Shown: positions 1 through 64,000 of the stretch, in pieces
Layout: each line of letters opens with the position of its first letter
Position numbering within the stretch: position 1 is the stretch's first letter
Source: Rhodopseudomonas palustris
GTDB lineage: Bacteria > Pseudomonadota > Alphaproteobacteria > Rhizobiales > Xanthobacteraceae
Direction of reading: 5' to 3'
Length of the DNA stretch: 64,000 nt
Assembly: GCF_034479375.1 (NCBI RefSeq)
Contig: NZ_CP140155.1
Span: 4,936,501 to 5,000,500, forward strand
Translations under genes and position numbers: made by a program
The notes under the pieces: generated by a model
The model's input: only the letters and a program-made list of their open reading frames with translations
Told to the model about the DNA's origin: nothing
Databases searched by the model: none

Positions 1-1
1 G

Positions 2-127
2 TCGCGCCACACCGAGGTCACCGGCAGGGTGCCGACCCCGCGCGTCGAGGCGGCGCGGCTCGACCCGCCGAAGGTCGATGCCTCCAGGGTCGAAGCCGCG
101 TCCGAACTGCGCCGCTCGACCGACTGA
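2..127 (+). CDS. C-terminal end of an unidentified protein (partial)
   Basis: An open frame enters from the left edge and stops at TGA 125-127, giving about 41 residues. The visible tail is hydrophilic and charged (…VEAARLDPPKVDASRVEA…) with no recognisable domain. Codon use fits the rest of the window. The function cannot be inferred, and the gene could simply be a fragment of a longer reading frame outside the window. Confidence 0.45.
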   Translation, partial: SRHTEVTGRVPTPRVEAARLDPPKVDASRVEAASELRRSTD

Positions 128-177
128 GCGGCTTCCGCTGTCCGCGACGGGACGGCGACGCCGGAGCAGTTCTGTTC

Positions 178-376
178 CGATGGAATCAGCACTGGCGTCC
201 GGGTGGCTCACGACGGGCACAACCTCATGGTGAGGAGGCGCAAAGCGCCGTCTCGAACCATGCGCCGCCGGCCATCATGCGTCGCCCCATCCTTCGAGAC
301 GCCCGGCTTCGCCGGGCTCCTCAGGATGAGGGTCAGTGCATTTGGCGAGGGCCGTATCGCTTCAATCAATCGAAGA
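178..376. repeat. Interspersed palindromic repeat, family A, copy 1
   Basis: About 200 bp that matches, in reverse orientation, the copies at 11172-11371 and 14556-14773. Shared blocks include CTCATGGTGAGGAGGCGC, ATGGTTCGAGACGGCGC (as its complement) and CATCCTTCGAGACGCCCGG, followed by a gattgaagcgat-type hairpin. It fills the gap between the left-edge gene and the TonB receptor stop codon. It has no coding potential beyond spurious frames. Confidence 0.85.
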
Positions 377-381
377 CGGAT

Positions 382-2715
382 TCAGAAATCCGTGGTCATC
401 GACAATCTGACCGTCAGGGGCAGGCCCTGTGCGATCGTGCTGTAGCTGGCGACGCCGGACCAGTAGTCCTTGTCGAACACGTTCTGCACCGACGCACGGA
501 ATGTGACCGGCCGCCTGTCGATCACCGTCTTGTAGCGCGCGCCGAGATCCATCCGGGTCCATGACGGGATCATCTGCGTGTTCGCCGTGTTCACATATTG
601 CTCGCCGGTGTAGATGACGTTGGCGGTCAGCGTCAGGCCCGACACGAACGGCGTGTCCCATTCGCCGCCGAGATTCGCCTGCACCGTCGGCACGCCGACC
701 GGCCTGTTGCCCAGCGTCGCGGCGCTCGTCGTCCTGGTCAATTCGCCGTCGATCAGCGACGCGCCGCCGAGCAGCCGTAAGCCCGGCGTGACTTCTCCGA
801 ACACGTTCAACTCGAGGCCGCGGTTGCGCTGCTCGCCGCCCTCGCCGAACACCAGATTGCCGCCGATGGTTTCGAGCTGACCGAACGGCTTCTCGATCTG
901 GAACGCGCTGAAGGTCACACCGAAGCGGCCGAGGTCGAGTTTCGTGCCGGCCTCGTACTGCGTCGTCTTGTAGGGCGCCAGGGTCTCGCCGGCGTTGATC
1001 GCGTTGGTCGGTGCTGTTTCACCGATGCTCAGGCCTTCCGCGTAGTTCGCATAGAACGACACCATGCTCCAGGGGCGAACCACAAGACCGACCAGAGGGG
1101 TGACGGCGGTCTCGTCGGACGACGAGGTGAGGGCGCCGGTGTTGATATTGTAGTTGCTCGAACTGATCTGCTGGAATCGGCCGCCGACGGTCAGTTGCAG
1201 GCGTTCGTCCAGCACCGACAGCGTATCCGACAGCGCGACGCCCGACAGCGTGCTCTCGGACGCCTTCGCAATCCGGGTCGGGTCGGCGACGAACTGCTCC
1301 GGCCGATAGGCCGGGTTGTACATGTTGCTGAACTGCGTCGTGCCCGAGACGATCCCGCGATCGAGCGTCTGGTTGAGATAGCTGGACTGCAGCGTCATCG
1401 TATGCGCGATCGCGCCGGTCTCGAAGCGGGAGCGGATTCCGGTTTCCGCACTCAGCCGGTCGACGTCGAAAATCGCGTTCTCCGGGCGGATGCTGACGTC
1501 TCCGGCGGAGTTGAGCATCGTCGGAAGGCCGAACAGCCGATGAACCCGCGAGTTGCCGCCGCCGACCGCACCGAACCATGTGACGTTGTCGGTCAGGTCG
1601 TATTCGACCTTGCCGAGAACCGACTTGTCCTCGCTCTTCGACCACTCCCAGGGCGCCTGGACATTCCGCGAGCCGTTCGGCGCGCTCGGAATCGCGAAAT
1701 TGCCGGACGACGGATAGAACGGCCGCTGCGGCGCCGTCAGATTTTCCCGCTGACCGATGATGTCGAGCGTGGCGCGCAACCTCTCGCCGCGATAGTCGAG
1801 GGCCAGCGAACCGACGAAGGCGCTGCGCTCCAGATTATCGATCGGGAGCTCACCGCCGCGCGCGCTGCCGTTGAAGCGGATGCCGAATTCCTTCTGGTCA
1901 CCGAAGCGCCGCGAGACGTCCACGGCGCCGCCGCCCTGGGCGTTGGATGCGTAGTCGGTCGTCAGGCGCGTCAGGTCGGTGTCACCGGCGCGTTTCGGGA
2001 CGATGTTGATCGTGCCGCCGACGGCGCTGTTGGGCGATATGCCGTAGAGGAACGCGGTCGGCCCCTTCAGGACTTCGACGCGTTCGGCATAGTCGGTGAA
2101 CACCCGATAGGTCGGAGCTATTCCGAAAATTCCGTCGAAGGCGATTTCGCCGAGATTGCCTTCGCCGATCGGAAATCCGCGGATGTAGAACGAATCCAGC
2201 AGCCCGCCCGCCGAATGCGTGCTTCTCACGGAAGGGTCGGCTTCGAGAACGTCGGCGACGGTCTGCGCGCCCTGATCCCGGATTCGCTGCGACGTGTAGG
2301 CCGTCACGGCGAACGGCGTATCCATGAAGCTGCGATTGCCCAGCATGCCGATGCGGGCGCCCTGCGCCACCTGGCCACCGGCATAGGGGACCGGCAGCGT
2401 TCCGATGGTGTGAATTGCCGCTGCCGGGTTGGGCGCCGCAATCGGTGCGGCAGGCGGTTCAGTCGATTGCCGCGGGGCGACCCGGGACGAGCGTCGCTGC
2501 ACATTGCGGGACCGGACCGGGGGCGCCACCCGCGCCCGCTGCCGCGGCTCGTCGACGGCGACCGGAGGCAGCACATGCGGCGCTGCGCTCTGTGCTCGAC
2601 TTTGACAAATCCCGATGCCGGTGAGGCACAGAGAAATTGCCGCCGTTGCGACGCCGGCGTACAGCCGGTTCTTGTTAGTTCTGAAGCTGCCCACGGAATT
2701 CCCCGATCCACCCAT
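382..2715 (-). CDS. TonB-dependent siderophore receptor
   Basis: About 777 residues, usual for an outer-membrane ferric-siderophore receptor. The N-terminus has a basic stretch and a hydrophobic segment ending near QSRAQ, a plausible signal peptide. A Pro-rich linker follows, then a plug domain (TPFAVTAYTSQRIRDQGAQ, VEVLKGPTAFLYG, GGTINIVPKRA) and a long beta-barrel ending in Phe, as outer-membrane proteins do. The frame is open far upstream to 4359, but that part is antisense to the DUF2339 gene. The first sensible ATG is at 2715. Family knowledge says it imports an iron chelate using TonB-ExbBD energy; no exporter, siderophore synthesis or ABC importer gene lies beside it. The ligand cannot be predicted, and no clear Fur or Irr box was seen upstream. 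Confidence 0.92.
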   Translation of the reverse strand: MGGSGNSVGSFRTNKNRLYAGVATAAISLCLTGIGICQSRAQSAAPHVLPPVAVDEPRQRARVAPPVRSRNVQRRSSRVAPRQSTEPPAAPIAAPNPAAAIHTIGTLPVPYAGGQVAQGARIGMLGNRSFMDTPFAVTAYTSQRIRDQGAQTVADVLEADPSVRSTHSAGGLLDSFYIRGFPIGEGNLGEIAFDGIFGIAPTYRVFTDYAERVEVLKGPTAFLYGISPNSAVGGTINIVPKRAGDTDLTRLTTDYASNAQGGGAVDVSRRFGDQKEFGIRFNGSARGGELPIDNLERSAFVGSLALDYRGERLRATLDIIGQRENLTAPQRPFYPSSGNFAIPSAPNGSRNVQAPWEWSKSEDKSVLGKVEYDLTDNVTWFGAVGGGNSRVHRLFGLPTMLNSAGDVSIRPENAIFDVDRLSAETGIRSRFETGAIAHTMTLQSSYLNQTLDRGIVSGTTQFSNMYNPAYRPEQFVADPTRIAKASESTLSGVALSDTLSVLDERLQLTVGGRFQQISSSNYNINTGALTSSSDETAVTPLVGLVVRPWSMVSFYANYAEGLSIGETAPTNAINAGETLAPYKTTQYEAGTKLDLGRFGVTFSAFQIEKPFGQLETIGGNLVFGEGGEQRNRGLELNVFGEVTPGLRLLGGASLIDGELTRTTSAATLGNRPVGVPTVQANLGGEWDTPFVSGLTLTANVIYTGEQYVNTANTQMIPSWTRMDLGARYKTVIDRRPVTFRASVQNVFDKDYWSGVASYSTIAQGLPLTVRLSMTTDF

Positions 2716-2810
2716 TCGACTTTTGACTAGGTGGCCCAAGGTTCGAGGGCAACAGAAGCGGGTTAGAACCTCTATATGCGGGCGTGCAACTCCGTAGACT
2801 CGCTCTAATC

Positions 2811-5513
2811 CTACGGCTCGCCGGTTGTATCGACGCGCTGGGTCGCGCGCGGCCGAAACAGGATGCGCTGATACAGCCAGCCGATCGCGACCAGGACCAG
2901 CCCGAGCCCCATGAACGACAGCGCCCGATACACGCCGGTCAGCGTCGACATGTCGATCAGGAAGGCTTTGACGATGGTGAGGCCGATCACCACCGCGGAA
3001 GCGAGCCGCGCGCGCTGCGAGTTGAACAGGATGCCGGCGCCGAGCAACAGCACGCCGCAGCCGAGCCACGCCAGCGAGTAGCTGTACTGTTCGGCGTCGG
3101 TGGTGACACCGCGCCACAACGCGGGGCCGTGATACAGCCGGCGGATCTCCAGCGTCACGTAAGCGAGGCCCATCACCAGCGCGAGAGCCGCGAAGCTGTT
3201 GGCATAGGCCGGCCGGCGCAGCCCCGCCACCGCGTAGGACAGCAGCAGCGCCAGCAGCGCCGGAGCCGCATAGGCAAGCAGCAACTGGTTCAGCAACAGG
3301 CCGCCGATCTCGCCGGACCACCACAGCATCGGGTTTTCGAACAGCAGCAGCCCGCCGACGCTGGCGAGCGCGGCGTACACCGCGAGCAGAACCGCCGCGA
3401 CATTGTGGACGATGCTGCCGCTGCGTCGGCGCAGCCGCTCGAGGCCGATCGCCATCGCCAAGGACACGCAGACCTGCAGAGCGACCTCGACCAGTCCGGC
3501 GCTGTCGCGATAGACGTCGCCGCCGTTGACGGCGTGGCGGATCTGCAGGAACGCCAGCAGCACGGTGAACAGGATCGCCGCCGATTCCATCATCCGCAGC
3601 GGCACGTCGTCGCCGCGCCGGCGCATCCAGACACTCGCGGTCCAGAATGCAGCCGCCGGCACGCCGTAGCCCCACAGCAGCCAGTTGAAGATCGGCGTGG
3701 TGCCGACCGCGTCGCCGACGATGCGCGGCTCCCAGCCGATCCGCAGCACGACGATGCCGGCGAGGATCGCGGCGAGCCAGCGCAGGAACGGGATCGGCCG
3801 TTGCAGCGAGATCCAGGCCGTGCCGGCCGCCATCAGCGCCAGCGCGATCGTCAGCCAGCCTTTCTCCAGCGCAAAGGTCAGCGCCAGCGCCAATGCGCCG
3901 AGCGTGCCGGTGGCGAACAGCGCAGTCGAGATCGCAAGCCCGGGTCGCGTCTCGCGCTTGCTCAGCCATTCGGTGGCGGCGCCATAGGCCGCGGCGAGCA
4001 GCACCGCGAGAACCGCGAAGGGGATCGAGCGATCGAGCTGCGCGATCCGCGCGTACAGCGCGATCAGCAGCGCCAGCGGCGTGAAAACGCCCGCAGCCGC
4101 AAAGATCACCGGCACTTTCGCGCTCACCGACCGGCCCTGCGCCAGCACGCCGGCGACGCCGAAGCCGATCGCAAAGATCGCTGCGGTGATCAGGTGCGTC
4201 GTCACCGAGCCGGCAATCGGATCGGTGCCGATGCCGGGCAGCGGTCCGCCGGGTAGCGCAAGTAACTCGGGCGCGCTGCGGATCACCCACGAGAGAAACA
4301 CCAGCGCGACCAGCGCCGCCGCTGCGCCGACCGCCGCGGCCGCAGCCGCCGCGCGCCACGCGACCAGCAGCGTCGCTGCGACCAGCAGCGCGAACACGAT
4401 CATCGCGCCGTCGGCATGGCGGTTGCTGACGACGATCAGCGCGGCTGTGAGCAGCGGTGCGGCGAGCGAGGCGGATGAAATCGTTTCGATCCGGCCGTCC
4501 TCAAACGAAGGTCCGAACAGCAAGTTGCAAACCACCAGCAGTGCGGCGAGCGCGAAGCCGGCGATGGCGTGGAAGGCCAGCGGCGCCAGCGTCGATGAGC
4601 CTTCGCCGAGACCCGGCAGCGTCCACAGGAATGCCAGCACGATGGTCGTGATCGCGAGCCAGCGCCACAGCCGGATCCGCGCGAGGCCGAACGACGCGGC
4701 GGTCACCACCGCGAGATAGATGTACAGCGCCCAGTAGTCCGGCGTCTCCGACGACACCAGCAGCGGCGTGACGAAGCCGGCGACGACGCCGAGCCCGGCC
4801 AGCGCCGGGCCGTGCAGCAAGGCGGCAGCCATCGTGCCGAGCGCGACCAGGCCGAGCAGGATGAAGGCGCTGGCGGGCGCGAGGAAGTCGTACAGCGCGT
4901 AAGATGCGTAGACGGTGGCGAAGGCCACCGCGGTGCCGGCCGCGGTGAGGATCGCGGGGATGTTGGCGATCGGCAGCGCGCGGATGTTGGAGATGTCTTC
5001 CTTGCGCCGCGTCCATTCGCCGGCGCCGAGCAGCGCCAGCGCGAACAGGCCGCCGAGCAGCACCCGCACGCCGGGGCCGAGCAGGCCTTGTTCGATGGAG
5101 TAGCGCACCATGAAGAAGCCGCCGAGCGCCAGCGTCAGGCCGCCGACCCACACCACCCAGCGGGTGCCGATGCGCTCTTCGAAGCCGGGTTTGACGGGCT
5201 GTGCAGAGGCCGGGTCAACCGGCGCGGCCGCATCGATCGCTGCGTCAGCCGACGCGGCGCTCCCGGCGGATGCCGGCTCCGTCGCCGCCTCGGCCGAAAC
5301 CGCCTCGGCGGCGGGCTGAAGCTCGGGCGCCAGCGGCGCCTCTGCCACGGCGCTGCCACTCGGCGCGGCGGCCGCGGCCTCCGTGCGGGCCGTCAGCGGC
5401 TGCCCCGCCTCCAGCGCTGCGAGCCGCGCCTGCAATTCCTGGGAGCGGTTGTTTGCCTTGCGCGCCAGCACCAGCGCGACGATGGCGATCACGAGCGTCA
5501 GTAGTTCGAACAT
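2811..5513 (-). CDS. DUF2339 polytopic membrane protein
   Basis: About 900 residues. Residues 1-18 form a membrane anchor, followed by a short coiled coil (RKANNRSQELQARLAALEAG) and an Ala/Pro/Glu-rich linker to about residue 110. Then come some two dozen hydrophobic segments, for example GGLTLALGGFFMVRYSIEQG and LAWLGCGVLLLGAGILFNSQ. This layout is that of the DUF2339 family of predicted inner-membrane proteins, whose role is unknown. ATG 5513 is preferred over GTG 5516 because a GGAG lies five bases before it. The TonB receptor begins 95 bp downstream on the same strand, so co-transcription is possible but unproven. Confidence 0.9.
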   Translation of the reverse strand: MFELLTLVIAIVALVLARKANNRSQELQARLAALEAGQPLTARTEAAAAAPSGSAVAEAPLAPELQPAAEAVSAEAATEPASAGSAASADAAIDAAAPVDPASAQPVKPGFEERIGTRWVVWVGGLTLALGGFFMVRYSIEQGLLGPGVRVLLGGLFALALLGAGEWTRRKEDISNIRALPIANIPAILTAAGTAVAFATVYASYALYDFLAPASAFILLGLVALGTMAAALLHGPALAGLGVVAGFVTPLLVSSETPDYWALYIYLAVVTAASFGLARIRLWRWLAITTIVLAFLWTLPGLGEGSSTLAPLAFHAIAGFALAALLVVCNLLFGPSFEDGRIETISSASLAAPLLTAALIVVSNRHADGAMIVFALLVAATLLVAWRAAAAAAAVGAAAALVALVFLSWVIRSAPELLALPGGPLPGIGTDPIAGSVTTHLITAAIFAIGFGVAGVLAQGRSVSAKVPVIFAAAGVFTPLALLIALYARIAQLDRSIPFAVLAVLLAAAYGAATEWLSKRETRPGLAISTALFATGTLGALALALTFALEKGWLTIALALMAAGTAWISLQRPIPFLRWLAAILAGIVVLRIGWEPRIVGDAVGTTPIFNWLLWGYGVPAAAFWTASVWMRRRGDDVPLRMMESAAILFTVLLAFLQIRHAVNGGDVYRDSAGLVEVALQVCVSLAMAIGLERLRRRSGSIVHNVAAVLLAVYAALASVGGLLLFENPMLWWSGEIGGLLLNQLLLAYAAPALLALLLSYAVAGLRRPAYANSFAALALVMGLAYVTLEIRRLYHGPALWRGVTTDAEQYSYSLAWLGCGVLLLGAGILFNSQRARLASAVVIGLTIVKAFLIDMSTLTGVYRALSFMGLGLVLVAIGWLYQRILFRPRATQRVDTTGEP

Positions 5514-5567
5514 CACATCTCCAGGCGACCGGCCCGGATGCGGGGCGCTTCGCTTCCTGATCCAAGT

Positions 5568-6569
5568 TCAGCGCCGCCCACGCACGCGCAGGCCGGGCGC
5601 CGGGCGCTCCTGCAGCACCTCGCGGCGGAAGCGAAACAACGCCGCCGGCCGTCCGCCGGTTCGTGTCGACATCTCGCCGGTCGGTTCGACCAGCGCGCCG
5701 GCTTCGACCAGCCTGCGGAAATTCTGCTTGTGCAGATGCCGCCCCGAAATCGCTTCCACGGTATGCTGCAACTCGGTGAGTGTGAACTCCGGCGGCAGAA
5801 GTTCAAACACCACCGGGCGGTATTTCAGCTTGGCGCGCAGCCGCGCGATCGCGGTGGCGAGGATGCGGCGATGATCGAACCGCATCGCTACGCCGAGCGG
5901 TGGCACCTTGGCGCGTGCCAAGGCCGCGGGCCGTCCGTCGCGCCGCGCCTCTTCGATCAGCCCGGCTTCGTAGAGCAGTTCGTAGCGATCGAGCACGCGC
6001 TCTTCGTCCCAATGCGCGCCGTCGACGCCGAAATACAGCCGCACCCGATCCTTGCGGGCGAGCGCGCGCGCGGTGTCAGGCTGTTCGGCCTTGCCGGCCC
6101 AGGCGGTGAGTTCGGGGATGATGTCGCGCTCGATGATCTCCGGCCGCTGCTCGCGCCAGTCCTCCCACGGGAAGAAGCGATACCATGGCTCGAAGGTCGC
6201 GCCCGCCGCGCGGGCGGCGTTGTCGACCGCGCGGGTCAGCGCCAGATAGCCGATCGAGGCGACGTGGACCTCGGTGTCGCCGAGCCGCGCATGGCGGCCG
6301 CGGTCGCCGAAGGTGTAGAGCTGCTCGACATAGCCGAGCCGCAACCCGGTCTGCTCCTCCACCCAGGCGCGCAGGCCGATGTCGAGCGTGCGATGGGAGA
6401 TCGCGTCGAACGGCCCGTAGGGCAGGCCGATCAGATCGTTGCCGCCGGACGCCGTCAGGATCAGCGGCTCGTTGTTCTCGATCGCCACGATGGCGGCGGT
6501 CAGTCCGATCTCGATCGGAATCGGGAGCTTGTCGCCGGTCTTGTCGCTCATGCGGCCTTCGATCGTCAT
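5568..6569 (-). CDS. Nudix-like transcriptional regulator, probable NAD-metabolism regulator (NadQ/COG4111-like)
   Basis: About 333 residues. The N-terminal half is Nudix-like (IGLTAAIVAIENNEPLILTA, RAWVEEQTGL), but the Nudix box has lost the first Glu and the Glu of the REUxEE core, so hydrolysis is unlikely. The C-terminal third (LPPEFTLTELQHTVEAISG, NFRRLVEAGALVEPT) looks like a winged helix. This combination is the alphaproteobacterial family usually annotated as NAD regulator. The start at 6569 overlaps the TGA of the phosphatase gene as ATGA, which suggests translational coupling. Assignment to NAD biosynthesis control rests on family memory; no nad gene is in the window. Confidence 0.75.
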   Translation of the reverse strand: MTIEGRMSDKTGDKLPIPIEIGLTAAIVAIENNEPLILTASGGNDLIGLPYGPFDAISHRTLDIGLRAWVEEQTGLRLGYVEQLYTFGDRGRHARLGDTEVHVASIGYLALTRAVDNAARAAGATFEPWYRFFPWEDWREQRPEIIERDIIPELTAWAGKAEQPDTARALARKDRVRLYFGVDGAHWDEERVLDRYELLYEAGLIEEARRDGRPAALARAKVPPLGVAMRFDHRRILATAIARLRAKLKYRPVVFELLPPEFTLTELQHTVEAISGRHLHKQNFRRLVEAGALVEPTGEMSTRTGGRPAALFRFRREVLQERPAPGLRVRGRR

Positions 6570-7072
6570 TCGAGATCGATGCGGAACGGCCGGCCCTCGA
6601 TGCCCATATTGCCGGGGCCGATCCTGTCCAGCGCGCGCAGCATCCGCCCCTCGCGCCCGAGCGCGCGATCGGCCAGCGTCACGATCAGCCGGTTCGGGAA
6701 GGCGCTCGGCGAAGCGTCGCGGATCTGCTGCGCGATCACCATTTCGTCGCGATGCGGGTTGAGCGCGCAGGCGGCGGCGAAGGCGCTGGCGGTGGAGCGG
6801 CTGATGCCGGCATAGCAATGCACCACCAGCGGCGCGGCGCGGTCCCAGGCGCGGACGAAATCCAGCACTTGGGTGACGTGCTCCTGGTTGGGCGCGACGA
6901 AGCCGTCGATATCCTCGGTGATGTCGTCCATCGAGATCCGCAGATGATTGGCTTCCAGCACCGACGGCGGCCGCTGCACCTGGCCGACATTGGCCATCAC
7001 GGACAGAACATGGCTGGCGCCGGTCGCCGCCACGGTCGGATGCAATGCTGCGAGCGAGCAGACGTGAATCAT
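6566..7072 (-). CDS. Tyrosine-phosphatase-like protein
   Basis: 168 residues of the dual-specificity/tyrosine phosphatase fold. The signature HCYAGISRST gives Cys86 and Arg92 in the CX5R P-loop, so the active site looks intact. The upstream segment ISMDDITEDIDGF could supply the general acid Asp. The substrate is unknown. The gene sits between an HD hydrolase and the Nudix-like regulator, overlapping the latter by four bases. That conserved-looking order suggests a shared role, possibly in nucleotide or NAD metabolism rather than protein signalling. Confidence 0.85.
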   Translation of the reverse strand: MIHVCSLAALHPTVAATGASHVLSVMANVGQVQRPPSVLEANHLRISMDDITEDIDGFVAPNQEHVTQVLDFVRAWDRAAPLVVHCYAGISRSTASAFAAACALNPHRDEMVIAQQIRDASPSAFPNRLIVTLADRALGREGRMLRALDRIGPGNMGIEGRPFRIDLE

Positions 7073-7168
7073 GAGGCCTTCCGAAGTTGCGCGATCTTAA
7101 TCCTGCGCCGCAGCAGGTGAAAGCGCGATGACGCCGGTTCTCGGGAACAAGGCGTTGGGACGGCAGCG

Positions 7169-7807
7169 CTAGCCGTACAGCGCCGCGAAGCGGGCGAGCA
7201 GCCGCTTCTCCGCCTTTCCGGCCGACCAGGGCGTCAGATAGTCGTCGACCATCGCCGGCGGCAGGCCGGGGTCGCTGCCGAACAGCCGCTTGGCTTCGGC
7301 CTTGGTGAAGCCGGCGAGGTGGGTGGCCTCGAGATAGGCGGCGCCGCGGTCGGCAGCCTTGATCTGGCGTTCGATCGCATCGTCGAGCACCGCCGGCAGC
7401 CCGAATCGGATGTGAATCGCGGCGAGCAGCCGGCGCTCGACCGCCTTGTAGGATTCGCCGATCACCGCCTTGAACGGCGAGATCATGTCGCCGATCACGT
7501 ATTCCGGGGCGTCGTGCAGTAGCGCCGCGAGCCGCAACCGGGCGTCGACCCGGGGGCTCTTCTCGCGCATCACTGCCTCGACCAGCAGCGTATGCTGCGC
7601 CACCGAAAAGATGTGCGCACCGCTGGTCTGGCCGTTCCAGCGGGCCACCCGCGCCAGACCGTGGGCAATATCGGCGATTTCGACGTCGAGCGGCGACGGA
7701 TCGAGCAAATCAAGCCGGCGGCCGGACAGCATCCGCTGCCAGACGCGGGCGGCTTGCGGTGTCTTGGCGGCGGAGCTGGACGCGGGGGTTTTGGCGGCGG
7801 AGGTCAT
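7169..7807 (-). CDS. HD-domain hydrolase (YfbR-like)
   Basis: 212 residues. After a 20-residue Ser/Ala/Lys-rich start there is an HD metal-dependent phosphohydrolase domain: HIFSVAQHTLLVEAVM supplies an early His, ALLHDAPEYVIGD is the central HD pair, and AADRGAAYLEATHL supplies a late Asp. The spacing resembles YfbR-type 5'-deoxynucleotidases. It is upstream of the phosphatase-like gene with a gap of about 95 bp on the same strand. The substrate is probably a nucleotide; this is inferred from family only. Confidence 0.85.
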   Translation of the reverse strand: MTSAAKTPASSSAAKTPQAARVWQRMLSGRRLDLLDPSPLDVEIADIAHGLARVARWNGQTSGAHIFSVAQHTLLVEAVMREKSPRVDARLRLAALLHDAPEYVIGDMISPFKAVIGESYKAVERRLLAAIHIRFGLPAVLDDAIERQIKAADRGAAYLEATHLAGFTKAEAKRLFGSDPGLPPAMVDDYLTPWSAGKAEKRLLARFAALYG

Positions 7808-7975
7808 GGCAAAGCCGAGGCAAAGTTCAGGCGGGCGATCGCAGGCGAAGCAGTTCGCGCCATATAGGCCGCCTTGCCCGAACTAAGCCACCGTCTGGGC
7901 TCAGTTCTGCACGATCTCGTAACTATACTGGTAGCACTTGGTCTGGTGGGCGTTTGGTGCGCGAGGGGGAATGCC

Positions 7976-8146
7976 ATGGGAATGAGCGGTCGCCGCGAAG
8001 CGGAACCATCTCCGGCCGAAGACGGATACGGTCGGGCCACCTCCGAAACTCTGCTGCAGGAACTGCAGCAGGAGAACGAATCGTTGAAAGAACTGGTCGT
8101 CAGCCTGTCGGAATTGGTGATCAAGCGGGTCGCCGATCAACGCTGA
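7976..8146 (+). CDS. Small conserved-looking protein with a C-terminal coiled coil
   Basis: 56 residues. The reading frame stays open upstream, but GAGGGGGA at 7963-7970 lies five bases before ATG 7976 and decides the start. The second half (TLLQELQQENESLKELVVSL) is a strong heptad-like amphipathic helix with Leu at regular spacing, suggesting an oligomerising or protein-binding segment. No domain is recognised. It converges on tag, the two stop regions overlapping by 10 bp. Confidence 0.65.
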   Translation: MGMSGRREAEPSPAEDGYGRATSETLLQELQQENESLKELVVSLSELVIKRVADQR

Positions 8147-8793
8147 CGCAGCGCGGTCTTCCGGGCCGGCGACGCAGAACGTCGCGTCGGCCGTTTCGCT
8201 GCGCCGCAGCGCGCGTGGCAATGACAGTCGACCAGATGATCGTTGACCATGCCGACGGCCTGCATGAAGGCGTAGACGATGGTCGGGCCGACGAATTTGA
8301 AGCCGCGCGCCGACAGCTCCTTCGAGATCTTCACCGACAGCGGCGTCGAGGCCGGCACGCCCGCGGTGGTCTTGAACGTGTTGACCTGCGGTGCGCCGCC
8401 GACGAAGTCCCACAGGAACTTCGAGAATCCGGGGCCTTCCTCCTGGATCTTCAGCCAGGCCCTGGCGCTGCCGATCGCGCCGTCGATCTTGGCGCGGTTG
8501 CGGACGATGCCGACGTCGTTCATCAGCGCCTGAACCTTCTCGGCATCGTAGCGCGCGATCTTGGCAGGATCGAAATCGTCGAAGGCGCGGCGGAAATTGT
8601 CACGCTTGCGCAGGATCGTGATCCACGACAGCCCGGCCTGAAAGCCGTCGAGAATCAGCTTCTCAAACAGCGCGCGGTCGTCGTATTCGGGCACGCCCCA
8701 TTCGGTGTCGTGATAGGCGACGTAGAGCGGATCGTCGCCCGGCCACGGGCAGCGCTTCAATCCGTCGTCATGGAGCCGAACGGAGCGGGTCAT
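8137..8793 (-). CDS. tag: DNA-3-methyladenine glycosylase I
   Basis: 218 residues. The Tag zinc site appears complete: Cys in GLKRCPWP, His in VAYHDTEWG and the C-terminal pair in VNDHLVDCHCH. The conserved WGVPEYDDRALFEKLILDGF and GLSWITILRKR blocks are present. The enzyme removes 3-methyladenine from alkylated DNA to start base excision repair. A basic tail of about 25 residues extends past the zinc site compared with E. coli Tag. The start overlaps the ygfZ stop by four bases (ATGA), so the two are probably co-translated. Confidence 0.95.
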   Translation of the reverse strand: MTRSVRLHDDGLKRCPWPGDDPLYVAYHDTEWGVPEYDDRALFEKLILDGFQAGLSWITILRKRDNFRRAFDDFDPAKIARYDAEKVQALMNDVGIVRNRAKIDGAIGSARAWLKIQEEGPGFSKFLWDFVGGAPQVNTFKTTAGVPASTPLSVKISKELSARGFKFVGPTIVYAFMQAVGMVNDHLVDCHCHARCGAAKRPTRRSASPARKTALRQR

Positions 8794-9671
8794 GCCACGG
8801 TCTTTCGCGCGGCGGGCTTCAACTCGTCCGGGTCAGCGAGCTGCAACGCGATGCCGCCGGCGCTGAGCGGCAGCGCCGCTTCGCGGGCGTCGGCGACGCG
8901 GTCGACCCGCAGCAGCGCCAGCCCGCAGCCCTCGGCCGACGAGCCCATTGTGCCGACGCTCTTGTCGCCTGCGGTGATGTCGCTGCCGGGCTGCGGCGCC
9001 GCGCCGTCGAGCAGCACGCGCACGATCCGGGTGCGCGCGGTGCCGCGATGGTGCATTCGCGACACCACCTCCTGGCCGATGTAGCACCCCTTACTGAAAT
9101 CGACGCCGTGCAGGCGGTCCATGTTGGCTTCGTGCGGGAAGGCGTCGCCATAGGCGAAGTCGACGCCGCCGGCCGGCGCACCGCGCGCGATGCGATGCGC
9201 CTCATAGGCCGCCGCATCCACCAGTTCGGCGCCGATCGCCTCGGCGGTCTTCTGCGCCAGCAGTTCGGGCACGATGATTCGCCAGCCGAGCTGGTCGTTG
9301 CGCGGATCGGCGAAGGCCGGTTCCGACGTCGCGGCCGGCGCGCCGTTCCACACCGCGAGCACGCCGAGCCGGTCGGACAGGTTCTCGATCAGCACCTTGG
9401 CGCGCAGCTTGTAGAATTTCAGCTTGGTGGCCAGCGGTTCGGCCAGCGCTTTCGGGCAATCGAGCAGAAAACCGCCGTCGTCCTCCGCGGCGAGTTCGGT
9501 GATGAAGAAATCCGCCACGATCTTGCCCTGCGGCGTCAGCAGCGCGCCGAACCGGCCGAGCCCCGGTTCGAGCAGAGTCAGATCCGTGGTGACCAGGCCG
9601 TTCAACAGATGCCGCGCATCGGCTCCGCTGATCTTGATCACGCCGCGGTCGGGGAGGAGGGCTGCCTTCAT
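8790..9671 (-). CDS. ygfZ: Folate-binding YgfZ-type protein
   Basis: 293 residues of the aminomethyltransferase-like YgfZ/GcvT fold. The hallmark KGCYIGQEVVSRMHHRG is present with its redox Cys, near residue 195. The N-terminal FGALLTPQGKIVADFFI block is also typical. YgfZ proteins bind tetrahydrofolate and help maintain or repair iron-sulfur clusters in enzymes such as MiaB; that role is known from E. coli. It is the first gene of a two-gene unit with tag. Confidence 0.93.
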   Translation of the reverse strand: MKAALLPDRGVIKISGADARHLLNGLVTTDLTLLEPGLGRFGALLTPQGKIVADFFITELAAEDDGGFLLDCPKALAEPLATKLKFYKLRAKVLIENLSDRLGVLAVWNGAPAATSEPAFADPRNDQLGWRIIVPELLAQKTAEAIGAELVDAAAYEAHRIARGAPAGGVDFAYGDAFPHEANMDRLHGVDFSKGCYIGQEVVSRMHHRGTARTRIVRVLLDGAAPQPGSDITAGDKSVGTMGSSAEGCGLALLRVDRVADAREAALPLSAGGIALQLADPDELKPAARKTVA

Positions 9672-9822
9672 TGCATTCTCTCGTGGCGCCGTCAGGATCG
9701 TTCTTTGCGGACGCGTCCCGGCCGGCTATGACATCCCAAGGTAAGCGGCCGGGCTGCGCGCAACAACCCTTGCAACACGAACCCCTGCAAGATGCGCGCC
9801 GCCGCAATGCTATCGAGGATCC

Positions 9823-11157
9823 ATGACCGCCACATTCGACACCATTCTGAAGGGCGCCACGATCGTCAACCAGGACGGCGAGGGCGTCGGCGACATCGGC
9901 ATCAGCAATGGCCGGATCGCCGCGCTGGGTTCGCTCGGCCAGGCGTCCGCCGGCGAGACGATCGAATGCGGCGGCCTGCATGTGCTGCCCGGCGTGATCG
10001 ACACCCAGGTGCATTTCCGCGAACCGGGTCTCACCCACAAGGAAGACCTCGAAACGGGCTCGCGCAGCGCCGTGATGGGCGGCGTCACCGCGGTGTTCGA
10101 AATGCCGAACACCAACCCGCTCACGGTGACGGCAGAGACATTCCTGGACAAGGTGCAGCGCGCCGAGCATCGCATGCATTGCGACTTCGCGTTCTTCATC
10201 GGCGGCACCCGCGACAATGTCGACGAATTGCCGCAGCTCGAGCGCGCCCGCGGCTGCGCCGGGGTGAAAGTCTTCATCGGCTCGTCGACCGGCAGCCTGC
10301 TGGTCGAGGACGATCCGAGCCTGCGCCGCATCCTGTCGGTGATCCGGCGCCGCGCCGCGTTCCACGCCGAGGACGAGTATCGGCTCGAGGAGCGCAAGGG
10401 CGAACGCATCGAGGGCGATCCGCGCTCGCATCCGGTGTGGCGCGACGACATCGCGGCGCTCACCGCGACGCAGCGGCTGGTGGCGATCGCGCGCGAGACC
10501 GGCAAGCGCATCCATGTGCTGCACGTTTCGACCCGGCAGGAGATGGAGTTTCTGCGCGAGCACAAGGACGTCGCGTCGGTCGAGGTGACGCCGCATCATC
10601 TGACGCTGGTCGGGCCGGAGTGCTATGAGCGGCTCGGCACCAAAGCCCAGATGAATCCCCCGGTGCGCGACGCCTGGCATCGCGACGGGCTGTGGCACGG
10701 GCTTTCGCAGGGCGTCGTCGATGTGCTCGGCTCGGACCACGCGCCGCATACGCTGGACGAGAAGGCCAAGACCTATCCGGCCTCGCCGTCCGGCATGACC
10801 GGCGTGCAGACGCTGGTGCCGACGATGCTCGACCACGTCAACGCCGGCCGGCTGTCGCTCGCCCGCTTCGTCGATCTCACCAGCGCCGGCCCGGCGCGGC
10901 TGTTCAACATCGCCTGCAAGGGCCGCATCGCGGCGGGTTACGACGCCGACTTCACGGTGGTCGATCTCAAGCGCAGCGAGACCATCACCGACGACTGGGT
11001 CGCCTCGCGCGCCGGCTGGACGCCGTATCACGGCGTCCGCGTCACCGGCTGGCCGGTCGGCACCTTCGTGCGCGGCGCCAGGGTGATGTGGCAGGGCGAA
11101 TTGACCACGGCCGCGACCGGCGAGCCGGTGCGGTTTCTGGAGACGCTGAAGCCCTGA
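9823..11157 (+). CDS. Dihydroorotase-family amidohydrolase
   Basis: 444 residues, class I dihydroorotase-like. Motifs: PGVIDTQVHFREPG near residue 57, EMPNTNP, GVKVFIGSSTG, FHAEDE, HVLHVST and SDHAPHTLDEKAK. The first metal-ligand motif reads QxH where the canonical form is HxH; the other ligand candidates (two His and the Asp of DHAPH) remain. This variant is seen in a recognised alphaproteobacterial clade annotated as dihydroorotase. Canonical function would be ring closure of carbamoyl-aspartate in pyrimidine synthesis. No pyrB is adjacent, and a different cyclic amide substrate is possible. Confidence 0.85.
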   Translation: MTATFDTILKGATIVNQDGEGVGDIGISNGRIAALGSLGQASAGETIECGGLHVLPGVIDTQVHFREPGLTHKEDLETGSRSAVMGGVTAVFEMPNTNPLTVTAETFLDKVQRAEHRMHCDFAFFIGGTRDNVDELPQLERARGCAGVKVFIGSSTGSLLVEDDPSLRRILSVIRRRAAFHAEDEYRLEERKGERIEGDPRSHPVWRDDIAALTATQRLVAIARETGKRIHVLHVSTRQEMEFLREHKDVASVEVTPHHLTLVGPECYERLGTKAQMNPPVRDAWHRDGLWHGLSQGVVDVLGSDHAPHTLDEKAKTYPASPSGMTGVQTLVPTMLDHVNAGRLSLARFVDLTSAGPARLFNIACKGRIAAGYDADFTVVDLKRSETITDDWVASRAGWTPYHGVRVTGWPVGTFVRGARVMWQGELTTAATGEPVRFLETLKP

Positions 11158-11171
11158 CGCGGCGATAGGGC

Positions 11172-11371
11172 GCTTCATTGATTGAAGCGATGTGGCCCTT
11201 GCCGAATGCACCGACTCCTCATCCTGAGGAGCCCGGCGAAGCCGGGCGTCTCGAAGGATGGGGCGACAGATTAATGGCCGGCGGCGCATGGTTCGAGACG
11301 GCGCTTCGCGCCTCCTCACCATGAGGTTGTGCCTGTGGCGAGTGTCCCGGAACGCCAGTGCCGATTCCATC
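11172..11371. repeat. Interspersed palindromic repeat, family A, copy 2
   Basis: About 200 bp with the same order of blocks as 14556-14773 and the reverse of 178-376: a gattgaagcgat hairpin, CTCATCCTGAGGAGCCCGG, GCGTCTCGAAGGATGG, ATGGTTCGAGACGGCGC and CCTCCTCACCATGAGG. It begins 15 bp after the dihydroorotase stop. The following stretch 11372-11664 contains no gene that I can support; it ends in the promoter and leader of the small gene at 11665. Confidence 0.85.
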
Positions 11372-11664
11372 ACAGACAGGACTGACACATCCGACGAATC
11401 GACGCTGCCGGAGCCGGCGTCCGTCGCGCCCGGATGCGAGAACGCACGATTTCTGGATGCGGCACGGAACCGCAGTCAGGGATTCTGCGTATCCCTCCCG
11501 CGGGAATTCTCAGTGATGATCGCAGCAGACGATTCGGCCGCGCACGCCGAAGCGGAGCTCCGAACAGTTGGTTAACAGGAAATCAACACAAGAGGCGCAG
11601 ACTTCCAACGTCGCAACGATCGCCGGGTCGTCGAGTGACCGATACGCTTTTAGGGGGATTCCAG

Positions 11665-11820
11665 ATGGAAGCTCAAAAGACCGCGGTCGAAGCCATCGTC
11701 GCCTTGACCGGATGTGATCGCCAGGCGGTGACCGAGTTCATCCGCAGGTTTTACCTGGCCGGGGTCAAGGACCCGAAGCGGCTCACCTTCAAGGGTCTGC
11801 AGGCGTTCGCCCGCAATTGA
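11665..11820 (+). CDS. Small conserved-looking hypothetical protein
   Basis: 51 residues, predicted mostly helical and soluble (EAIVALTGCDRQAVTEFIRR, KRLTFKGLQAFARN). A good Shine-Dalgarno AGGGGGAT at 11652-11659 precedes ATG 11665 at normal spacing, so the long upstream extension of the frame is not used. No domain is recognised. It stands alone between two repeats. Basic C-terminus; a nucleic-acid or protein partner is possible but not shown. Confidence 0.65.
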   Translation: MEAQKTAVEAIVALTGCDRQAVTEFIRRFYLAGVKDPKRLTFKGLQAFARN

Positions 11821-11840
11821 GGGCCGCGCCGCCACCTCGC

Positions 11841-11926
11841 CGTCATGCCCGGACTTCATCCGGGCAGCCATCGCGCTTTGCGAAGATGGATTGCCGGGGC
11901 AAGTCCGGCAACGACATGCGGCGCGC
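11841..11926. repeat. Interspersed palindromic repeat, family D (GTCATGCCCGG type)
   Basis: Two facing hairpins: CGTCATGCCCGGACTTCATCC / GGGCAG and GATTGCCGGGGCAAGTCCGGC / AACGACATG. The arms resemble those at 36257-36348, 41629-41722 and 58149-58256. Non-coding. Confidence 0.75.
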
Positions 11927-11940
11927 TTGCTGGGTCGCGG

Positions 11941-12204
11941 TTATTGCTTGGCCTGTGCGACCGAAAACTCGCCGTTGCGCACCCGGCCGGGCAGCCCCTC
12001 GACGAACTTCGCCACGGCATCCTCGCCGTAGGTGCCGACCAGCTCCGCGAAAGCGGTGAACAGGCTGGCCTGCGCCAGGCAATCGCCGTCCACCCCCTCG
12101 TGCAAAGCTTCGGCCCACGCTTCGCTGAGATAGCTCAGGGCGGTCTGCTTCTGGTCGCGGTCGGCCTGCATGTCGCGATCGGTCGGATAAGTCGTGACGC
12201 TCAT
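11941..12204 (-). CDS. Small conserved-looking hypothetical protein
   Basis: About 87 residues from ATG 12204; a TTG at 12216 would add four. The protein is acidic and helical (QKQTALSYLSEAWAEALHEG, FAELVGTYGEDAVAKFVEGL) with no signal or membrane segment. I do not recognise a named domain. Composition and codon use are typical of the surrounding genes, which supports its being real. Confidence 0.6.
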   Translation of the reverse strand: MSVTTYPTDRDMQADRDQKQTALSYLSEAWAEALHEGVDGDCLAQASLFTAFAELVGTYGEDAVAKFVEGLPGRVRNGEFSVAQAKQ

Positions 12205-12333
12205 GAAACTCAACAAGGTAGGGCGCGATCCACGGCGGATCGGCGATGTCCAAGTGTTATCACGCGCACGCCGATGGGCTAGGCAGTTCTTTAGGAAAGG
12301 TTAATGGCCCCGGATAAATACGGGGGCGACCGC

Positions 12334-12711
12334 TCAGTTCGCGTATCTGGCTGTCAGATCGCGGGAAATTCGCGAGCCCTCGTCGAGATAGCGCCGGATC
12401 GCCACCTGCGCGGCCGGCGTGCAGGTCCGGTAGGTCTGCTGGAACCCGTTATAGCCGCGATTGAACCCGGCGATCAGCCGGGTGCGGCGTTCGCCGGAGG
12501 GAGTTTCGGCGTCGATCAGCGCCTGCATCTCGTTGCGCCATTTGGCGCCTTCGTTGCTGCCGCAGATCCCCCGGAGATAATGCAGCGTGCCGAGGATCTC
12601 GGCGAATCGCTGCAAATCGGCGTCGAACGGCGCGGCGCCTTCCTGCGCCCGTGCGGGGGCAAGGCTGCAGGTCGCAACGACGAGGACAACAGCGAGCAGG
12701 CGCTTCAGCAT
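12334..12711 (-). CDS. TIGR02301 family secreted protein
   Basis: About 125 residues with a clear signal peptide (MLKRLLAVVLVVATCSLAPA, cleavage after ARA). The mature part matches the TIGR02301 family known from alphaproteobacteria: LGTLHYLRGICGSNEGAKWR and NRGYNGFQQTYRTCTPAA. Two well-separated Cys probably form a disulfide in the periplasm. The family has no known function. ATG 12711 is chosen because the signal peptide starts there; the open frame upstream lacks signal character. Confidence 0.85.
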   Translation of the reverse strand: MLKRLLAVVLVVATCSLAPARAQEGAAPFDADLQRFAEILGTLHYLRGICGSNEGAKWRNEMQALIDAETPSGERRTRLIAGFNRGYNGFQQTYRTCTPAAQVAIRRYLDEGSRISRDLTARYAN

Positions 12712-12774
12712 GAGGGGATCCCGAAGCGGCCTGATAGGCTGTTTCGGCCACTGCGGCAAGCTGCAGGCGAGCCG

Positions 12775-13209
12775 TCAGGTTCCGATCAGGCGACGGGCGC
12801 TGTCGACGATCGCAGCCAGGCCCTCGGTGGTCCGGAACGTCCCGACGGTCTCCGGCGCGACCCAGACGGCGTCGTCGAGTTCGTCGTTCAGCACGGGTGC
12901 TCCGGCGATCCAGCGCGCCGCGAACGACAGGATCACGTAGTGCCCGGCATGGGCCGATCCGGGAACCACGTCGCGCCACCCGGCAAGGCCGTCGATCGCG
13001 ATCGTCAGCGCGGTTTCCTCGGCGACCTCGCGCGCCAGCGCATCGTGCAGCGTCTCGCCGTATTCGACCCGGCCTCCGGGCAACGAGTACAATCCCAGCG
13101 CCGGGGCACGCGCGCGCCGCACCAGCAGCACCTGTCGGTCGCGAAAGATCGCGCCGCTAACGGCGATCTGGGGATGGCGCGGGGGCGCGGGCGGCGTCAC
13201 GGCGATCAA
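12775..13209 (-). CDS. Nudix hydrolase
   Basis: 144 residues. The Nudix box is GGRVEYGETLHDALAREVAEE followed by T-A-L, intact apart from Ala in place of the last Gly, so the metal-binding Glu residues are kept. Such enzymes cleave nucleoside diphosphates linked to another moiety; the substrate cannot be told. The start is TTG 13209, overlapping the TGA of the upstream gene (TTGA), or GTG 13200. Non-ATG start and overlap imply coupled translation with the upstream gene. Confidence 0.88.
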   Translation of the reverse strand: MIAVTPPAPPRHPQIAVSGAIFRDRQVLLVRRARAPALGLYSLPGGRVEYGETLHDALAREVAEETALTIAIDGLAGWRDVVPGSAHAGHYVILSFAARWIAGAPVLNDELDDAVWVAPETVGTFRTTEGLAAIVDSARRLIGT

Positions 13210-13712
13210 TGCGCCATGATGTAGTCGACGTCGGCTTCGCTGCCCTGGCCGTTGATGACGCCGCCGGCACGCCCGATCATCGGCTTGATCCAGCCGACCG
13301 CCTCCTCGGCGAGGCGCGCGCGCGTGGCATCCTGCTGGGCCGCCCGCATCGCATCGCCCACGGCCGTGAGAATCCGCGTCATGTTGGTGACGATGTCGTC
13401 GAAATCCGAGCGGATGCCGGGATCGGCGGTTTCATAGGCCTCGATCGCGAGGTCGCGGGCCTTGAAGTTCGACGCCTTGAAATGCTCGGCATAGGACAAC
13501 GGCTGCCAGCTCAGAAAATCCTCCGAACATTCAGGCATGTCCGGAATCATTTCGAGCAGCATCACCGCTTCGTTGAAGTGGTTCAGATAGTCGGTGGCGA
13601 GGCCGGTTCGCGGATTGATATTCGCAGCCCCGAGCTGGGCCGCACGCGCGACAGAGTCCACGCCGACAGGAATGCTGGCGTTCGTTGACGGAATTGGTTG
13701 CATCGACGACAT
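13206..13712 (-). CDS. Conserved hypothetical protein
   Basis: About 168 residues from ATG 13712 (TTG 13736 is an alternative). Soluble, helical and acidic; notable segments are LNHFNEAVMLLEMIPDMPEC, SFKA-like HFKASNFKARDLAIEAY and GWIKPMIGRAGGVINGQG. No signal peptide or membrane segment is seen. I do not recognise a family. It shares a 4-base overlap with the Nudix gene, so the two probably form an operon. Confidence 0.7.
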   Translation of the reverse strand: MSSMQPIPSTNASIPVGVDSVARAAQLGAANINPRTGLATDYLNHFNEAVMLLEMIPDMPECSEDFLSWQPLSYAEHFKASNFKARDLAIEAYETADPGIRSDFDDIVTNMTRILTAVGDAMRAAQQDATRARLAEEAVGWIKPMIGRAGGVINGQGSEADVDYIMAH

Positions 13713-13777
13713 CGGTGGTATTCTTGGATTAACCAAGTTAATAGGCTCTGAAGACGCGGCCTCGGAACATTGCGCAA

Positions 13778-14554
13778 ATGTGCGGACGCTTTGTCATCAC
13801 TTCAGCACCTGCGGCGATCCGCGAAGCGTTCGGCTATGTCGACCAGCCGAATTTTCCGGGGCGCTACAACATCGCCCCCACGCAACCTGTTCCGGTAGTG
13901 ATGATCGACAACGGCGCGCGCCGGTTGCGGCTGATGCGCTGGGGCTTTTTGCCGTCCTGGGTGAAGGATCCGCGGCAGTTCACGCTGCTGATCAATGCGC
14001 GATCCGAGACGGTGCTGGACAAGCCGGCGTTCCGCAACGCGATCAGGCGCCGCCGCTGCCTGGTGCCGAGCGACGGCTACTATGAGTGGAAAGCCGCGGG
14101 CGCACGCAAGCAGCCGTATTTCATCCATCCGCAGGGCGGCGGGCCGATCGGCTTCGCCGGGCTGTGGGAGACCTGGGTCGGACCGAACGGCGAAGAGCTC
14201 GACACCATCGCGATCGTCACCACGGCCGCGCGCGGCGGGATGGCCGAACTGCACGACCGCGTCCCGGTGACGATCGCGCCGCCGGACTACGCGGCCTGGC
14301 TCGATTGCGCCGAGGTCGACGCGCAGATCGCCGTCGCGCTGCTGCGTCCGCCGCCGGACGGCGCGTTCGTCTGGCATCCCGTCTCGACCGCCGTCAACCG
14401 CGTCGCCAACGACAATCCGCAACTGATCCTGCCGATTTCGGAAGAGGACATGGTCGCAGCGCAGCCGGCCGCGCCGAAGCGGGTGAAGGCCAAGCTGGTC
14501 TCAAAGCCCAAGGCATCGGCATCCGATGATGGCGGGCAAGGGTCGTTGTTCTAG
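13778..14554 (+). CDS. SOS response-associated peptidase (SRAP/YedK/HMCES family)
   Basis: 258 residues. Cys2 follows the initiator Met (MCGRFVIT) and acts, in the family, as the nucleophile that crosslinks to abasic sites in single-stranded DNA. GRYNIAPTQPVPVV, LINARSETV, GYYEWK and ELHDRVPVTI are the other SRAP blocks, including the catalytic Glu and His. A basic Lys/Ala tail of about 40 residues follows the domain. No alphaproteobacterial LexA box (GTTC-N7-GTTC) was seen upstream; a partial palindrome around TTGCGCAA lies just before the start. Confidence 0.93.
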   Translation: MCGRFVITSAPAAIREAFGYVDQPNFPGRYNIAPTQPVPVVMIDNGARRLRLMRWGFLPSWVKDPRQFTLLINARSETVLDKPAFRNAIRRRRCLVPSDGYYEWKAAGARKQPYFIHPQGGGPIGFAGLWETWVGPNGEELDTIAIVTTAARGGMAELHDRVPVTIAPPDYAAWLDCAEVDAQIAVALLRPPPDGAFVWHPVSTAVNRVANDNPQLILPISEEDMVAAQPAAPKRVKAKLVSKPKASASDDGGQGSLF

Positions 14555-14555
14555 A

Positions 14556-14773
14556 GCGGTTGATCGCTTGATTGAAGCGATCGGGTCCTTGCCGGATGCA
14601 CTGAGCCCTCATCCTGAGGAGCCCGGCGAAGCCGGGCGTCTCGAAGGATGGGCGACGCAGTGCCGGCGGCGCATGGTTCGAGACGGCGCTTCGCGCCTCC
14701 TCACCATGAGGTTGTGCCTGCGGCGAGTATCCCTGAACATCAGTGCTGATTCCGTCCGAGACGAACGGCTCTA
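14556..14773. repeat. Interspersed palindromic repeat, family A, copy 3 with CTAGAGC borders
   Basis: About 218 bp filling the whole gap between the SRAP gene and the next stop codon. It is bounded by near-inverted ends CTAGAGCGGT and ACGGCTCTAG and starts with the hairpin GATCGCTT-gattg-AAGCGATC. Inside it holds the CATCCTGAGGAGCCCGG…CTCACCATGAGG core shared with the other two copies. This copy shows the likely boundaries of the element best. Confidence 0.85.
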
Positions 14774-14779
14774 GTCGCC

Positions 14780-16207
14780 CTACACCACCTTGCCGGGGTT
14801 CATGATGCCGAGGGGATCGAGCGTCGCCTTGATGGCGCGCATCAGGTCGATCGCGGTCTTGTCCTTTACGGCCGGGAGGTCGTCGCGCTTCATCACGCCG
14901 ATGCCGTGCTCGGCCGAGATCGAGCCGCCGAGCCGCAGCACGATGGCGAACACCACGGCGTTGACCTCGTGCCAGCGGGCGAGGAAGTCGGCCTTGTCGG
15001 CGCCGATCGGCTGGCTGACGTTGTAGTGAATATTGCCGTCGCCGAGATGGCCGAACGGCACCGGCCGCGCGCCGGGGATGACTTCCACCACCGCCGCATT
15101 GGCTTCGTCGATGAACTGCGGCACTGCGGCGACCGGCACCGAGACGTCGTGCTTGATCGAGCCGCCCTCCGGCTTCTGCGCATGCGAGATCTCCTCGCGC
15201 AGTTTCCAGAACGCCTGCTGCTGCGCGCCCGAGGCGGCGATCGCGGCGTCGGTGACGATGCCGGCCTCGAAGCCTTGTTCGAGGATCGCCTCCAGCGCGC
15301 CGCTGGCGTCGTCGCGCATCGACGACAATTCGATCAGCACGTACCACGGATGCCGGCTCTCCAAGGGATCGCGATTGGCGGCGTGGCGCACCGAGAAATC
15401 CAGCGCGATCTCGGCGATCAGTTCGAAGCTGGTGAGGGCGCCCGCGGCTTCCTGTTGCGCGATGCCGAGCAGCTTCAACGCATCCGCCGGCGACGGCAGC
15501 CCGACGAAGGCGGTCGCGACCGCGCGCGGCTTCGGAAACAGCTTCAGCGTCGCCGCGGTGATGATTCCGAGCGTGCCTTCGGCGCCGATGAACAGATCGC
15601 GCAGGTCGTAGCCGGTGTTGTCCTTTTTCAGCTTCGACAGCAGATCGAGGATGCGGCCGTCGGCGAGCACGACCTCGATGCCGAGCGCCATGTCGCGCGC
15701 GAGCCCATAGGCCAACGCCGCGGTGCCGCCGGCATTGGTGGCGAGATTGCCGCCGATGGTGCAACTGCCCTGCGCGCCGAGCGACAGCGGAAACAGCCGG
15801 TCGACGCTGGCCGCGCGCTCCTGCGCGTGCTGCAGGATGACGCCGGCATCCACCGTCATAGTGTTCGATTCGAGGTCGATCTCGCGGATCTGGTCCATCC
15901 GCTTCAGCGAGACCACCACCTCACCATTGTGCGGCGTCTGGCCGCCGACCAGCCCGGTGTTGCCGCCCTGCGGCACCAGCGCGACGCGTGCCTCGTGCGC
16001 GAGCTTGCAGATCGCCGCGACCTCCGCGGTCGAGCCCGGGCGCAGCACCAGCGGCGAGTGGCCGCGATACAGATTGCGTTCCTCTGTGACATAGGCTTCG
16101 AGCTCGGCCGGATCGGTCAGCGCGTGCCGGTCGCCGACGATGGCGGCGAAGCGCGCGATCAGCTCGGGCGACAGCGAAGCGGCCGGCGGCGGATTGGCTA
16201 TGTTCAT
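14780..16207 (-). CDS. FAD-linked D-2-hydroxyacid dehydrogenase (GlcD/Dld-type)
   Basis: 475 residues. The N-terminal FAD_binding_4 domain has LVPQGGNTGLVGGQ and GNLATNAGGTAALAYG; the C-terminal FAD-oxidase_C domain ends with PFGHLGDGNIHYNVSQP and GGSISAEHGIGVMKRD. These enzymes oxidise D-lactate, D-2-hydroxyglutarate or glycolate, passing electrons to the respiratory chain or ETF. No partner FeS subunit (glcF) is adjacent, which favours a D-lactate or D-2-hydroxyglutarate type. ATG 16207 fits homologues; the frame stays open upstream. Confidence 0.88.
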   Translation of the reverse strand: MNIANPPPAASLSPELIARFAAIVGDRHALTDPAELEAYVTEERNLYRGHSPLVLRPGSTAEVAAICKLAHEARVALVPQGGNTGLVGGQTPHNGEVVVSLKRMDQIREIDLESNTMTVDAGVILQHAQERAASVDRLFPLSLGAQGSCTIGGNLATNAGGTAALAYGLARDMALGIEVVLADGRILDLLSKLKKDNTGYDLRDLFIGAEGTLGIITAATLKLFPKPRAVATAFVGLPSPADALKLLGIAQQEAAGALTSFELIAEIALDFSVRHAANRDPLESRHPWYVLIELSSMRDDASGALEAILEQGFEAGIVTDAAIAASGAQQQAFWKLREEISHAQKPEGGSIKHDVSVPVAAVPQFIDEANAAVVEVIPGARPVPFGHLGDGNIHYNVSQPIGADKADFLARWHEVNAVVFAIVLRLGGSISAEHGIGVMKRDDLPAVKDKTAIDLMRAIKATLDPLGIMNPGKVV

Positions 16208-16294
16208 GGGCGTGGTCCGTCGAGCCTGGTGTTTCCCCTCCTCCCGTCGCGGCGGAAGGTGCGAGGCCGACACTTCACCACATTGGCCGCGCGA

Positions 16295-17284
16295 TCAATC
16301 CCGCGGCGCCGCGGCGCGGCGCAGCCGGTCGTTGATGGCCTCGCCGAGGCCGTGATGCGGGATCGGCATTACCGCGATCGCGCGCGCGCCGCCGGCGTCG
16401 AGCTCGCGCAAGAACCCGAACAAATTCGCCGCCGCCTCGGTCAGATCTGCGGCCGGCGACAGGTTGCGAATCGCGAACGCCGTCTCGGCGCCGGGCAGCG
16501 CGGCGGGCCCGAAGGCCAGCAGCGCCTCGCCGGGGCGGACCTCGCTGGCGTCCAGCCGGACCTGGGCGCGCGGGGCGTAATGCGAGGCCAGCATCCCCGG
16601 CGCCAGCGGGGCGTGGTCGCCGGCCGGCGCCGGCTGCGGCTCGGCCAGCGCGACGCCGAGCAGCCGCTCGATCGCCTCGCGCGGCACCCCGCCGGGGCGC
16701 AGCAGCACGGGCGCGCCGAGGCAGCCGACGATGGTCGATTCGACGCCGACCGCGACCGGCCCGCCGTCGACGATCAGGTCGATCCGGCCGTCGAGATCGG
16801 CCAGCACATGCGCGGCGCTGGTCGGCGACACGTGTCCGGAACGGTTGGCCGAGGGCGCCACCACGGCGCCGCCGAACGCCCGCAGGATCGCCTGCGCCAC
16901 CGGATGCGCCGGAATCCGAATTGCGACGCTGTCGAGCCCGGCGGTGGCGAGGTCGCACACCGTGCAGCCCTCCGTCTTCGGCAGCACCAGCGTCAGCGGC
17001 CCCGGCCAGAACGCCTCGGCGAGTTTCAGCGCGGTCGCGTCGAATCGGGCGATTTTTCGCGCGGCGTCGAGGTTCGCGACATGGGCGATCAGCGGATTGA
17101 ACGACGGCCGGCCCTTGGCGGCGTAGAGCCGGGCCACGGCGGCCGGATCGGCGGCGTCGGCGCCGAGCCCGTACACGGTTTCGGTCGGAAAGCCGATCAA
17201 TCCGCCGCCGCGCAGGCAGTCCGCGGCCGCCGAAGCCGCCGCGTCCCCGGCGGGCAGGGTCCTGGTGTGCAAATCGAGGGTCAT
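16295..17284 (-). CDS. L-threonylcarbamoyladenylate synthase (Sua5 type)
   Basis: About 329 residues: a YrdC domain (GGLIGFPTETVYGLGADA, KGRPSFNPL, VVAPSANRSGHVSPTSA) followed by a Sua5 C-terminal domain (APGMLASHYAPRAQV…). It makes threonylcarbamoyl-AMP for t6A37 modification of ANN-decoding tRNAs. The start ATG 17284 is set by the family N-terminus; the frame further upstream is antisense to tRNA-Pro and gives a well-known false peptide. It points away from the tRNA gene. Confidence 0.92.
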   Translation of the reverse strand: MTLDLHTRTLPAGDAAASAAADCLRGGGLIGFPTETVYGLGADAADPAAVARLYAAKGRPSFNPLIAHVANLDAARKIARFDATALKLAEAFWPGPLTLVLPKTEGCTVCDLATAGLDSVAIRIPAHPVAQAILRAFGGAVVAPSANRSGHVSPTSAAHVLADLDGRIDLIVDGGPVAVGVESTIVGCLGAPVLLRPGGVPREAIERLLGVALAEPQPAPAGDHAPLAPGMLASHYAPRAQVRLDASEVRPGEALLAFGPAALPGAETAFAIRNLSPAADLTEAAANLFGFLRELDAGGARAIAVMPIPHHGLGEAINDRLRRAAAPRD

Positions 17285-17352
17285 CCCCGGTTCATATCGC
17301 AAATCGCCCGCTTGCGAAGGACGAAGGTCGACGCTATAAGCCGGCCTCTTGT

Positions 17353-17429
17353 CGGAGTGTGGCTCAGCCCGGTAGAGCACTGCGTTCGGGACGCAGGGGT
17401 CGCAGGTTCGAATCCTGCCACTCCGACCA
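17353..17429 (+). tRNA. tRNA-Pro (CGG)
   Basis: 77 nt with encoded CCA. Acceptor CGGAGTG pairs with CACTCCG, the D arm contains GGCTCAGCCCGGTAGAGC, the anticodon arm is CTGCG-TTCGGGA-CGCAG with anticodon CGG, and the T arm is GCAGG-TTCGAAT-CCTGC. It reads CCG codons, which are frequent in this GC-rich genome. Confidence 0.97.
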
Positions 17430-17868
17430 GCCATTTCAATGGCTATCACGATCACCGGTCCCGATCCGGGTGCGTCCTGCGCGCAGGTCGACCGCAGGTG
17501 AATCTCCAGTTGTCGAGATGGCCCGGCTCGACGCGATAGGGCCGCGACTTGCGCGTGAACGCGCTGATCCTGCGGACGAAGGCCTCGGCCGCCCGCGGCA
17601 GTTGACCAGGCGCTCCATTTCCCACTGACAGTCGATCGACTTGCATCCCGGTCTCGGGATCGTGGTTGCGGTGCCGGAGATCACCCATCTCACCGGCGCG
17701 GTCGAGGCGGTGGATTTCGAGGTCGGAGACACCAACCGGTGCGCCAGCGGCCCGCAGCAGCGACGATCTCGGCGCAGCTCCAATATGGCTGGTAGCTCCG
17801 GCGTCGACAGCAGACGGCCCGGCGCGACGTGGTGTCGGGCCGGGCCGCGTATGTCGGCGACTTTGCGT
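17430..17868. other. Gene-free stretch after tRNA-Pro
   Basis: About 440 bp with no supported gene. Short frames exist on both strands, but none has a recognisable domain, a convincing start or a protein-like composition. No integrase, direct repeat of the tRNA 3' end or other trace of an integrated element was seen. It could be a decayed gene or ordinary spacer. Confidence 0.5.
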
Positions 17869-18711
17869 TCAGGACTTCACGAAAGCGAGCAGATCCGCAT
17901 TCAGGACCTCGGCGTGGGTGGTCAGCATGCCGTGCGGGAAGCCCGGATAGGTCTTCAGCTTGCCGTTCTTCAGCAGCTTGACCGAGAGCTTCGCCGAGTC
18001 GTCGATCGGCACGATCTGGTCGTCCTCGCCATGCAGCACCAGGGTCGGCACGGTGATCGCCTTGAGATCGTCGGTCTGGTCGGTCTCGGAGAACGCCTTG
18101 ATGCCGTCGTAGTGCGCCTTGGCGCTGCCGATCATGCCCTGCCGCCACCAGTTGTTGACGACGCCCTGCAGCGTCGTCGCGCCCGGCCGGTTGAAGCCGT
18201 AGAACGGGCCGGCCGGAACGTCGAGAAAGAACTGCGCGCGATTGTCGGCGAGCGCCTTGCGGAAGCCGTCGAACACTTCGATCGGAAGCCCGCCCGGATT
18301 GCTCTCGGTCTTCAGCATCAGCGGCGGCACGGCGCTGACCAGCACCGCCTTGGCGACGCGGCCGTGCGGCTCGCCGAATTTGGCGACGTAGCGCGCGACC
18401 TCGCCGCCGCCGGTCGAATGACCGATGTGCACGGCGTTCTTGAGGTCGAGATGCTCGGCGACGGCGAAGGCGTCGGCGGCGTAGTGATCCATGTCGTGGC
18501 CGGAATCGACCTGCGACGAACGGCCGTGGCCGCGCCGGTCGTGGGCGACGACGCGGTAGCCGTTCGCCAGGAAGAACAGCATCTGCGCGTCCCAATCGTC
18601 GGACGACAGCGGCCAGCCGTGATGGAACACGATCGGCTGGGCCTGTTTCGGGCCCCAGTCCTTGTAGTAGATATCGACGCCGTCCTTGGTCTTGACGTAG
18701 GCGCTGGTCAT
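17869..18711 (-). CDS. Alpha/beta hydrolase, chloroperoxidase/arylesterase-like
   Basis: 280 residues. The catalytic triad is visible: Ser99 in IGHSTGGGE, Asp in [10 protein letters not shown] and His in GFPHGM. The oxyanion motif [11 protein letters not shown] and [10 protein letters not shown] match the non-haem chloroperoxidase group, whose members hydrolyse esters and may perhydrolyse acids. AGGAGAG eight bases before ATG 18711 decides the start over a longer reading frame. An 8-bp-arm palindrome lies 100 bp upstream. The natural substrate is unknown. Confidence 0.88.
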
Positions 18712-18803
18712 GGCGGTCTCTCCTGGTGGCGATCGGGTGGGCGGTGCGGGCCGGGCGAGCGCGGAGCCGTGCGCCAACAGCGCGGCGCCGGCGGCGCTCA
18801 TCA

Positions 18804-18829
18804 ATATATTACCTGTCGTCGCGACAGGT
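18804..18829 (-). promoter_or_regulatory. Palindromic operator-like site upstream of the alpha/beta hydrolase
   Basis: ACCTGTCG-TCG-CGACAGGT at 18811-18829 is a perfect inverted repeat. On the minus strand it is followed directly by TAATAT, a plausible -10 element for the hydrolase. Placement and symmetry resemble TetR-family operators. It could also fold as a hairpin after the amine oxidase gene, but it lacks a T run. Confidence 0.45.
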
Positions 18830-18901
18830 GAAAGACGCTCCGCGCCGGCGCGGAGGCATCCCCGCCGAAGCATCCGGAAGCGCCGCCGGGACGTCGTCGC
18901 G

Positions 18902-20860
18902 TCAGGCCGTGGTCGCGTTGGCGCAGCAGCTTGCGGCATTGACTTCGGGCGGCAGGTCGATCCCCGGATTGCCGTTGAAGAAGCCGTGCGGCACCAGCTT
19001 GAAGCCGGTCGAGATACACGGCTGCACCGGAAAATCCTCCAGCCGCACCGGATGATGCAGGCCGAACACGTGCCACAGCACGAGGTCGGCATTCTCGAGC
19101 GGACGATCCTGCTTGATGAAGTCGGGCAACCCGCCGCTGCCGTCCGAGTGATTCATGTATTCGCCGCCGGGGAAACGCTCGTCGGGATCGAACGCCGTCA
19201 CCCAGAGGTGGTTCTGGACGAAGCCCGCCCGCTTGCCGGAAGGAGAATTCGGGCTGACGAACGGCGTCACACAGTTCATCGCCTCGAGCTTGTAGCCGAC
19301 CGGCGTGCCGGCGTAGTTCAGCTTGTTCGGATTGATCACCTTCCAGTAGCGATGCGAGGCCGGGTTCGCGCGCCGCGCCGCCGAAAGCTCGCTGCCGAGC
19401 GGCGTTTCGGCCTCGTAGAACGCATTGCCATGCGGATTGTGCGGGCCTTCGTCTTCCGCATAGGTGTTGCATTCGACGATGCTGTTCTGGTCGCCGTCGA
19501 CCGCCATGTCGAGCCTTGCGCAGAAGATATGCTGATGGATGTGGCCGACGACGCCGGGCAGCACCTCGCGGGCGTATTTGCCGGGTTGGCCCGGAATGCA
19601 GGCGGCGGTGTTGATGATGCCGGTCGCCTTCATCTCGAATTCGATTGCGCCGTCGATGTGGAAGTACCAGTACAGCGCGTATTCGTAGTTGCCGACGGTG
19701 CAGATCGACGACACCACCAGTTTGCGCGCGCGCCGCACCTCGGCGCGGTCGGTGCGGAAGTCCCAGTGCTTCCACAGCAGGCCGGAATCTTCCTCGTGGA
19801 TGCAGATCGCCTTCTCGATCGTCATCACGTCGCCGTTCATGGTGTTGAGATGGACGTCGAGATACTCGATCGCGCCGAGGCAGTCGCAGCCGAGCTTCAG
19901 CGAATTGGCCAGCTTGCCGATGCCGTATTCGCCGATGTCGAACACGTTCTTGCGGAAATGGCCGTTGTCGGGGCTGCCATAGGGCACCACCATCTCGACC
20001 AGCGAGGCGCGGTGCGCGACCGGGCGGCCGTCATATTTGATGTCGTGCAGCGTCAGCGCCTCGCGGGCGTTGAAGCCGATCACGAACGACCATTTGTCCC
20101 AGGTGAGAGCCCGGCCCTCGATCTTGAAGCTGACGCCCTCCGGCTGCGTGACGTTGATCGGCTTCAGCGGCGCGCGTTTGGTCTCGATGAATTCGCGCTC
20201 GTAGTTGGCTTCGATCTTCGGGATCGGGATCGTGCCGTAATCGTCGACGCGGATCACCTCCCAGGTCTTGAGGTCGATCACCGCGTTCAGCCCTTCGATC
20301 GGATGGGCGTAGAAATTCTCGTTCTCGCGCAACCGCTGCCAGGCGAAGACGTGGCACAGATGCCGGCCGTCCTCGCCGGGGATGCCGAAATTGCCCGCCG
20401 ACCACGGATCGACGCAGACCGTGGTCATGTCGGTGATGCCGCGGCGCGCACAGCCGGCGATGAATTCGGGATGGGCACGGACGAAGTCTTCGATAGCGAG
20501 AAACTGCTCGAGCTGGATCATCGGCCGCGCGGTCGGAAATTCCTTGCGCGACATGATCGTGCCGGCATCGAGCGAGACGAACAGCCGCGTCACGCCGATG
20601 CGGGTGGTGCTGAACACGCTGACGCGGGCGTTGCGCGCGATCGTCATGCCTGGCCTGAAGGCGCGGACCACGGCCTTTTCGGGCTCCAGCAGCTCGATCG
20701 TCTCGAACCGCGTATCGGTGCCATAGGGCGGGTCGGCGTTGACGATCGCCGCGACCCTGGTGATTTCGGCCGGAGTGAGAGGCTGCAGCGGATGCTGCAC
20801 GGCCGGGGCCTCAGCCGCTGCGGCCGCGTGACAGCAACTGGTGTCTTCCGCGAGGCTCAT
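18902..20860 (-). CDS. Copper-containing primary amine oxidase
   Basis: 652 residues, standard for quinoprotein amine oxidases. Tyr392 in [11 protein letters not shown] is the precursor of topaquinone. Copper ligands are His442 and His444 (GHIHQHIF) and His603 ([11 protein letters not shown]); Asp308 in FDIGEYG is the likely catalytic base. The reaction converts a primary amine with O2 and water into aldehyde, ammonia and hydrogen peroxide. No signal peptide is evident, suggesting a cytoplasmic enzyme. AGGGAGA precedes ATG 20860. A divergent AraC gene is the probable regulator. The neighbouring methylamine-type pathway suggests a broader amine-use role. Confidence 0.95.
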
Positions 20861-21149
20861 GATGTCGTCTCCCTGATTGGTTGCGGCGGTTCGTCGATCG
20901 CACTGATGCGCGGCATGCTGCTTCAGGGCGAGCGCCGCAGGATTGACAGTAGACGCCAATTGCGGCCGCCGGCGGGTGCTCGCGCGAACACGAGCCCGCG
21001 ATGAGGGCGGATTCGCGTTACTGTTGAAACGAAGCGCCGCTCGTCTGGTCTTCCCGATCGATGCGCTTCTGATTGCAGACGGATGCGCCTTCCGGCAGGT
21101 GGTGCGGTTTTTGCTTCGCGATCGCGGCGTTTCCTCTGGATCGGTGGAC

Positions 21150-22193
21150 ATGTCTGCTTCGGGAACCATCGCCTGCGGCCCTGTGCAGCAGCTTCTGGCG
21201 GCGCTCGCTCGGTTGCGGCCGGAATCCGCAGGAATCAACGCCCGCGCGGGGATTTCACGGGCGGCCCTCGCCGATCCGTCCGAGATGCTGCCGCTGGCGG
21301 CGTTCACGTCGATGCTCGAGGCGGCTGCGCATGAAAGCGGCAATCGCACGCTCGGGATCGAGCTCGGCCGCGACTTCAAGCTCGCGGCGCTGGGGCCGAT
21401 CAGCGATCTGATGCAGACCGCCCAGACCGTGGGCGACGCGCTGGAGAGCTTCAGCGGCTTCTTCGCCAGCGTCCAGACCAGCACGCGCACGACGCTGTCG
21501 GTGAGCGACGGCATTGCGCGGCTGTCCTACGCGATCGAGGATCCGGCGATCCGGTTTCGCGAGCAGGACGCCGGCTTCTCGCTGGCGATCGAATATTCGA
21601 TGCTGGCCGGCTTTCTCGGCCCGGCGTGGCGGGCGAGCGGCGTCGAATTCGAGCACGCGGCGGGGGACGATCTGCCGTTCTATCAGCAGCATTTCGACTG
21701 CCCGCTGCGGTTCGGACGGCGCGAGAACGCGTTGCTGTTCCAGGCGCGGTGCCTCGACGTGCCGCTGAAGCAGGCGGACCGCAACCTGCACGCGCGGCTC
21801 CGTGCCGATCTCGCGGAGGCGATCCAGCGGCGGGCGACGCGGCTCGATCTGGTGCGCGGCATCGAGGCTTGGATCGCGGCGTCGCTGTGCCGCTCGGTCG
21901 CGACCGATATCGAGGTCGCCGCCGGCGATTTCGGCATGAGCACGCGGTCGTTCCAGCGCAAGCTCGCCGACCACGGCGTCAACTATCTCGACATCCGCAA
22001 CCGCGTCCGCTCGCATATCGCCAAATGCATGCTGGCCGAGACCCGCGCGCCCGTGACGTCGATCGCGCTGCAACTCGGCTACAGCGAGACCAGCGCGTTC
22101 TCACGCGGATTCAAGAGCCAGGTCGGCGAAACGCCGGTCGAGTTTCGCAAGCGTCGGCGTGGTATTGACCCTGCCGCGGCCGCTGCGGCGTGA
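21150..22193 (+). CDS. AraC-family regulator, probable activator of the amine oxidase gene
   Basis: 347 residues from ATG 21150. The N-terminal part (LPLAAFTSMLEAAAHESGNR, LEFEHA-like GVEFEHAAGDDLPFYQQHF) is the arabinose-binding-like sensor of the OruR/ArgR-type AraC group. The C-terminus has two helix-turn-helix motifs (DIEVAAGDFGMSTRSFQRKL and VTSIALQLGYSETSAFSRGF). It is transcribed away from the copper amine oxidase, with about 290 bp between the starts; this gap contains no other gene. By position it most likely senses an amine or its product and controls that gene. Confidence 0.88.
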   Translation: MSASGTIACGPVQQLLAALARLRPESAGINARAGISRAALADPSEMLPLAAFTSMLEAAAHESGNRTLGIELGRDFKLAALGPISDLMQTAQTVGDALESFSGFFASVQTSTRTTLSVSDGIARLSYAIEDPAIRFREQDAGFSLAIEYSMLAGFLGPAWRASGVEFEHAAGDDLPFYQQHFDCPLRFGRRENALLFQARCLDVPLKQADRNLHARLRADLAEAIQRRATRLDLVRGIEAWIAASLCRSVATDIEVAAGDFGMSTRSFQRKLADHGVNYLDIRNRVRSHIAKCMLAETRAPVTSIALQLGYSETSAFSRGFKSQVGETPVEFRKRRRGIDPAAAAAA

Positions 22194-22257
22194 ACGCGGA
22201 GCGTCGAATGCCGAGCGACCAGAATTGCTGTGAGCAGAGGCCTCAACTTGCCACAGC

Positions 22258-22442
22258 GTCATCCTGAGGCGCACGCCGGGCCGCGCTTTGGCGCGGCGCG
22301 GCGGGCCTCGAAGGATGAGCCGCAGGCACTCGTCTCTCATCCTTCGAGGCTCGCTGCGCTCGCACCCCGGATCAAGTCCGGGGCAGGCTCTCAGGATGAC
22401 GTCCGAACTACGTGGATGGCCGGGACGAGCCCGGCCATGACG
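22258..22442. repeat. Interspersed palindromic repeats, CATCCTGAGG type plus a family D half-unit
   Basis: GTCATCCTGAGG…CCTCGAAGGATGAG is followed by its inverted partner CATCCTTCGAGG…CTCAGGATGAC (22258-22402). The partner carries an inserted CCCCGGA-tcaag-TCCGGGG hairpin. Next comes GGATGGCCGGGACGAGCCCG with GCCATGACG (22411-22442). It separates the AraC gene from the convergent gmaS gene; nothing coding is visible. Confidence 0.8.
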
Positions 22443-22475
22443 AACGTCAGGTGATAGCGGACGCGCTGAACCTCC

Positions 22476-23774
22476 TCAGCAGTCCAGCGTCATATCGCGT
22501 TCCCAGTCGGTCAGGTGCCGCGAGAACTCGTTCCATTCGTGGTGCTTGAGCTTGAGATAGGCCGGGACGTATTCGCCGAGGCTGCCCTTGAGCAGTTCGG
22601 AGGCCTCCAGCGCGCGCAGCGCGTCGAGCAGATTCAGCGGCAGCCGCTTGGCATTTTCGACCAGATGGCCTTCCTGATACATGTTGATGTCGAGCCGCTT
22701 GCCCGGATCGCGCTGGCATTCGATGCCGTCGAGGCCGGCGGCGAGGATCGCGGCCTGCATCGCGTAAGGGTTGGCGGCGCCGTCGGCGAGCCGCAGTTCG
22801 AACCGGCCGGGCTCGGGAATGCGGATCATGTGGGTGCGGTTGTTGCCCGAATAGGTCACCGAGGACGGCGACCAGGTTGCGCCCGAGGTGGTGCGCGGCG
22901 CGTTGATACGCTTGTAGGAATTGATCGTGGGGTTGAGGATCGAGGCGAGCGCGTCGGCGGAGTGGATGATGCCGCCGATGAAATTGTAGCCGAGGGGCGA
23001 GACGCCGAGTTCGCCGCCCTCGTCCTCGAAAGCGTTGGCGCCGTCCTTCCACAGCGAGACGTGGACGTGGCAGCCATTGCCGGTGAGGTTCGAGAACGGC
23101 TTCGGCATGAAGGTCGCCCGCATCTCGTGCTTCTCGGCGATCGACTTCACCATGTATTTGAAGAAGGCGTGGCGGTCGGCGGTCACCAGCGCGTCGTCGT
23201 AGTCCCAGTTCATCTCGAACTGGCCGTTGGCGTCCTCGTGGTCGGTCTGATAGGGGCGCCAGCCCAGTTGCAGCATGCCGTCACTGATTTCCCGGACCAC
23301 GTCGAAGCGCCGCATCAGCGCCGCCTGGTCGTAGCACGGCTTGGTCTGGCGGTCGGCTCCGTCCTTGATGTCGTAGCCGTCCGGGGCGATCAGGAAGAAC
23401 TCGCATTCGACGCCGCTCTTGAGCTGCAGGCCTTTCTCGGCGGCCCTGGCCTTGAGCCGCTTCAGCATGTTGCGCGGCGCCTGCTCGACCGGCTTGCCGT
23501 TCATCCACAGATCGGCGGCGAGCCAGCCGACTTCCGGTTTCCACGGCAGCTGCATCAGGCTGTCGGGATCGGGAATGGCGAACAGATCGGGGTCCGCCGG
23601 GGTCATGTCGAGCCAGGTCGCGAAACCGGCGAAGCCTGCGCCGTTCTTGGCCATCGTGGCGATCGCTTGCGCCGGCACCAGCTTGGAGCGCTGGGTGCCG
23701 AGCAGGTCCGTAAAGGAGATCAGGAAGTACTTGATGTTCTTCTCTTTGGCGGCCGCTACGAGGTCGACGGTCAT
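22476..23774 (-). CDS. gmaS: Gamma-glutamylmethylamide synthetase / glutamine synthetase type III-like
   Basis: 432 residues with the glutamine synthetase fold: GVECEFFLIAPDGYD, DHEDANGQFEMNW, NLTGNGCHVHVSLWKDG and RFELRLADGAANPY hold the catalytic Glu, His and Arg residues. Family knowledge: GmaS ligates methylamine to glutamate with ATP, the first step of the N-methylglutamate pathway; close relatives are annotated glnT. The link to mgsC-mgsB-mgsA directly upstream and the mgd genes nearby favours GmaS. It is the last gene of the minus-strand run, 32 bp after mgsC. Confidence 0.85.
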   Translation of the reverse strand: MTVDLVAAAKEKNIKYFLISFTDLLGTQRSKLVPAQAIATMAKNGAGFAGFATWLDMTPADPDLFAIPDPDSLMQLPWKPEVGWLAADLWMNGKPVEQAPRNMLKRLKARAAEKGLQLKSGVECEFFLIAPDGYDIKDGADRQTKPCYDQAALMRRFDVVREISDGMLQLGWRPYQTDHEDANGQFEMNWDYDDALVTADRHAFFKYMVKSIAEKHEMRATFMPKPFSNLTGNGCHVHVSLWKDGANAFEDEGGELGVSPLGYNFIGGIIHSADALASILNPTINSYKRINAPRTTSGATWSPSSVTYSGNNRTHMIRIPEPGRFELRLADGAANPYAMQAAILAAGLDGIECQRDPGKRLDINMYQEGHLVENAKRLPLNLLDALRALEASELLKGSLGEYVPAYLKLKHHEWNEFSRHLTDWERDMTLDC

Positions 23775-23806
23775 GGAGTCCTCTTGATGACTGGGTTGAG
23801 GCTTCG

Positions 23807-25132
23807 TCAGTAACGCTGTCCGGGAATCCAGTCGGTGCCGACCAGCGGCACGCGGGCGATCGCGGCCGCTTCGACCGTCAGGGCGACGAGATCTTCCGGC
23901 TCGAGATTGTGGATGTGGCTCTTGCCGCAGGCCCGCGCGATGGTCTGGGTCTCGAGCGTCAGCACCGACAGATAGTTGGCCAGCCGGCGGCCGGCGAGCA
24001 TCGGGTCGAGCCGGCGCGCCAGTTCGGGATCCTGCGTGGTGATGCCGGCGGGGTCGCGGCCCTCGTGCCAGTCGTCATAGGCGCCCGCATGGGTGCCGAG
24101 CGCCGCGTAGTCCTTCTCCAGGCTCGGGCTGTTGTCGCCGAGCGCGATCAGCGCCGCGGTGCCGATCGCCACCGCGTCGGCGCCGAGCGCCAGCGCCTTG
24201 GCGATGTCGGCGCCGTTGCGGATGCCGCCGGAAACGATCAGTTGCACCTTGCGATGCATGCCGAGCTCCTGCAGCGCCTCGACCGCGGGCCGGATCGCCG
24301 CCAGCGTCGGAATGCCGACGTGCTCGATGAACACTTCCTGGGTCGCGGCGGTGCCGCCCTGCATGCCGTCGATGACGATGACGTCGGCGCCGGCCTTCAC
24401 CGCCAGCGCCGTGTCGTAATACGGCCGGGAGGCGCCGATCTTCACATAGATCGGCTTCTCCCAATCGGTGATCTCGCGCAGTTCCTCGATCTTGATTTCG
24501 AGATCGTCCGGCCCGGTCCAGTCCGGATGCCGCGACGCCGAGCGCTGGTCGATGCCGGCCGGCAGCGTGCGCATCTTGCCGACGCGCTCGGAAATCTTCT
24601 GGCCGAGCAGCATGCCGCCGCCGCCGGGCTTGGCGCCCTGGCCGATCACGATCTCGATCGCGTCGGCGCGGCGCAGATCGTCCGGATTCATGCCGTAGCG
24701 CGACGGCAGGTACTGATAGATCAGCGTCTGCGAGTGGCCGCGCTCCTCCTCGGTCATGCCGCCGTCGCCGGTGGTGGTGCTGGTGCCGGCCAGCGTGGCG
24801 CCGCGGCCGAGCGCTTCCTTGGCGGCGCCGGACAGCGAGCCGAAGCTCATGCCGGCGATGGTGACGGGAATCTTCAGTTCGATCGGCTTCTTGGCGAAGC
24901 GGCTGCCCAGCACGACGTTGGTGCCGCACTTCTCGCGATAGCCTTCGAGCGGATAGCGCGACATCGAGGCGCCGAGAAACAGCAGGTCGTCGAAATGCGG
25001 CAGCCGCCGCTTCGAGCCGCCGCCGCGGATGTCGTAGATGCCGGTCGCCGCGGCGCGCTGGATTTCGGAGATGGTGTAGGGATCGAACGTCGCCGAGACC
25101 CGCGGGGTGGTGCGTGGAGAATTTGCAGACAT
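23807..25132 (-). CDS. mgsC: N-methylglutamate synthase subunit C, FMN-binding glutamate-synthase domain (GlxD-like)
   Basis: 441 residues from ATG 25132. The sequence is the FMN barrel domain of glutamate synthase: PVTIAGMSFGSLSGAAKEAL, GQGAKPGGGGMLLGQKIS, IYVKIGASRPYY, DVIVIDGMQGGTAATQE and GGIRNGADIAKALALGADAV. In MgsABC this subunit is thought to carry the synthase active site that joins methylamine nitrogen to a 2-oxoglutarate-derived carbon. The cysteine triplet that binds a 3Fe-4S cluster in full-length GltB is not seen. The frame remains open upstream into mgsB on another phase and is not used. Confidence 0.88.
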   Translation of the reverse strand: MSANSPRTTPRVSATFDPYTISEIQRAAATGIYDIRGGGSKRRLPHFDDLLFLGASMSRYPLEGYREKCGTNVVLGSRFAKKPIELKIPVTIAGMSFGSLSGAAKEALGRGATLAGTSTTTGDGGMTEEERGHSQTLIYQYLPSRYGMNPDDLRRADAIEIVIGQGAKPGGGGMLLGQKISERVGKMRTLPAGIDQRSASRHPDWTGPDDLEIKIEELREITDWEKPIYVKIGASRPYYDTALAVKAGADVIVIDGMQGGTAATQEVFIEHVGIPTLAAIRPAVEALQELGMHRKVQLIVSGGIRNGADIAKALALGADAVAIGTAALIALGDNSPSLEKDYAALGTHAGAYDDWHEGRDPAGITTQDPELARRLDPMLAGRRLANYLSVLTLETQTIARACGKSHIHNLEPEDLVALTVEAAAIARVPLVGTDWIPGQRY

Positions 25133-25143
25133 GGTCTTACCCG

Positions 25144-25833
25144 TCAGTAGGAGGCGGCGTTGTCGACATGGAAGTGGTAGAGCTCGCGCGCCGAGCCATA
25201 CATCCGGAAGTCGTCGACCTTTGCTGATCCGTCGAGCCCGGCGCGGCCGAGCAGGCCGGCCAGCCGTTCGCGGTCGGCCTCCGTCATCGGCTTCTCGATG
25301 CAGTCGGCGCCGAGGCTTTTGACCTCGCCGCGGACGAAGATCGTCGCCTCGTAGATCGAATCGCCGAGCGCTTCGCCGGCATTGCCGAGCACCACGAGGT
25401 TGCCGGCCTGCGCCATGAAGGCGCTCATCGAGCCGATCGAGCCCTTCACCAGAATGTCGATGCCCTTCATCGAGATGCCGCAGCGCGCCGAGGCGTCGCC
25501 GTCGATGATCAGCAGGCCGCCGCAGCCGGTGGCGCCGGCCGACTGGCTGGCGTCGCCCATCACATGCACGGTGCCGGACATCATGTTCTCGGCGACGCCG
25601 GTGCCGGCATTGCCGTGAATTCGCACGCTGGCGAATTTGTTCATGCCGGCGCAGTAATAGCCGACATGGCCCTTGATATCGATTTCGACCGGCACGTTGA
25701 TGCCGACGCCGATGGCGTGCTTGCCTTGCGGGTTGTCGATCTCCCACGCGGTCTCGTTGGTATCGGGCGCGAGCCGGTGGAGGGCTTGGTTCAGCTCGCG
25801 CACGGAGCTGACGGCGAGGTCACAGACAGGCAT
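25144..25833 (-). CDS. mgsB: N-methylglutamate synthase subunit B, GXGXG-repeat domain (GlxC-like)
   Basis: 229 residues corresponding to the C-terminal beta-helix (GXGXG) domain of glutamate synthase: IKGHVGYYCAGMNKFASVRI, GNAGTGVAENMMSGTVHVMG, GCGGLLIIDGDASARCGISM. In glutamate synthases this domain is structural and links the amidotransferase to the FMN domain. ATG 25833 overlaps the TAA of mgsA by one base (TAATG), and mgsC follows after 11 bp, so the three subunits are tightly coupled. Confidence 0.88.
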   Translation of the reverse strand: MPVCDLAVSSVRELNQALHRLAPDTNETAWEIDNPQGKHAIGVGINVPVEIDIKGHVGYYCAGMNKFASVRIHGNAGTGVAENMMSGTVHVMGDASQSAGATGCGGLLIIDGDASARCGISMKGIDILVKGSIGSMSAFMAQAGNLVVLGNAGEALGDSIYEATIFVRGEVKSLGADCIEKPMTEADRERLAGLLGRAGLDGSAKVDDFRMYGSARELYHFHVDNAASY

Positions 25834-26729
25834 TACGAACGTTCCCAGGCATAGACGGTGGCGGGTTCGGGCTCGAACACCCGCGCTTTTTCGATCGCGG
25901 GCAGCACCGACAGGGCGCGAAATTCCGAGCCGAAGGCGACGTAGTCGTCGGACTCGGCCATGATCGCCGGCTTGCAGGCGATCGGGTCGCGCAGCACGGC
26001 GAAGCCGTTGCGGGTGCCGACCACGAAAGTGAAGAAGCCGTCGAGATCCGAGAGGCTGGAGGTCAGCGACTGCTTGAGGCTGTCGCCCTTGCTCATCCGC
26101 CAGGTCAGATAGCCGGCGGCCACTTCCGAGTCGTTCTGCGTCGCGAAGCTCATGCCTTCGCGTACCAGCGTGCGGCGGATGCTGTTGTGGTTCGACAGCG
26201 AGCCGTTGTGCACCAGGCACTGATCCTCGCCGGTCGAGAACGGATGCGCGCCGTTGATCGTCACCGCCGACTCGGTCGCCATCCTTGTGTGGCCGATGCC
26301 GTGGCTGCCGGCCATCCCGGCCAGCGCGAATTCGCTGACGACGTGTTCGGGCAGGCCGACGTCCTTGTAGATCTCCATATGGGTGCCGACGCTGACGAGC
26401 TGAATCTGCCCCGCGCGACTCTTGACCCATTGCAGCGCTGCGGCTTCCGCGTCGCGCGGCAGCGACGCCACGATGTGATTGGCGCGGATGCTGAGATCGA
26501 CCGGCACGCCGAGCGCCGCCGAGAACTCGTTCGCCAGCGCGGCGGCCGCGCCGGCGTCCTCGGCGCGTAGCGTCAGCTTGACGTGATCGTTGTTACCGGC
26601 GCCGTAGACGGCGACGCCGGCGCTGTCCGGGCCGCGCGCCGTCATCGTCACCAGCATCTTCGACAGCATGTCGCCGAGCGCGGGCTCCAGCGCCTTGTTT
26701 TTCAGGAATAGTCCGACGATTCCGCACAT
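25833..26729 (-). CDS. mgsA: N-methylglutamate synthase subunit A, class II glutamine amidotransferase (GlxB-like)
   Basis: 298 residues. Cys2 (MCGIVGLFL) becomes the N-terminal nucleophile after Met removal; TARGPDSAGVAVYG, GIGHTRMATES, AHPFSTGEDQCLVHNGSLSN and TQNDSEVAAGYL are the substrate-binding blocks of Ntn glutaminases. In the pathway it is expected to release methylamine (or ammonia) from gamma-glutamylmethylamide. AAGGAG nine bases before ATG 26729 fixes the start exactly at the needed Cys2. First of the mgsABC-gmaS run. Confidence 0.88.
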   Translation of the reverse strand: MCGIVGLFLKNKALEPALGDMLSKMLVTMTARGPDSAGVAVYGAGNNDHVKLTLRAEDAGAAAALANEFSAALGVPVDLSIRANHIVASLPRDAEAAALQWVKSRAGQIQLVSVGTHMEIYKDVGLPEHVVSEFALAGMAGSHGIGHTRMATESAVTINGAHPFSTGEDQCLVHNGSLSNHNSIRRTLVREGMSFATQNDSEVAAGYLTWRMSKGDSLKQSLTSSLSDLDGFFTFVVGTRNGFAVLRDPIACKPAIMAESDDYVAFGSEFRALSVLPAIEKARVFEPEPATVYAWERS

Positions 26730-26795
26730 CCGATTGCTCCTTGCTGGAGCGACCATAGGCGGGAACCGTCCGGCGGGTCAACTGGGGGGAACAGA

Positions 26796-26814
26796 AGTTT
26801 CCTGCTGAGAAACT
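26796..26814. promoter_or_regulatory. Inverted repeat upstream of mgsA
   Basis: AGTTTC-ctgctga-GAAACT lies 67 bp before the mgsA start in the 132-bp gap after the XRE-cupin gene. A 6-bp arm and 7-bp spacer suit a dimeric regulator. The adjacent XRE-cupin protein is the obvious candidate, but nothing more supports the link. Confidence 0.35.
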
Positions 26815-26861
26815 AGCCCGACGGCCCGAATTTGCGGCAGGGGGCACTTTGGCATCGTCCC

Positions 26862-27521
26862 TCAGCTCCGCGGATAGACGATGATCGACAGATAGGTCAT
26901 CGGCAGTTTCACCAGCGTTTCCGGGCCGTGCAGCGCGCCGGAATCGAACAGCATCGAGTCGCCGGGCCGCAGCCGATAGGAATTGTCGCCGTGGCGGTAG
27001 ATCACTTCGCCGGTCAGCATGTAGATGAACTCCATGCCGGCGTGCTGGAACGCGGTGTGGGTGCTGGCGCCTTCCTGCAGCGTGATCAGATAGGGCTCGA
27101 CCACGACCTCGCCGCCGATCACATGGCCGAGCAACTGATACAGATGGCCGGCCTTGGAGCCGCGGCGCTCGATCGCGACGCCCTGCTTGGCGCGGACGAA
27201 GGAGCAGTCGCGCCGCTGCTCGGAGGCCGCGAACAACAGGCTGAGCGGCACGTTGAGCGCGCCCGCGATCGATTGCAGCGTCGACAGCGACGGCGAAATC
27301 TGGCCGTTCTCGATCTTCGACAGCATTCCGGCGGAGATCTTGGAGGCGCTGGAGAGGTCCGATACCGAGAGATCCCGCTCGCGTCGGATGGCGCGGATCT
27401 TGGCGCCGAGCGCGCGTTCGAGGCTTCGTTCGGTGTCCTGCGGCGCGTTCGAGCCGGTGCGATATTCGGGCGCGCCGCGGGTCGGCTCTGCGGATGGCTT
27501 GTCTGGTTTCGGCGTCTTCAT
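26862..27521 (-). CDS. XRE-family regulator with cupin sensor domain
   Basis: 219 residues: a helix-turn-helix of the lambda-repressor type (LSVSDLSSASKISAGMLSKI, SLSTLQSIAGALNVPLSLLF) and a C-terminal cupin barrel (GMEFIYMLTGEVIYRHGDNS, PGDSMLFDSGALHGPE). The N-terminal 45 residues are charged and likely disordered. GGAAG before ATG 27521 supports this start over the upstream ATG 27569. Such regulators commonly control amine or polyamine use, as PuuR does. It lies between the GlxA-type regulator and mgsA on the same strand. Confidence 0.88.
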   Translation of the reverse strand: MKTPKPDKPSAEPTRGAPEYRTGSNAPQDTERSLERALGAKIRAIRRERDLSVSDLSSASKISAGMLSKIENGQISPSLSTLQSIAGALNVPLSLLFAASEQRRDCSFVRAKQGVAIERRGSKAGHLYQLLGHVIGGEVVVEPYLITLQEGASTHTAFQHAGMEFIYMLTGEVIYRHGDNSYRLRPGDSMLFDSGALHGPETLVKLPMTYLSIIVYPRS

Positions 27522-27594
27522 CTGCTTCCGGCCTTTGATGGTGTTCTGCCTTTCGTTGTTAAAACGCATATTCCGCAGCCCAGCACCACCCTCG

Positions 27595-28563
27595 TCAGAG
27601 CCGGCGGTCGGCCGACGGCGTGCGCGCGAAGCGCTGTTTGTAGACGCGCGAGAAATGCGTGAGGCTGACGAAGCCGCAATCCGCGCCGATCTGCGTCACC
27701 GGCAACGAGGTCTGGCGCAGCAGAATCCGCGCGCGCTGCAGCCGGATCAGCAGATAGCGCCGCTCGATCGTCGTCTTCAGATGGGTTGCGAACAGCCGTT
27801 CGAGCTGCCGCAGCGAGACGCCGGCGGCGCGGGCGATCTCGGTCCGGCTCGCCGGCTCGCGCAGCCGGCGCTCCATCAGCTCGATGGCGGCTGCCACGCC
27901 GGGATGACCGAGCCGGGCGCGCTCGCGCGCATGCGGCCGCTGGCTGGAATCGCCGAGCCGCACATTGGTCTGCAGAAACCAGTCGCTGACCTTGGCGGCC
28001 AGCTCCGGGCCGTGGTCGCGGCGGATCAGCGCCTGCATCATGTCGAGGCCGGCGACGCCGCCGCCGCAGGTCAGGCGCTCGCGGTCGATCTCGAACAAAT
28101 TGCGCGTCAGGTCGAGATGCGGAAACGCCTCGGTGAAGGCCGGCGCATGCTCCCAATGGATGGTGCAGCGATAGCCGTCGAGCACCTTGGCGCGGGCGAG
28201 AATATAAGGACCGCCGGAGATGCCGCCGATCGCCACCCCGCGCCGCGCCAGCGCGCGCAGCCAGGTCATCGTGCCGCGATCGGAGAATTTGGTCGGATTG
28301 CCGCCGGCGCAGACCAGCACGATGTCGAAATCCTGCGCGCTGTCGATCGAACAGTCCGGCTTGATCGACAATCCGCTGGAGGCGGCGGTCGGCCGGCCGT
28401 CGATCGAGACGTGAAACCATTCATACAGCGTGCGCCCGGCGATGTTGTTGGCGGCGCGCAGCGGCTCGACCGCGGAGGCGAACGACATCAGCGCGAAGCC
28501 GTCGATCAGCAGGAAGCCGACCCGGGACGGGCGCGAGGCCGGCAGCGACGACGTCTTTGGCAA
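27595..28563 (-). CDS. GlxA-type AraC-family regulator (DJ-1/PfpI-like sensor)
   Basis: About 322 residues. The N-terminal domain (VGFLLIDGFALMSFASAVEP, DIVLVCAGGNPTKF, GGISGGPYILARA) is DJ-1/PfpI-like without evident protease activity; the C-terminus has the AraC double HTH (TEIARAAGVSLRQLERLFAT, VTQIGADCGFVSLTHFSRVY). No ATG is usable near the domain start; TTG 28563 with CAGGAACG eight bases before it is preferred. It is divergent from mgdA with 83 bp between them, which places it to control both arms of the pathway. Confidence 0.85.
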   Translation of the reverse strand: MPKTSSLPASRPSRVGFLLIDGFALMSFASAVEPLRAANNIAGRTLYEWFHVSIDGRPTAASSGLSIKPDCSIDSAQDFDIVLVCAGGNPTKFSDRGTMTWLRALARRGVAIGGISGGPYILARAKVLDGYRCTIHWEHAPAFTEAFPHLDLTRNLFEIDRERLTCGGGVAGLDMMQALIRRDHGPELAAKVSDWFLQTNVRLGDSSQRPHARERARLGHPGVAAAIELMERRLREPASRTEIARAAGVSLRQLERLFATHLKTTIERRYLLIRLQRARILLRQTSLPVTQIGADCGFVSLTHFSRVYKQRFARTPSADRRL

Positions 28564-28646
28564 TGGCGTTCCTGGGCAAGGGGATGTCGTTTTCAGTCTA
28601 TAGCGGGTTTCGCCGATGCGCGACAGTGCAGGCCGAAGGATCAAGC

Positions 28647-29897
28647 ATGCGCTATTCGCTGTTCTCGCTTCTCGGCAACACACTCGGCGGCCACAAGGGC
28701 TGGCAGCCGACCTGGCGCGACGCCGCGCCGAAGCCTTCTTACGACGTGGTGATCGTCGGCGGCGGCGGCCATGGACTCGCGACGGCGTATTATCTCGCCA
28801 GCCGCTACGGCGTGCGCAACGTCGCGGTGCTGGAAAAGGGCTGGATCGGCGGCGGCAATATGGGCCGCAACACCACCATCATCCGCTCCAACTATCTGTT
28901 GCCCGGCAACATCCCGCTCTACGAGCTGTCGATGAAGCTGTGGGAAGGGCTGGAGCAGGACTTCAATTACAACGCGATGGTCAGCCAGCGCGGCGTGCTG
29001 AACCTGTACCACTCCGACGCCCAGCGCGACGCCTATGCGCGGCGCGGCAATGCGATGCGGCTGCACGGCGTCGACGCCGAATTGCTCGACCGCGACGGCG
29101 TGCGCAAACTCTATCCGTTCCTGAATTTCGACGACGCCCGGTTTCCGATCCAGGGCGGCCTGCTGCAGGCGCGCGGCGGCACCGCGCGGCACGACGCGGT
29201 CGCCTGGGGCTTCGCCCGCGGCGCCAGCGATCGCGGTGTCGATATCGTGCAGAATTGCGAAGTCACCGGCATCACCATTGTCGACGGCCGCGTCACCGGC
29301 GTGGAGACCACGCGCGGGCCGATCGCTGCGGGCAAGGTCGGGATCGCCGTCGCCGGCTCGAGCTCGCGGGTCGCGGCGATGGCCGGGATGCGGCTGCCGA
29401 TCGAATCCTTCGTGCTGCAGGCGATGGTGTCGGAAGGGCTGAAGCCGATCATTCCGGGCGTCATCACCTTCGGGGCCGGACACTTCTATATCAGCCAGTC
29501 CGACAAAGGTGGCCTCGTGTTCGGCGGCGATCTCGACGGCTACAACTCCTACGCGCAGCGCGGCAATCTGCCGACCGTGGAAGACATCTGCGAGGGCGGC
29601 ATGGCGCTGATGCCGGCGATCGGCCGCGCCCGCATCCTGCGCACCTGGGCCGGCCTCTGCGACATGTCGATGGACGGCTCGCCGATCATCGATCGCACGC
29701 CGACGCGGAATCTCTATCTCAACGCCGGCTGGAATTACGGCGGCTTCAAAGCGACGCCGGGCTCCGGGCTGGTGTTCGCGCATCTGCTCGCCCGCGACGA
29801 GCCGCATCCGGCGGCGACCGAGCTGCGGCTCGATCGTTTCGCGCGCGGCGCGGTGATCGACGAAAAGGGCCAGGGCGCCCAACCGAACCTGCATTGA
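28647..29897 (+). CDS. mgdA: N-methylglutamate dehydrogenase subunit A / sarcosine oxidase beta-like subunit
   Basis: 416 residues. A Rossmann FAD motif (YDVVIVGGGGHGLATAYYLA) is followed by the DAO-type oxidase fold (GGGNMGRNTTIIRSNYLLPG, QGGLLQARGGTARHDAVAWG, NAGWNYGGFKATPGSG). In heterotetrameric sarcosine oxidases this subunit holds the covalent FMN site and the substrate-oxidising FAD. AAGGA six bases before ATG 28647 sets the start. The partner genes mgsABC and gmaS make N-methylglutamate the likelier substrate; soxB is the alternative name. Confidence 0.87.
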   Translation: MRYSLFSLLGNTLGGHKGWQPTWRDAAPKPSYDVVIVGGGGHGLATAYYLASRYGVRNVAVLEKGWIGGGNMGRNTTIIRSNYLLPGNIPLYELSMKLWEGLEQDFNYNAMVSQRGVLNLYHSDAQRDAYARRGNAMRLHGVDAELLDRDGVRKLYPFLNFDDARFPIQGGLLQARGGTARHDAVAWGFARGASDRGVDIVQNCEVTGITIVDGRVTGVETTRGPIAAGKVGIAVAGSSSRVAAMAGMRLPIESFVLQAMVSEGLKPIIPGVITFGAGHFYISQSDKGGLVFGGDLDGYNSYAQRGNLPTVEDICEGGMALMPAIGRARILRTWAGLCDMSMDGSPIIDRTPTRNLYLNAGWNYGGFKATPGSGLVFAHLLARDEPHPAATELRLDRFARGAVIDEKGQGAQPNLH

Positions 29898-29904
29898 GGG
29901 CGCG

Positions 29905-30180
29905 ATGAGAATTCCCTGCCCGTATTGCGGTTCGCGTGACGTCTCCGAATTCAGCTATCTCGGCGACGCGGCGCCGCAGCGGCCCGATCCGTCGGGCGAC
30001 GCAAGCAGCGTCGAAGCGGCGTTCTTCGACTACGTCTATCTGCGCGACAACCCCGCGGGGCCGCACCGCGGGCTCTGGTATCACGGCGCCGGCTGCCGGA
30101 GCTGGCTGGTGGTGAGGCGCAATCCCTCGACGCACGAGATCCTCGACGTCGCGCTCGCGGCGAAGGAGCCTGTGGCATGA
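29905..30180 (+). CDS. mgdB: N-methylglutamate dehydrogenase subunit B / sarcosine oxidase delta-like subunit
   Basis: 91 residues. Cys5 and Cys8 in MRIPCPYCGSRDVSEF form half of a zinc site; YLRDNPAGPHRGLWYHGAGC and RSWLVVRRNPSTHEI are the delta-subunit signature. It is a structural zinc subunit of the tetramer. It starts 7 bp after mgdA and overlaps mgdC by four bases (ATGA). Confidence 0.93.
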   Translation: MRIPCPYCGSRDVSEFSYLGDAAPQRPDPSGDASSVEAAFFDYVYLRDNPAGPHRGLWYHGAGCRSWLVVRRNPSTHEILDVALAAKEPVA

Positions 30181-33140
30181 GCGCGCCCGCACGCCTCACA
30201 GGCGGCCTGATCGATCGCGACAAGCCGCTGCGATTTTCCTTCGACGGCACGGCGATGACCGGCTTCGCCGGCGACACGCTGGCCTCGGCGCTGGTCGCGA
30301 GCGGCACCCGTCTCGTCGGCCGCTCGTTCAAATATCACCGGCCGCGCGGCATTTTCTCCGCTGGCTCCGAAGAGCCCAACGCGTTGGTCGAGCTGCGCAG
30401 CGGCGCGCGGCGCGAGCCCAACACCAAGGCGACCACGGTCGAACTCTACGACGGCCTCGAAGCGCACAGCCAGAACCGCTGGCCGTCGCTCGCCTTCGAT
30501 CTGCGCGCGGTGCATCAGTTCGCGTCGCCGCTGATCGTCGCGGGGTTCTACTACAAGACCTTCATGTGGCCGGCGTCGTTCTGGGAAAAGCTGTACGAGC
30601 CGCTGATCCGCCGCTCCGCCGGCCTCGGCCGCCTCAGCGGCGAGCCCGATCCGGATACATACGAGAAGGCCACCGCGTTCTGCGACCTGCTGATCATCGG
30701 CGCGGGGCCGAGCGGGCTCGCCGCGGCGCTGGCCGCTGGCCGCGCCGGCGCGCGGGTGATCCTCGTCGAGGAAGATTTCGGGCTCGGCGGCCGGTTGCTG
30801 TCCGAGCTCTGCGAGATCGACGGCATGCCCGGCACGGAATGGGCGCGGCTGGCGGAAACCGAACTCGCCTCGCTCGGCAACGTCCGCATCCTGCGCCGCG
30901 CCAGCGTGTTCGGGATCTATGACGATGAGTTCGGCGTGATCGAGCGCGTCGCCGATCATCTGCCGGTGCCGCCTGCGTTCACGCCGCGGCAGCGGTTGTG
31001 GAAGATCGTCGCGCGGGAGTCGCTGCTGGCGACCGGCGCGACCGAGCGGCCGATCGTGTTCGGCGGCAACGACCGCCCTGGCGTGATGCTGGCCTCGGCT
31101 GTGCGCAGCTACGTCAACCGCTTCGCCGCAGCGCCGGGACAGCGCGCGGTGGTGTTCACGACCAGCGACGACGGCTGGCGCAGCGCGGCTGATCTGCTGC
31201 GTGCTGGCGTCGAGGTCGCGGCCGTGATCGATCCGCGCCGCGACGTCGCTGCTTCCGTCCGCGCGCTCGCCGGCAACGCGCCGGTGCATCTCGGCGCGTC
31301 GGTCACCGACGCGATCGGCGGCAAGTCGCTCCGCGCCGTCGAATTCGTCGACGCAAATGACCGACGGCACAAGCTCGGCGCCGATCTGCTCGCGGTGTCG
31401 GGCGGCTGGAATCCGAACATCGCGCTCGCCACCCATCTCGGCGGCAAGGGCGAATGGAATCCCGAGACCTCGGCGTTTCTCGCCGCCGGCGCGCCGAAGG
31501 CGATGACCATCGCGGGTGCCGCCGCCGGCCGCTTCACGCTGGCGCAGTCGCTGGACGATGGCGCGCGCTGGGGCCTAGACGCAGCCTCGCGCTGCGGCCA
31601 TGCCGGCGCAGCGCAGCCGATCTATCGTGCCAGCGACGAAGCCTTCGCGGTGACGCCGCTGTGGCAGGTCGCGGGTGTCCGCGGCAAGGCGTTCGTCGAT
31701 CTGCAGAACGACGTCACGGCGGATGATATCGAGATTTCGGCGCGCGAGGGCTTCCGCTCGGTCGAACATCTCAAGCGCTACACTACGCTCGGCATGGCGA
31801 CCGATCAGGGCAAGACCTCCAACGTCAACGGCCTCGCCATCATGGCGGCGCTGACCGAACGTGGCATCGCCGCCGCCGGCACTACGCGCGCCCGGCCGCC
31901 GCAGGTCCCGGTCGCGATCGGCGCGTTCGGCGGCCTCAGCACCGGCAAGCATTTCAAGCCGACGCGGCTGACGTCGACCCATGACTGGTCCGCCCAACAG
32001 GGCGCGTCCTTCGTCGAGACCGGGCAGTGGCTGCGCGCGCAATGGTTCGCGCAGCCCGGCGAAACTGAATGGCTGCAAAGCGTGTCGCGCGAAGTGACCG
32101 AGGTGCGAAGCCGCGTCGGCATCTGCGACGTCTCCACGCTTGGCAAGATCGCGCTGTGCGGCGCCGATGTCGGCGTGTTTCTCGATCGCGTCTATATCAA
32201 CACCTTCTCCACGCTCGCAGTCGGCAAGGTGCGCTACGGCGTGATGCTGCGCGAGGACGGCTTCGTGATGGACGACGGCACCACCGCGCGGCTCGCCGAG
32301 GATCACTACGTGATGTCGACCACCACGGCGAACGCCGTGAAGGTGATGCAGCATCTCGAATTCTGCCATCAGGTGCTGTGGCCCGAACTCGACGTGCAGA
32401 TGGTGTCGGTGACCGAGCAGTGGGCGCAGGTCGCGGTCGCCGGGCCTCAGTCCCGCGCGCTTCTGCAGAATCTGTTCGGGCCGGGCGTCGATCTGTCGGA
32501 CACGGCGTTTCCCTATATGGCGTGCGGCGAATTCCGCCTCGGCGATGTGCCGGCGCGGCTGTTCCGGATCTCGTTCTCCGGCGAGCGCGCCTACGAGATC
32601 GCAGTGCCGGCGGGCTATGGCGATGCGCTGATGCGCGCGCTGATGACGGCGGGCGAAGGCCTCGGCGTGGTGCCCTACGGCACCGAGGCGCTCGGCGTGA
32701 TGCGGATCGAGAAGGGCCATGCTGCCGGCAACGAACTCAACGGCCAGACGGTGGCGCGCGATCTCGGCCTAGGCCGGATGATGTCGACCAAGAAAGACTT
32801 CATCGGCCGGGTGATGGCGGGCCGGCCCGCGCTGATCGATCCGGCGCGGCCGACACTGGTCGGGCTGCGGCCGGTCGACCGCAACGACCGCCTGCGCAAC
32901 GGCGCGCATCTGTTCGCGCCGGGCGTAACGCCCGCGCCCGAGACCGATCAGGGCTTCGTGACGTCGTCGGCGTTCAGTCCGTCGCTCGGCCACTGGATCG
33001 CGCTGGCGCTGCTGTCGCGCGGGCCGGAGCGGATCGGCGAACGCATTCGTGTGTTCGATCCGATCCGGTCGCATGATTTCGAAGCCGAGATCGTGTCGCC
33101 GGTGTTTGTCGATCCGGAAGGAGTGCGGCTGCGTGGCTGA
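30177..33140 (+). CDS. mgdC: N-methylglutamate dehydrogenase subunit C / sarcosine oxidase alpha-like subunit
   Basis: 987 residues, the standard size. In order: an N-terminal ferredoxin-like domain lacking FeS Cys (FAGDTLASALVASGTRLVGR), an NAD-binding Rossmann motif (DLLIIGAGPSGLAAALAAGR), a second nucleotide-binding region (ERPIVFGGNDRPGVML), and a GcvT-like folate domain in the last 380 residues (SRVGICDVSTLGKIALCGAD, GTEALGVMRIEKGHAAGNEL). The folate domain receives the methyl-derived carbon as 5,10-methylene-THF. Tightly coupled to mgdB and mgdD. Confidence 0.92.
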   Translation: MSAPARLTGGLIDRDKPLRFSFDGTAMTGFAGDTLASALVASGTRLVGRSFKYHRPRGIFSAGSEEPNALVELRSGARREPNTKATTVELYDGLEAHSQNRWPSLAFDLRAVHQFASPLIVAGFYYKTFMWPASFWEKLYEPLIRRSAGLGRLSGEPDPDTYEKATAFCDLLIIGAGPSGLAAALAAGRAGARVILVEEDFGLGGRLLSELCEIDGMPGTEWARLAETELASLGNVRILRRASVFGIYDDEFGVIERVADHLPVPPAFTPRQRLWKIVARESLLATGATERPIVFGGNDRPGVMLASAVRSYVNRFAAAPGQRAVVFTTSDDGWRSAADLLRAGVEVAAVIDPRRDVAASVRALAGNAPVHLGASVTDAIGGKSLRAVEFVDANDRRHKLGADLLAVSGGWNPNIALATHLGGKGEWNPETSAFLAAGAPKAMTIAGAAAGRFTLAQSLDDGARWGLDAASRCGHAGAAQPIYRASDEAFAVTPLWQVAGVRGKAFVDLQNDVTADDIEISAREGFRSVEHLKRYTTLGMATDQGKTSNVNGLAIMAALTERGIAAAGTTRARPPQVPVAIGAFGGLSTGKHFKPTRLTSTHDWSAQQGASFVETGQWLRAQWFAQPGETEWLQSVSREVTEVRSRVGICDVSTLGKIALCGADVGVFLDRVYINTFSTLAVGKVRYGVMLREDGFVMDDGTTARLAEDHYVMSTTTANAVKVMQHLEFCHQVLWPELDVQMVSVTEQWAQVAVAGPQSRALLQNLFGPGVDLSDTAFPYMACGEFRLGDVPARLFRISFSGERAYEIAVPAGYGDALMRALMTAGEGLGVVPYGTEALGVMRIEKGHAAGNELNGQTVARDLGLGRMMSTKKDFIGRVMAGRPALIDPARPTLVGLRPVDRNDRLRNGAHLFAPGVTPAPETDQGFVTSSAFSPSLGHWIALALLSRGPERIGERIRVFDPIRSHDFEAEIVSPVFVDPEGVRLRG

Positions 33141-33714
33141 GCTGATGTATCAGAGCCCCTGGCGAGCGCTCGCCCCCCGCGGCAGCGGCGACGGCGTGGT
33201 CGCCACGCCGATCGAACGCCGCGGCATCGCCACGGTGATGGCGCGCAAGGGCAGGATCGCCGAGCTGGGCGCGGCCGTGCAACGTTCATACGGCATCGCG
33301 CTGTGCGATCGGCCCAAGCGGGTCAGCGCCGCCAGCGTGACGTTTCTCGGCATCGGCCCGGGCAGATGGCTGGCGATCTCGCAGCGGCCGGAGCTCGGTT
33401 TCGTCGCGGTGCTCGGGGCGCAGCTCGACGGACTGGCGTCCGTGGTCGATCAGTCCGACGGGCTGGCGATGCTGCGCCTGTCCGGCCCGGCGCTGCCGAC
33501 GCTGCTCGAAAAAGGCTTTCAGATCGATTGCGCGGCCTTCGCCGCCGACGATTGCGCGGTGACCAGCGTGCATCACATCGGCGCGACGATCTGGGCGACA
33601 GGCGACGGCGGCTTTGCGGTCGCGGTCGCGCGCAGCCTGGTCGGCGGATTTCTGCACTGGCTCGACACCTCCGCGGCCGCCGGCGGCCTCGCGGTCGCGC
33701 CCGATCGAGGTTGA
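33133..33714 (+). CDS. mgdD: N-methylglutamate dehydrogenase subunit D / sarcosine oxidase gamma-like subunit
   Basis: 193 residues, weakly conserved but with the gamma-subunit pattern (ASVTFLGIGPGRWLAISQRP, LRLSGPALPTLLEKGFQIDC, HIGATIWATGDGGFAVAVAR). GTG 33133 is chosen since GGAAGGAG lies nine bases upstream and it overlaps the mgdC stop; ATG 33145 is too far from any ribosome site. It helps shape the folate cavity in known structures. Confidence 0.87.
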   Translation: MAELMYQSPWRALAPRGSGDGVVATPIERRGIATVMARKGRIAELGAAVQRSYGIALCDRPKRVSAASVTFLGIGPGRWLAISQRPELGFVAVLGAQLDGLASVVDQSDGLAMLRLSGPALPTLLEKGFQIDCAAFAADDCAVTSVHHIGATIWATGDGGFAVAVARSLVGGFLHWLDTSAAAGGLAVAPDRG

Positions 33715-33779
33715 AGCCTCTCGTTCTGTTCTGAATTCGACGCGGATTCCCCGCGCGCTTCCGCATGGAGTATCTTCCG

Positions 33780-34643
33780 ATGCCTCACACCAATGTCGTG
33801 CTGTCGCTGTCCTGCCGCGACCAGCCGGGAATCGTCGCAGCCGTCGCCAAGGCGCTGTTCGACGCCGGCTGCAATGTCGTCGAGGCGCATCAGTTCAACG
33901 ATGCCGAGACGCATCTGTTCTTCATGCGGATGCGGTTCGCGATGCTGAAGCCGGACGCCAGCATTGCGGCGCTCGAGGCCGCCTTCGAGCCCGTCGCCGA
34001 CGAGTTCGGCATCAATTGGACGATGCGCAGCCTCAGCGAGAAGCAGCGGGTGATGATCCTGGTGTCGAAATTCGATCATTGCCTCGCCGATCTGTTGTAT
34101 CGCTGGCGCAGCGGCGAGATCGCGATGGACATCGCAGGCATCATCGCCAACCATCCGCGCGAGACCTACGCGCATCTCGATCTCGACGGCATTCCGTTCC
34201 ACTATCTGCCGGTCACCAAGCCGACCAAGATGGAGCAGGAGGCGCAGGTCTGGGAACTGATCCGCGCCGCCAACACCGACCTCGTCGTGCTGGCGCGCTA
34301 CATGCAGGTGCTGTCGGACGGGCTGTGCGCCAAGCTCGCCGGTCGCTGCATCAACATCCATCATTCGTTTTTGCCGGGCTTCAAGGGGGCGCGGCCGTAT
34401 CACCAGGCGTTCGAACGCGGCGTCAAGCTGATCGGCGCCACCGCGCATTACGTCACGCCCGATCTCGACGAAGGCCCGATCATCGAGCAGGACGTCGAGC
34501 GCATCAGCCATCACAATTGCGTCGAGGATCTGGTGCGCAAGGGCCGCGAAATCGAACGCCGCGTCCTCGCCCGCGCCATCACCTGGCACATCGACGGCCG
34601 CGTCATCGTCAACGGCACGAAGACGGTGGTGTTCAAGGATTGA
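33780..34643 (+). CDS. purU: Formyltetrahydrofolate deformylase
   Basis: 287 residues: an N-terminal ACT-like domain (VLSLSCRDQPGIVAAVAKAL) and a formyltransferase domain with the catalytic Asn and His in CINIHHSFLPGFKGARPYHQ and the Asp in DLDEGPIIEQDV. The enzyme releases formate and THF from 10-formyl-THF. Placed 65 bp behind mgdD, it can drain one-carbon units produced by demethylation. GGAG nine bases before ATG 33780 supports the start. The same sox-purU order is known from sarcosine operons. Confidence 0.95.
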   Translation: MPHTNVVLSLSCRDQPGIVAAVAKALFDAGCNVVEAHQFNDAETHLFFMRMRFAMLKPDASIAALEAAFEPVADEFGINWTMRSLSEKQRVMILVSKFDHCLADLLYRWRSGEIAMDIAGIIANHPRETYAHLDLDGIPFHYLPVTKPTKMEQEAQVWELIRAANTDLVVLARYMQVLSDGLCAKLAGRCINIHHSFLPGFKGARPYHQAFERGVKLIGATAHYVTPDLDEGPIIEQDVERISHHNCVEDLVRKGREIERRVLARAITWHIDGRVIVNGTKTVVFKD

Positions 34644-34656
34644 GAAAACTCTGAGT

Positions 34657-34789
34657 CGTCATCCTGAGGTGCGCGCCCTTGCGCGCCTCGAAGGATGCGG
34701 CGACGGGTAGCGCATCCGTGCCTGCGGCCCATCCTTCGAGGCCCGTCGTACCGCGCGTTGCGCGCTACGACGGGCGCCTCAGGATGACG
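34657..34789. repeat. Interspersed palindromic repeat, CATCCTGAGG type
   Basis: Two facing halves: CGTCATCCTGAGGTGCGC…GCGCCTCGAAGGATGC and CATCCTTCGAGGCCCGTCG…GGCGCCTCAGGATGACG. It lies between convergent purU and the acyl-CoA dehydrogenase gene. No coding content. Confidence 0.8.
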
Positions 34790-34833
34790 TGGTAACAGTC
34801 GAGCGACCGCGTCTATCAGTAAGAAGGCCTGCC

Positions 34834-36105
34834 TTACAGCTTCAGCTCGTGCCGCCCCACCACCATCCAGTGCACTTCATCCGGACCGTCGGCGAAGCGG
34901 AGGTGGCGGACGTCGGTGTACATCTCGGCCAGTGGGGTCCATTGCGAGATGCCGGTGGCTCCGTGCATCTGGATCGCCTGGTCGATGATCTTGCAGGCGC
35001 GCTCGGGCACCATGGCCTTGACCATGCTGACCCAGACGCGGGCTTCCTTGTTGCCGAGCACGTCCATCGCCTTGGCGGCCTTCAGCACCATCAGCCGCAT
35101 CGCCTCGATCTCGCAGCGGGCCTGCGCGATGATCTGCAGATTGCCGCCGAGATGCGCGATCTTCTGGCCGAAGGCTTCGCGGGTGAGGCCGCGCGCGACC
35201 ATCATGTCGAGCGCCTTCTCGGCCTTGCCGATGGTGCGCATGCAGTGATGGATGCGGCCGGGGCCGAGCCGGAGCTGCGAGATCTCGAAGCCGCGGCCCT
35301 CGCCGAGCAGGATGTTCTCCTTCGGCACCCGCACATTGTTGAAGCGCATGTGCATGTGGCCACGCGGCGCGTGGTCGTGGCCGAACACGTGCATCGGGCC
35401 GATCACTTCGACGCCGGGGGTGTCGACCGGCACCAGGATCTGCGACTGCTGCTTGCTGGGCGCTGCGGTCGGGTCGGTCTTGACCATCACGATCATGATC
35501 TTGCAGCGCGGGTCGCCGAGCCCGGAGATGTAGTACTTCTCGCCGTTGATCACCCACTCGTCGCCGTCGAGCTTGGCCGAGGTCGAGACGTTCTTGGCGT
35601 CGGAGGAGGCGACGTTCGGCTCGGTCATCACATAGGCCGAGCGGATCTCGCCGTTCAGCAGGGGCTTCAGCCACTTCTCCTTCTGGGCCGGCGTGCCGAC
35701 GCGTTCCAGCACTTCCATGTTGCCGGTGTCGGGCGCCGAGCAGTTCATCACTTCGGAAGCGAGCGGCGCCTTGCCGAGTTCGGCCGCGATATAGGCGTAG
35801 TCGAGATTCTTCAGGCCTTCACCGGTGTCGGCGTCGGGCAGGAAGAAGTTCCAGAGGCCGACTTCCTTCGCCTTGTTCTTGGCCTTGCCGAGAATTTCGA
35901 GCTGCTTGTCGGTGAACGACCAGCGGTTCGGGTTGCCTTCGCCGGCCGCCTCGAATTCGTGCGACATCGGCTCGACGGTTTCGGCAATGAACTTCTTGAC
36001 GTGGTCGTACAGCGGCCGGACCTTCTCCGACATCCGCAGATCGTTCAGTTCGTCTTCGGGTGCAAGGGTGTAGGGGGTCTGGCGGGGCACATAGGCCAAT
36101 TCCAT
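34834..36105 (-). CDS. Acyl-CoA dehydrogenase (ACAD10/11-like)
   Basis: 423 residues with the full ACAD fold: SAYVMTEPNVASSDAKNVST and EWVINGEKYYISGLGDPRCK bind FAD and substrate; the C-terminal helix bundle has REAFGQKIAHLGGNLQIIAQ and DQAIQMHGATGISQWTPLAE. Length and the MHGATGISQ block match the ACAD10/11 group rather than short-chain enzymes. The catalytic base could not be placed with certainty. It is a single gene with repeats on both sides; the acyl substrate is unknown. Confidence 0.9.
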   Translation of the reverse strand: MELAYVPRQTPYTLAPEDELNDLRMSEKVRPLYDHVKKFIAETVEPMSHEFEAAGEGNPNRWSFTDKQLEILGKAKNKAKEVGLWNFFLPDADTGEGLKNLDYAYIAAELGKAPLASEVMNCSAPDTGNMEVLERVGTPAQKEKWLKPLLNGEIRSAYVMTEPNVASSDAKNVSTSAKLDGDEWVINGEKYYISGLGDPRCKIMIVMVKTDPTAAPSKQQSQILVPVDTPGVEVIGPMHVFGHDHAPRGHMHMRFNNVRVPKENILLGEGRGFEISQLRLGPGRIHHCMRTIGKAEKALDMMVARGLTREAFGQKIAHLGGNLQIIAQARCEIEAMRLMVLKAAKAMDVLGNKEARVWVSMVKAMVPERACKIIDQAIQMHGATGISQWTPLAEMYTDVRHLRFADGPDEVHWMVVGRHELKL

Positions 36106-36256
36106 CGTATCGTCCTCCCGATGTGATCATCGCGTTTCCCCATCCTGACTGGATGGTTGAGGACCCTTTATAGGCACGAACGCGCGGCGTTGTCGAAGGC
36201 CGTGTCGAAGGCCCGCATTGCAGGAGCGCGATAGCAAACGGGCAGCATCTCTCCGC

Positions 36257-36348
36257 GCGTCATGCCCGGGCTCGTCCCGGGAATCCACGCCTCAACAGCG
36301 TCGATGTGATCAAGAGCGTGGATGGCCGGGACAAGCCCGGCCATGACG
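36257..36348. repeat. Interspersed palindromic repeat, family D
   Basis: CGTCATGCCCGGGCTCGTCC / GGGAATCCACG faces CGTGGATGGCCGGGACAAGC / CCGGCCATGACG. The outer ends are complementary (CGTCATG…CATGACG), so the whole unit can fold as one cruciform. Confidence 0.8.
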
Positions 36349-36349
36349 G

Positions 36350-36594
36350 AGAATTCCAAAATTGAGGATCTCAAAAGAATAGGAGTGTGATCGGTTGGCA
36401 AAATTAGAATTTCATACCAATTTGTCTGATTCAAAGGCATCCATTTCTAATCTGCCGATGCTCGCTTCGTCACAACGAAAACCGTTCATCGCCGTCCGAT
36501 GCTAGATTCGTTGCAGCTTCGATGACGAGCCCTGCGGCGCGCAACGTGGATATTCCGCCGGGCGATCATTGCGACATTTGCGCGAGGACGGATG
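36350..36594. other. AT-rich non-coding stretch before the racemase gene
   Basis: From about 36350 to 36485 the base composition drops well below that of the surroundings (runs such as ttggcaaaattagaatttca), then returns to normal. No gene is supported; the one frame across it on the minus strand is a product of the adjacent repeat. It may hold the racemase promoter. Confidence 0.5.
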
Positions 36595-37317
36595 ATGAAG
36601 ACGATCGGCCTGATTGGCGGCATGAGCTGGGAGAGCACGGCGGTGTATTATCGCCGGCTCAACGAACAGGTGCGCAAGGCGCGCGGCGGGCTGCATTCCG
36701 CCGAGATCCTGATGCGCTCGGTCGATTTCGACACCATCGTCGCGATGCAGACCGCGGGCGACTGGGACGGCGCGACGCGCGTGCTGCAGAAGATCGCGCG
36801 GGAATTGCAGGCCGCCGGCGCCGATTGCGTGCTGATCTGCACCAACACCATGCACAAGCTCGCCGATGCGGTGCAGAGCGCGATCGAGATCCCGCTCCTG
36901 AACATCATCGACATCTGCGCGCAGGAATTGAAGCAGGCCGGCGCCCGCAAGCCGCTGCTGCTCGCCACCCGCTACACCATGGAACACGAGTTCTATCGCG
37001 AGCGGATGCGCCGCCGCCACGGCATCGAAACGCTGGTGCCCGAGGCCGACGACCGCACCGCCGTGCACGACATCATCTTCGGCGAACTGTGCTGCGGCAT
37101 CATTCGCGACGCCTCGCGGGAGCGCTACATGGAGATCATCGCGCGCGGACGTGCCGCGGGCGCCGACAGCGTGATTCTCGGCTGCACCGAGATCGGCCTC
37201 TTGATCCAGCCGGAGAACATTGATCTACCGGCTTACGATTCGACGCTGCTGCACGCCGATGCGGCCGTCGATTTCGCGCTCGGCGACGGGCCGCTCGGCC
37301 GCGCCGACGCAGCCTAG
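36595..37317 (+). CDS. Aspartate/glutamate racemase family protein (YgeA-like)
   Basis: 240 residues. Both catalytic Cys are present: LICTNTMHKLAD and VILGCTEIGLLIQ. The start KTIGLIGGMSWESTAVYY is typical of YgeA/RacX-type broad-range amino-acid racemases. Function would be interconversion of L- and D-amino acids in the cytoplasm; the preferred substrate is unknown. AGGA six bases before ATG 36595 supports it over ATG 36592. Confidence 0.9.
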   Translation: MKTIGLIGGMSWESTAVYYRRLNEQVRKARGGLHSAEILMRSVDFDTIVAMQTAGDWDGATRVLQKIARELQAAGADCVLICTNTMHKLADAVQSAIEIPLLNIIDICAQELKQAGARKPLLLATRYTMEHEFYRERMRRRHGIETLVPEADDRTAVHDIIFGELCCGIIRDASRERYMEIIARGRAAGADSVILGCTEIGLLIQPENIDLPAYDSTLLHADAAVDFALGDGPLGRADAA

Positions 37318-37322
37318 AGCCG

Positions 37323-37391
37323 CGGTTCTGATCCAGTCGGAACCGGAGCCCGGATACTTGATTTCGACGCGCGAACCGGCTTCCGGTTCGC
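37323..37391. promoter_or_regulatory. Two consecutive hairpins between the racemase and oxidoreductase genes
   Basis: CGGTTC-N11-GAACCG (37323-37345) is followed by the perfect GCGAACCGG-ctt-CCGGTTCGC (37371-37391). Both share the GGTTC/GAACC unit. There is no T run, so they are either a short repeat of the rhizobial GAACCGG type or a regulatory structure in the leader of the gene at 37422. Confidence 0.5.
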
Positions 37392-37421
37392 TCGAAAAGC
37401 CTCAGAGGGAGACGTCAGAGA

Positions 37422-38441
37422 ATGCGCGCAATGGTCCTGCGGGAACACGGGGGGCTCGACAAGCTCACTTACGATCCTAACTTTCCCGACCCCGACATCG
37501 GACCCGGCGACGTCCTGCTGCGCGTGCGCGCGACCTCTCTCAACTATCACGATATTTTCACCCGTCGCGGCATGCCGGGCATCAAGATCCCGCTGCCGGT
37601 GATCATGGGGCTCGACGTCGCCGGCGAGATCGTGAAGGTCGGCGAAGGCGTCGACGGCTGGAAGGCCGGCGACCGCGTGCTGGTCGATCCGCTCAACCGC
37701 GTCGAAGGCGGGCTGATGGGCGAGACCATGAACGGTGGCCTCGCCGAACTGTGCAAGGCGCGCGCGCATCAGCTCGTCCGCATCCCCGACAATGTCAGCT
37801 TCGAACAGGCGGCTGCATTGCCGGTCGCCTACGGCACCGCGCACCGCATGATGACCACCAACGGCCAGGTCAAGGCCGGCGAGAAGGTGCTGATCCTCGG
37901 CGCCTCCGGCGGCGTCGGCGTGTGCTGCGTGCAGCTCGCCAAGATCGCCGGCGCCTATGTGATCGCCTGCGCCGGCTCGGCCGAGAAAGGCGAGCGCCTG
38001 AAAGAGCTCGGCGCCGACGAAGTCATCCTCTACACGCAGGAAGACTTCATGAAGGTGGTTCGCGAGCGTCACGGCCGGCCGGCGCGAGTCGGCGGCGGCG
38101 GGTCGGAGAACGGCGGCGTCGACGTCGTCGTCAACTTCACCGGCGGCGACACCTGGGTGAAGTCGCTGCGCACGCTGAAGCTCGGCGGCCGCATCCTGAC
38201 CTGCGGCGCCACCGCGGGCTACGATCCGGCCGAGGATCTGCGGGTGATCTGGACGTTCGAATTGCAGGTCCGCGGCTCCAACGGCTGGGAGCGCGACGAC
38301 ATCGAGAAGCTGTTCGCGCTGCTGTCGTCGGGAACATTGACCGCGAAAGTCGATAAGGCCTTCCCGCTGGAGCAGGCGGCGGACGCGCTGGCGATGCTGG
38401 AAGACCGCACCGTGTTCGGCAAAGTCGTGGTGACGCCATGA
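37422..38441 (+). CDS. MDR-family oxidoreductase (zinc-binding dehydrogenase domain)
   Basis: 339 residues of the medium-chain dehydrogenase/reductase fold: LNYHDIFTRRGMPGIKIPLP, IMGLDVAGEIVKVGEGV, then the cofactor motif VLILGASGGVGVCCVQLAK. The position of the usual catalytic-zinc Cys is Asn (SLNYHD) and the four structural Cys are absent, so it probably acts as a zinc-independent NADPH-dependent quinone/enone or enoyl reductase. It overlaps the thioesterase gene by four bases (ATGA) and begins a three-gene run. Confidence 0.88.
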   Translation: MRAMVLREHGGLDKLTYDPNFPDPDIGPGDVLLRVRATSLNYHDIFTRRGMPGIKIPLPVIMGLDVAGEIVKVGEGVDGWKAGDRVLVDPLNRVEGGLMGETMNGGLAELCKARAHQLVRIPDNVSFEQAAALPVAYGTAHRMMTTNGQVKAGEKVLILGASGGVGVCCVQLAKIAGAYVIACAGSAEKGERLKELGADEVILYTQEDFMKVVRERHGRPARVGGGGSENGGVDVVVNFTGGDTWVKSLRTLKLGGRILTCGATAGYDPAEDLRVIWTFELQVRGSNGWERDDIEKLFALLSSGTLTAKVDKAFPLEQAADALAMLEDRTVFGKVVVTP

Positions 38442-38848
38442 GCGAGCCCCTCGACCAGGCCCAGATCGAGGCGATGCTGCAGGCGTCGCCGTTCATTGCG
38501 TTTCTCGGTCTCACGGTGACGTCGCTCGATGCGGCGAAGCAGGAGATCGTGATGCGGTCGCCGATGCGGCCGGAATTCGAGCGCGAGCCCGGCACCAAGC
38601 AATGGCACGGCGGCCCGATCGCCTCGATCATCGACACCGTCGGCGATTACGCGCTGGTGATGTTCGTCGGCCGCGGCCTGCCCACGATCAATTTCCGCGT
38701 CGACTATTTCCGCCCCGCGATCGACACCGCGCTGATCTCGACCGGCCGGGTGCGCCGGCTCGGCCGCACCGTCGGCGTCGCCGACGTCGACGTCCACGAC
38801 GAGAAGGGCGCGCTGATCGCGATCGGGCGCGCCACCTATGCGATTTGA
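38438..38848 (+). CDS. PaaI-type hotdog thioesterase
   Basis: 136 residues of the hotdog fold: FLGLTVTSLDAAKQEIVMRS, WHGGPIASIIDTVGDYALVM and TINFRVDYFRPA. The HGG-IASIID segment is the acyl-CoA thioesterase signature. Located between an enoyl-reductase-like gene and an SDR gene, it probably cleaves an acyl-CoA made or used by them; the chain length is unknown. Confidence 0.88.
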   Translation: MSEPLDQAQIEAMLQASPFIAFLGLTVTSLDAAKQEIVMRSPMRPEFEREPGTKQWHGGPIASIIDTVGDYALVMFVGRGLPTINFRVDYFRPAIDTALISTGRVRRLGRTVGVADVDVHDEKGALIAIGRATYAI

Positions 38849-38881
38849 ATCGATGAGAGTCGCACCGGAGCCGCCATCGCG

Positions 38882-39643
38882 ATGAAGCCGCTCGCCGACA
38901 GGATCGCTCTCGTCACCGGCGCCAGCCGCGGCATCGGGCGCGCGATCGCTGTCCGGCTGGCGCAGGACGGCGCCGTCGTCGGCCTGCATTATCGCGCCGA
39001 GCGCGACAAGGCCGCCGAGGCGCTCGACGAGATTCGCGGCGCCGGCGGCGACGGCTTCCTGATCGCCGCCGATCTCGCCGCTGCCGACGGCGCGGCGCAG
39101 CTCGCCGAAGCGCTGATCGCCGAGCTGCGCAGCCGGCGCGATCCGCCGGTCCTCGACATCCTCGTCAACAATGCCGGCATCGATGACCGCAAGACCATCG
39201 AACAGGTCACCGAAGCCGATTTCGACCGGATGCTGCAGGTCAACTTCAAGTCACCGTTCTTCCTGATCCAGAAGCTGCTGCCGGTGCTGGCCGATGGCGG
39301 CCGCATCATCAACATCTCGTCGATGGCGGCGCGGCTGTCGTTTCCCAATATGCCGGTCTACGCGCCGACCAAGGCGGCGCTGTCGACGCTGAGCCGCATC
39401 CTCGCGGCGCATCTCGGCCCGCGCGGCATCACCGTGAATGCGGTGCTGCCGGGCGCGACGGCGACCGATCTCAACCCTGCCGCGTCCGATCCGCAGCGCG
39501 CCACCGCGCTCCGCGACAGCATCGCGCTCGGCCGCATCGCGGGCCCGGACGACATCGCGCCGATCGTCGCCTTCCTCGCCTCGAAGGACGGCGGCTGGAT
39601 CACCGGCGAGACCATCGAAGCCAGCGGCGGTCAGCGCCTATGA
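38882..39643 (+). CDS. SDR-family oxidoreductase (FabG-like)
   Basis: 253 residues. TGASRGIGRAIA is the NAD(P) motif, LVNNAGID the structural motif, and the catalytic set is Ser in INISSMAA, Tyr and Lys in VYAPTKAAL. The C-terminal ITGETIEASGGQRL is typical of 3-oxoacyl-ACP reductases and related dehydrogenases. It starts 33 bp after the thioesterase. As FabG-like SDRs are diverse, the substrate is left open. Confidence 0.9.
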   Translation: MKPLADRIALVTGASRGIGRAIAVRLAQDGAVVGLHYRAERDKAAEALDEIRGAGGDGFLIAADLAAADGAAQLAEALIAELRSRRDPPVLDILVNNAGIDDRKTIEQVTEADFDRMLQVNFKSPFFLIQKLLPVLADGGRIINISSMAARLSFPNMPVYAPTKAALSTLSRILAAHLGPRGITVNAVLPGATATDLNPAASDPQRATALRDSIALGRIAGPDDIAPIVAFLASKDGGWITGETIEASGGQRL

Positions 39644-39827
39644 GATGCCCGACCGGCCGCGAGGGGTGTTCTGCGATGCCGGGGTCGGGCCGGAACAATC
39701 TTCCATCCGCGGCGCGCGCGACAGCACGTGTGGTCCAAACATTACAAAGCGGCGCCTCGTCGTCTTTCGCGTCGCCGCGCCTCTCCTGTAGACAGGGCGC
39801 GGGCTCCGCGTCGAAGGCAGGTGGGTA

Positions 39828-40292
39828 ATGGACCGGATCGATCTGAAGATACTCGGGTGCTTGCAGGAAGACGCCATGATGCCGGTCGCGGCGGTGGCGG
39901 AGAAGGCGGGGCTGTCGACCTCGCCGTGCTGGCGACGGATCCAGGCGCTGATCGAGAAGAAGATCATCCGCCGCCGGGTCGCGCTGCTCGACGCCGTCAT
40001 GGTCAACGTGCCGGTGACGGTGTTCGTCACGCTGAAGACCAGCCGGCATCACAGCAAATGGATGACCTCGTTCGCCCGCGAGATCGCCAAGATCCCGGAG
40101 GTCACCGAATTCTACCGGATGAGCGGCGAGGTCGACTATCTGCTGCGCATCGTGGTGCCCGACGTGGCGGCCTACGACAACGTCTACAAGCGGCTGATCA
40201 GCGCCGCCGAATTGTTCGACGTCAGTTCGAGCTTCGCGATGGAGACGATCAAATACTCCACCGCGCTTCCGCTCAACTACGCGAAGGTGTGA
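39828..40292 (+). CDS. Lrp/AsnC-family transcriptional regulator
   Basis: 154 residues: N-terminal winged HTH (MDRIDLKILGCLQEDAMMPV, AEKAGLSTSPCWRRIQALIE) and C-terminal RAM ligand-binding domain (EVTEFYRMSGEVDYLLRIVV). Lrp proteins of this size bind amino acids or related compounds. The downstream binding-protein gene begins 64 bp later, so it may sense that transporter's ligand. The preceding 184 bp hold no gene and should contain its promoter. Confidence 0.92.
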   Translation: MDRIDLKILGCLQEDAMMPVAAVAEKAGLSTSPCWRRIQALIEKKIIRRRVALLDAVMVNVPVTVFVTLKTSRHHSKWMTSFAREIAKIPEVTEFYRMSGEVDYLLRIVVPDVAAYDNVYKRLISAAELFDVSSSFAMETIKYSTALPLNYAKV

Positions 40293-40356
40293 GTCCGAAC
40301 GCGACAGAAGAGGTGAACAGTTGAACCACGGCAACGATCGGCGGATTGGAGAGAAC

Positions 40357-41607
40357 ATGATGGCTATCTATCGAACGACTGCGACCAGGCGACTGGCGAC
40401 GCTCGCGCTCTGCGCGGGGATCGCCGTCTCGGGGCTCGGCATCGGCGCCGCGACGGCGCAGCAGGCCGATTCGTCGCCGGTGCGGATCGGCGTGCTGACC
40501 GACATGTCGGGCCTGTTCGCGGACATCTCCGGTCCGGGCGCGGTCACGGCGGTGAAGATGGCGGTCGACGATTTCGGCGGCAAGGTGCTCGGCCGTCCGA
40601 TCGAGGTGCTGTCCGCCGATCACCAGAACAAGGCCGACGTCGCCGTGTCGCTGGCGCGCGAATGGATCGACGAGAAGAACGTGGCGATGCTCGCCGATCT
40701 GATGAATTCCTCGGTCGCGCTCGGCGTCATGGAGCTGACCAAGACCAAGGATCGTATCGCCATCGTCAACGGCGCCTCGACTTCGGTGATCACCAACGAG
40801 AAGTGCACGCCCAACAGCATCCACTACACCTGGGACACCTATGCGCTGGCGCGCGGCACTGCCAATGCGGTGGTCAAGCGCGGCAAGAAGAAATGGGCGA
40901 TCCTGCAGGCCGACTTCGCCTACGGCCACCAGCTCGCCAATGACAGCCGCCGCTTCGTCGAGGCGGCCGGCGGCAAGGTGGTGTCGGACATCAAGCATCC
41001 GATCAACACCAGCGACTTCTCGTCGTTCCTGCTGCAGGCGCAGAGCTCCGGCGCGGACGTGATCGCGCTCGCCAATGGCGGCGCCGACACCATCAACGCC
41101 ATCAAGTCGGCGGCCGAATTCGGCATCGGCCGCGACGGCAAGCAGCAGGTGGTCGGGCTGGCCATCAACCTCAATGACACCCGCGCGCTCGGCCTCGCCA
41201 ACGCGCAAGGGCTGCTGCTGACCGAGGCCTGGTACTGGGACCTCAACGACGAGACCCGCGCCTTCGCCAAGCGGTTCCAGGAGAAGTTCGGCAAGATGCC
41301 GACCTCGACCCAGGCCGGCGACTATTCCTCGACCATGCACTATCTGAAGGCGGTCGCCGCCGCCGGCACGCTCGACGCCCAGACCGTGATGGCCAAGATG
41401 CGCGAGACGCCGATCGACGATTTCTTCGCCAAGGGCGGCAAGATCCGGATCGACGGCCGCATGGTGCACGACATGTATCTCGCCGAAGTGAAGAAGCCGG
41501 CGGACTCCAAGGGCCCGTGGGACTTCTACAACATCCTCGAAACCATCCCCGGCGACCAGGCCTTCCGCCCGCTGTCGGAAAGCGCCTGCCCGCTGGTCAA
41601 GAAGTAA
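40357..41607 (+). CDS. ABC transporter substrate-binding protein (branched-chain amino-acid type)
   Basis: About 416 residues with a Sec signal peptide (basic start, ATLALCAGIAVSGLGIGAAT, cleavage near AQQ). The mature part is a type I periplasmic binding fold: VRIGVLTDMSGLFADISGPG, AVKMAVDDFGGKVLGRPIEV, WAILQADFAYGHQLAND. GGAGA before ATG 40357/40360 sets the start. No permease or ATPase gene is in the window, so it is an orphan or works with distant LivHMGF-like partners. In this bacterial group such proteins often bind aromatic or other organic acids. Confidence 0.9.
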   Translation: MMAIYRTTATRRLATLALCAGIAVSGLGIGAATAQQADSSPVRIGVLTDMSGLFADISGPGAVTAVKMAVDDFGGKVLGRPIEVLSADHQNKADVAVSLAREWIDEKNVAMLADLMNSSVALGVMELTKTKDRIAIVNGASTSVITNEKCTPNSIHYTWDTYALARGTANAVVKRGKKKWAILQADFAYGHQLANDSRRFVEAAGGKVVSDIKHPINTSDFSSFLLQAQSSGADVIALANGGADTINAIKSAAEFGIGRDGKQQVVGLAINLNDTRALGLANAQGLLLTEAWYWDLNDETRAFAKRFQEKFGKMPTSTQAGDYSSTMHYLKAVAAAGTLDAQTVMAKMRETPIDDFFAKGGKIRIDGRMVHDMYLAEVKKPADSKGPWDFYNILETIPGDQAFRPLSESACPLVKK

Positions 41608-41628
41608 GCGGTCGCTACGCACCCAAAC

Positions 41629-41722
41629 GTCGTCATGGCCGGGCTTGACCCGGCCATCCACGTCTTTAGCGCGGATTGCGCCCAAAGGACGTGGATGCCC
41701 GGCACAAGGCCGGGCATGACGA
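41629..41722. repeat. Interspersed palindromic repeat, family D
   Basis: CGTCATGGCCGGGCTTGACC / CGGCCATCCACG faces CGTGGATGCCCGGCACAAGG / CCGGGCATGACG. The frame through it gives the false peptide MAGLDPAIHVF, which is fused in frame to the next gene but is not part of it. Confidence 0.85.
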
Positions 41723-41760
41723 CCTCATTGCACTTCGATGAAGTCTCTCTGGAGTCCCTC

Positions 41761-43281
41761 ATGTCCTGGCCGTCCCGCAATCTCGGCTGCTGTTTCGATC
41801 CGTCGGCCGACCCCGACAAGGTCGCGATCTTCGATCTGCGCGATCAGGAGCGGCCGCAGGAGATCACTTACGCCGCGCTCGATGCCGCCTGCGATGCGGT
41901 GGCGCGCGGGCTGCTCGGCCGCGGCCTGAAGCGCGGCGACCGCGTCGGCATCCTGTCGCTGAATTCCGCGCCGATGATCGCGGCCTATCTCGGCATCATG
42001 CGGGCGGGCCTGGTCGCGGTGCCGATCTCGTTCAAGCTGGCGCGCGAGACGGTCGACTACATCGTCGGGGACGCCGATCTGCGCGCGGTGTTTCACGACC
42101 ACGACCGCGCCGCGATGGTGCCGGCCGGCGTGCTCGGCATCGATTTCGACGCGCCGGACGGTTATGCCGCGCTGCTCGATCCCGGCCCGTTCGTCGCGGT
42201 CGAACCGGTCGGCCGCGAGGTCGCGACCATCCTCTACACCTCGGGGTCGACCGGCATGCCGAAAGGCGTGCTGCTGTCGCACGAATCGCAGATGTGGGCG
42301 CTCGACACCGCGGCGCGCGCCGGCGACCGCTCGCAGCATCGCTACATCGTCGCAGCCCCGATGTTCCACATGAACGCGACGATCAGCGCCAAGACCGCGC
42401 TGCATGCCGGCGCCTCGATGGTGCTGCTGCCGTCGTTCGACGCCCGGCGCTACGCCCAGGCGATCGCGCAATATCGCGTCACCTGGCTGACCTCGGTGCC
42501 GACCATGCTGGCGATGATGGCGCGCGAGCAGGATCTGATCAAGACGCTCGACTTCTCCTCGGTGACCAATGTGATGATGGGCTCGGCGCCGCTGACCAAG
42601 CCGCTGGTCGAGAAGGTGCGCGGCATCTTCCCCGGCGCCGCGATCAGCAACGCCTACGGCACCACCGAGGCCGGCCCCGGTGTGTTCGGCCCGCATCCCG
42701 ACGGCCTGCCGCGCCCGGATACGGCGGTCGGCTATCCGACCGAGGGCGCGCTCGCCGAATTGCGCGAGGGCGCCTCGCCCGACGAGGGCGTGCTCTACAT
42801 GAAGAATCCGATGCTGATGGAGGGCTACAACAACCGGCCCGACAAGACCGCCGAAGTGATGCGCGACGGCTGGTATCGTTCCGGCGACATCATGCGACGC
42901 GACGAAAACGGCTTTTTCCATTTCCTCGGCCGCGCCGACGACATGTTCGTGGTCGGCGGCGAGAACGTCTGGCCCGGCGAGGTCGAAAAGCTGGTCGAGC
43001 GGATGCCGGGCGTGCATCAGGCCGCGGTGGTGCCGGTGCCGGACGAGATCAAGGGCACGCTGCCGTTCGCCTTCGTGGTGAAGCAGGACGGCGCCGCGAT
43101 CGACGAGGCCGCGGTCCGGAAATTCACCATCGACAACGGCCCGGCCTTCGCCCACCCGCGCTTCGTCGAATTCCGCGCCGCGATTCCGCTGTCGGCGACC
43201 AACAAGCCGGACCGGCGCGTTCTGACCGAGGAAGCCGAGCAGATCGCCGCAAAGCGCCGCGCGGCCGGCGAGCGGGGGTGA
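41761..43281 (+). CDS. Acyl-CoA synthetase (AMP-forming)
   Basis: 506 residues of the ANL superfamily: ILYTSGSTGMPKGVLLSHES is the P-loop, SNAYGTTEAGPGVFGP the adenine-binding block, GWYRSGDIMRRDENGFFHFL and GRADDMFVVGGENVWPGEVE the hinge, and SATNKPDRRVL holds the C-terminal catalytic Lys. It activates a carboxylic acid to its CoA thioester. GGAG six bases before ATG 41761 fixes the start after the repeat. With a binding-protein gene directly upstream, the substrate may be the imported acid. Confidence 0.92.
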   Translation: MSWPSRNLGCCFDPSADPDKVAIFDLRDQERPQEITYAALDAACDAVARGLLGRGLKRGDRVGILSLNSAPMIAAYLGIMRAGLVAVPISFKLARETVDYIVGDADLRAVFHDHDRAAMVPAGVLGIDFDAPDGYAALLDPGPFVAVEPVGREVATILYTSGSTGMPKGVLLSHESQMWALDTAARAGDRSQHRYIVAAPMFHMNATISAKTALHAGASMVLLPSFDARRYAQAIAQYRVTWLTSVPTMLAMMAREQDLIKTLDFSSVTNVMMGSAPLTKPLVEKVRGIFPGAAISNAYGTTEAGPGVFGPHPDGLPRPDTAVGYPTEGALAELREGASPDEGVLYMKNPMLMEGYNNRPDKTAEVMRDGWYRSGDIMRRDENGFFHFLGRADDMFVVGGENVWPGEVEKLVERMPGVHQAAVVPVPDEIKGTLPFAFVVKQDGAAIDEAAVRKFTIDNGPAFAHPRFVEFRAAIPLSATNKPDRRVLTEEAEQIAAKRRAAGERG

Positions 43282-43322
43282 TTACCGCTGCGGCCGAGGA
43301 ATACGGACCGAAGGCGGTATTT

Positions 43323-43375
43323 AGGCACCCGGTGCCTTACCCGGCTAAGGTACGCGACTTCGTTTCACTACGAAG
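43323..43375. terminator. Two small hairpins after the acyl-CoA synthetase gene
   Basis: AGGCAC-ccg-GTGCCT (43323-43337) and CTTCGT-ttcact-ACGAAG (43358-43375) lie 40-95 bp after the stop. They lack T runs, so any termination role is uncertain. A TTGACA (43391-43396) follows and may start the promoter of the next gene. Confidence 0.35.
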
Positions 43376-43521
43376 GGACAGCTTGGCAGATTGACATTTG
43401 CTGCACTGCGCTCAAGTGATGGGCCGAAAGTTGGGATTGAAAGGCGAAAGCGGATGGGCGGTGTCCCGCCGCGGCCGCCGCTGACCCGGCCGGATCGACG
43501 CGTAACCGCAGGAGCATGGAG

Positions 43522-43827
43522 ATGAGTGCCGTGGTTCGGATGTTCTATAATGTGCCGGTGATCGGCTGGCTGGTGAAGGATGCCGTCCACGGCACGCCCG
43601 AAGCCAAGTATTTCTTCGCCTTCAACATCGTGGTGCTGCTGATCGGCGGGATCTATTTCATCGGCTATCCGCTGCTGATCACGCTCGGGCTGATCGGATC
43701 CGCGGCCGGCCTGTCCGGCCTGGTGCTGCTGACCTGCGGCGACGCCTTCGACCGCCGCGCCGCCAAGGCCGTCGCCCGCGCCCCGGCCCCGCCGGTCCGC
43801 AAACCCTCGATGCGCCGGGCCGCCTGA
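43522..43827 (+). CDS. Small membrane protein of unknown function
   Basis: 101 residues. Two long hydrophobic segments (YFFAFNIVVLLIGGIYFIGY and ITLGLIGSAAGLSGLVLLT) form a probable two-helix membrane domain, followed by a basic, Pro-rich cytoplasmic tail. AGGAG at 43510-43514 is seven bases before ATG 43522, so this start is better than ATG 43516. No family is recognised. Confidence 0.7.
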   Translation: MSAVVRMFYNVPVIGWLVKDAVHGTPEAKYFFAFNIVVLLIGGIYFIGYPLLITLGLIGSAAGLSGLVLLTCGDAFDRRAAKAVARAPAPPVRKPSMRRAA

Positions 43828-43869
43828 GTCCGTTCTCGCGGCCACGGCCGCGGTCCGGGCTGGGTGCGA

Positions 43870-44904
43870 TCAGTTCTCTAGTCGCGCGCAGGTCTGCGCC
43901 AGGCGCTGCCATCCGGCGTCATCGCCCGGCAGGCCGAACCGATACAGTCGCGGGCTGTGCGCGAAGCCGCGGATCAGGATGCCCGCGCGCGCGAAGCGGT
44001 CGACCAGATCGCTTTCGTCCGCGCTCTCATACAGCCCGAACAGATCGGTGCCGCCGCACGGCCTGAGTTCGGCGGCCGCCAGCGTCGCGTCGAGCCGGCG
44101 GCGATCCTCGGCCAACCGGCTGCGCGCGGCCTCGATCCAGTCGCGGTCGCGCAGCGCCATGGTCGCGATCGCGCAGGCCGGGCCGGACGCCGCCCAGTCG
44201 CCGAGCAGATCGCGCCATCGCTGCGCCTCGTCGGCATTCATCGCGACGAAGCCGAGCCGCAGCCCGGCGAGGCCGAAGAATTTTCCCAGCGAGCGCAGCA
44301 CCACGACGCCGCGCCGCAGCGGTCCGCCGCGCAGCAGTGACGCTTCGGGCGCGAGATCGCCGAACGCCTCGTCGACCACGAGGCGCTTGCCGGCCGCGCT
44401 CCAGCGCTCCGCAAACGCCGCCAGCGCATCCTGCGCGATCAGGCGGCCGTCCGGGTTGTTCGGATTGACCAGCACCACGGCATCGAGTGGTGCTTGCAGA
44501 TCGGGCAGGGCGCTCAGCTCCTGCACCTCGGCGCCCGCCGCCCGCCAGGCGGCGGCGTGCGAGCCGTAGGTCGGCGCGAGGATGCCGACACAGGCGATCG
44601 CCCCTGGAGCCACCAGCACGCGCGGCGCCAGCCGGATCGCGATCTCGCTGCCGGGCACGGGCAGCATCGCGGCGCCGTCCGGCAGCCCATAAGCGCCCGC
44701 GGCGGCGGCGCACAGATCGTCGATTTCACTCGTCAGCGGCAGCCGCGCGAACCACGACGGCGGCAGCGGCGGGATCGGATAAGCGATCGGATTGATGCCG
44801 GTCGACAGATCGATCCAGGGCCGCGGTGCGTCGGGATAGCCTTTCTCCGCGACGTCGATACGGCCGCCGTGAATGCGCAGCGCCGTCGCCGCGTCTGCCG
44901 TCAA
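43870..44904 (-). CDS. cobC: Threonine-phosphate decarboxylase-like aminotransferase (cobalamin synthesis)
   Basis: 344 residues of the fold I PLP family: IDLSTGINPIAYPIPPLPPS, LVNPNNPDGRLIAQDAL, VVDEAFGDLAPEASLL and RSLGKFFGLAGLRLGFV with the PLP Lys. The STGINP start and overall length match CobC/CobD, which supplies aminopropanol phosphate for the nucleotide loop of cobalamin. A histidinol-phosphate aminotransferase is the main alternative. No other cob gene or B12 riboswitch is in the window; the small gene upstream overlaps it by four bases. Confidence 0.85.
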   Translation of the reverse strand: MTADAATALRIHGGRIDVAEKGYPDAPRPWIDLSTGINPIAYPIPPLPPSWFARLPLTSEIDDLCAAAAGAYGLPDGAAMLPVPGSEIAIRLAPRVLVAPGAIACVGILAPTYGSHAAAWRAAGAEVQELSALPDLQAPLDAVVLVNPNNPDGRLIAQDALAAFAERWSAAGKRLVVDEAFGDLAPEASLLRGGPLRRGVVVLRSLGKFFGLAGLRLGFVAMNADEAQRWRDLLGDWAASGPACAIATMALRDRDWIEAARSRLAEDRRRLDATLAAAELRPCGGTDLFGLYESADESDLVDRFARAGILIRGFAHSPRLYRFGLPGDDAGWQRLAQTCARLEN

Positions 44905-45041
44905 GGCGTCACCAGCCAGTAGCCGCCGACCACCAGAATCAGCGCCAGCGTGATGATCACTCCCAGCACCGCGGCGACGATCGCCGGCAGGCTGTGATCG
45001 TCGAGCCAGCGTTGCAGCTTCCGTTCCAGTCCCAAACCCAT
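44901..45041 (-). CDS. Small single-pass membrane protein
   Basis: 46 residues. A basic amphipathic start (MGLGLERKLQRWLDDHSLP) is followed by one membrane helix (AVLGVIITLALILVVGGYWL). Its TGA overlaps the cobC start (ATGA), and a GTGAGCG sits before ATG 45041. The coupling and protein-like sequence argue that it is real; the function is unknown. Confidence 0.55.
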   Translation of the reverse strand: MGLGLERKLQRWLDDHSLPAIVAAVLGVIITLALILVVGGYWLVTP

Positions 45042-45234
45042 CGATCGCTCACTTGTCCTGCGGCTCAGCCGGCGAGGGATTCTGCAGCCGGGCCGCTGAT
45101 CTAGCACTTTGCCGGCCGGCGCGCGCCAGTTCGCGTGCGGCGAAAGGTTCCGACCTTCGCCTGCGGCAACGCCGCTCACTTCCCCCGGAACCAGCCGCCG
45201 CGTCCGGATTTGACCCGTGAACAGGAGATTTGCA

Positions 45235-45468
45235 ATGTCGATCCGCTTTCAAATCGCGGCGCTGGTTTACATGATGATCAATGCGGTCGTGTTCGGCGTC
45301 GGCCTCGTGACCGTCATGACGTTCCCGTCGCTCGCGCGCCACGCCTTCGACCTGATCCCCGCTGTGGTCGTCGCCAGTTTCGTCCTCGCGGCGCCGCTGG
45401 CTTGGCTGATCGCGCCGCGGCTGCGCGCGCGCTATGGTCGTCGGCAAAGTGTCGCGGCCGGCCGCTGA
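45235..45468 (+). CDS. Small two-TM membrane protein
   Basis: 77 residues: two hydrophobic helices (IAALVYMMINAVVFGVGLVT and LIPAVVVASFVLAAPLAWLI) and a basic tail. CAGGAG ten bases before ATG 45235 is a strong ribosome site. It lies just before the FNR-type box and Crp gene on the same strand. Function unknown. Confidence 0.7.
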   Translation: MSIRFQIAALVYMMINAVVFGVGLVTVMTFPSLARHAFDLIPAVVVASFVLAAPLAWLIAPRLRARYGRRQSVAAGR

Positions 45469-45495
45469 GCCGCGGCGGTTCGCCGCCGCCGCCCG

Positions 45496-45509
45496 TTGAC
45501 AAGGATCAA
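45496..45509 (+). promoter_or_regulatory. FNR/FixK-type box upstream of the Crp-family gene
   Basis: TTGACAAGGATCAA matches the FNR/FixK/DNR consensus TTGAT-N4-ATCAA with one mismatch. It is centred 64 bp before ATG 45567. If it acts at the usual -41.5, the start site would be near 45544 with a weak -10 around 45531-45537 (catacga). The regulator encoded next has the E-xx-S-R recognition residues that read this box, so autoregulation is likely. Confidence 0.7.
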
Positions 45510-45566
45510 CGCCCGCCGAATGCTATGCGGCATACGAGTAGCAGGGTGTGGTGAACGGCGGTCGCG

Positions 45567-46241
45567 ATGAGCTTGCCAGATCTCGGCTGGTTGCAGCGTT
45601 TCCCGGCTCTGGCCGGAATGCCCGACGCCGAGCGCGCGCCGCTGACCGGCGGTGCGATGGCGATGAGCCTTCCCGCCGGCGCGACGGTGTTCGCGCCGGA
45701 TCAGCCGTGCAATATGTTCATTCTGGTCACCGGCGGCACCGTCCGGGTGTTTCAGCTCGACGCCGAGGGCAACGAGATCGTGCTGTACCGGCTCGGTCCA
45801 GGCAGTATCTGCATTCTCACCACGCTGGCGCTGCTCGCCTCCGATAGTTACAGCGCCTTCGCCGTCACCGAGACGCCGGTCGAAGCGGTCGGGCTGCCGG
45901 CGGCCACCTTCAACGATCTGATGGCGCGGTCGGCGGAGTTCCGCGGCTTCGTCTTCCATGCCCAGGCGGCGCGGATGGCCGACCTGATGGCGGTGATCCA
46001 GAACGTCGCTTTCGCCTCGATCGACTCCCGGCTCGCCGCGCGGCTGCTGGCGCTCGCCGACGACAGCCGCGGGCTGTCGATCACGCATCAGCAACTCGCC
46101 GCCGAGATCGGCACCGCGCGCGAAGTCGTCAGCCGTCACCTCAAGACGTTCGAACGCCGCGGCTGGGTCAGCCTCGGCCGCGGTCGGGTCGAATTGCGCA
46201 ACGCCGCCCCGCTGCGCGCCGCCGCGCAGGCCGGCCGCTGA
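45567..46241 (+). CDS. Crp/Fnr-family transcriptional regulator
   Basis: 224 residues: a cyclic-nucleotide-binding-like sensor domain (MFILVTGGTVRVFQLDAEGN, YRLGPGSICILTTLALLA) and a winged HTH (LSITHQQLAAEIGTAREVVS, RHLKTFERRGWVSLGRG). The recognition helix has E-V-V-S-R as in FNR. The N-terminal Cys cluster of oxygen-sensing FNR is absent, so the signal is different (haem/NO, redox or sulfur species are possibilities). It is followed by DUF2892 and AhpD-like genes, which probably belong to its regulon. Confidence 0.9.
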   Translation: MSLPDLGWLQRFPALAGMPDAERAPLTGGAMAMSLPAGATVFAPDQPCNMFILVTGGTVRVFQLDAEGNEIVLYRLGPGSICILTTLALLASDSYSAFAVTETPVEAVGLPAATFNDLMARSAEFRGFVFHAQAARMADLMAVIQNVAFASIDSRLAARLLALADDSRGLSITHQQLAAEIGTAREVVSRHLKTFERRGWVSLGRGRVELRNAAPLRAAAQAGR

Positions 46242-46258
46242 AGGCGCATTCGCCGGCG

Positions 46259-46271
46259 GTGACTTCGTCAC
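46259..46271. promoter_or_regulatory. Short palindrome upstream of the DUF2892 gene
   Basis: GTGAC-ttc-GTCAC lies 64 bp before ATG 46335. It resembles a Crp half-site pair with an unusual spacing. Function not shown. Confidence 0.3.
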
Positions 46272-46334
46272 AGACCGTGTGTCCCGCGCCCCTTACACGT
46301 CCATTGTCACTCAACCAACCGAGGGGAATTCAAG

Positions 46335-46529
46335 ATGACCGTCAACATGGGAATGATCGACCGCCTGCTGCGCGCCATCGTCGGCGCCGGCCTGATCTAC
46401 TGGGCGCTGACCAACCCCGACGCGTGGTGGGCGTGGATCGGCGTGGTGCCGCTTCTGACCGCGGCGATCGGCTTCTGCCCGGCCTACACGCTGTTCGGCA
46501 TCCGCACCTGCCCGGCCAAGCAGTCCTGA
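46335..46529 (+). CDS. DUF2892 small membrane protein (YgaP-like membrane domain)
   Basis: 64 residues: MTVNMGMIDRLLRAIVGAGL, two membrane helices, and the family signature GFCPAYTLFGIRTC near the C-terminus with two Cys. In YgaP this domain anchors a rhodanese; here it stands alone. Linked proteins often deal with sulfide or reactive sulfur/nitrogen species. GAGGGGA precedes the ATG. A strong hairpin terminator follows. Confidence 0.92.
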   Translation: MTVNMGMIDRLLRAIVGAGLIYWALTNPDAWWAWIGVVPLLTAAIGFCPAYTLFGIRTCPAKQS

Positions 46530-46549
46530 TCGACCGCGGTTTGTTGAAG

Positions 46550-46593
46550 CTCCCGGAATCGGCTACGGCCCGATCCCGGGAGTTGTTCTCTTT
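46550..46593 (+). terminator. Rho-independent terminator after the DUF2892 gene
   Basis: Arms CTCCCGGAATCGG and CCGATCCCGGGAG (one mismatch) around a 7-nt loop, followed by TTGTTCTCTTT. It separates the DUF2892 gene from the AhpD-like gene and could act as a partial attenuator. Confidence 0.75.
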
Positions 46594-46604
46594 CAGGTGA
46601 GACC

Positions 46605-46985
46605 ATGCACAAGAACTGGATCGAATTGACCGGCGAGTTGTCGACGGCGTTGCGCGAAGTGCGCGGCGGCGCGCCGGACGTGATGAAAGGCTTCTCGGCG
46701 ATCGCGCAGGCGGCGCTGAAGGCCAACGCGCTCGATACCAAGACCAAGGAACTGATCGCGCTGGCGATCTCTGTGGCGACCCGCTGCGACGGCTGCATCG
46801 GCTTTCACGCCGAGGCCGCGGTGCGGCAGGGCGCCACCCGCGAGGAGATCATGGAAACGATGGGCATGGCGATCTACATGGGCGCCGGCCCCAGCGTGAT
46901 GTACGCGGCGCAGGCGGTCGAGGCCTACGATCAGTTCGTGCAGAAGAAGGCCGCGGCGGAAACCGCCAATTCCGCTGTGCGGTAG
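46605..46985 (+). CDS. Carboxymuconolactone decarboxylase-fold protein (AhpD-like)
   Basis: 126 residues. The redox signature CDGCIGFH (Cys61, Cys64, His68) is the AhpD-type peroxidase/disulfide reductase centre. The ATREEIMETMGMAIYMGAGP helix is typical. Likely an alkylhydroperoxidase-like or thiol-redox protein, not a true decarboxylase. It lies behind the DUF2892 gene and a terminator; shared regulation by the Crp protein is plausible. Confidence 0.9.
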   Translation: MHKNWIELTGELSTALREVRGGAPDVMKGFSAIAQAALKANALDTKTKELIALAISVATRCDGCIGFHAEAAVRQGATREEIMETMGMAIYMGAGPSVMYAAQAVEAYDQFVQKKAAAETANSAVR

Positions 46986-47068
46986 CCGCACCCGGCTCCG
47001 CAGCGGCGCGGGTTGCGTCGCCGCGCGCGCTGCGTCATATGGTCTGCCTCGACTTTAGAGAGTGGACC

Positions 47069-48148
47069 ATGGCGCACCCGATCCAGGACGTTCTGCAAGC
47101 CTTCGCTGCCGGCGAAATCGTCGTCGTCACCGACGACGACGATCGCGAGGGCGAGGGCGATCTCGTCGTCGCGGCCTCGCTGTGCACCGCCGAGAAGATG
47201 GCGTTCATCATCCGCCACACCTCCGGCATCGTCTGCGCGCCGATCACCATGGACGACGCGCGACGGTTGCGGCTCGACCCGATGGTCGCGCACAACGACA
47301 GCAACCACACCACCGCCTTCACCGTCTCGATCGACTACAAGCCCGACAACGGCACCGGCATCTCCGCCGACGAGCGCGCCTCGTGCTGCCGCGCGCTCGC
47401 CAATCCGAACGCCGGCGCCAACGACTTCGCGCGGCCGGGCCACATCTTCCCGCTGATCGCGCGCGACGGCGGCGTGCTGCTGCGCTCCGGCCACACTGAG
47501 GCCGCGGTCGATCTTTGTCGTTTGGCGGGTCTGCCGCCGGTCGGCGTGATCAGCGAACTGATGAACGATGACGGCACCGTCACCAAGGGCGCCCAGGTCG
47601 TCGAATTCGCGAACAGGCACAACCTCAAGCTGGTCACCATCGCCGATCTGATCGCGCATCGTCAGGCGCGCGAGAAACTGATCGAGCGCGTCGCGACGTT
47701 CCCGCTGGAGAGCCCGATCGGCCCGATGCAGGGCTACGCCTATCGCTCGCCGTTCGACGAGATCGCCCACGTCGCCTGCGTCTACAACGGCATCGGCGAC
47801 GGCAAGAACGTGCTGACGAGGTTCCACAAGCCGAACATCGTCAAGGAGATCTTCACCGGCGCGCGCCGGATGGAAGCGGTGCTCGAGCATTTCAAGAAGA
47901 ACGGTTCCGGCGTGCTGATTTATCTGCGCGATGGCGCCGCGGGCGTTCCGGTGGCGCCGATCGACGCGCCGAAATCGGCGGAAGCCGATCGCCACCGGCA
48001 ATGGCGCGAGATCGGCGTCGGCGCGCAGATCCTGCGCGACCTCGGCGTCTCGTCGATCCGGCATCTCACCTCGTCGCAGATGGACTACAAGGGCCTGTCG
48101 GGTTTCGGCATCGAGATCGTCGGCAACGAGCACCTTGAAGGCACCTGA
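47069..48148 (+). CDS. ribB: 3,4-dihydroxy-2-butanone 4-phosphate synthase with degenerate GTP cyclohydrolase II domain
   Basis: 359 residues. The RibB domain is intact: VVVTDDDDREGEGDLVVAAS binds Mg, and FPLIARDGGVLLRSGHTEAA with DLCRLAGLPPVGVISEL complete the ribulose-5-phosphate site. The second domain (after about residue 210) resembles RibA in outline but lacks the three zinc Cys and the GHxxDC-type block, so GTP cyclohydrolase activity is unlikely. A separate ribA is needed elsewhere. No FMN riboswitch was found in the 83 bp upstream. ATG 47069 is preferred over ATG 47039. Confidence 0.9.
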   Translation: MAHPIQDVLQAFAAGEIVVVTDDDDREGEGDLVVAASLCTAEKMAFIIRHTSGIVCAPITMDDARRLRLDPMVAHNDSNHTTAFTVSIDYKPDNGTGISADERASCCRALANPNAGANDFARPGHIFPLIARDGGVLLRSGHTEAAVDLCRLAGLPPVGVISELMNDDGTVTKGAQVVEFANRHNLKLVTIADLIAHRQAREKLIERVATFPLESPIGPMQGYAYRSPFDEIAHVACVYNGIGDGKNVLTRFHKPNIVKEIFTGARRMEAVLEHFKKNGSGVLIYLRDGAAGVPVAPIDAPKSAEADRHRQWREIGVGAQILRDLGVSSIRHLTSSQMDYKGLSGFGIEIVGNEHLEGT

Positions 48149-48205
48149 CCAACGTTTTACCTTCCTGCCGTCGCACCATGCGGCGGCGTCCTGAAAGGAT
48201 GATCG

Positions 48206-49420
<1,215 letters not shown>

Positions 49421-49443
49421 GGCGGATAGGCACAACCTCTCAA

Positions 49444-49567
49444 CGTCATTCCGGGATGCGCCCTCTTGGGCGCAGACCCGGAATGACGAACGCGTAGGAT
49501 GGGTTGAGCGCAGCGAAACCCATCGCGACGACCAAGATGGGTTTCGCTGACGCTCAACCCATCCTAC
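49444..49567. repeat. Interspersed repeats: short family C hairpin and family E unit
   Basis: CGTCATTCCGGGATGCGCCC / GGGCGCAGACCCGGAATGACG (49444-49488) is followed by TAGGATGGGTTGAGCGCAGC…CGCTGACGCTCAACCCATCCTA (49495-49567). Each is an inverted repeat; the second has arms of over 20 bp with a few mismatches. Confidence 0.8.
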
Positions 49568-49600
49568 GAACTAACAACAACAAACATCACCGGGAAACGC

Positions 49601-50533
49601 ATGAGCGACGCCAGCGACACCTCCGACGACGTCCCGTTCAATCGCGACTTCCCGCTGAAAGCCGGCGTGGTCGAGGAAATCCGCCCCGGGCTGCGCCGCG
49701 TGCTCTGCAATAACCCGTCGCCGTTCACCTTCACCGGGACGGTCAGCTACATCATCGGCACCGGCAAGGTCGCGATCGTCGATCCCGGCCCGGACAGCGA
49801 GGCCCATGCGCAGGCGCTGATCGACGCGGTGAAGGGCGAGACCGTCACCCACATTCTCGTCACCCACACGCATAAGGACCACTCGCCCGGCACGCCGCGC
49901 CTCAAGGCTGCGACCGGCGCGACTGTCTATGCCGAAGGCCCGCACCGCGCCTCGCGGCCGTATTTCGAGAGCGAGACCGTGTCGACGGAATCCGGCGCCG
50001 ACCGCGCCTTCAGGCCCGACGTCACGATCCGCGACGGCGACGTGATCGAGGGCGACGGCTGGGCGGTGGAGGCGGTGGCGACGCCGGGCCACACCGCCAA
50101 CCACATGGCGTTCGCCTGGAAGGAGCGCGACGCGATCTTCGTCGGCGATCACATCATGGGCTGGTCGACCTCGATCGTGGCGCCGCCGGACGGCTCGATG
50201 GTCGACTACATGGAGTCGCTCGACCGCCTGATGGCGCGCCCCGAGCAACTCTATCTGTCCGGCCATGGCGCCGAGATTCTCGAAGGCCCGCGCTATTCGC
50301 GCTTCCTCAAGCGCCACCGCCAGGCCCGCGAAGCCTCGATCCTGCATCGCCTCGCCAAGGGCGAGACCGATATCCCGACCATGGTCCGCGCCATCTATAT
50401 CGGCATCGACCCGCGCCTGATCGGCGCCGCCGGCTATTCGGTGCTGGCGCATCTCGAAGACCTGGTGACCCGCGGCATCGTTGTGACCGACGGCGACCCG
50501 CTGATCGGCGGGCGCTACAGGCTGGCGAAGTAA
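49601..50533 (+). CDS. Metallo-beta-lactamase-fold hydrolase (LACTB2-like)
   Basis: 310 residues. THTHKDHSPG is the HxHxDH zinc motif; VATPGHTANHMAF and IFVGDHIMGW supply the next His and Asp, and YLSGHGAEI the last His. The C-terminal third is a winged-helix-like domain (ASILHRLAKGETDIPTMVRA), as in LACTB2-type endoribonucleases. Hydrolysis of RNA or of a thioester is possible; no operon partner helps decide. Confidence 0.88.
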   Translation: MSDASDTSDDVPFNRDFPLKAGVVEEIRPGLRRVLCNNPSPFTFTGTVSYIIGTGKVAIVDPGPDSEAHAQALIDAVKGETVTHILVTHTHKDHSPGTPRLKAATGATVYAEGPHRASRPYFESETVSTESGADRAFRPDVTIRDGDVIEGDGWAVEAVATPGHTANHMAFAWKERDAIFVGDHIMGWSTSIVAPPDGSMVDYMESLDRLMARPEQLYLSGHGAEILEGPRYSRFLKRHRQAREASILHRLAKGETDIPTMVRAIYIGIDPRLIGAAGYSVLAHLEDLVTRGIVVTDGDPLIGGRYRLAK

Positions 50534-50555
50534 CAAGCAGCACTGCTTCACGCAC

Positions 50556-50700
50556 CACCCTCATGGTGAGGAGCCCGGCATCGCGCAGCGACGCCGGGCG
50601 TCTCGAACCATGAGTTATAGGGCACTTCGCTTGCAAGCCCATCCTTCGAGACGCCCGGCCTCGCCCTGCGGGCGTGGCCAGGCTCCTCAGGATGAGGTTG
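50556..50700. repeat. Interspersed palindromic repeat, variant of family A
   Basis: CCCTCATGGTGAGGAGCCCGG…GCGTCTCGAACCATGAG then CATCCTTCGAGACGCCCGG…CTCCTCAGGATGAGG. Same building blocks as family A, in the order of two facing hairpins. Lies between two convergent genes. Confidence 0.8.
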
Positions 50701-50718
50701 AGCGTGTAGCGGCGCTCG

Positions 50719-51567
50719 TCACTTCTTCGCCCCCGCCTTGCCCTTCGCCGGCTTCGGCTCCGGCTCGGGCTTCGGCGCTGGCGCATTTTCGGCGGCGCTG
50801 GTGATGGCTTCGCTGAGTTTGGCGATGCGCGCGGCGTTGCTGCCGAGGTCGCTGTCGAAAAAGCGCGAGGCGGAGCGGATATCGATCCGGGAGCCGTCGC
50901 CGTCGGGCAGGATTCGGATCGCGACGTCCTCGGGCAGGCCCATCACCGCGGTGCGGGCCACCGCCTCGATATGGCCCTCGCGGCGCGGCAGTTGCGGCGG
51001 TCGCGCGTCGACCACGCGCCATTTGCGCTTGTTGATCAGGTTGAGCGTCACCTCATAGGCGCGCTGCACCGGCAGGTCGATCTGCACGGTCTCGATCCCC
51101 GGATAGGCGCCGCGCTGCAGCTCGGCGGAGTAGAGGCCGGCATAGACTGCGGGATTGGCGCCGTCGCTGGTGCGCAGCCGCGCCAGCGTCTCGAATTTCG
51201 GCGGGTCGATCGGGTCGGTGGTGATGTCGTGGATCGCGGGCAGCGTCCGATAGTGCCAGCCGAGATAGGACGGGTAGGCGAGGATCAGCACATCGATCAG
51301 CAGCGCCAGCAGGATCCGCGCCATGCCGCGCGAGCCGTTCTGCCAGATCGCCGCGAAGCCGGCCAGCGCCAGCAGGATCGACAGCCCCGCGAGCGCCAGC
51401 GCCCCGAAGAACGTCGCCATCGCCGGGCGCACTTCGAGGAAGTCGAACCGCACCAGCAGCGTCGAAGCCACCGCGGTGATCGCGGCGAACACCGCGAGAT
51501 AGCGCGCCCAGACGGCGAGGCGCGAGACGGGCTCCATCTGATAGGGAGCGTTGAATCTGCGCGCCAT
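50719..51567 (-). CDS. DUF1499 domain membrane protein
   Basis: 282 residues. Three hydrophobic segments in the first 120 residues (YLAVFAAITAVASTLLVRF, LALAGLSILLALAGFAAIW, ILLALLIDVLILAYPSYLG) precede a DUF1499 domain (YPGIETVQIDLPVQRAYEVT, DVAIRILPDGDGSRIDIRSA) and a Pro/Lys-rich tail. The domain function is unknown; it is probably periplasmic. ATG 51567 fits the family; the frame continues upstream without conserved sequence. Confidence 0.85.
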   Translation of the reverse strand: MARRFNAPYQMEPVSRLAVWARYLAVFAAITAVASTLLVRFDFLEVRPAMATFFGALALAGLSILLALAGFAAIWQNGSRGMARILLALLIDVLILAYPSYLGWHYRTLPAIHDITTDPIDPPKFETLARLRTSDGANPAVYAGLYSAELQRGAYPGIETVQIDLPVQRAYEVTLNLINKRKWRVVDARPPQLPRREGHIEAVARTAVMGLPEDVAIRILPDGDGSRIDIRSASRFFDSDLGSNAARIAKLSEAITSAAENAPAPKPEPEPKPAKGKAGAKK

Positions 51568-51751
51568 CGGGTCCGTTTCGAAAGGTTCGGGGCCGCGCCG
51601 GCCGCAATCGTGCCGCGCCGCAACCGATCCGTTGAGACCATGGCGGGCGGCGAATTTCAAGGCCGGATTGGGGTCGGCCCAATCGCTGCGCAGCGCCATT
51701 CGACATTCCACCTCAGCGTGCGGAGGTGTTCGTCGCTGCGATCACCGTCTG

Positions 51752-51881
51752 CTCCCTCTCCCGCTTGCGGGAGAGGGCTGGGGTGAGGGCGACGCGGGCA
51801 GGGAGGCTGCGATTCGTCGAACTGCCGCTGCCCCCACCCGGATCGCTGCGCGATCCGACCTCCCCCGCAAGCGGGAGAGGT
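51752..51881. repeat. Interspersed palindromic repeat, family B
   Basis: TCCCTCTCCCGCTTGCGGGA / GAGGG faces ACCTCCCCCGCAAGCGGGAG / AGG. Copies with the same plan lie at 54771-54919 and 58272-58420. Sits upstream of the DUF1499 gene and downstream of the acyl-CoA ligase gene. Confidence 0.82.
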
Positions 51882-51922
51882 TGCACCGTGCCGGTGGCGA
51901 CGCCTTGCGAAAACAGCAGTCC

Positions 51923-53551
51923 TCAGGCCGCCGCGTTCGGCAGGCTGTAGGTCTTGAACTGATCGCGCAATGCGGTCTTCAGGATCTTGCCGGTGGCGGT
52001 GTGCGGGATCGCATCGATGAACACGATGTCGTCGGGCATCCACCATTTGGCGATCTTGCCGTCCATGTATTGCAGGATCTCGTCGCGGGTGCAGGTGACG
52101 TCCGGCTTGAGCTGGCAGATCAGCAGCGGCCGCTCGTCCCATTTCGGGTGATACACGCCGATCACCGCGGCTTCCGCCACCTTGGGGTGGCCGACCGCCA
52201 GATTCTCCAGATCGATCGACGAGATCCATTCGCCGCCGGACTTGATCACGTCCTTGGAGCGGTCGGTGATCCGCATATAGGCGTCCTTATCGACGGTGGC
52301 GACGTCGCCGGTGTCGAAGAAGCCTTCGTCGTCGAGAATGTTGGTATCGACCCGGAAGTAGGCCTTCGACACCGCCGGTCCCGACACTTTCAGCCGGCCG
52401 AAGGTCTTGCCGTCCCACGGCACCTCCTTGCCGGCATCGTCGGTGATCTTCATCTGTACGCCGAACGGCGGATAGCCCTGGGTCGAGAGCCGGTCGAGGC
52501 GCTCGTCGCCGGTGGTCTGGTCGAACGGCGGCTTCAGCGTCGCCAGCGTGCCGAGCGGGCTCATCTCGGTCATGCCCCAGGCGTGGCGCGCCTCGCAGCC
52601 CATGTCGACGAACGCCTTGATCATCGAGCGCGGCATCGCCGAGCCGCCGCACACCACCATCTTCAGATGCGGCAGCGTCAGCTTCTCCTTCTGCATGTAT
52701 TGCAGCAGCATCAGCCATACGGTGGGCACGCCGGCGGTGTGCGTCACCTTCTCGGTCGACAGCAATTCATACACCGAGGCGCCGTCGAGCTTGGCGCCGG
52801 GCATCACCAGCTTGGTGCCCATCGACGGCGCCGAGAACGCGATGCCCCAGGAATTGGCGTGGAACAGCGGCACCACCGGCAGCATGGTGTCGGCGGCGCG
52901 GGTGCCGAGCGCGTCCGGGTTGTTGGCCATCAGCGCGTGGATCACGTTGGAGCGGTGCGAATACAGCACGCCCTTGGGATCGCCGGTGGTGCCCGAGGTG
53001 TAGCACATCGCCGCGGCGGTGTTCTCGTCGAAGGTCTTCCACTGGAAGTCGCCGTCGGCCTCCTTCAGCCATTCCTCATAGGCGACCGCATTCTTCAGCG
53101 TGGTCTGCGGCATGTGCTCCGCGTCGGTGAGCACGATGTAGCGCTCCACGCTCGGCATCTTGTCGGCGATCTTCTCGAGGATCGGCACGAAGGTGAGATC
53201 GGTGATCATCACCCGGTCCTGGGCATGATTGACGATCCAGACGATCTGGTCCGGAAAAAGCCGCGGATTGACCGTATGGCAGATCGCGCCGATTCCCATG
53301 ATGCCGTACCAGCATTCCAGATGCCGGGCGGTGTTCCAGGCGATCGTCGCGACCCGGTCGCCGAGCGTGATGCCGGCGCGGTCCAGCATCTGGCTCACCT
53401 TCAGGGCCCGTTGATGGATCTGCGCATAGGTGGTGCGGACGATCGGCCCCTCCACCGAACGTGTGACCACCTCCTGGTTGCCATGGACCTGTGCCGCATG
53501 CTCGATGATCCGGTGACACAGCAAAGGCCAGTCTTGCATCAGTCCAAGCAT
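51923..53551 (-). CDS. Medium/long-chain fatty-acid CoA ligase (AlkK-like)
   Basis: 542 residues of the ANL superfamily: [20 protein letters not shown] (P-loop), [40 protein letters not shown] and [20 protein letters not shown], ending with the catalytic Lys in [12 protein letters not shown]. Best fits fatty-acyl ligases of the AlkK group. GGGAGGA eight bases before ATG 53551 fixes the start; the extra TTG at 53554 is not needed. Divergent from the extensin-like gene. Confidence 0.92.
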
Positions 53552-53638
53552 CAAATCGTTCCTCCCGATTGTTATCCCTCATGGATTGGCGGCGACCTTA
53601 GCGCGGAGACAGCCCGGCGAAAACGGTCTTGTCGCAAT

Positions 53639-54712
53639 TTGTTCCGCGGCAAAGCGTCGATCCTGGCGGTGCTGATCGCGCTGGTTGCGTTCGCCGCGCC
53701 GGCCGCACTGGCGCGGGACGGAATCCCGCTGCCGAAGCCGCGTCCCGCCGAGGCGCCTTCGTCCGAAGCTGCTCGCGCGGCTGACAAGCCGGACGCCGAC
53801 GCGCCGCAGACCGAGGCCGCCAAGCCGGAATCGACGCCGGAAGCGCCGCCGCAGCCGCCGCCGCCGACGGCGTGCCGGCTGGCGCTGACGCCGGCGATCG
53901 CGATCGCGCCGAGCCTGCCCGACATCACCGGCCCCGGCAGTTGTGGCGGGACCGATCTGGTCAGGCTCGAAGCGGTCGTCCTGCCCGACGGCAGCCGCGT
54001 GCCGCTGACGCCGGCGGCGACGCTGCGCTGCCCGATGGCGAGCGCGCTCGCCGCCTGGGTCCGCGCCGATCTCGCGCCGCTGGCGGCGTCGCTCGCCACG
54101 CGTCTCGTCGCGCTCGACAATTACGATTCCTACGATTGCCGCGGCCGCAACCGGGTGCGCGGGGCCAAGCTGTCGGAGCACGGCCGCGCCAATGCGATCG
54201 ACCTGCGCGGCTTCAAGCTGGCCGACGGCCGGATGCTGTCGCTGACCGATCGCGCCGCGCCGCTCGCGGTGCGCGAGCGCGTGCGGCAATCGGTGTGCGA
54301 GCGCTTCGCCACGGTGCTCGGCCCGGCGTCGGACGGCTATCACGAGGAACACATCCACCTCGATCTGGCCGAGCGGCGCGGCGGCTACAAGATGTGCCAA
54401 TGGGCGGTGTGGGAGGCGCTGCCGGCGATCGCGCCGCTGCTGCCGGCCGAGCGCCCGGCCGAAGCGCCGCCGCGGCAGGTCGCGGCCGGTGAGGACGGCG
54501 CGCCTGGTGCCGCCCCGGCTCCGCCGCAGCCCGAGGCCGCCGGCCCGGATCAGGCCGAAGACGCCGCGCGCCAGCAAGCCGAACCGCCGCCGCCGCCCGC
54601 CAAGGGCCAGAAGGCCCGATCGGCCAAAAGCAAGCCGGCCGACAACAAGCCCGCCAAGCCGGCCCCGGCCATTGCGCCCACGCCCAAGCGTCACGACGAC
54701 CGGCGCCCGTAG
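53639..54712 (+). CDS. Extensin-like secreted protein
   Basis: About 357 residues from TTG 53639 (no ATG is available in frame near the signal). A signal peptide (ASILAVLIALVAFAAPAALA) leads to a Pro/Ala-rich linker and an Extensin-like_C domain with Cys at RGKN-like YDCRGRNRVRGAKLSEHGRA, NAIDLRGFKL and DGYHEEHIHLDLAERRGG. The His/Asp pattern resembles M15/LAS peptidases, suggesting peptidoglycan-related activity in the periplasm. The tail after residue 265 is Pro/Ala/Lys-rich and probably disordered. The start codon is uncertain. Confidence 0.85.
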   Translation: MFRGKASILAVLIALVAFAAPAALARDGIPLPKPRPAEAPSSEAARAADKPDADAPQTEAAKPESTPEAPPQPPPPTACRLALTPAIAIAPSLPDITGPGSCGGTDLVRLEAVVLPDGSRVPLTPAATLRCPMASALAAWVRADLAPLAASLATRLVALDNYDSYDCRGRNRVRGAKLSEHGRANAIDLRGFKLADGRMLSLTDRAAPLAVRERVRQSVCERFATVLGPASDGYHEEHIHLDLAERRGGYKMCQWAVWEALPAIAPLLPAERPAEAPPRQVAAGEDGAPGAAPAPPQPEAAGPDQAEDAARQQAEPPPPPAKGQKARSAKSKPADNKPAKPAPAIAPTPKRHDDRRP

Positions 54713-54770
54713 TCGGGACACCTGCAATCCAACCTCTCCCCGCGCGCGGCAGTGGCCATCGCATAGGATC

Positions 54771-54919
54771 ACCCTCCCCTGGAGGGGGAGGGTCGCTCGC
54801 GTCAGCGAGCGGGGTGGGGTGGCGAAGAGTTCATCCTCCGTGCGCGCGGCTCACCCCACCCCGTCACGCATCCCGCGATGCGGGCTGCGCGCCGACCCTC
54901 CCCCTCCAGGGGAGGGTGA
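54771..54919. repeat. Interspersed palindromic repeat, family B
   Basis: ACCCTCCCCTGGAGGGGGAG with GGTCGCTCGCGTCAGCGAGC, then GGGTGGGGTG…CACCCCACCC, ending CCTCCCCCTCCAGGGGAGGG. Nested inverted repeats span the whole unit between two convergent genes. Confidence 0.82.
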
Positions 54920-55015
54920 AGAGAGCTCCGGTGCGATAGCCATCGACATTCCATATTCGATTGCCCGCCGCGCGCGGGGACGACACGCTGATCAGCAGCG
55001 CGAACACCGCGCAAT

Positions 55016-55045
55016 AAAAAAAGCGCCGGAAAACCGGCGCTTTTT
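55016..55045 (-). terminator. Bidirectional rho-independent terminator
   Basis: An A-run, GCGCCGG-aaaa-CCGGCGC and then TTTTT. It terminates the L,D-transpeptidase gene (minus strand, stop 40 bp away) and can also stop plus-strand transcripts from the extensin-like gene. Confidence 0.92.
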
Positions 55046-55084
55046 CGAAATCTGCGGACCAGATCCGCGCGCCTCGCGTCGTGC

Positions 55085-55759
55085 TTACTGCGTCGCGGTG
55101 CCGCTGCCCTGCGCCATCTTCGAATTGTACGGCGAGTCGCCGTGCTTCGGCTCAAGCACCACCACGATGGTGCCGTTCTTGACCCGGGTGTAGAGGTCGA
55201 TGACGTCCTCGTTGGTCATGCGGATGCAGCCCGAGGAGATCGAGGCGCCGATATATTCCGGCTGGTTGGTGCCGTGGATCCGGAACAGGGTGTCGCGGTT
55301 GCCCTGATACAGATACAGCGCGCGGGCGCCGAGCGGGTTATCGACGCCGCCGGGCACCGAGGCCGGTAGGCCTTCGATCCGCTTGTGGATGTCCGCGGTG
55401 GGCGTCCACTTCGGCCATTCCGCCATGTTGCCGACCCGGGCGATGCCGGAGAACGCCAGCGCTTCCTCGCCGACGGTGACGCCGTAGCGGATCGCCTTGC
55501 CGCCGTCCTGCACCAGATAGAGATAATGGTTGTCGGAATCGACCACGATGGTGCCGGGCGTTTCCTTGCGGTGATAGTCGACGATGGCGCGGCGGAACTG
55601 CTCCGGCACCGTGACCTTGGCGTAACGCGCCTTGGCAAGCTGCGCCTTGTCGTTCGGCTTCAGCGTCGCTTCGGGGGCGGCCTGGTAGGTGGTCTGCATG
55701 CAGCCCGACAGCAGCAACCCCACCGCCAGCAGTCCCAGTCTCGATGCCATCGACGCCAT
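55085..55759 (-). CDS. L,D-transpeptidase (YkuD), lipoprotein
   Basis: 224 residues. A lipoprotein signal (GLLAVGLLLSGC) places it at the membrane. The YkuD domain has the active-site block HGTNQPEYIGASISSGCIRM with catalytic Cys, and the upstream IVVDSDNHYLYLVQDGGKAI. It forms 3-3 peptidoglycan crosslinks or attaches proteins to the wall. GGAA precedes ATG 55759; ATG 55750 is an alternative. Paired in the region with the extensin-like gene. Confidence 0.92.
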   Translation of the reverse strand: MASMASRLGLLAVGLLLSGCMQTTYQAAPEATLKPNDKAQLAKARYAKVTVPEQFRRAIVDYHRKETPGTIVVDSDNHYLYLVQDGGKAIRYGVTVGEEALAFSGIARVGNMAEWPKWTPTADIHKRIEGLPASVPGGVDNPLGARALYLYQGNRDTLFRIHGTNQPEYIGASISSGCIRMTNEDVIDLYTRVKNGTIVVVLEPKHGDSPYNSKMAQGSGTATQ

Positions 55760-56164
55760 TCTGTTGTTCCAATCGACCTTCTGCGCTGGACAGTGGCTTC
55801 CGGCGCAACGCTTCCAGCGCAAGACGTCCGGCGCGCGATCTGCCGGCGCAATACCGCTGCTTCACGACTTCCGCGAAATCATGATTCCACAATCTTGATT
55901 ATCGCTGAATGGCCGATGGTTTCCAGCGTGCAGATCGCGGTTTCGCGCGACGGAAGTCTACCTGTGGTAATTATGCCTCAGAAACCCGGTGCGCTGGTCA
56001 ATCCCTGTGCATTTGTCGTCGCCTGCGGGCATGTCACAGTCGCGTCACCGACATCGGCAAGGTTCGCCGCCGCTGCGGATTGGTGCTTGCCAAATCCGGC
56101 CCCGTTGCGCAGTGACGGGCCGAGCCACCCCCGCGGATCGTCGTCCGTCCTGTCCGGAGTTGCC
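55760..56164. other. Divergent intergenic region between L,D-transpeptidase and corA
   Basis: About 405 bp holding the two promoters and no supported gene. A perfect AATCATGATT palindrome lies at 55877-55886 in a locally AT-richer patch. The frame that runs through it in phase with corA has no domain. Confidence 0.5.
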
Positions 56165-57145
56165 ATGCTTGCCCTCTTTGCCCCCGTCGATTCCGCGCTG
56201 AAGCGCGCCTCCTCGCTGGATTACGACGCGCTGCCGGAGGACACGGTGTGGATCGACCTCGAGCGGCCGACGCCGGACGAGGATCGGGCGGTGGAAAAGC
56301 TGGCCGGGATCGCGGTGCCGACCCGCGAGGACATGCAGGAGATCGAGATCTCCAGCCGTCTCTATATCGAGAACGGCGCCCGCTACATGACCGCCAGCCT
56401 GATGTGCGGCGCCGACACCACCTCGCCGCGGCTGTCGCCTGTCACCTTCATCCTGGCCGGCAAGCGCCTGGTGACGGTGCGCTACGACGAGCCGCGGCCG
56501 TTCGCGGTGATCGAGAACCGGCTCGCCCGCACCCCGTCGTTCAACGCCACCGGCGAGACCGTGCTGCTCGAACTGCTCGACGCCGTGATCGACCGCTGCG
56601 CCGACATTCTGGAGCGCGCCGGCGCCGACGTCGACGACGTCAGCCGCGAGATCTTCGAGCCGGAGGGCTCGGCCCGCACCGGCCACCAGAAGCGCTATTC
56701 CGAGATCCTGATCGCGATCGGCCGCAAGGGCGACCTCGTCTCCAAGGTGCGCGAGAGCCTGGTCTCGATCGGCCGGCTGGTCGCCTTCCTCACCGTCGAG
56801 GGCGAGGGCCTGAAATGGCCGAAGGACAGCCGCACCCAGCTCAAGACCATGCAGCGCGACGTGATCTCGCTGACCGACCACGCCAGCTACCTGTCGAACA
56901 AGATCACCTTCGTGCTCGACGCCATGCTCGGCGTCGTCAATCTCGAGCAGAACAACATCATCAAGCTGTTCTCGGTGATGGCCGTCGTCCTGATGCCGCC
57001 GACCCTGATCGCCTCGGTCTACGGCATGAACTTCAGGCTGATGCCCGAGCTGCAATGGGAGCACGGCTACCCGATGGCGCTCGGCATGATGCTCTGCGCC
57101 GCGATCGGGCCGTATATGTTCTTCAAGTGGAAGAAGTGGTTGTAG
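56165..57145 (+). CDS. corA: CorA-family magnesium/cobalt transporter
   Basis: 326 residues: a long cytoplasmic N-terminal domain with helices (RYSEILIAIGRKGDLVSKVR), and two C-terminal membrane helices with the pore motif YGMNF followed by MPEL instead of the usual MPE. The ending KWKKWL is basic, as expected. It forms a pentameric divalent-cation channel. GGAG five bases before ATG 56165 sets the start against a much longer open frame. Confidence 0.93.
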   Translation: MLALFAPVDSALKRASSLDYDALPEDTVWIDLERPTPDEDRAVEKLAGIAVPTREDMQEIEISSRLYIENGARYMTASLMCGADTTSPRLSPVTFILAGKRLVTVRYDEPRPFAVIENRLARTPSFNATGETVLLELLDAVIDRCADILERAGADVDDVSREIFEPEGSARTGHQKRYSEILIAIGRKGDLVSKVRESLVSIGRLVAFLTVEGEGLKWPKDSRTQLKTMQRDVISLTDHASYLSNKITFVLDAMLGVVNLEQNNIIKLFSVMAVVLMPPTLIASVYGMNFRLMPELQWEHGYPMALGMMLCAAIGPYMFFKWKKWL

Positions 57146-57160
57146 GGCGATTAATTAGTA

Positions 57161-57258
57161 GGGTGGGCAAAGCGAAGCGTGCCCACGTCCGGCCGAAGCT
57201 GAAGCAGGGTGACGAACACGCGTGGGCACGGCGCAAGCGCGCCTTTGCCCACCCTACG
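57161..57258. repeat. Interspersed palindromic repeat, family E
   Basis: TAGGGTGGGCAAAGCGAAGC / GTGCCCACG faces CGTGGGCACGGCGCAAGCGC / GCCTTTGCCCACCCTA. The outer arms are complementary over about 16 bp. Confidence 0.82.
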
Positions 57259-57357
57259 TCGCTCACCGAGTCGCACGGAGCGGACCGCGCAGCGTAGTCC
57301 GCTCTTGCATCGGCGCAAGGATGCTTCGAGACGATCGTCCGGGCAATGCCTCTCAAT

Positions 57358-57527
57358 TGTCATTCCGGGGCGCGAGCATCGCTCGCGAGCCCGGAATCCA
57401 TATCCCCTGGACTCGCGGTGAGGCGCAGCGCCGCAACCCTCATGCCTCACCGCCGAACGTGGTGGTTATGGATTCCGGGTTCGCGCCGACGCGCGTGACC
57501 GCGCGTCGGCGCGCCCCGGAATGACGA
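57358..57527. repeat. Interspersed palindromic repeat, family C
   Basis: TGTCATTCCGGGGCGCGAGC…CCCGGAATCCATA and, facing it, TATGGATTCCGGGTTCGCGC…GCGCCCCGGAATGACG. Same plan as 61995-62144; the core between the halves differs. Confidence 0.85.
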
Positions 57528-57581
57528 CCGAGATGGCATGGGGTGGATCGGCGAGCACTGCAAAATCCTTCGTTGCGCCTA

Positions 57582-57609
57582 TTGACAGAATTCCTATTAT
57601 GATTATAGT
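57582..57609 (+). promoter_or_regulatory. Sigma-70-type promoter-like sequence with no gene behind it
   Basis: TTGACA (57582-57587), 16-bp spacer, TATAGT (57604-57609), in an AT-rich patch. It points into the hairpin-rich stretch 57617-58090, not to a recognisable coding gene. Confidence 0.55.
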
Positions 57610-57616
57610 CCGCATC

Positions 57617-58090
57617 GTCCTGTCCGTGAGGGGCGCTTCGCGAGGCGTCGTACAAGCGGGACAGATCGGCGGGCCGGGCAACCGGTCCGGAACGATAGTT
57701 CGATCAAGCCGGCACGGTGCCGGGGAAATCGAACAGACGCGGCGTCCTGCGCGATGCGCCTCGCAAGCGTGTCGTCCGGGAGGCTTCGGGGACCCGTCCG
57801 GGCCTACTACGAGGCTCTGCGACTTGTTAGTTCGCTGCACGGGGGCAGGCGAAGGCGGCGTAATCCGCCGGACCGTGGGGTTTCATTACCCTTGCCTGTC
57901 AACGGAAGCACGGGCCCGAAGACAGAAAGCGCCGCGGTGGGCGCGCCGGAAGGCGATGCGCGATCCTTCGCAAGAAGTGATCGCGAGAACCACCACCAAC
58001 CCGCGCCGACCGGCGCGCCCCCACCCCTCGCTGCGACAGCGACGGGTGCACAACTCGGGCTCGATGGAGCCGCGAGAGTAAATCGCCGTG
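57617..58090 (+). other. Hairpin-rich non-coding stretch, candidate RNA gene or repeat
   Basis: No protein with a recognisable domain or a good ribosome site is found; the longest frames are Arg/Pro-rich. Several perfect inverted repeats occur: GGCGG/CCGCC at 57854-57869, CGCGATC…GATCGCG at 57959-57985 (with an inner CTT/AAG pair), and CGCGCC/GGCGCG at 58002-58017. Together with the promoter-like site before it, a structured transcript is possible. It does not match RNase P, tmRNA, SRP or 6S RNA by eye. A multi-copy genomic element is the main alternative. Confidence 0.35.
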
Positions 58091-58148
58091 GCTGTTTGAG
58101 AATTGAACCGGACGTCGCGATGGGGCCCGACCTTCGCCACCCTCACGC

Positions 58149-58256
58149 CCGTCATGCGCGGGCTTGACCCGCGCATCCATCGCGCGCGCGAGCGCCATGG
58201 ACCTATGCTTTTACGAAGTAGGATGGATTGCCGGGTCGAGCCCGGCAACGACTTCG
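58149..58256. repeat. Interspersed palindromic repeat, family D
   Basis: CGTCATGCGCGGGCTTGACC / CGCGCATCCATCG, then GGATGGATTGCCGGGTCGAG / CCCGGCAACGACTT. The two halves have different cores, as at 11841-11926. Confidence 0.75.
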
Positions 58257-58271
58257 TTCAACAGGCGCTAC

Positions 58272-58420
58272 TTTCCCTCTCCCCTTGTGGGAGAGGGTGC
58301 CTGAGACGCGGAGCGTCGAAGGCGGGTGAGGGGGAGCGTGATGCGCATGCCGTTCCTTGCGGCTTACCCCTCATCCGGCGCGGCGTTGCCGCGCCACCTT
58401 CTCCCACAAGGGGAGAAGGA
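58272..58420. repeat. Interspersed palindromic repeat, family B
   Basis: TCCCTCTCCCCTTGTGGGAG / AGGG at one end and CCTTCTCCCACAAGGGGAGA / AGG at the other, around a core with GGCGGGTGAGGGG and CCCCTCATCCGGC. Borders the tadA stop codon. Confidence 0.82.
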
Positions 58421-58440
58421 TGAAGGGGGCGCGAGGCGCC

Positions 58441-58887
58441 TCACCGCCTTGCCCTGAAAAATTCCCGCAGCATCAAAGCCGCCTCGCGTTCGCCGACGCC
58501 GGAATAGATCTCCGGCGCGTGGTGGCAGGTCGGCTGGCCGAAGAAGCGCACGCCCGACTCGACCGCGCCGCCTTTCGGGTCGAACGCGGCGAAATACAGC
58601 CGGCGGATGCGCGCGAACGAGATCGCGCCGGCGCACATCGTGCAAGGCTCCAGCGTGACGTAGAGGTCGCAATCGACCAGCCGCTCGCTGCCGAGTTTTC
58701 GCGCGGCTTCGCGGATCGCCAGCAGCTCGGCGTGGGCGGTGGGGTCGCGGTCGGTCAAAGTGCGGTTGCCGGCACTCGCGATCACCGCGCCGGCGCGGAC
58801 GATGACGCAGCCGATCGGCACTTCGCCGGCCTGCCCGGCGGTTTGCGCGGCGGCCAGCGCCAGATCCATGAAAGAGGGCGTCGTCAT
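58441..58887 (-). CDS. tadA: tRNA-specific adenosine deaminase
   Basis: 148 residues. The zinc site is His52-Ala-Glu54 and P-C82-T-M-C85, with the Glu as proton shuttle. The conserved GEVPIGCVIVR and CHHAPEIYSGVGEREAALML blocks match TadA. It deaminates A34 to inosine in tRNA-Arg(ACG), which makes it essential in most bacteria. It is divergent from the pseudouridine synthase gene (gap about 175 bp). Confidence 0.95.
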   Translation of the reverse strand: MTTPSFMDLALAAAQTAGQAGEVPIGCVIVRAGAVIASAGNRTLTDRDPTAHAELLAIREAARKLGSERLVDCDLYVTLEPCTMCAGAISFARIRRLYFAAFDPKGGAVESGVRFFGQPTCHHAPEIYSGVGEREAALMLREFFRARR

Positions 58888-59062
58888 ATGGCTCGTATCG
58901 TCCCGAAAACTCTGCTAGGAGACCCCATTCAGCAAAAGTGGATGCCGGTTTTGCGTCGACCATGCGCCTTCTTCGAGAGCGCCAGTCTACGTCGTGAGAG
59001 CCCGTTCCCGACCGCTTGAGCCCCATTCCCGATCCCGACCGGATCCTGCAGAAAGACCAGTC

Positions 59063-61396
59063 ATGCCCCGCGACACCGACAAAAACAACGCTTCCGCGCG
59101 GGGTCGCCGCGATCGGCCCGGCGCAGGCAAGGGCGCGTCCGGCGGCAAAGGCGGCTTCGGCGGCAGAAGCGCGGGCGGCAAGGGGCCGGGCGGCGGCAAG
59201 GGTGCCTCCGGCGGGAAGGGCCGGTCCGGCGCGGCGCGCGGCCCGGAGAAGAAATTCGCCAAGCGCGGCGAGGGCACCTATGAGCCGCGCGGCGACAAGC
59301 CTTTTGCCAAAAAAGCGCCCGGCGGCGATGCCAAGCGATCGTTCGGCGGCGAGGGCAAGCGGGCTTATGTGAAGCGCGACGGCGCCGCGCCGCGCCGCGA
59401 TTTCGCCGATCGGCCGCGCCGCGACGATGGCGACGCGCCGCGTCCGCGTTTCAACCGTGACGAGCGCCCCGCGCGCAGCGGCGGTGAGCGTCCCGAGCGC
59501 GGTCCGCGCAAGGAGTTCGGCGACAAGCGTTCGTTCGCGCCCCGCGAGGGCGGCGACAAGCGGCCGTATACGCCGCGCGCCGACCGCGGTGACGGCGCCC
59601 GTCCGGCAGGCCGGTTCGGCGACAAGAAATTCGGCGACCGCAAGCCTTATGCATCGCGTGAAGGCGGCGAAAAGCGCCCCTACACGCCGCGCGAGGGTGG
59701 CGGTGAAAAGCGGCCTTATACGCCACGCGAAGGCGGCGGCGAGAAGCGTCCTTACGCAGCGCGCGCCGGTGGCGAGAAGCGCTCTTTCACCCCGCGTGGG
59801 GACGGCGAGAAGCGGCCCTATACGCCGCGCGCAGGCGGCGACAAGCGGCCTTACGCGGCCCGCGATCGCGGCGGCGAGAAGCGTTCCTATGCGCCGCGCG
59901 GGGACGGCGAGAAGCGGCCCTTCACGCCGCGCGAAGGCGGCGACAAGCGCCCGTTCAAGCCGCGCGAGGGCGGCGATCGGAAATTCGGCCGCGGCGCCCC
60001 GGATCGTGGCCCGCGCAAGGAGTTCGGCAGCCGTCCGGATCGCGGCGCCGATCGCGGCGAGTCCAAGCCGTGGCAGAAGCGCGACGGCGCTTCCGCCGAG
60101 CGGGGCGAGCGCGGCCCGCGCAGCTTCGACAAGCCCCGCTTCGACAAGCCGCGCGAGGATCGCGGCGGCGATCGTCCCAAGTTCGAACGCCGCGAACGGT
60201 CGGGCGACTGGCACGAACATCCGCGCAGCGAGACCCGTTCGGCCGATCGTCCGCGCAGCCGCGACGCCGGCGAGCGCGGCTTCGACCGGCCGCGCCGCGC
60301 CAACGAGGACGACACCAAGATCTTCGCCAAGCGCCCGGCCTTCGGTGGCCGCGGCGCCTATCGCGAGCGGCCCAAGACCGAGCCGAAGAAGGAACGTCGC
60401 GCGCCGCCGGCGAAGGACGATACCAAGACCGGCGATCGCATCGCCAAGGTGGTGGCCCGCGCCGGCCTGTGCTCGCGCCGTGACGCCGAGGCCTGGGTCG
60501 CCGAGGGCCGCGTCGCGGTCAACGGCCAGGTGATCGACAGCCCGGCGCTCGACGTGATGCCGTCCGACGTCATCACCGTCGACGGCAAGCCGTTGCCGGA
60601 GCGCGAGCGGACCCGGCTGTTCCTGTATCACAAGCCGCGCGGGCTGATGACCACCCACGCCGATCCCGAAGGGCGGCCGACGGTGTTCGACAATCTGCCC
60701 GAAGACCTGCCGCGCCTGATCTCGATCGGCCGGCTCGACTTCAACACCGAGGGCCTGCTGCTGCTGACCAATGACGGCGGGCTGGCGCGGGCGCTCGAAC
60801 TGCCGGAGACCGGCTGGCTGCGCCGCTACCGCGTCCGCGCCCATGGCGAAGTCACCCAGGCGCAGCTCGACGAACTGCGCAACGGCATCGAGGTCGACGG
60901 CGTCAAATACGGCGAGATCGAAGCCAGGCTCGAACGCGACCAGGGCGCCAATGTCTGGCTGGTGTTCGCGATCCGCGAAGGCAAGAATCGCGAAGTCCGC
61001 AACGTGCTGGCGCATCTCGGCCTCGAGGTGAACCGGCTGATCCGGGTCTCCTACGGCCCGTTCCAGTTGCAGGAGATCGAGGAAGGCCAGGTCGAGGAGG
61101 TCAAGACGCGGGTGCTGCGCGAGCAGCTCGGCGACAAGATCATCAAGCTCGCCGAGGCCGATTTCGGCGGCCCGTCGCCGAGCGAGACGCGGCCGAAGCC
61201 GCGCCCCGGCAAGCCCGTCACCGCTGCCGAGGCGGCGCCGGCGCCGAAGAAGAAAGCCCCGACCAAGCGCGGCGCGGTCGAGGATCGCAAGGGCCGCAAG
61301 GTCAAGGTCGAGCGCACCGGCAGCGGCGAGCGCGACCCCTCCCGTGGCCCCGCCCGCCGCTACCACGGCAAGCGCGAAACGCCCCGCGAGGACTGA
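59063..61396 (+). CDS. RluB/RsuA-type pseudouridine synthase with long repetitive basic N-terminus
   Basis: 777 residues. Residues 1-450 are low-complexity, rich in Arg, Lys, Gly and Asp, and include about eleven tandem copies of a GGEKRPYTPRE-like unit. An S4 RNA-binding domain (TGDRIAKVVARAGLCSRRDA) begins near 455, followed by the RsuA-type catalytic domain with ISIGRLDFNTEGLLLLTNDG (catalytic Asp near 559) and AIREGKNREVRNVLAHLGL. The C-terminus is again basic. It would modify U in 23S rRNA like RluB; the extension probably adds RNA affinity. ATG 59063 is preferred over 58994. Confidence 0.9.
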   Translation: MPRDTDKNNASARGRRDRPGAGKGASGGKGGFGGRSAGGKGPGGGKGASGGKGRSGAARGPEKKFAKRGEGTYEPRGDKPFAKKAPGGDAKRSFGGEGKRAYVKRDGAAPRRDFADRPRRDDGDAPRPRFNRDERPARSGGERPERGPRKEFGDKRSFAPREGGDKRPYTPRADRGDGARPAGRFGDKKFGDRKPYASREGGEKRPYTPREGGGEKRPYTPREGGGEKRPYAARAGGEKRSFTPRGDGEKRPYTPRAGGDKRPYAARDRGGEKRSYAPRGDGEKRPFTPREGGDKRPFKPREGGDRKFGRGAPDRGPRKEFGSRPDRGADRGESKPWQKRDGASAERGERGPRSFDKPRFDKPREDRGGDRPKFERRERSGDWHEHPRSETRSADRPRSRDAGERGFDRPRRANEDDTKIFAKRPAFGGRGAYRERPKTEPKKERRAPPAKDDTKTGDRIAKVVARAGLCSRRDAEAWVAEGRVAVNGQVIDSPALDVMPSDVITVDGKPLPERERTRLFLYHKPRGLMTTHADPEGRPTVFDNLPEDLPRLISIGRLDFNTEGLLLLTNDGGLARALELPETGWLRRYRVRAHGEVTQAQLDELRNGIEVDGVKYGEIEARLERDQGANVWLVFAIREGKNREVRNVLAHLGLEVNRLIRVSYGPFQLQEIEEGQVEEVKTRVLREQLGDKIIKLAEADFGGPSPSETRPKPRPGKPVTAAEAAPAPKKKAPTKRGAVEDRKGRKVKVERTGSGERDPSRGPARRYHGKRETPRED
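59525..59985 (+). repeat. Tandem coding repeats in the pseudouridine synthase gene
   Basis: Imperfect units of about 33-36 bp encode [D/E]KR[P/S][Y/F]xxR followed by EGG, AGG, GDG or RGG. About eleven copies follow one another, with the closest pair at 59670-59730 (EKRPYTPREGGG twice). Copy number could vary by slippage. Confidence 0.85.
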
Positions 61397-61399
61397 GCG

Positions 61400-61963
61400 A
61401 TGCGCGTGATCGGCGGGCGGCTGCGGGGCCGCAATCTGGTGGCGCCGTCGTCGCAGGGCATCCGCCCGACCGCGGACCGGCTGCGCGAGTCGCTGTTCAA
61501 CATCCTGATGCACGCTTACGCCGATCCGATCGGCGACGCGCGCGTGCTCGATCTGTTCGCCGGCACCGGCGCGCTCGGCATCGAGGCCGCCTCGCGCGGC
61601 GCCAAGTTCACGCTGTTCGTCGATAACGGCGCCGAGGCGCGCGCGCTGCTGCGCGCCAATGTCGAGGCGCTGGGCCTCGGCGGAGTCAGCAAAGTGTATC
61701 GCCGCGACGCCACCAATCTCGGCCCGGCGCATCCGGTCGAGCCGTTCGCGCTGGCGTTTCTCGATCCGCCCTATCGCATGGGATTCGCAGAGAAAGCGCT
61801 GGTATCACTTCGCGATGGCGGCTGGCTCACGCCCGACGCGCTGGTGATCGTCGAGGAAGCCAAGGACGCGGGCTTTGCGGCGCCGGACGGTTTCGTCGAG
61901 CTGGAGCGGCGCGCTTACGACGATACGGAATTCACGATGTTGCGGTTCGGAGCAAGCGAGTAG
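61400..61963 (+). CDS. rsmD: 16S rRNA (guanine966-N2)-methyltransferase
   Basis: 187 residues. RVIGGRLRGRNLVAPSSQGI with RPTADRLRESLFNIL is the RsmD start; VLDLFAGTGALGIEAASRGA binds AdoMet and FLDPPYRMGFAEKAL is the catalytic DPPY motif. It methylates G966 in the 30S subunit. The start is 4 bp after the pseudouridine synthase stop, so both rRNA-modifying enzymes are made together. Confidence 0.95.
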   Translation: MRVIGGRLRGRNLVAPSSQGIRPTADRLRESLFNILMHAYADPIGDARVLDLFAGTGALGIEAASRGAKFTLFVDNGAEARALLRANVEALGLGGVSKVYRRDATNLGPAHPVEPFALAFLDPPYRMGFAEKALVSLRDGGWLTPDALVIVEEAKDAGFAAPDGFVELERRAYDDTEFTMLRFGASE

Positions 61964-61994
61964 TAGCCCGATCGTGTTAGGCACCTACTATCAA

Positions 61995-62144
61995 CGTCAT
62001 TCCGGGGCGCGCGAAGCGCGAACCCGGAATCCATAACCCCTGCGCTGTCAAAAAGTGCATGGCGCATCCACGCCGTGCTTATGCTGCGAGTCCAGGGGCT
62101 ATGGATTCCGGGTTCGCGAGCTGCGCTCGCGCCCCGGAATGACA
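61995..62144. repeat. Interspersed palindromic repeat, family C
   Basis: CGTCATTCCGGGGCGCGCGA…CCCGGAATCCATAACCCCTG and, facing it, CAGGGGCTATGGATTCCGGG…GCGCCCCGGAATGAC. It lies between convergent rsmD and prmB. Confidence 0.85.
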
Positions 62145-62172
62145 ACGATGGGAGGTGCGCGGAGGTGAAAGT

Positions 62173-63240
62173 CTACAGATCCGCGGCGGCGATCCAGAAC
62201 ACTTCGCCGTCGGACTCTTCGCTGTCGAGCCACAGCAGCGGCAGATGCGGGAAGTCCTGTTCGATCGCAGGGCGGCAGCGGCCGACTTCGCACAGCAGGC
62301 CGCCGTCTTGCGTCAGATGCTGCTTCGCCTCGGCGAGAATCCGGCGGATGATATCGAGGCCGTCGTCGCCGCCGTCGAACGCCATCGCCGGTTCGGCGCG
62401 GCATTCGGCCGGCAGATTCGCCATGCCGTCGGCATCGACATAAGGCGGGTTGGTGATGATCAGATCGTAGCGCGCGTCCTGCAGCAGCGGCGCGAACAGG
62501 TCGCCGTGATGCAGCGTCAGCCGCTCGCCGAGGCCGTGATCGGCGACGTTGCGGGTTGCGACCGCGAGCGCATCCTCCGACAGATCGACGGCATCGACGA
62601 CCGCGTTGGGAAAGCTGCGCGCCGCGAGAATCGCGAGACAGCCCGAGCCGGTGCATAGATCGAGCACGCGCTCGACCGCTTCCGGATCGCCGATCAGCGA
62701 GGTCTCGCCGCCGTCGAAATGCAAGTCGAGCAGTTCGCCGATGTAGGAGCGCGGCACGATCACGCGTTCGTCGACATAGAACGGCACGCCGCGCATGTAG
62801 ATCTTGTTGACGAGATAGGCCGACGGGAGACGCGTGGTGATGCGGCGCTCGATCAGATGGAGAATCCCAACCGCCTCGTGATCGGTGACGCGCGCGGTGG
62901 CGAACATCTCGAACTGGTCGGGATGCAGATGCAGCGCTTCGCCGATTAGGAACACGGCTTCGGCGATCGGATCGGTGGTGCCGTGTGCGAACACCACGCC
63001 GGCTTCGGCGAAGCGGCTCACGGCGAAGCGGACGAAGTCGAGCAGGCTGACCAGTTCGCCCGGAAACATCGCGTAGGGGTCTGTTTCGAGATCCAGCGGC
63101 ATTGCTACGGCGACGCGGCGCTTCGCCGGTCGGTCGTCGTCAGCGGAGGCCGGAGTGGCTTTGGCCGCGGAGCGCGGCCTGGCAGGCCGCTTTGCCGGCG
63201 TCCTCTTCTTCGCGGCTTTCGCCTTCGCCTTTTTCGCCAT
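62173..63240 (-). CDS. prmB: 50S ribosomal protein L3 N5-glutamine methyltransferase
   Basis: 355 residues. The AdoMet motif VLDLCTGSGCLAILAARSFP and the catalytic NPPYVDADGMANLP with ECRAEPAMAFDGGDDGLD identify PrmB rather than PrmC. The first 45 residues are a Lys/Ala/Arg-rich extension absent from E. coli PrmB. ATG 63240 overlaps the moaE stop by one base (TGATG), with AAGGA just before it. It methylates Gln150 of L3. Confidence 0.92.
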   Translation of the reverse strand: MAKKAKAKAAKKRTPAKRPARPRSAAKATPASADDDRPAKRRVAVAMPLDLETDPYAMFPGELVSLLDFVRFAVSRFAEAGVVFAHGTTDPIAEAVFLIGEALHLHPDQFEMFATARVTDHEAVGILHLIERRITTRLPSAYLVNKIYMRGVPFYVDERVIVPRSYIGELLDLHFDGGETSLIGDPEAVERVLDLCTGSGCLAILAARSFPNAVVDAVDLSEDALAVATRNVADHGLGERLTLHHGDLFAPLLQDARYDLIITNPPYVDADGMANLPAECRAEPAMAFDGGDDGLDIIRRILAEAKQHLTQDGGLLCEVGRCRPAIEQDFPHLPLLWLDSEESDGEVFWIAAADL

Positions 63241-63707
63241 CAGTCCTTGCTCCATCGCGCCGCGGCCGCGTCGTCGCGGTCGTGCGCCTCGACCCAGCGC
63301 GTGCCGTCGGCGCGCTCCTCGCGCTTCCAGAACGGCGCGTTGGCCTTCAGATAATCCATCAGGAATTCGGCTGCGGCGAATGCAGCCTGGCGGTGCGACG
63401 ACGCGGCCAGCACCAGCACGATGTTGTCGCCCGGCAGCATCCGGCCGACGCGGTGGACGATGGTCAGCGCGGTCACCGGCCAGCGCTTCACGGCTTCGGC
63501 GGCGTGGCGGCCGATCTCGTCTTCGGCCATGCCGGGATAGTGCTCGAGCGTCAATGCCGCGACGGCATCATCGCCTTCGGCGCCGCGGCAGATGCCGCTG
63601 AAGCTCACCACCGCGCCGATATCGGTGCGGCCGGCGGTGATCGCCGCGATCTCGGCGGCGATGTCGAAATCGGCGTCCTGAATGCGGATCGTCACCGGAA
63701 CGGTCAT
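63240..63707 (-). CDS. moaE: Molybdopterin synthase catalytic subunit
   Basis: 155 residues: GAVVSFSGICRGAEG, LTLEHYPGMAEDEI, VHRVGRMLPGDNIVLVLAAS and MDYLKANAPFWKRE carrying the active-site Lys residues. With MoaD it inserts the two sulfur atoms into precursor Z to make molybdopterin. It lies 24 bp after moaD and overlaps prmB. Confidence 0.95.
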   Translation of the reverse strand: MTVPVTIRIQDADFDIAAEIAAITAGRTDIGAVVSFSGICRGAEGDDAVAALTLEHYPGMAEDEIGRHAAEAVKRWPVTALTIVHRVGRMLPGDNIVLVLAASSHRQAAFAAAEFLMDYLKANAPFWKREERADGTRWVEAHDRDDAAAARWSKD

Positions 63708-63731
63708 CGGATCATCCCGTGCGCGGTGCGC

Positions 63732-63983
63732 TCAGCCGCCGGTCATCGGCGGGAAAAAGGCGACCTCGCGGGCGCCCGCGATCGGCGTTTCGGGGCGCAC
63801 ATGGGTGCGGTCGAGCGCGGTGCGGATCACGCCCGGCTTTTCGAACGCGAAGGCGTAGCCTTCGCCACGCGCCGACAGCCAGCTGATCAGATCGGACACG
63901 GTCGCGACCTCGGCCGGCGGCTCGATGGTTTCCTCGTCGAGGCCGACCCGCTCGCGGACCCAGGCGAAATACTTCACCTTCAT
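63732..63983 (-). CDS. moaD: Molybdopterin synthase sulfur-carrier subunit
   Basis: 83 residues with the ubiquitin-like fold (MKVKYFAWVRERVGLDEETI) and the C-terminal FFPPMTGG, whose last Gly is thiocarboxylated. First gene of moaD-moaE-prmB in this window; more genes may lie upstream beyond 64000. Confidence 0.95.
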   Translation of the reverse strand: MKVKYFAWVRERVGLDEETIEPPAEVATVSDLISWLSARGEGYAFAFEKPGVIRTALDRTHVRPETPIAGAREVAFFPPMTGG

Positions 63984-64000
63984 CGCGAATCCTCTTCGAT

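Follow-up and report, generated by a model that had tools for sequence, protein, structure and literature searches.

The 64,000-nucleotide stretch of Rhodopseudomonas palustris DNA analysed here (the window) carries a gene cluster that very probably encodes a complete N-methylglutamate pathway for methylamine; the genes and residues are observed in the DNA, and the reaction order and physiology are proposed by analogy with studied relatives. As described in the initial annotation, gmaS, mgsABC, mgdABCD and purU, together with an XRE-cupin and a GlxA/AraC regulator, are all intact and without internal stops at 22476–34643 (Table 1). Starts were inferred for mgsA (26729, giving MCGIVG with the catalytic Cys2), mgsC (25132), mgsB (25833) and mgdD (33133), and likewise for the regulators. 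The regulators do lie between the two arms, as had been claimed, and both are encoded on the minus strand and point the same way as the synthesis arm. With the inferred starts, the gaps around them are 132, 73 and 83 bp, which leaves the 83 bp separating glx from mgdA as the divergent promoter region.

Table 1. Features of the methylamine cluster, with positions in the window, strand and supporting evidence.
Feature	Position	Strand	Evidence
gmaS, gamma-glutamylmethylamide synthetase, 432 aa	22476..23774	-	TIGR03105 690 bits (cut-off 470); 68% identical to crystallised RhGmaS, 7CQL
mgsC, FMN/synthase-domain subunit of N-methylglutamate synthase, 441 aa	23807..25132	-	glutamate-synthase domain match; D333, W355, D360 at 3Fe-4S cysteine positions
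mgsB, GXGXG-domain subunit, 229 aa	25144..25833	-	PF01493; homologues of at least 55% in 53 loci
mgsA, class II glutamine-amidotransferase subunit, 298 aa	25833..26729	-	PF13522/PF13537; N-terminal Cys2 in 52/52 loci
predicted mgsA promoter, TTGACC, 18 nt, TATGGT	26752..26781	-	sigma-70-like match
candidate operator, palindrome TTTCYTNNNARGAAA with 1 mismatch here	26798..26812	.	16 bp upstream of mgsA -35 box
XRE-cupin regulator, start 27569 or 27521	26862..27569	-	HTH_3 + Cupin_2
GlxA/AraC regulator, DJ-1/PfpI + HTH_18, TmaR-like position	27595..28563	-	PF01965, PF12833; TTG start inferred, open frame to 28683
mgdA, N-methylglutamate dehydrogenase beta-type subunit, 416 aa	28647..29897	+	TIGR01373 (soxB) 688 bits (cut-off 529), PF01266
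mgdB, delta-type subunit, 91 aa	29905..30180	+	PF04267; TIGR01374 (soxD) 99.9 bits, below cut-off 116.5
mgdC, alpha-type subunit with GcvT-like folate domain, 987 aa	30177..33140	+	TIGR01372 (soxA) 1355 bits (cut-off 1164); PF01571, PF17806, PF13510
mgdD, gamma-type subunit, 193 aa, GTG start	33133..33714	+	TIGR01375 (soxG) 73 bits, below cut-off 144; no Pfam family
purU, second, cluster-specific formyl-H4F deformylase, 292 aa	33765..34643	+	TIGR00655 347 bits (equivalog cut-off 286)

In the proposed pathway, GmaS would ligate methylamine and glutamate using ATP, and MgsABC would form N-methylglutamate from the product. Methylamine is probably released by MgsA and handed on to the MgsC FMN site, which free methylamine may also enter directly. 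There, MgsC would turn glutamate and methylamine into N-methylglutamate and NH3, with the hydride borrowed via FMN and then given back. MgdABCD would oxidise N-methylglutamate to glutamate and pass the C1 unit to H4F, from which FolD (encoded elsewhere) and PurU would release formate for oxidation by formate dehydrogenase, leaving ammonia as the net gain. No dedicated importer is present in the cluster, and methylamine is perhaps imported through AmtB.

The three mgs products match glutamate-synthase domains as separate GltB1-, GltB3- and GltB2-type subunits (MgsA, MgsB and MgsC, respectively) encoded next to gmaS. The predicted MgsC structure adopts the glutamate-synthase fold (38-row alignment including distant rows, pLDDT 79); an earlier model from 31 close sequences (pLDDT 48.5) was not used. 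It had been stated that every checkable active-site motif was present, which is true of the tested GmaS residues and of MgsA Cys2 but not of MgsC, where D333, W355 and D360 replace the cysteines of the GltB ligand motif CX5CX4C (3Fe-4S, FMN domain). The same genome's own GltB and one GltB2-like protein retain all three cysteines. They are absent from 54 of the 60 close MgsC homologues (window MgsC counted), many of which are closely related (16 Methylobacteriaceae). This count covers matches over 270 residues and leaves out L001, L004, L084–L089 and L108 (genome copies under another locus, or the window). Genome G013 (L108/L089) is thereby left out, and its segment also lacks the cysteines; two short second copies (L038, L040) were omitted from both the tree and the cysteine counts. 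The six homologues that retain all three cysteines have no GltD-like neighbour and nest inside the cysteine-less rows on the tree. A GltD-like partner adjoins 9 of 9 distant cysteine-bearing homologues versus 0 of the 54 cysteine-less ones; the search for such a neighbour around all 60 close rows found none, nor did a family search among the cluster's 11 genes detect a GltD-like gene. MgsA and MgsB each retain three cysteines that are invariant or nearly so, and another cluster site may therefore exist.

Since MgsC has none of the glutamate-synthase Fe-S ligands, we infer that hydride is taken from glutamate via FMN and then returned, rather than supplied by an external electron feed, which would make MgsABC a redox-neutral N-methylglutamate synthase. 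We lean slightly towards a broader reading, in which this type of MgsABC is a glutamate synthase that lost GltD first and the Fe-S cluster afterwards, becoming a redox-neutral amine-exchange enzyme whose FMN borrows the hydride of glutamate and returns it to the N-methyl imine, and in which a second, GltD-equipped and cluster-keeping N-methylglutamate synthase occurs in marine proteobacteria, partly (3/9 loci) under the same palindromic operator. Redox-neutral N-methylglutamate synthesis is not a new idea. The accessible text of PMC6237917 refers to work by Pollock and Hersh from 1971 and 1973 (the 1973 title mentions the use of FMN) and describes the redox cofactors of N-methylglutamate synthase as unknown. 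According to that of PMC5023235, M. universalis mutated in mgsC can no longer use methylamine. A limited literature search, partly of incomplete texts, found no published Fe-S analysis of this enzyme, and the ligand loss in MgsC bears on the unsettled question of its mechanism. A reductive MgsABC, acting like glutamate synthase or glutamate dehydrogenase on 2-oxoglutarate and methylamine (free or from gamma-glutamylmethylamide) with electrons from some donor, is a serious though unlikely alternative. Such schemes are set out in the accessible parts of PMC6237917 (NADPH or reduced ferredoxin as possible donors) and PMC10781810, and would suit both the MgsA Cys2 found in 52/52 loci and the retained MgsC fold; they fit poorly with the absence of all three Fe-S cysteines from 53 of the 59 remaining close homologues as well as from window MgsC, and with the missing GltD-like neighbours.

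FolD, formate dehydrogenase and AmtB are encoded in the genome, and a family search of it for Fae and formyl-H4F synthetase (FTHFS) found neither; in 14 control genomes, the FTHFS and Fae families were found in 4 and 2, respectively. This combination fits the use of methylamine as a nitrogen source, not classical methylotrophy. Growth with methylamine as nitrogen source is therefore a prediction supported by gene content, and it extends to four other Rhodopseudomonas species with a GmaS match of at least 81%. No report of this trait in R. palustris was found among the titles and abstract openings listed. Methylamine could also provide carbon and energy via formate, formate dehydrogenase and the Calvin cycle; in this genome, formate dehydrogenase alpha and four RuBisCO-family members score over their cut-offs. 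We consider this improbable, since the lack of Fae and FTHFS leaves no classical C1 assimilation and Calvin-cycle growth on methylamine is conjecture.

A GmaS-type protein (at least 61% per piece) was identified in 7 of 16 Rhodopseudomonas genomes, with the G013 copy in two frames, while the other 9 hold distant synthetases only. MgdC (a fragment in G013) and the cluster-type PurU (two pieces in G013) occur in the same 7 genomes, and the other 9 have one PurU each, at 59–63%; the other PurU copy of the window genome is 62% identical to the cluster copy and located elsewhere. SoxB-, SoxD-, SoxA- and SoxG-type subunits are encoded in one operon, the beta and alpha types scoring over their cut-offs and the delta and gamma types below, and MgdA aligns with TSOX 2gag_B across 390 residues. 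A second sarcosine-oxidase alpha subunit was sought in the genome and not found, the single other MgdC match being a GcvT-type frame of 394 aa. The synthesis and mgd arms occur together in 7/7 carrier genomes, and by this linkage Mgd may be specific for N-methylglutamate over sarcosine. The cluster might instead serve mainly another substrate (ethylamine, or N-methylglutamate from other compounds) with methylamine secondary; Mgd has been reported in homarine catabolism (PMC13390433), and many loci have no mgd match in the DNA examined around gmaS-mgs. The joint occurrence of the arms and the conservation of every RhGmaS methylamine-site residue in window GmaS make this very unlikely.

Sibling genomes G010 and G014 carry the same arms, 77–99% identical per protein, and G009 carries them at 43–89%. 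All three contain, between the arms, genes for a urea-type ABC transporter (five genes) and for a dimethylformamidase-like enzyme, the latter with a possible small subunit (146-aa ORF, marginal match, E 0.11), whereas the window and G008 have no such block. Tyr399, Tyr440 and Glu521, which we take to be the Fe ligands of dimethylformamidase, read as conserved in the alignment of the sibling enzyme. The frame L103:12936-13961 was rejected as a second permease, as it matched no family and an overlapping frame does. Recent insertion of the block in the siblings was also rejected, the tree giving instead a loss in the ancestor of the window and G008; G015 is also without the block, and the pattern is explained equally well by two losses or by a single gain and a single loss. 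On this sequence comparison, the window lineage is read as having lost a transporter/formamidase block that its siblings kept, and free methylamine is therefore its likely substrate. The sibling block connects formamide-type substrates with the pathway in this genus, and its presence or absence provides a natural gain/loss pair.

The identity of GmaS, which the initial annotation proposed to check by phylogeny, was upheld, as the window protein groups with RhGmaS in a 21-row set (SH-aLRT 98) in a tree with glutamine synthetases. In this quick tree, whose outgroup branches are long, all 36 GmaS rows form one set (SH-aLRT 90), and the same genome's two glutamine-synthetase-like proteins fall outside it. 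Catalytic D178, E187 and R313 correspond to RhGmaS Asp177, Glu186 and Arg312, and W301 and A49 to Trp300 (in place of the glutamine-synthetase flap Glu) and Ala48 (in place of the Asp50-loop Asp). The RhGmaS residues of the ATP, glutamate, Mg and methylamine sites, with roles as given in the accessible text of PMC7948447, are all matched 1:1. A plain glutamine synthetase is rejected on the tree and these active-site residues. The same evidence (W301, A49, D178, E187 and R313 included), with mgsABC adjoining gmaS in most loci, leaves almost no room for a glutamine synthetase paralogue plus sarcosine oxidase with no N-methylglutamate pathway, even though public annotation labels such genes glnT and sarcosine oxidase subunits. 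GmaS relatives often carry the public labels glnT or type III glutamate--ammonia ligase. According to the accessible text of PMC6237917, M. extorquens DM4 does not require GmaS to use methylamine as nitrogen source, and some N-methylglutamate was still formed by P. putida carrying NMGS but no GmaS. GmaS may thus not be obligatory; an unaffected gmaS mutant, earlier proposed as a refutation, would therefore be a weak one, as such a mutant may still use methylamine nitrogen.

The predicted mgsA promoter is the only sigma-70-like match in 26650–28700, with 0.1 expected from shuffles. The palindrome upstream of it, allowing no more than 1 mismatch, occurs in 32 of the 53 regions examined upstream of mgsA versus 35 of 2700 random pieces. 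The upstream set comprised only mgsA matches of at least 50% starting at residues 1–3; the duplicates L103, L105 and L106 were left out, as was L028, which had too little DNA upstream. Within the DNA examined, the palindrome was present in 25 of 38 loci with an XRE homologue versus 7 of 15 without, so XRE presence did not separate the loci, and the palindrome could not be assigned to XRE or GlxA on this basis. In 22 of 43 loci, the DNA up to 1.5 kb upstream of mgsA encodes an XRE homologue. The XRE-cupin protein has PuuR-type domains (HTH_3 and cupin) and scores 57.5 bits, below the PuuR equivalog cut-off of 211; by this domain match it is classed as related to PuuR, not PuuR itself. It probably controls gmaS-mgs through the candidate palindrome. 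The GlxA-type regulator has an AraC-type DNA-binding domain and its gene lies beside mgd; such a gene is divergent from mgdA within 500 bp in 5 of 6 loci. In R. pomeroyi, the AraC-type activator TmaR is encoded beside mgdABCD and is essential for methylated amines (PMC13390433); a role as a TmaR-like activator of mgd is probable for the GlxA-type protein.

The pathway itself is ordinary and well known; the Fe-S loss in MgsC, the sibling block and the palindrome are the additions made here. MgsABC shares with bacterial GltB the three GltB-type domains, the N-terminal Cys and the FMN-domain fold, and differs in being split into three genes, without the Fe-S cysteine triad and without a GltD partner. 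The same enzymes and divergent arms (mgsABC-gmaS versus mgdABCD) are described for Methylorubrum/Methylobacterium in the accessible text of PMC6237917 (M. extorquens DM4), and two Methylorubrum loci are 73–74% (GmaS), 84–85% (MgsC) and 75–76% (MgdA) identical to the window. Unlike the window, the two Methylorubrum stretches examined have no purU or XRE match; according to the same text, M. extorquens assimilates carbon via the serine cycle, whereas the window genome is without Fae and FTHFS. Ruegeria pomeroyi has gmaS-mgsABC in one operon and an AraC-type regulator gene adjoining mgdABCD, the likeness to TmaR being one of domain and position, and additionally has tmm, tdm and dmm (PMC13390433). 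The Sphingobium xenophagum plasmid pSH1 (GlxA, mgdABCD-purU-folD, XRE, mgsABC-glnT) has the same enzymes, both regulator types and purU, as in the window; it differs in having folD inside the cluster, all genes after GlxA in one direction, a plasmid location and an integrase gene nearby.

The window (G000:C1:4936501-5000500) belongs to a single-contig genome of 5,305,909 bases, which was assigned to the same genus as 15 other genomes. The eleven genes at 22476-34643 are all intact, and the initial annotation had named them correctly as gmaS, mgsABC, mgdABCD, purU and two regulators. Within each arm the enzyme genes are tightly packed (gaps of -8 to 50 bp), while xre lies 132 bp from mgsA and the inferred GlxA start 83 bp from mgdA. 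On the 3' side of purU, an acyl-CoA dehydrogenase gene and an aspartate/glutamate racemase-family gene were observed (34834-37317), with no link to the pathway seen.

Features of the N-methylglutamate cluster and of the block between the arms in sibling genomes (L, individual DNA records)
Feature	Location	Strand	Remark
gmaS, mgsC, mgsB, mgsA, XRE-cupin (xre), GlxA-type regulator	within 22476-34643	minus	
mgdA, mgdB, mgdC, mgdD, purU	within 22476-34643	plus	
Palindrome copy	26798-26812		one mismatch
Sibling block	L129:2147-10040, L130, L131; next to xre in L005		urea-type ABC transporter and dimethylformamidase-like gene

The GmaS of the window passed the cut-off of the type III ligase model TIGR03105 and shares 68% identity with RhGmaS of Rhodovulum (PDB 7cql). 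All tested catalytic, ATP, glutamate, Mg and methylamine-pocket residues, with roles as given in excerpts of PMC7948447, are the same in both proteins, and both replacements separating GmaS from glutamine synthetase are present (Trp300 as W301, Ala48 as A49). The phylogeny proposed in the initial annotation as a check, here a quick tree of 44 rows, placed the window GmaS with RhGmaS in a 21-row set (98), nested in a 36-row GmaS set (90), and apart from both glutamine-synthetase-like proteins encoded in the same genome. The order among outgroups was not used because some of their branches are very long. In G013, a draft of about 800 contigs, gmaS is split over two frames by error or decay (L108, contig C505). 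A gmaS-mgsC-mgdA stretch also occurs in a record labelled Klebsiella pneumoniae MAG (L080), a label that is probably wrong since its MgsC groups with gammaproteobacterial bins.

In the oxidation arm, mgdA scored above the cut-off of the soxB subfamily model and mgdC above that of the soxA model. The RGGTARHD stretch of MgdA aligns to RAGIAKHD of sarcosine oxidase 2gag_B, and its His is presumably the FMN carrier. Both mgdB and mgdD scored below their sox subfamily cut-offs; the low score of mgdD is in line with its divergence as described in an excerpt of PMC5023235. The sole other match to MgdC in the window genome was a GcvT-type frame of 394 aa. Across the 16 genomes compared, MgdC and the cluster-type PurU were present in all 7 with this GmaS type (carriers); in G013, MgdC is a fragment and PurU is split into two frames. 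Each of the 9 genomes without this GmaS encodes a single PurU (59-63% identical), which was considered the housekeeping copy; it was also identified in 6 of the 7 carriers and not found in the remaining one, G010.

In the window genome, single matches were found to FolD and to an ammonium transporter, along with four RuBisCO-family matches and a formate dehydrogenase alpha subunit that scored above its cut-off. Fae and formyl-H4F synthetase were not found in this genome, and the same searches, run on 14 control genomes, detected Fae in 2 and the synthetase in 4. With FolD and formate dehydrogenase present and Fae and formyl-H4F synthetase absent, methylene-H4F can go to formate and CO2, not to the serine cycle via its usual entry. 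The gene set thus fits methylamine as a nitrogen source, a prediction of the initial annotation that is reasonable from gene content, and possibly as an electron source. An Agrobacterium study by Chen et al. reportedly addresses this nitrogen role in non-methylotrophs. Excerpts of PMC5023228 likewise describe the pathway as serving nitrogen nutrition in such organisms. In M. extorquens DM4, GmaS is required for methylamine as a carbon source, not as a nitrogen source (PMC6237917, in part), so that mgs and mgd mutants, rather than the gmaS mutant, would be decisive; M. universalis lost the ability to use methylamine when mgsC was mutated (PMC5023235, in part). The region adjoining gmaS (18902-22193) encodes a copper amine oxidase, on the minus strand with a likely start at 20860, and an AraC regulator of the QhpR family, which scored 260.5 bits against a cut-off of 250. 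By analogy with Methyloversatilis, where Qhp amine dehydrogenase is among the genes responding to methylamine (PMC5023235, in part), a second amine route may be co-located here.

In three siblings, G010, G014 and G009, about 10 kb lies between the two arms that is absent there in the window genome. This block encodes a urea-type ABC transporter (a substrate-binding protein, two permeases and two ATPases), together with a 799-aa protein and a frame of 146 aa. Of the transporter subunits, the first permease passed the UrtB cut-off and one ATPase the UrtD cut-off, and the binding protein scored under that of UrtA. The 799-aa protein matches the large subunit of N,N-dimethylformamidase (PDB 6lvb, 532 bits), and the 146-aa frame matches 6lvb_B weakly (E 0.11). 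The same block adjoins xre in Bradyrhizobium sp. Leo170. The 799-aa protein had no match in the window genome and no relative in the 9 genomes without GmaS, and G008 and G015 encode relatives only at 42-43%, elsewhere in the genome (relatives in 6/7 carriers versus 0/9 non-carriers overall). Trees of both arms group the window with G008 (100), inside G010, G014 and G009, which makes the difference a loss of the block in the window/G008 ancestor. The family of the 799-aa protein also includes another amidase kind (8i5a, 8huy), so the substrate of this protein may differ; N-methylformamide, which would yield methylamine and formate, is a guess. Plasmid pAMI5 of Paracoccus aminophilus carries a 71% relative, and the 42 kb covered there contain no pathway gene; the pathway of this strain is on pAMI6 (PMC4543880, in part). 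For P. aminovorans, dimethylformamidase is placed upstream of the pathway, as cited in an excerpt of PMC11381386. Additionally, a frame between the arms of G009 (L131:9472-10506) weakly matches glycine-betaine monooxygenase (GbcA), and on pAMI5 a gene annotated as biphenyl 2,3-dioxygenase comes after the DmfA2 relative.

Within 26650-28700, a single sigma-70-like site was found, against 0.1 expected; it lies on the minus strand, immediately upstream of mgsA. The palindrome TTTCYTNNNARGAAA, with at most one mismatch, was found in 32 of 53 mgsA upstream regions versus 35 of 2700 pieces drawn at random from these loci, and TTGA follows exactly 16 bp after it in 21 of those 32. An exact palindrome with TTGA at 14-17 bp occurs in 18 of 169 loci (14 genomes), one copy each, three of them upstream of the GltD-equipped mgs type (L040, L057, L073). 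Two matches at up to two mismatches in the window alone are not unusual (15/100 shuffles), so the argument for the site depends on its conservation. With its position upstream of the -35, the palindrome looks like a candidate activator site. A second copy with one mismatch was observed in G009, where the transporter gene that diverges from xre begins (L131:18359-18373).

Among 80 loci, 49 contain mgsA at 50% or more; where 2 kb or more of upstream DNA was available (43 loci), an XRE-cupin homologue lies no more than 1.5 kb upstream of mgsA in 22 and anywhere in the locus DNA in 29. Of the 6 loci with mgdA of the 70% type, 5 have a GlxA-type homologue divergent from it; among the 12 rows with the 40-70% type, a match in the locus DNA was found only for L013 (68%). 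In R. pomeroyi, both gmaS-mgs and mgd are activated by TmaR, an AraC-type protein whose gene is next to mgdABCD and which responds to a methylamine-derived product (PMC13390433, in part); by analogy, the GlxA-type protein of the window is a fair candidate for this role.

Nine proteobacterial gmaS clusters from metagenome bins, taken as largely marine (L033, L038, L040, L045, L051, L057, L068, L073 and L077), carry a different mgsABC set, with the Fe-S cysteines kept and a GltD-like gene present, possibly a second kind of N-methylglutamate synthase. Upstream of gmaS in two of these clusters, an extra FMN-domain protein of 327-328 aa was observed (L038:7294-8280, L040:8848-9831), about 25-27% identical to MgsC. 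The point worth re-examining is the N-methylglutamate synthase without an iron-sulfur site; the pathway, its divergent arms, its regulators and PurU are of an already known kind, the divergent arms being described by Gruffaz et al. (via an excerpt of PMC6237917).
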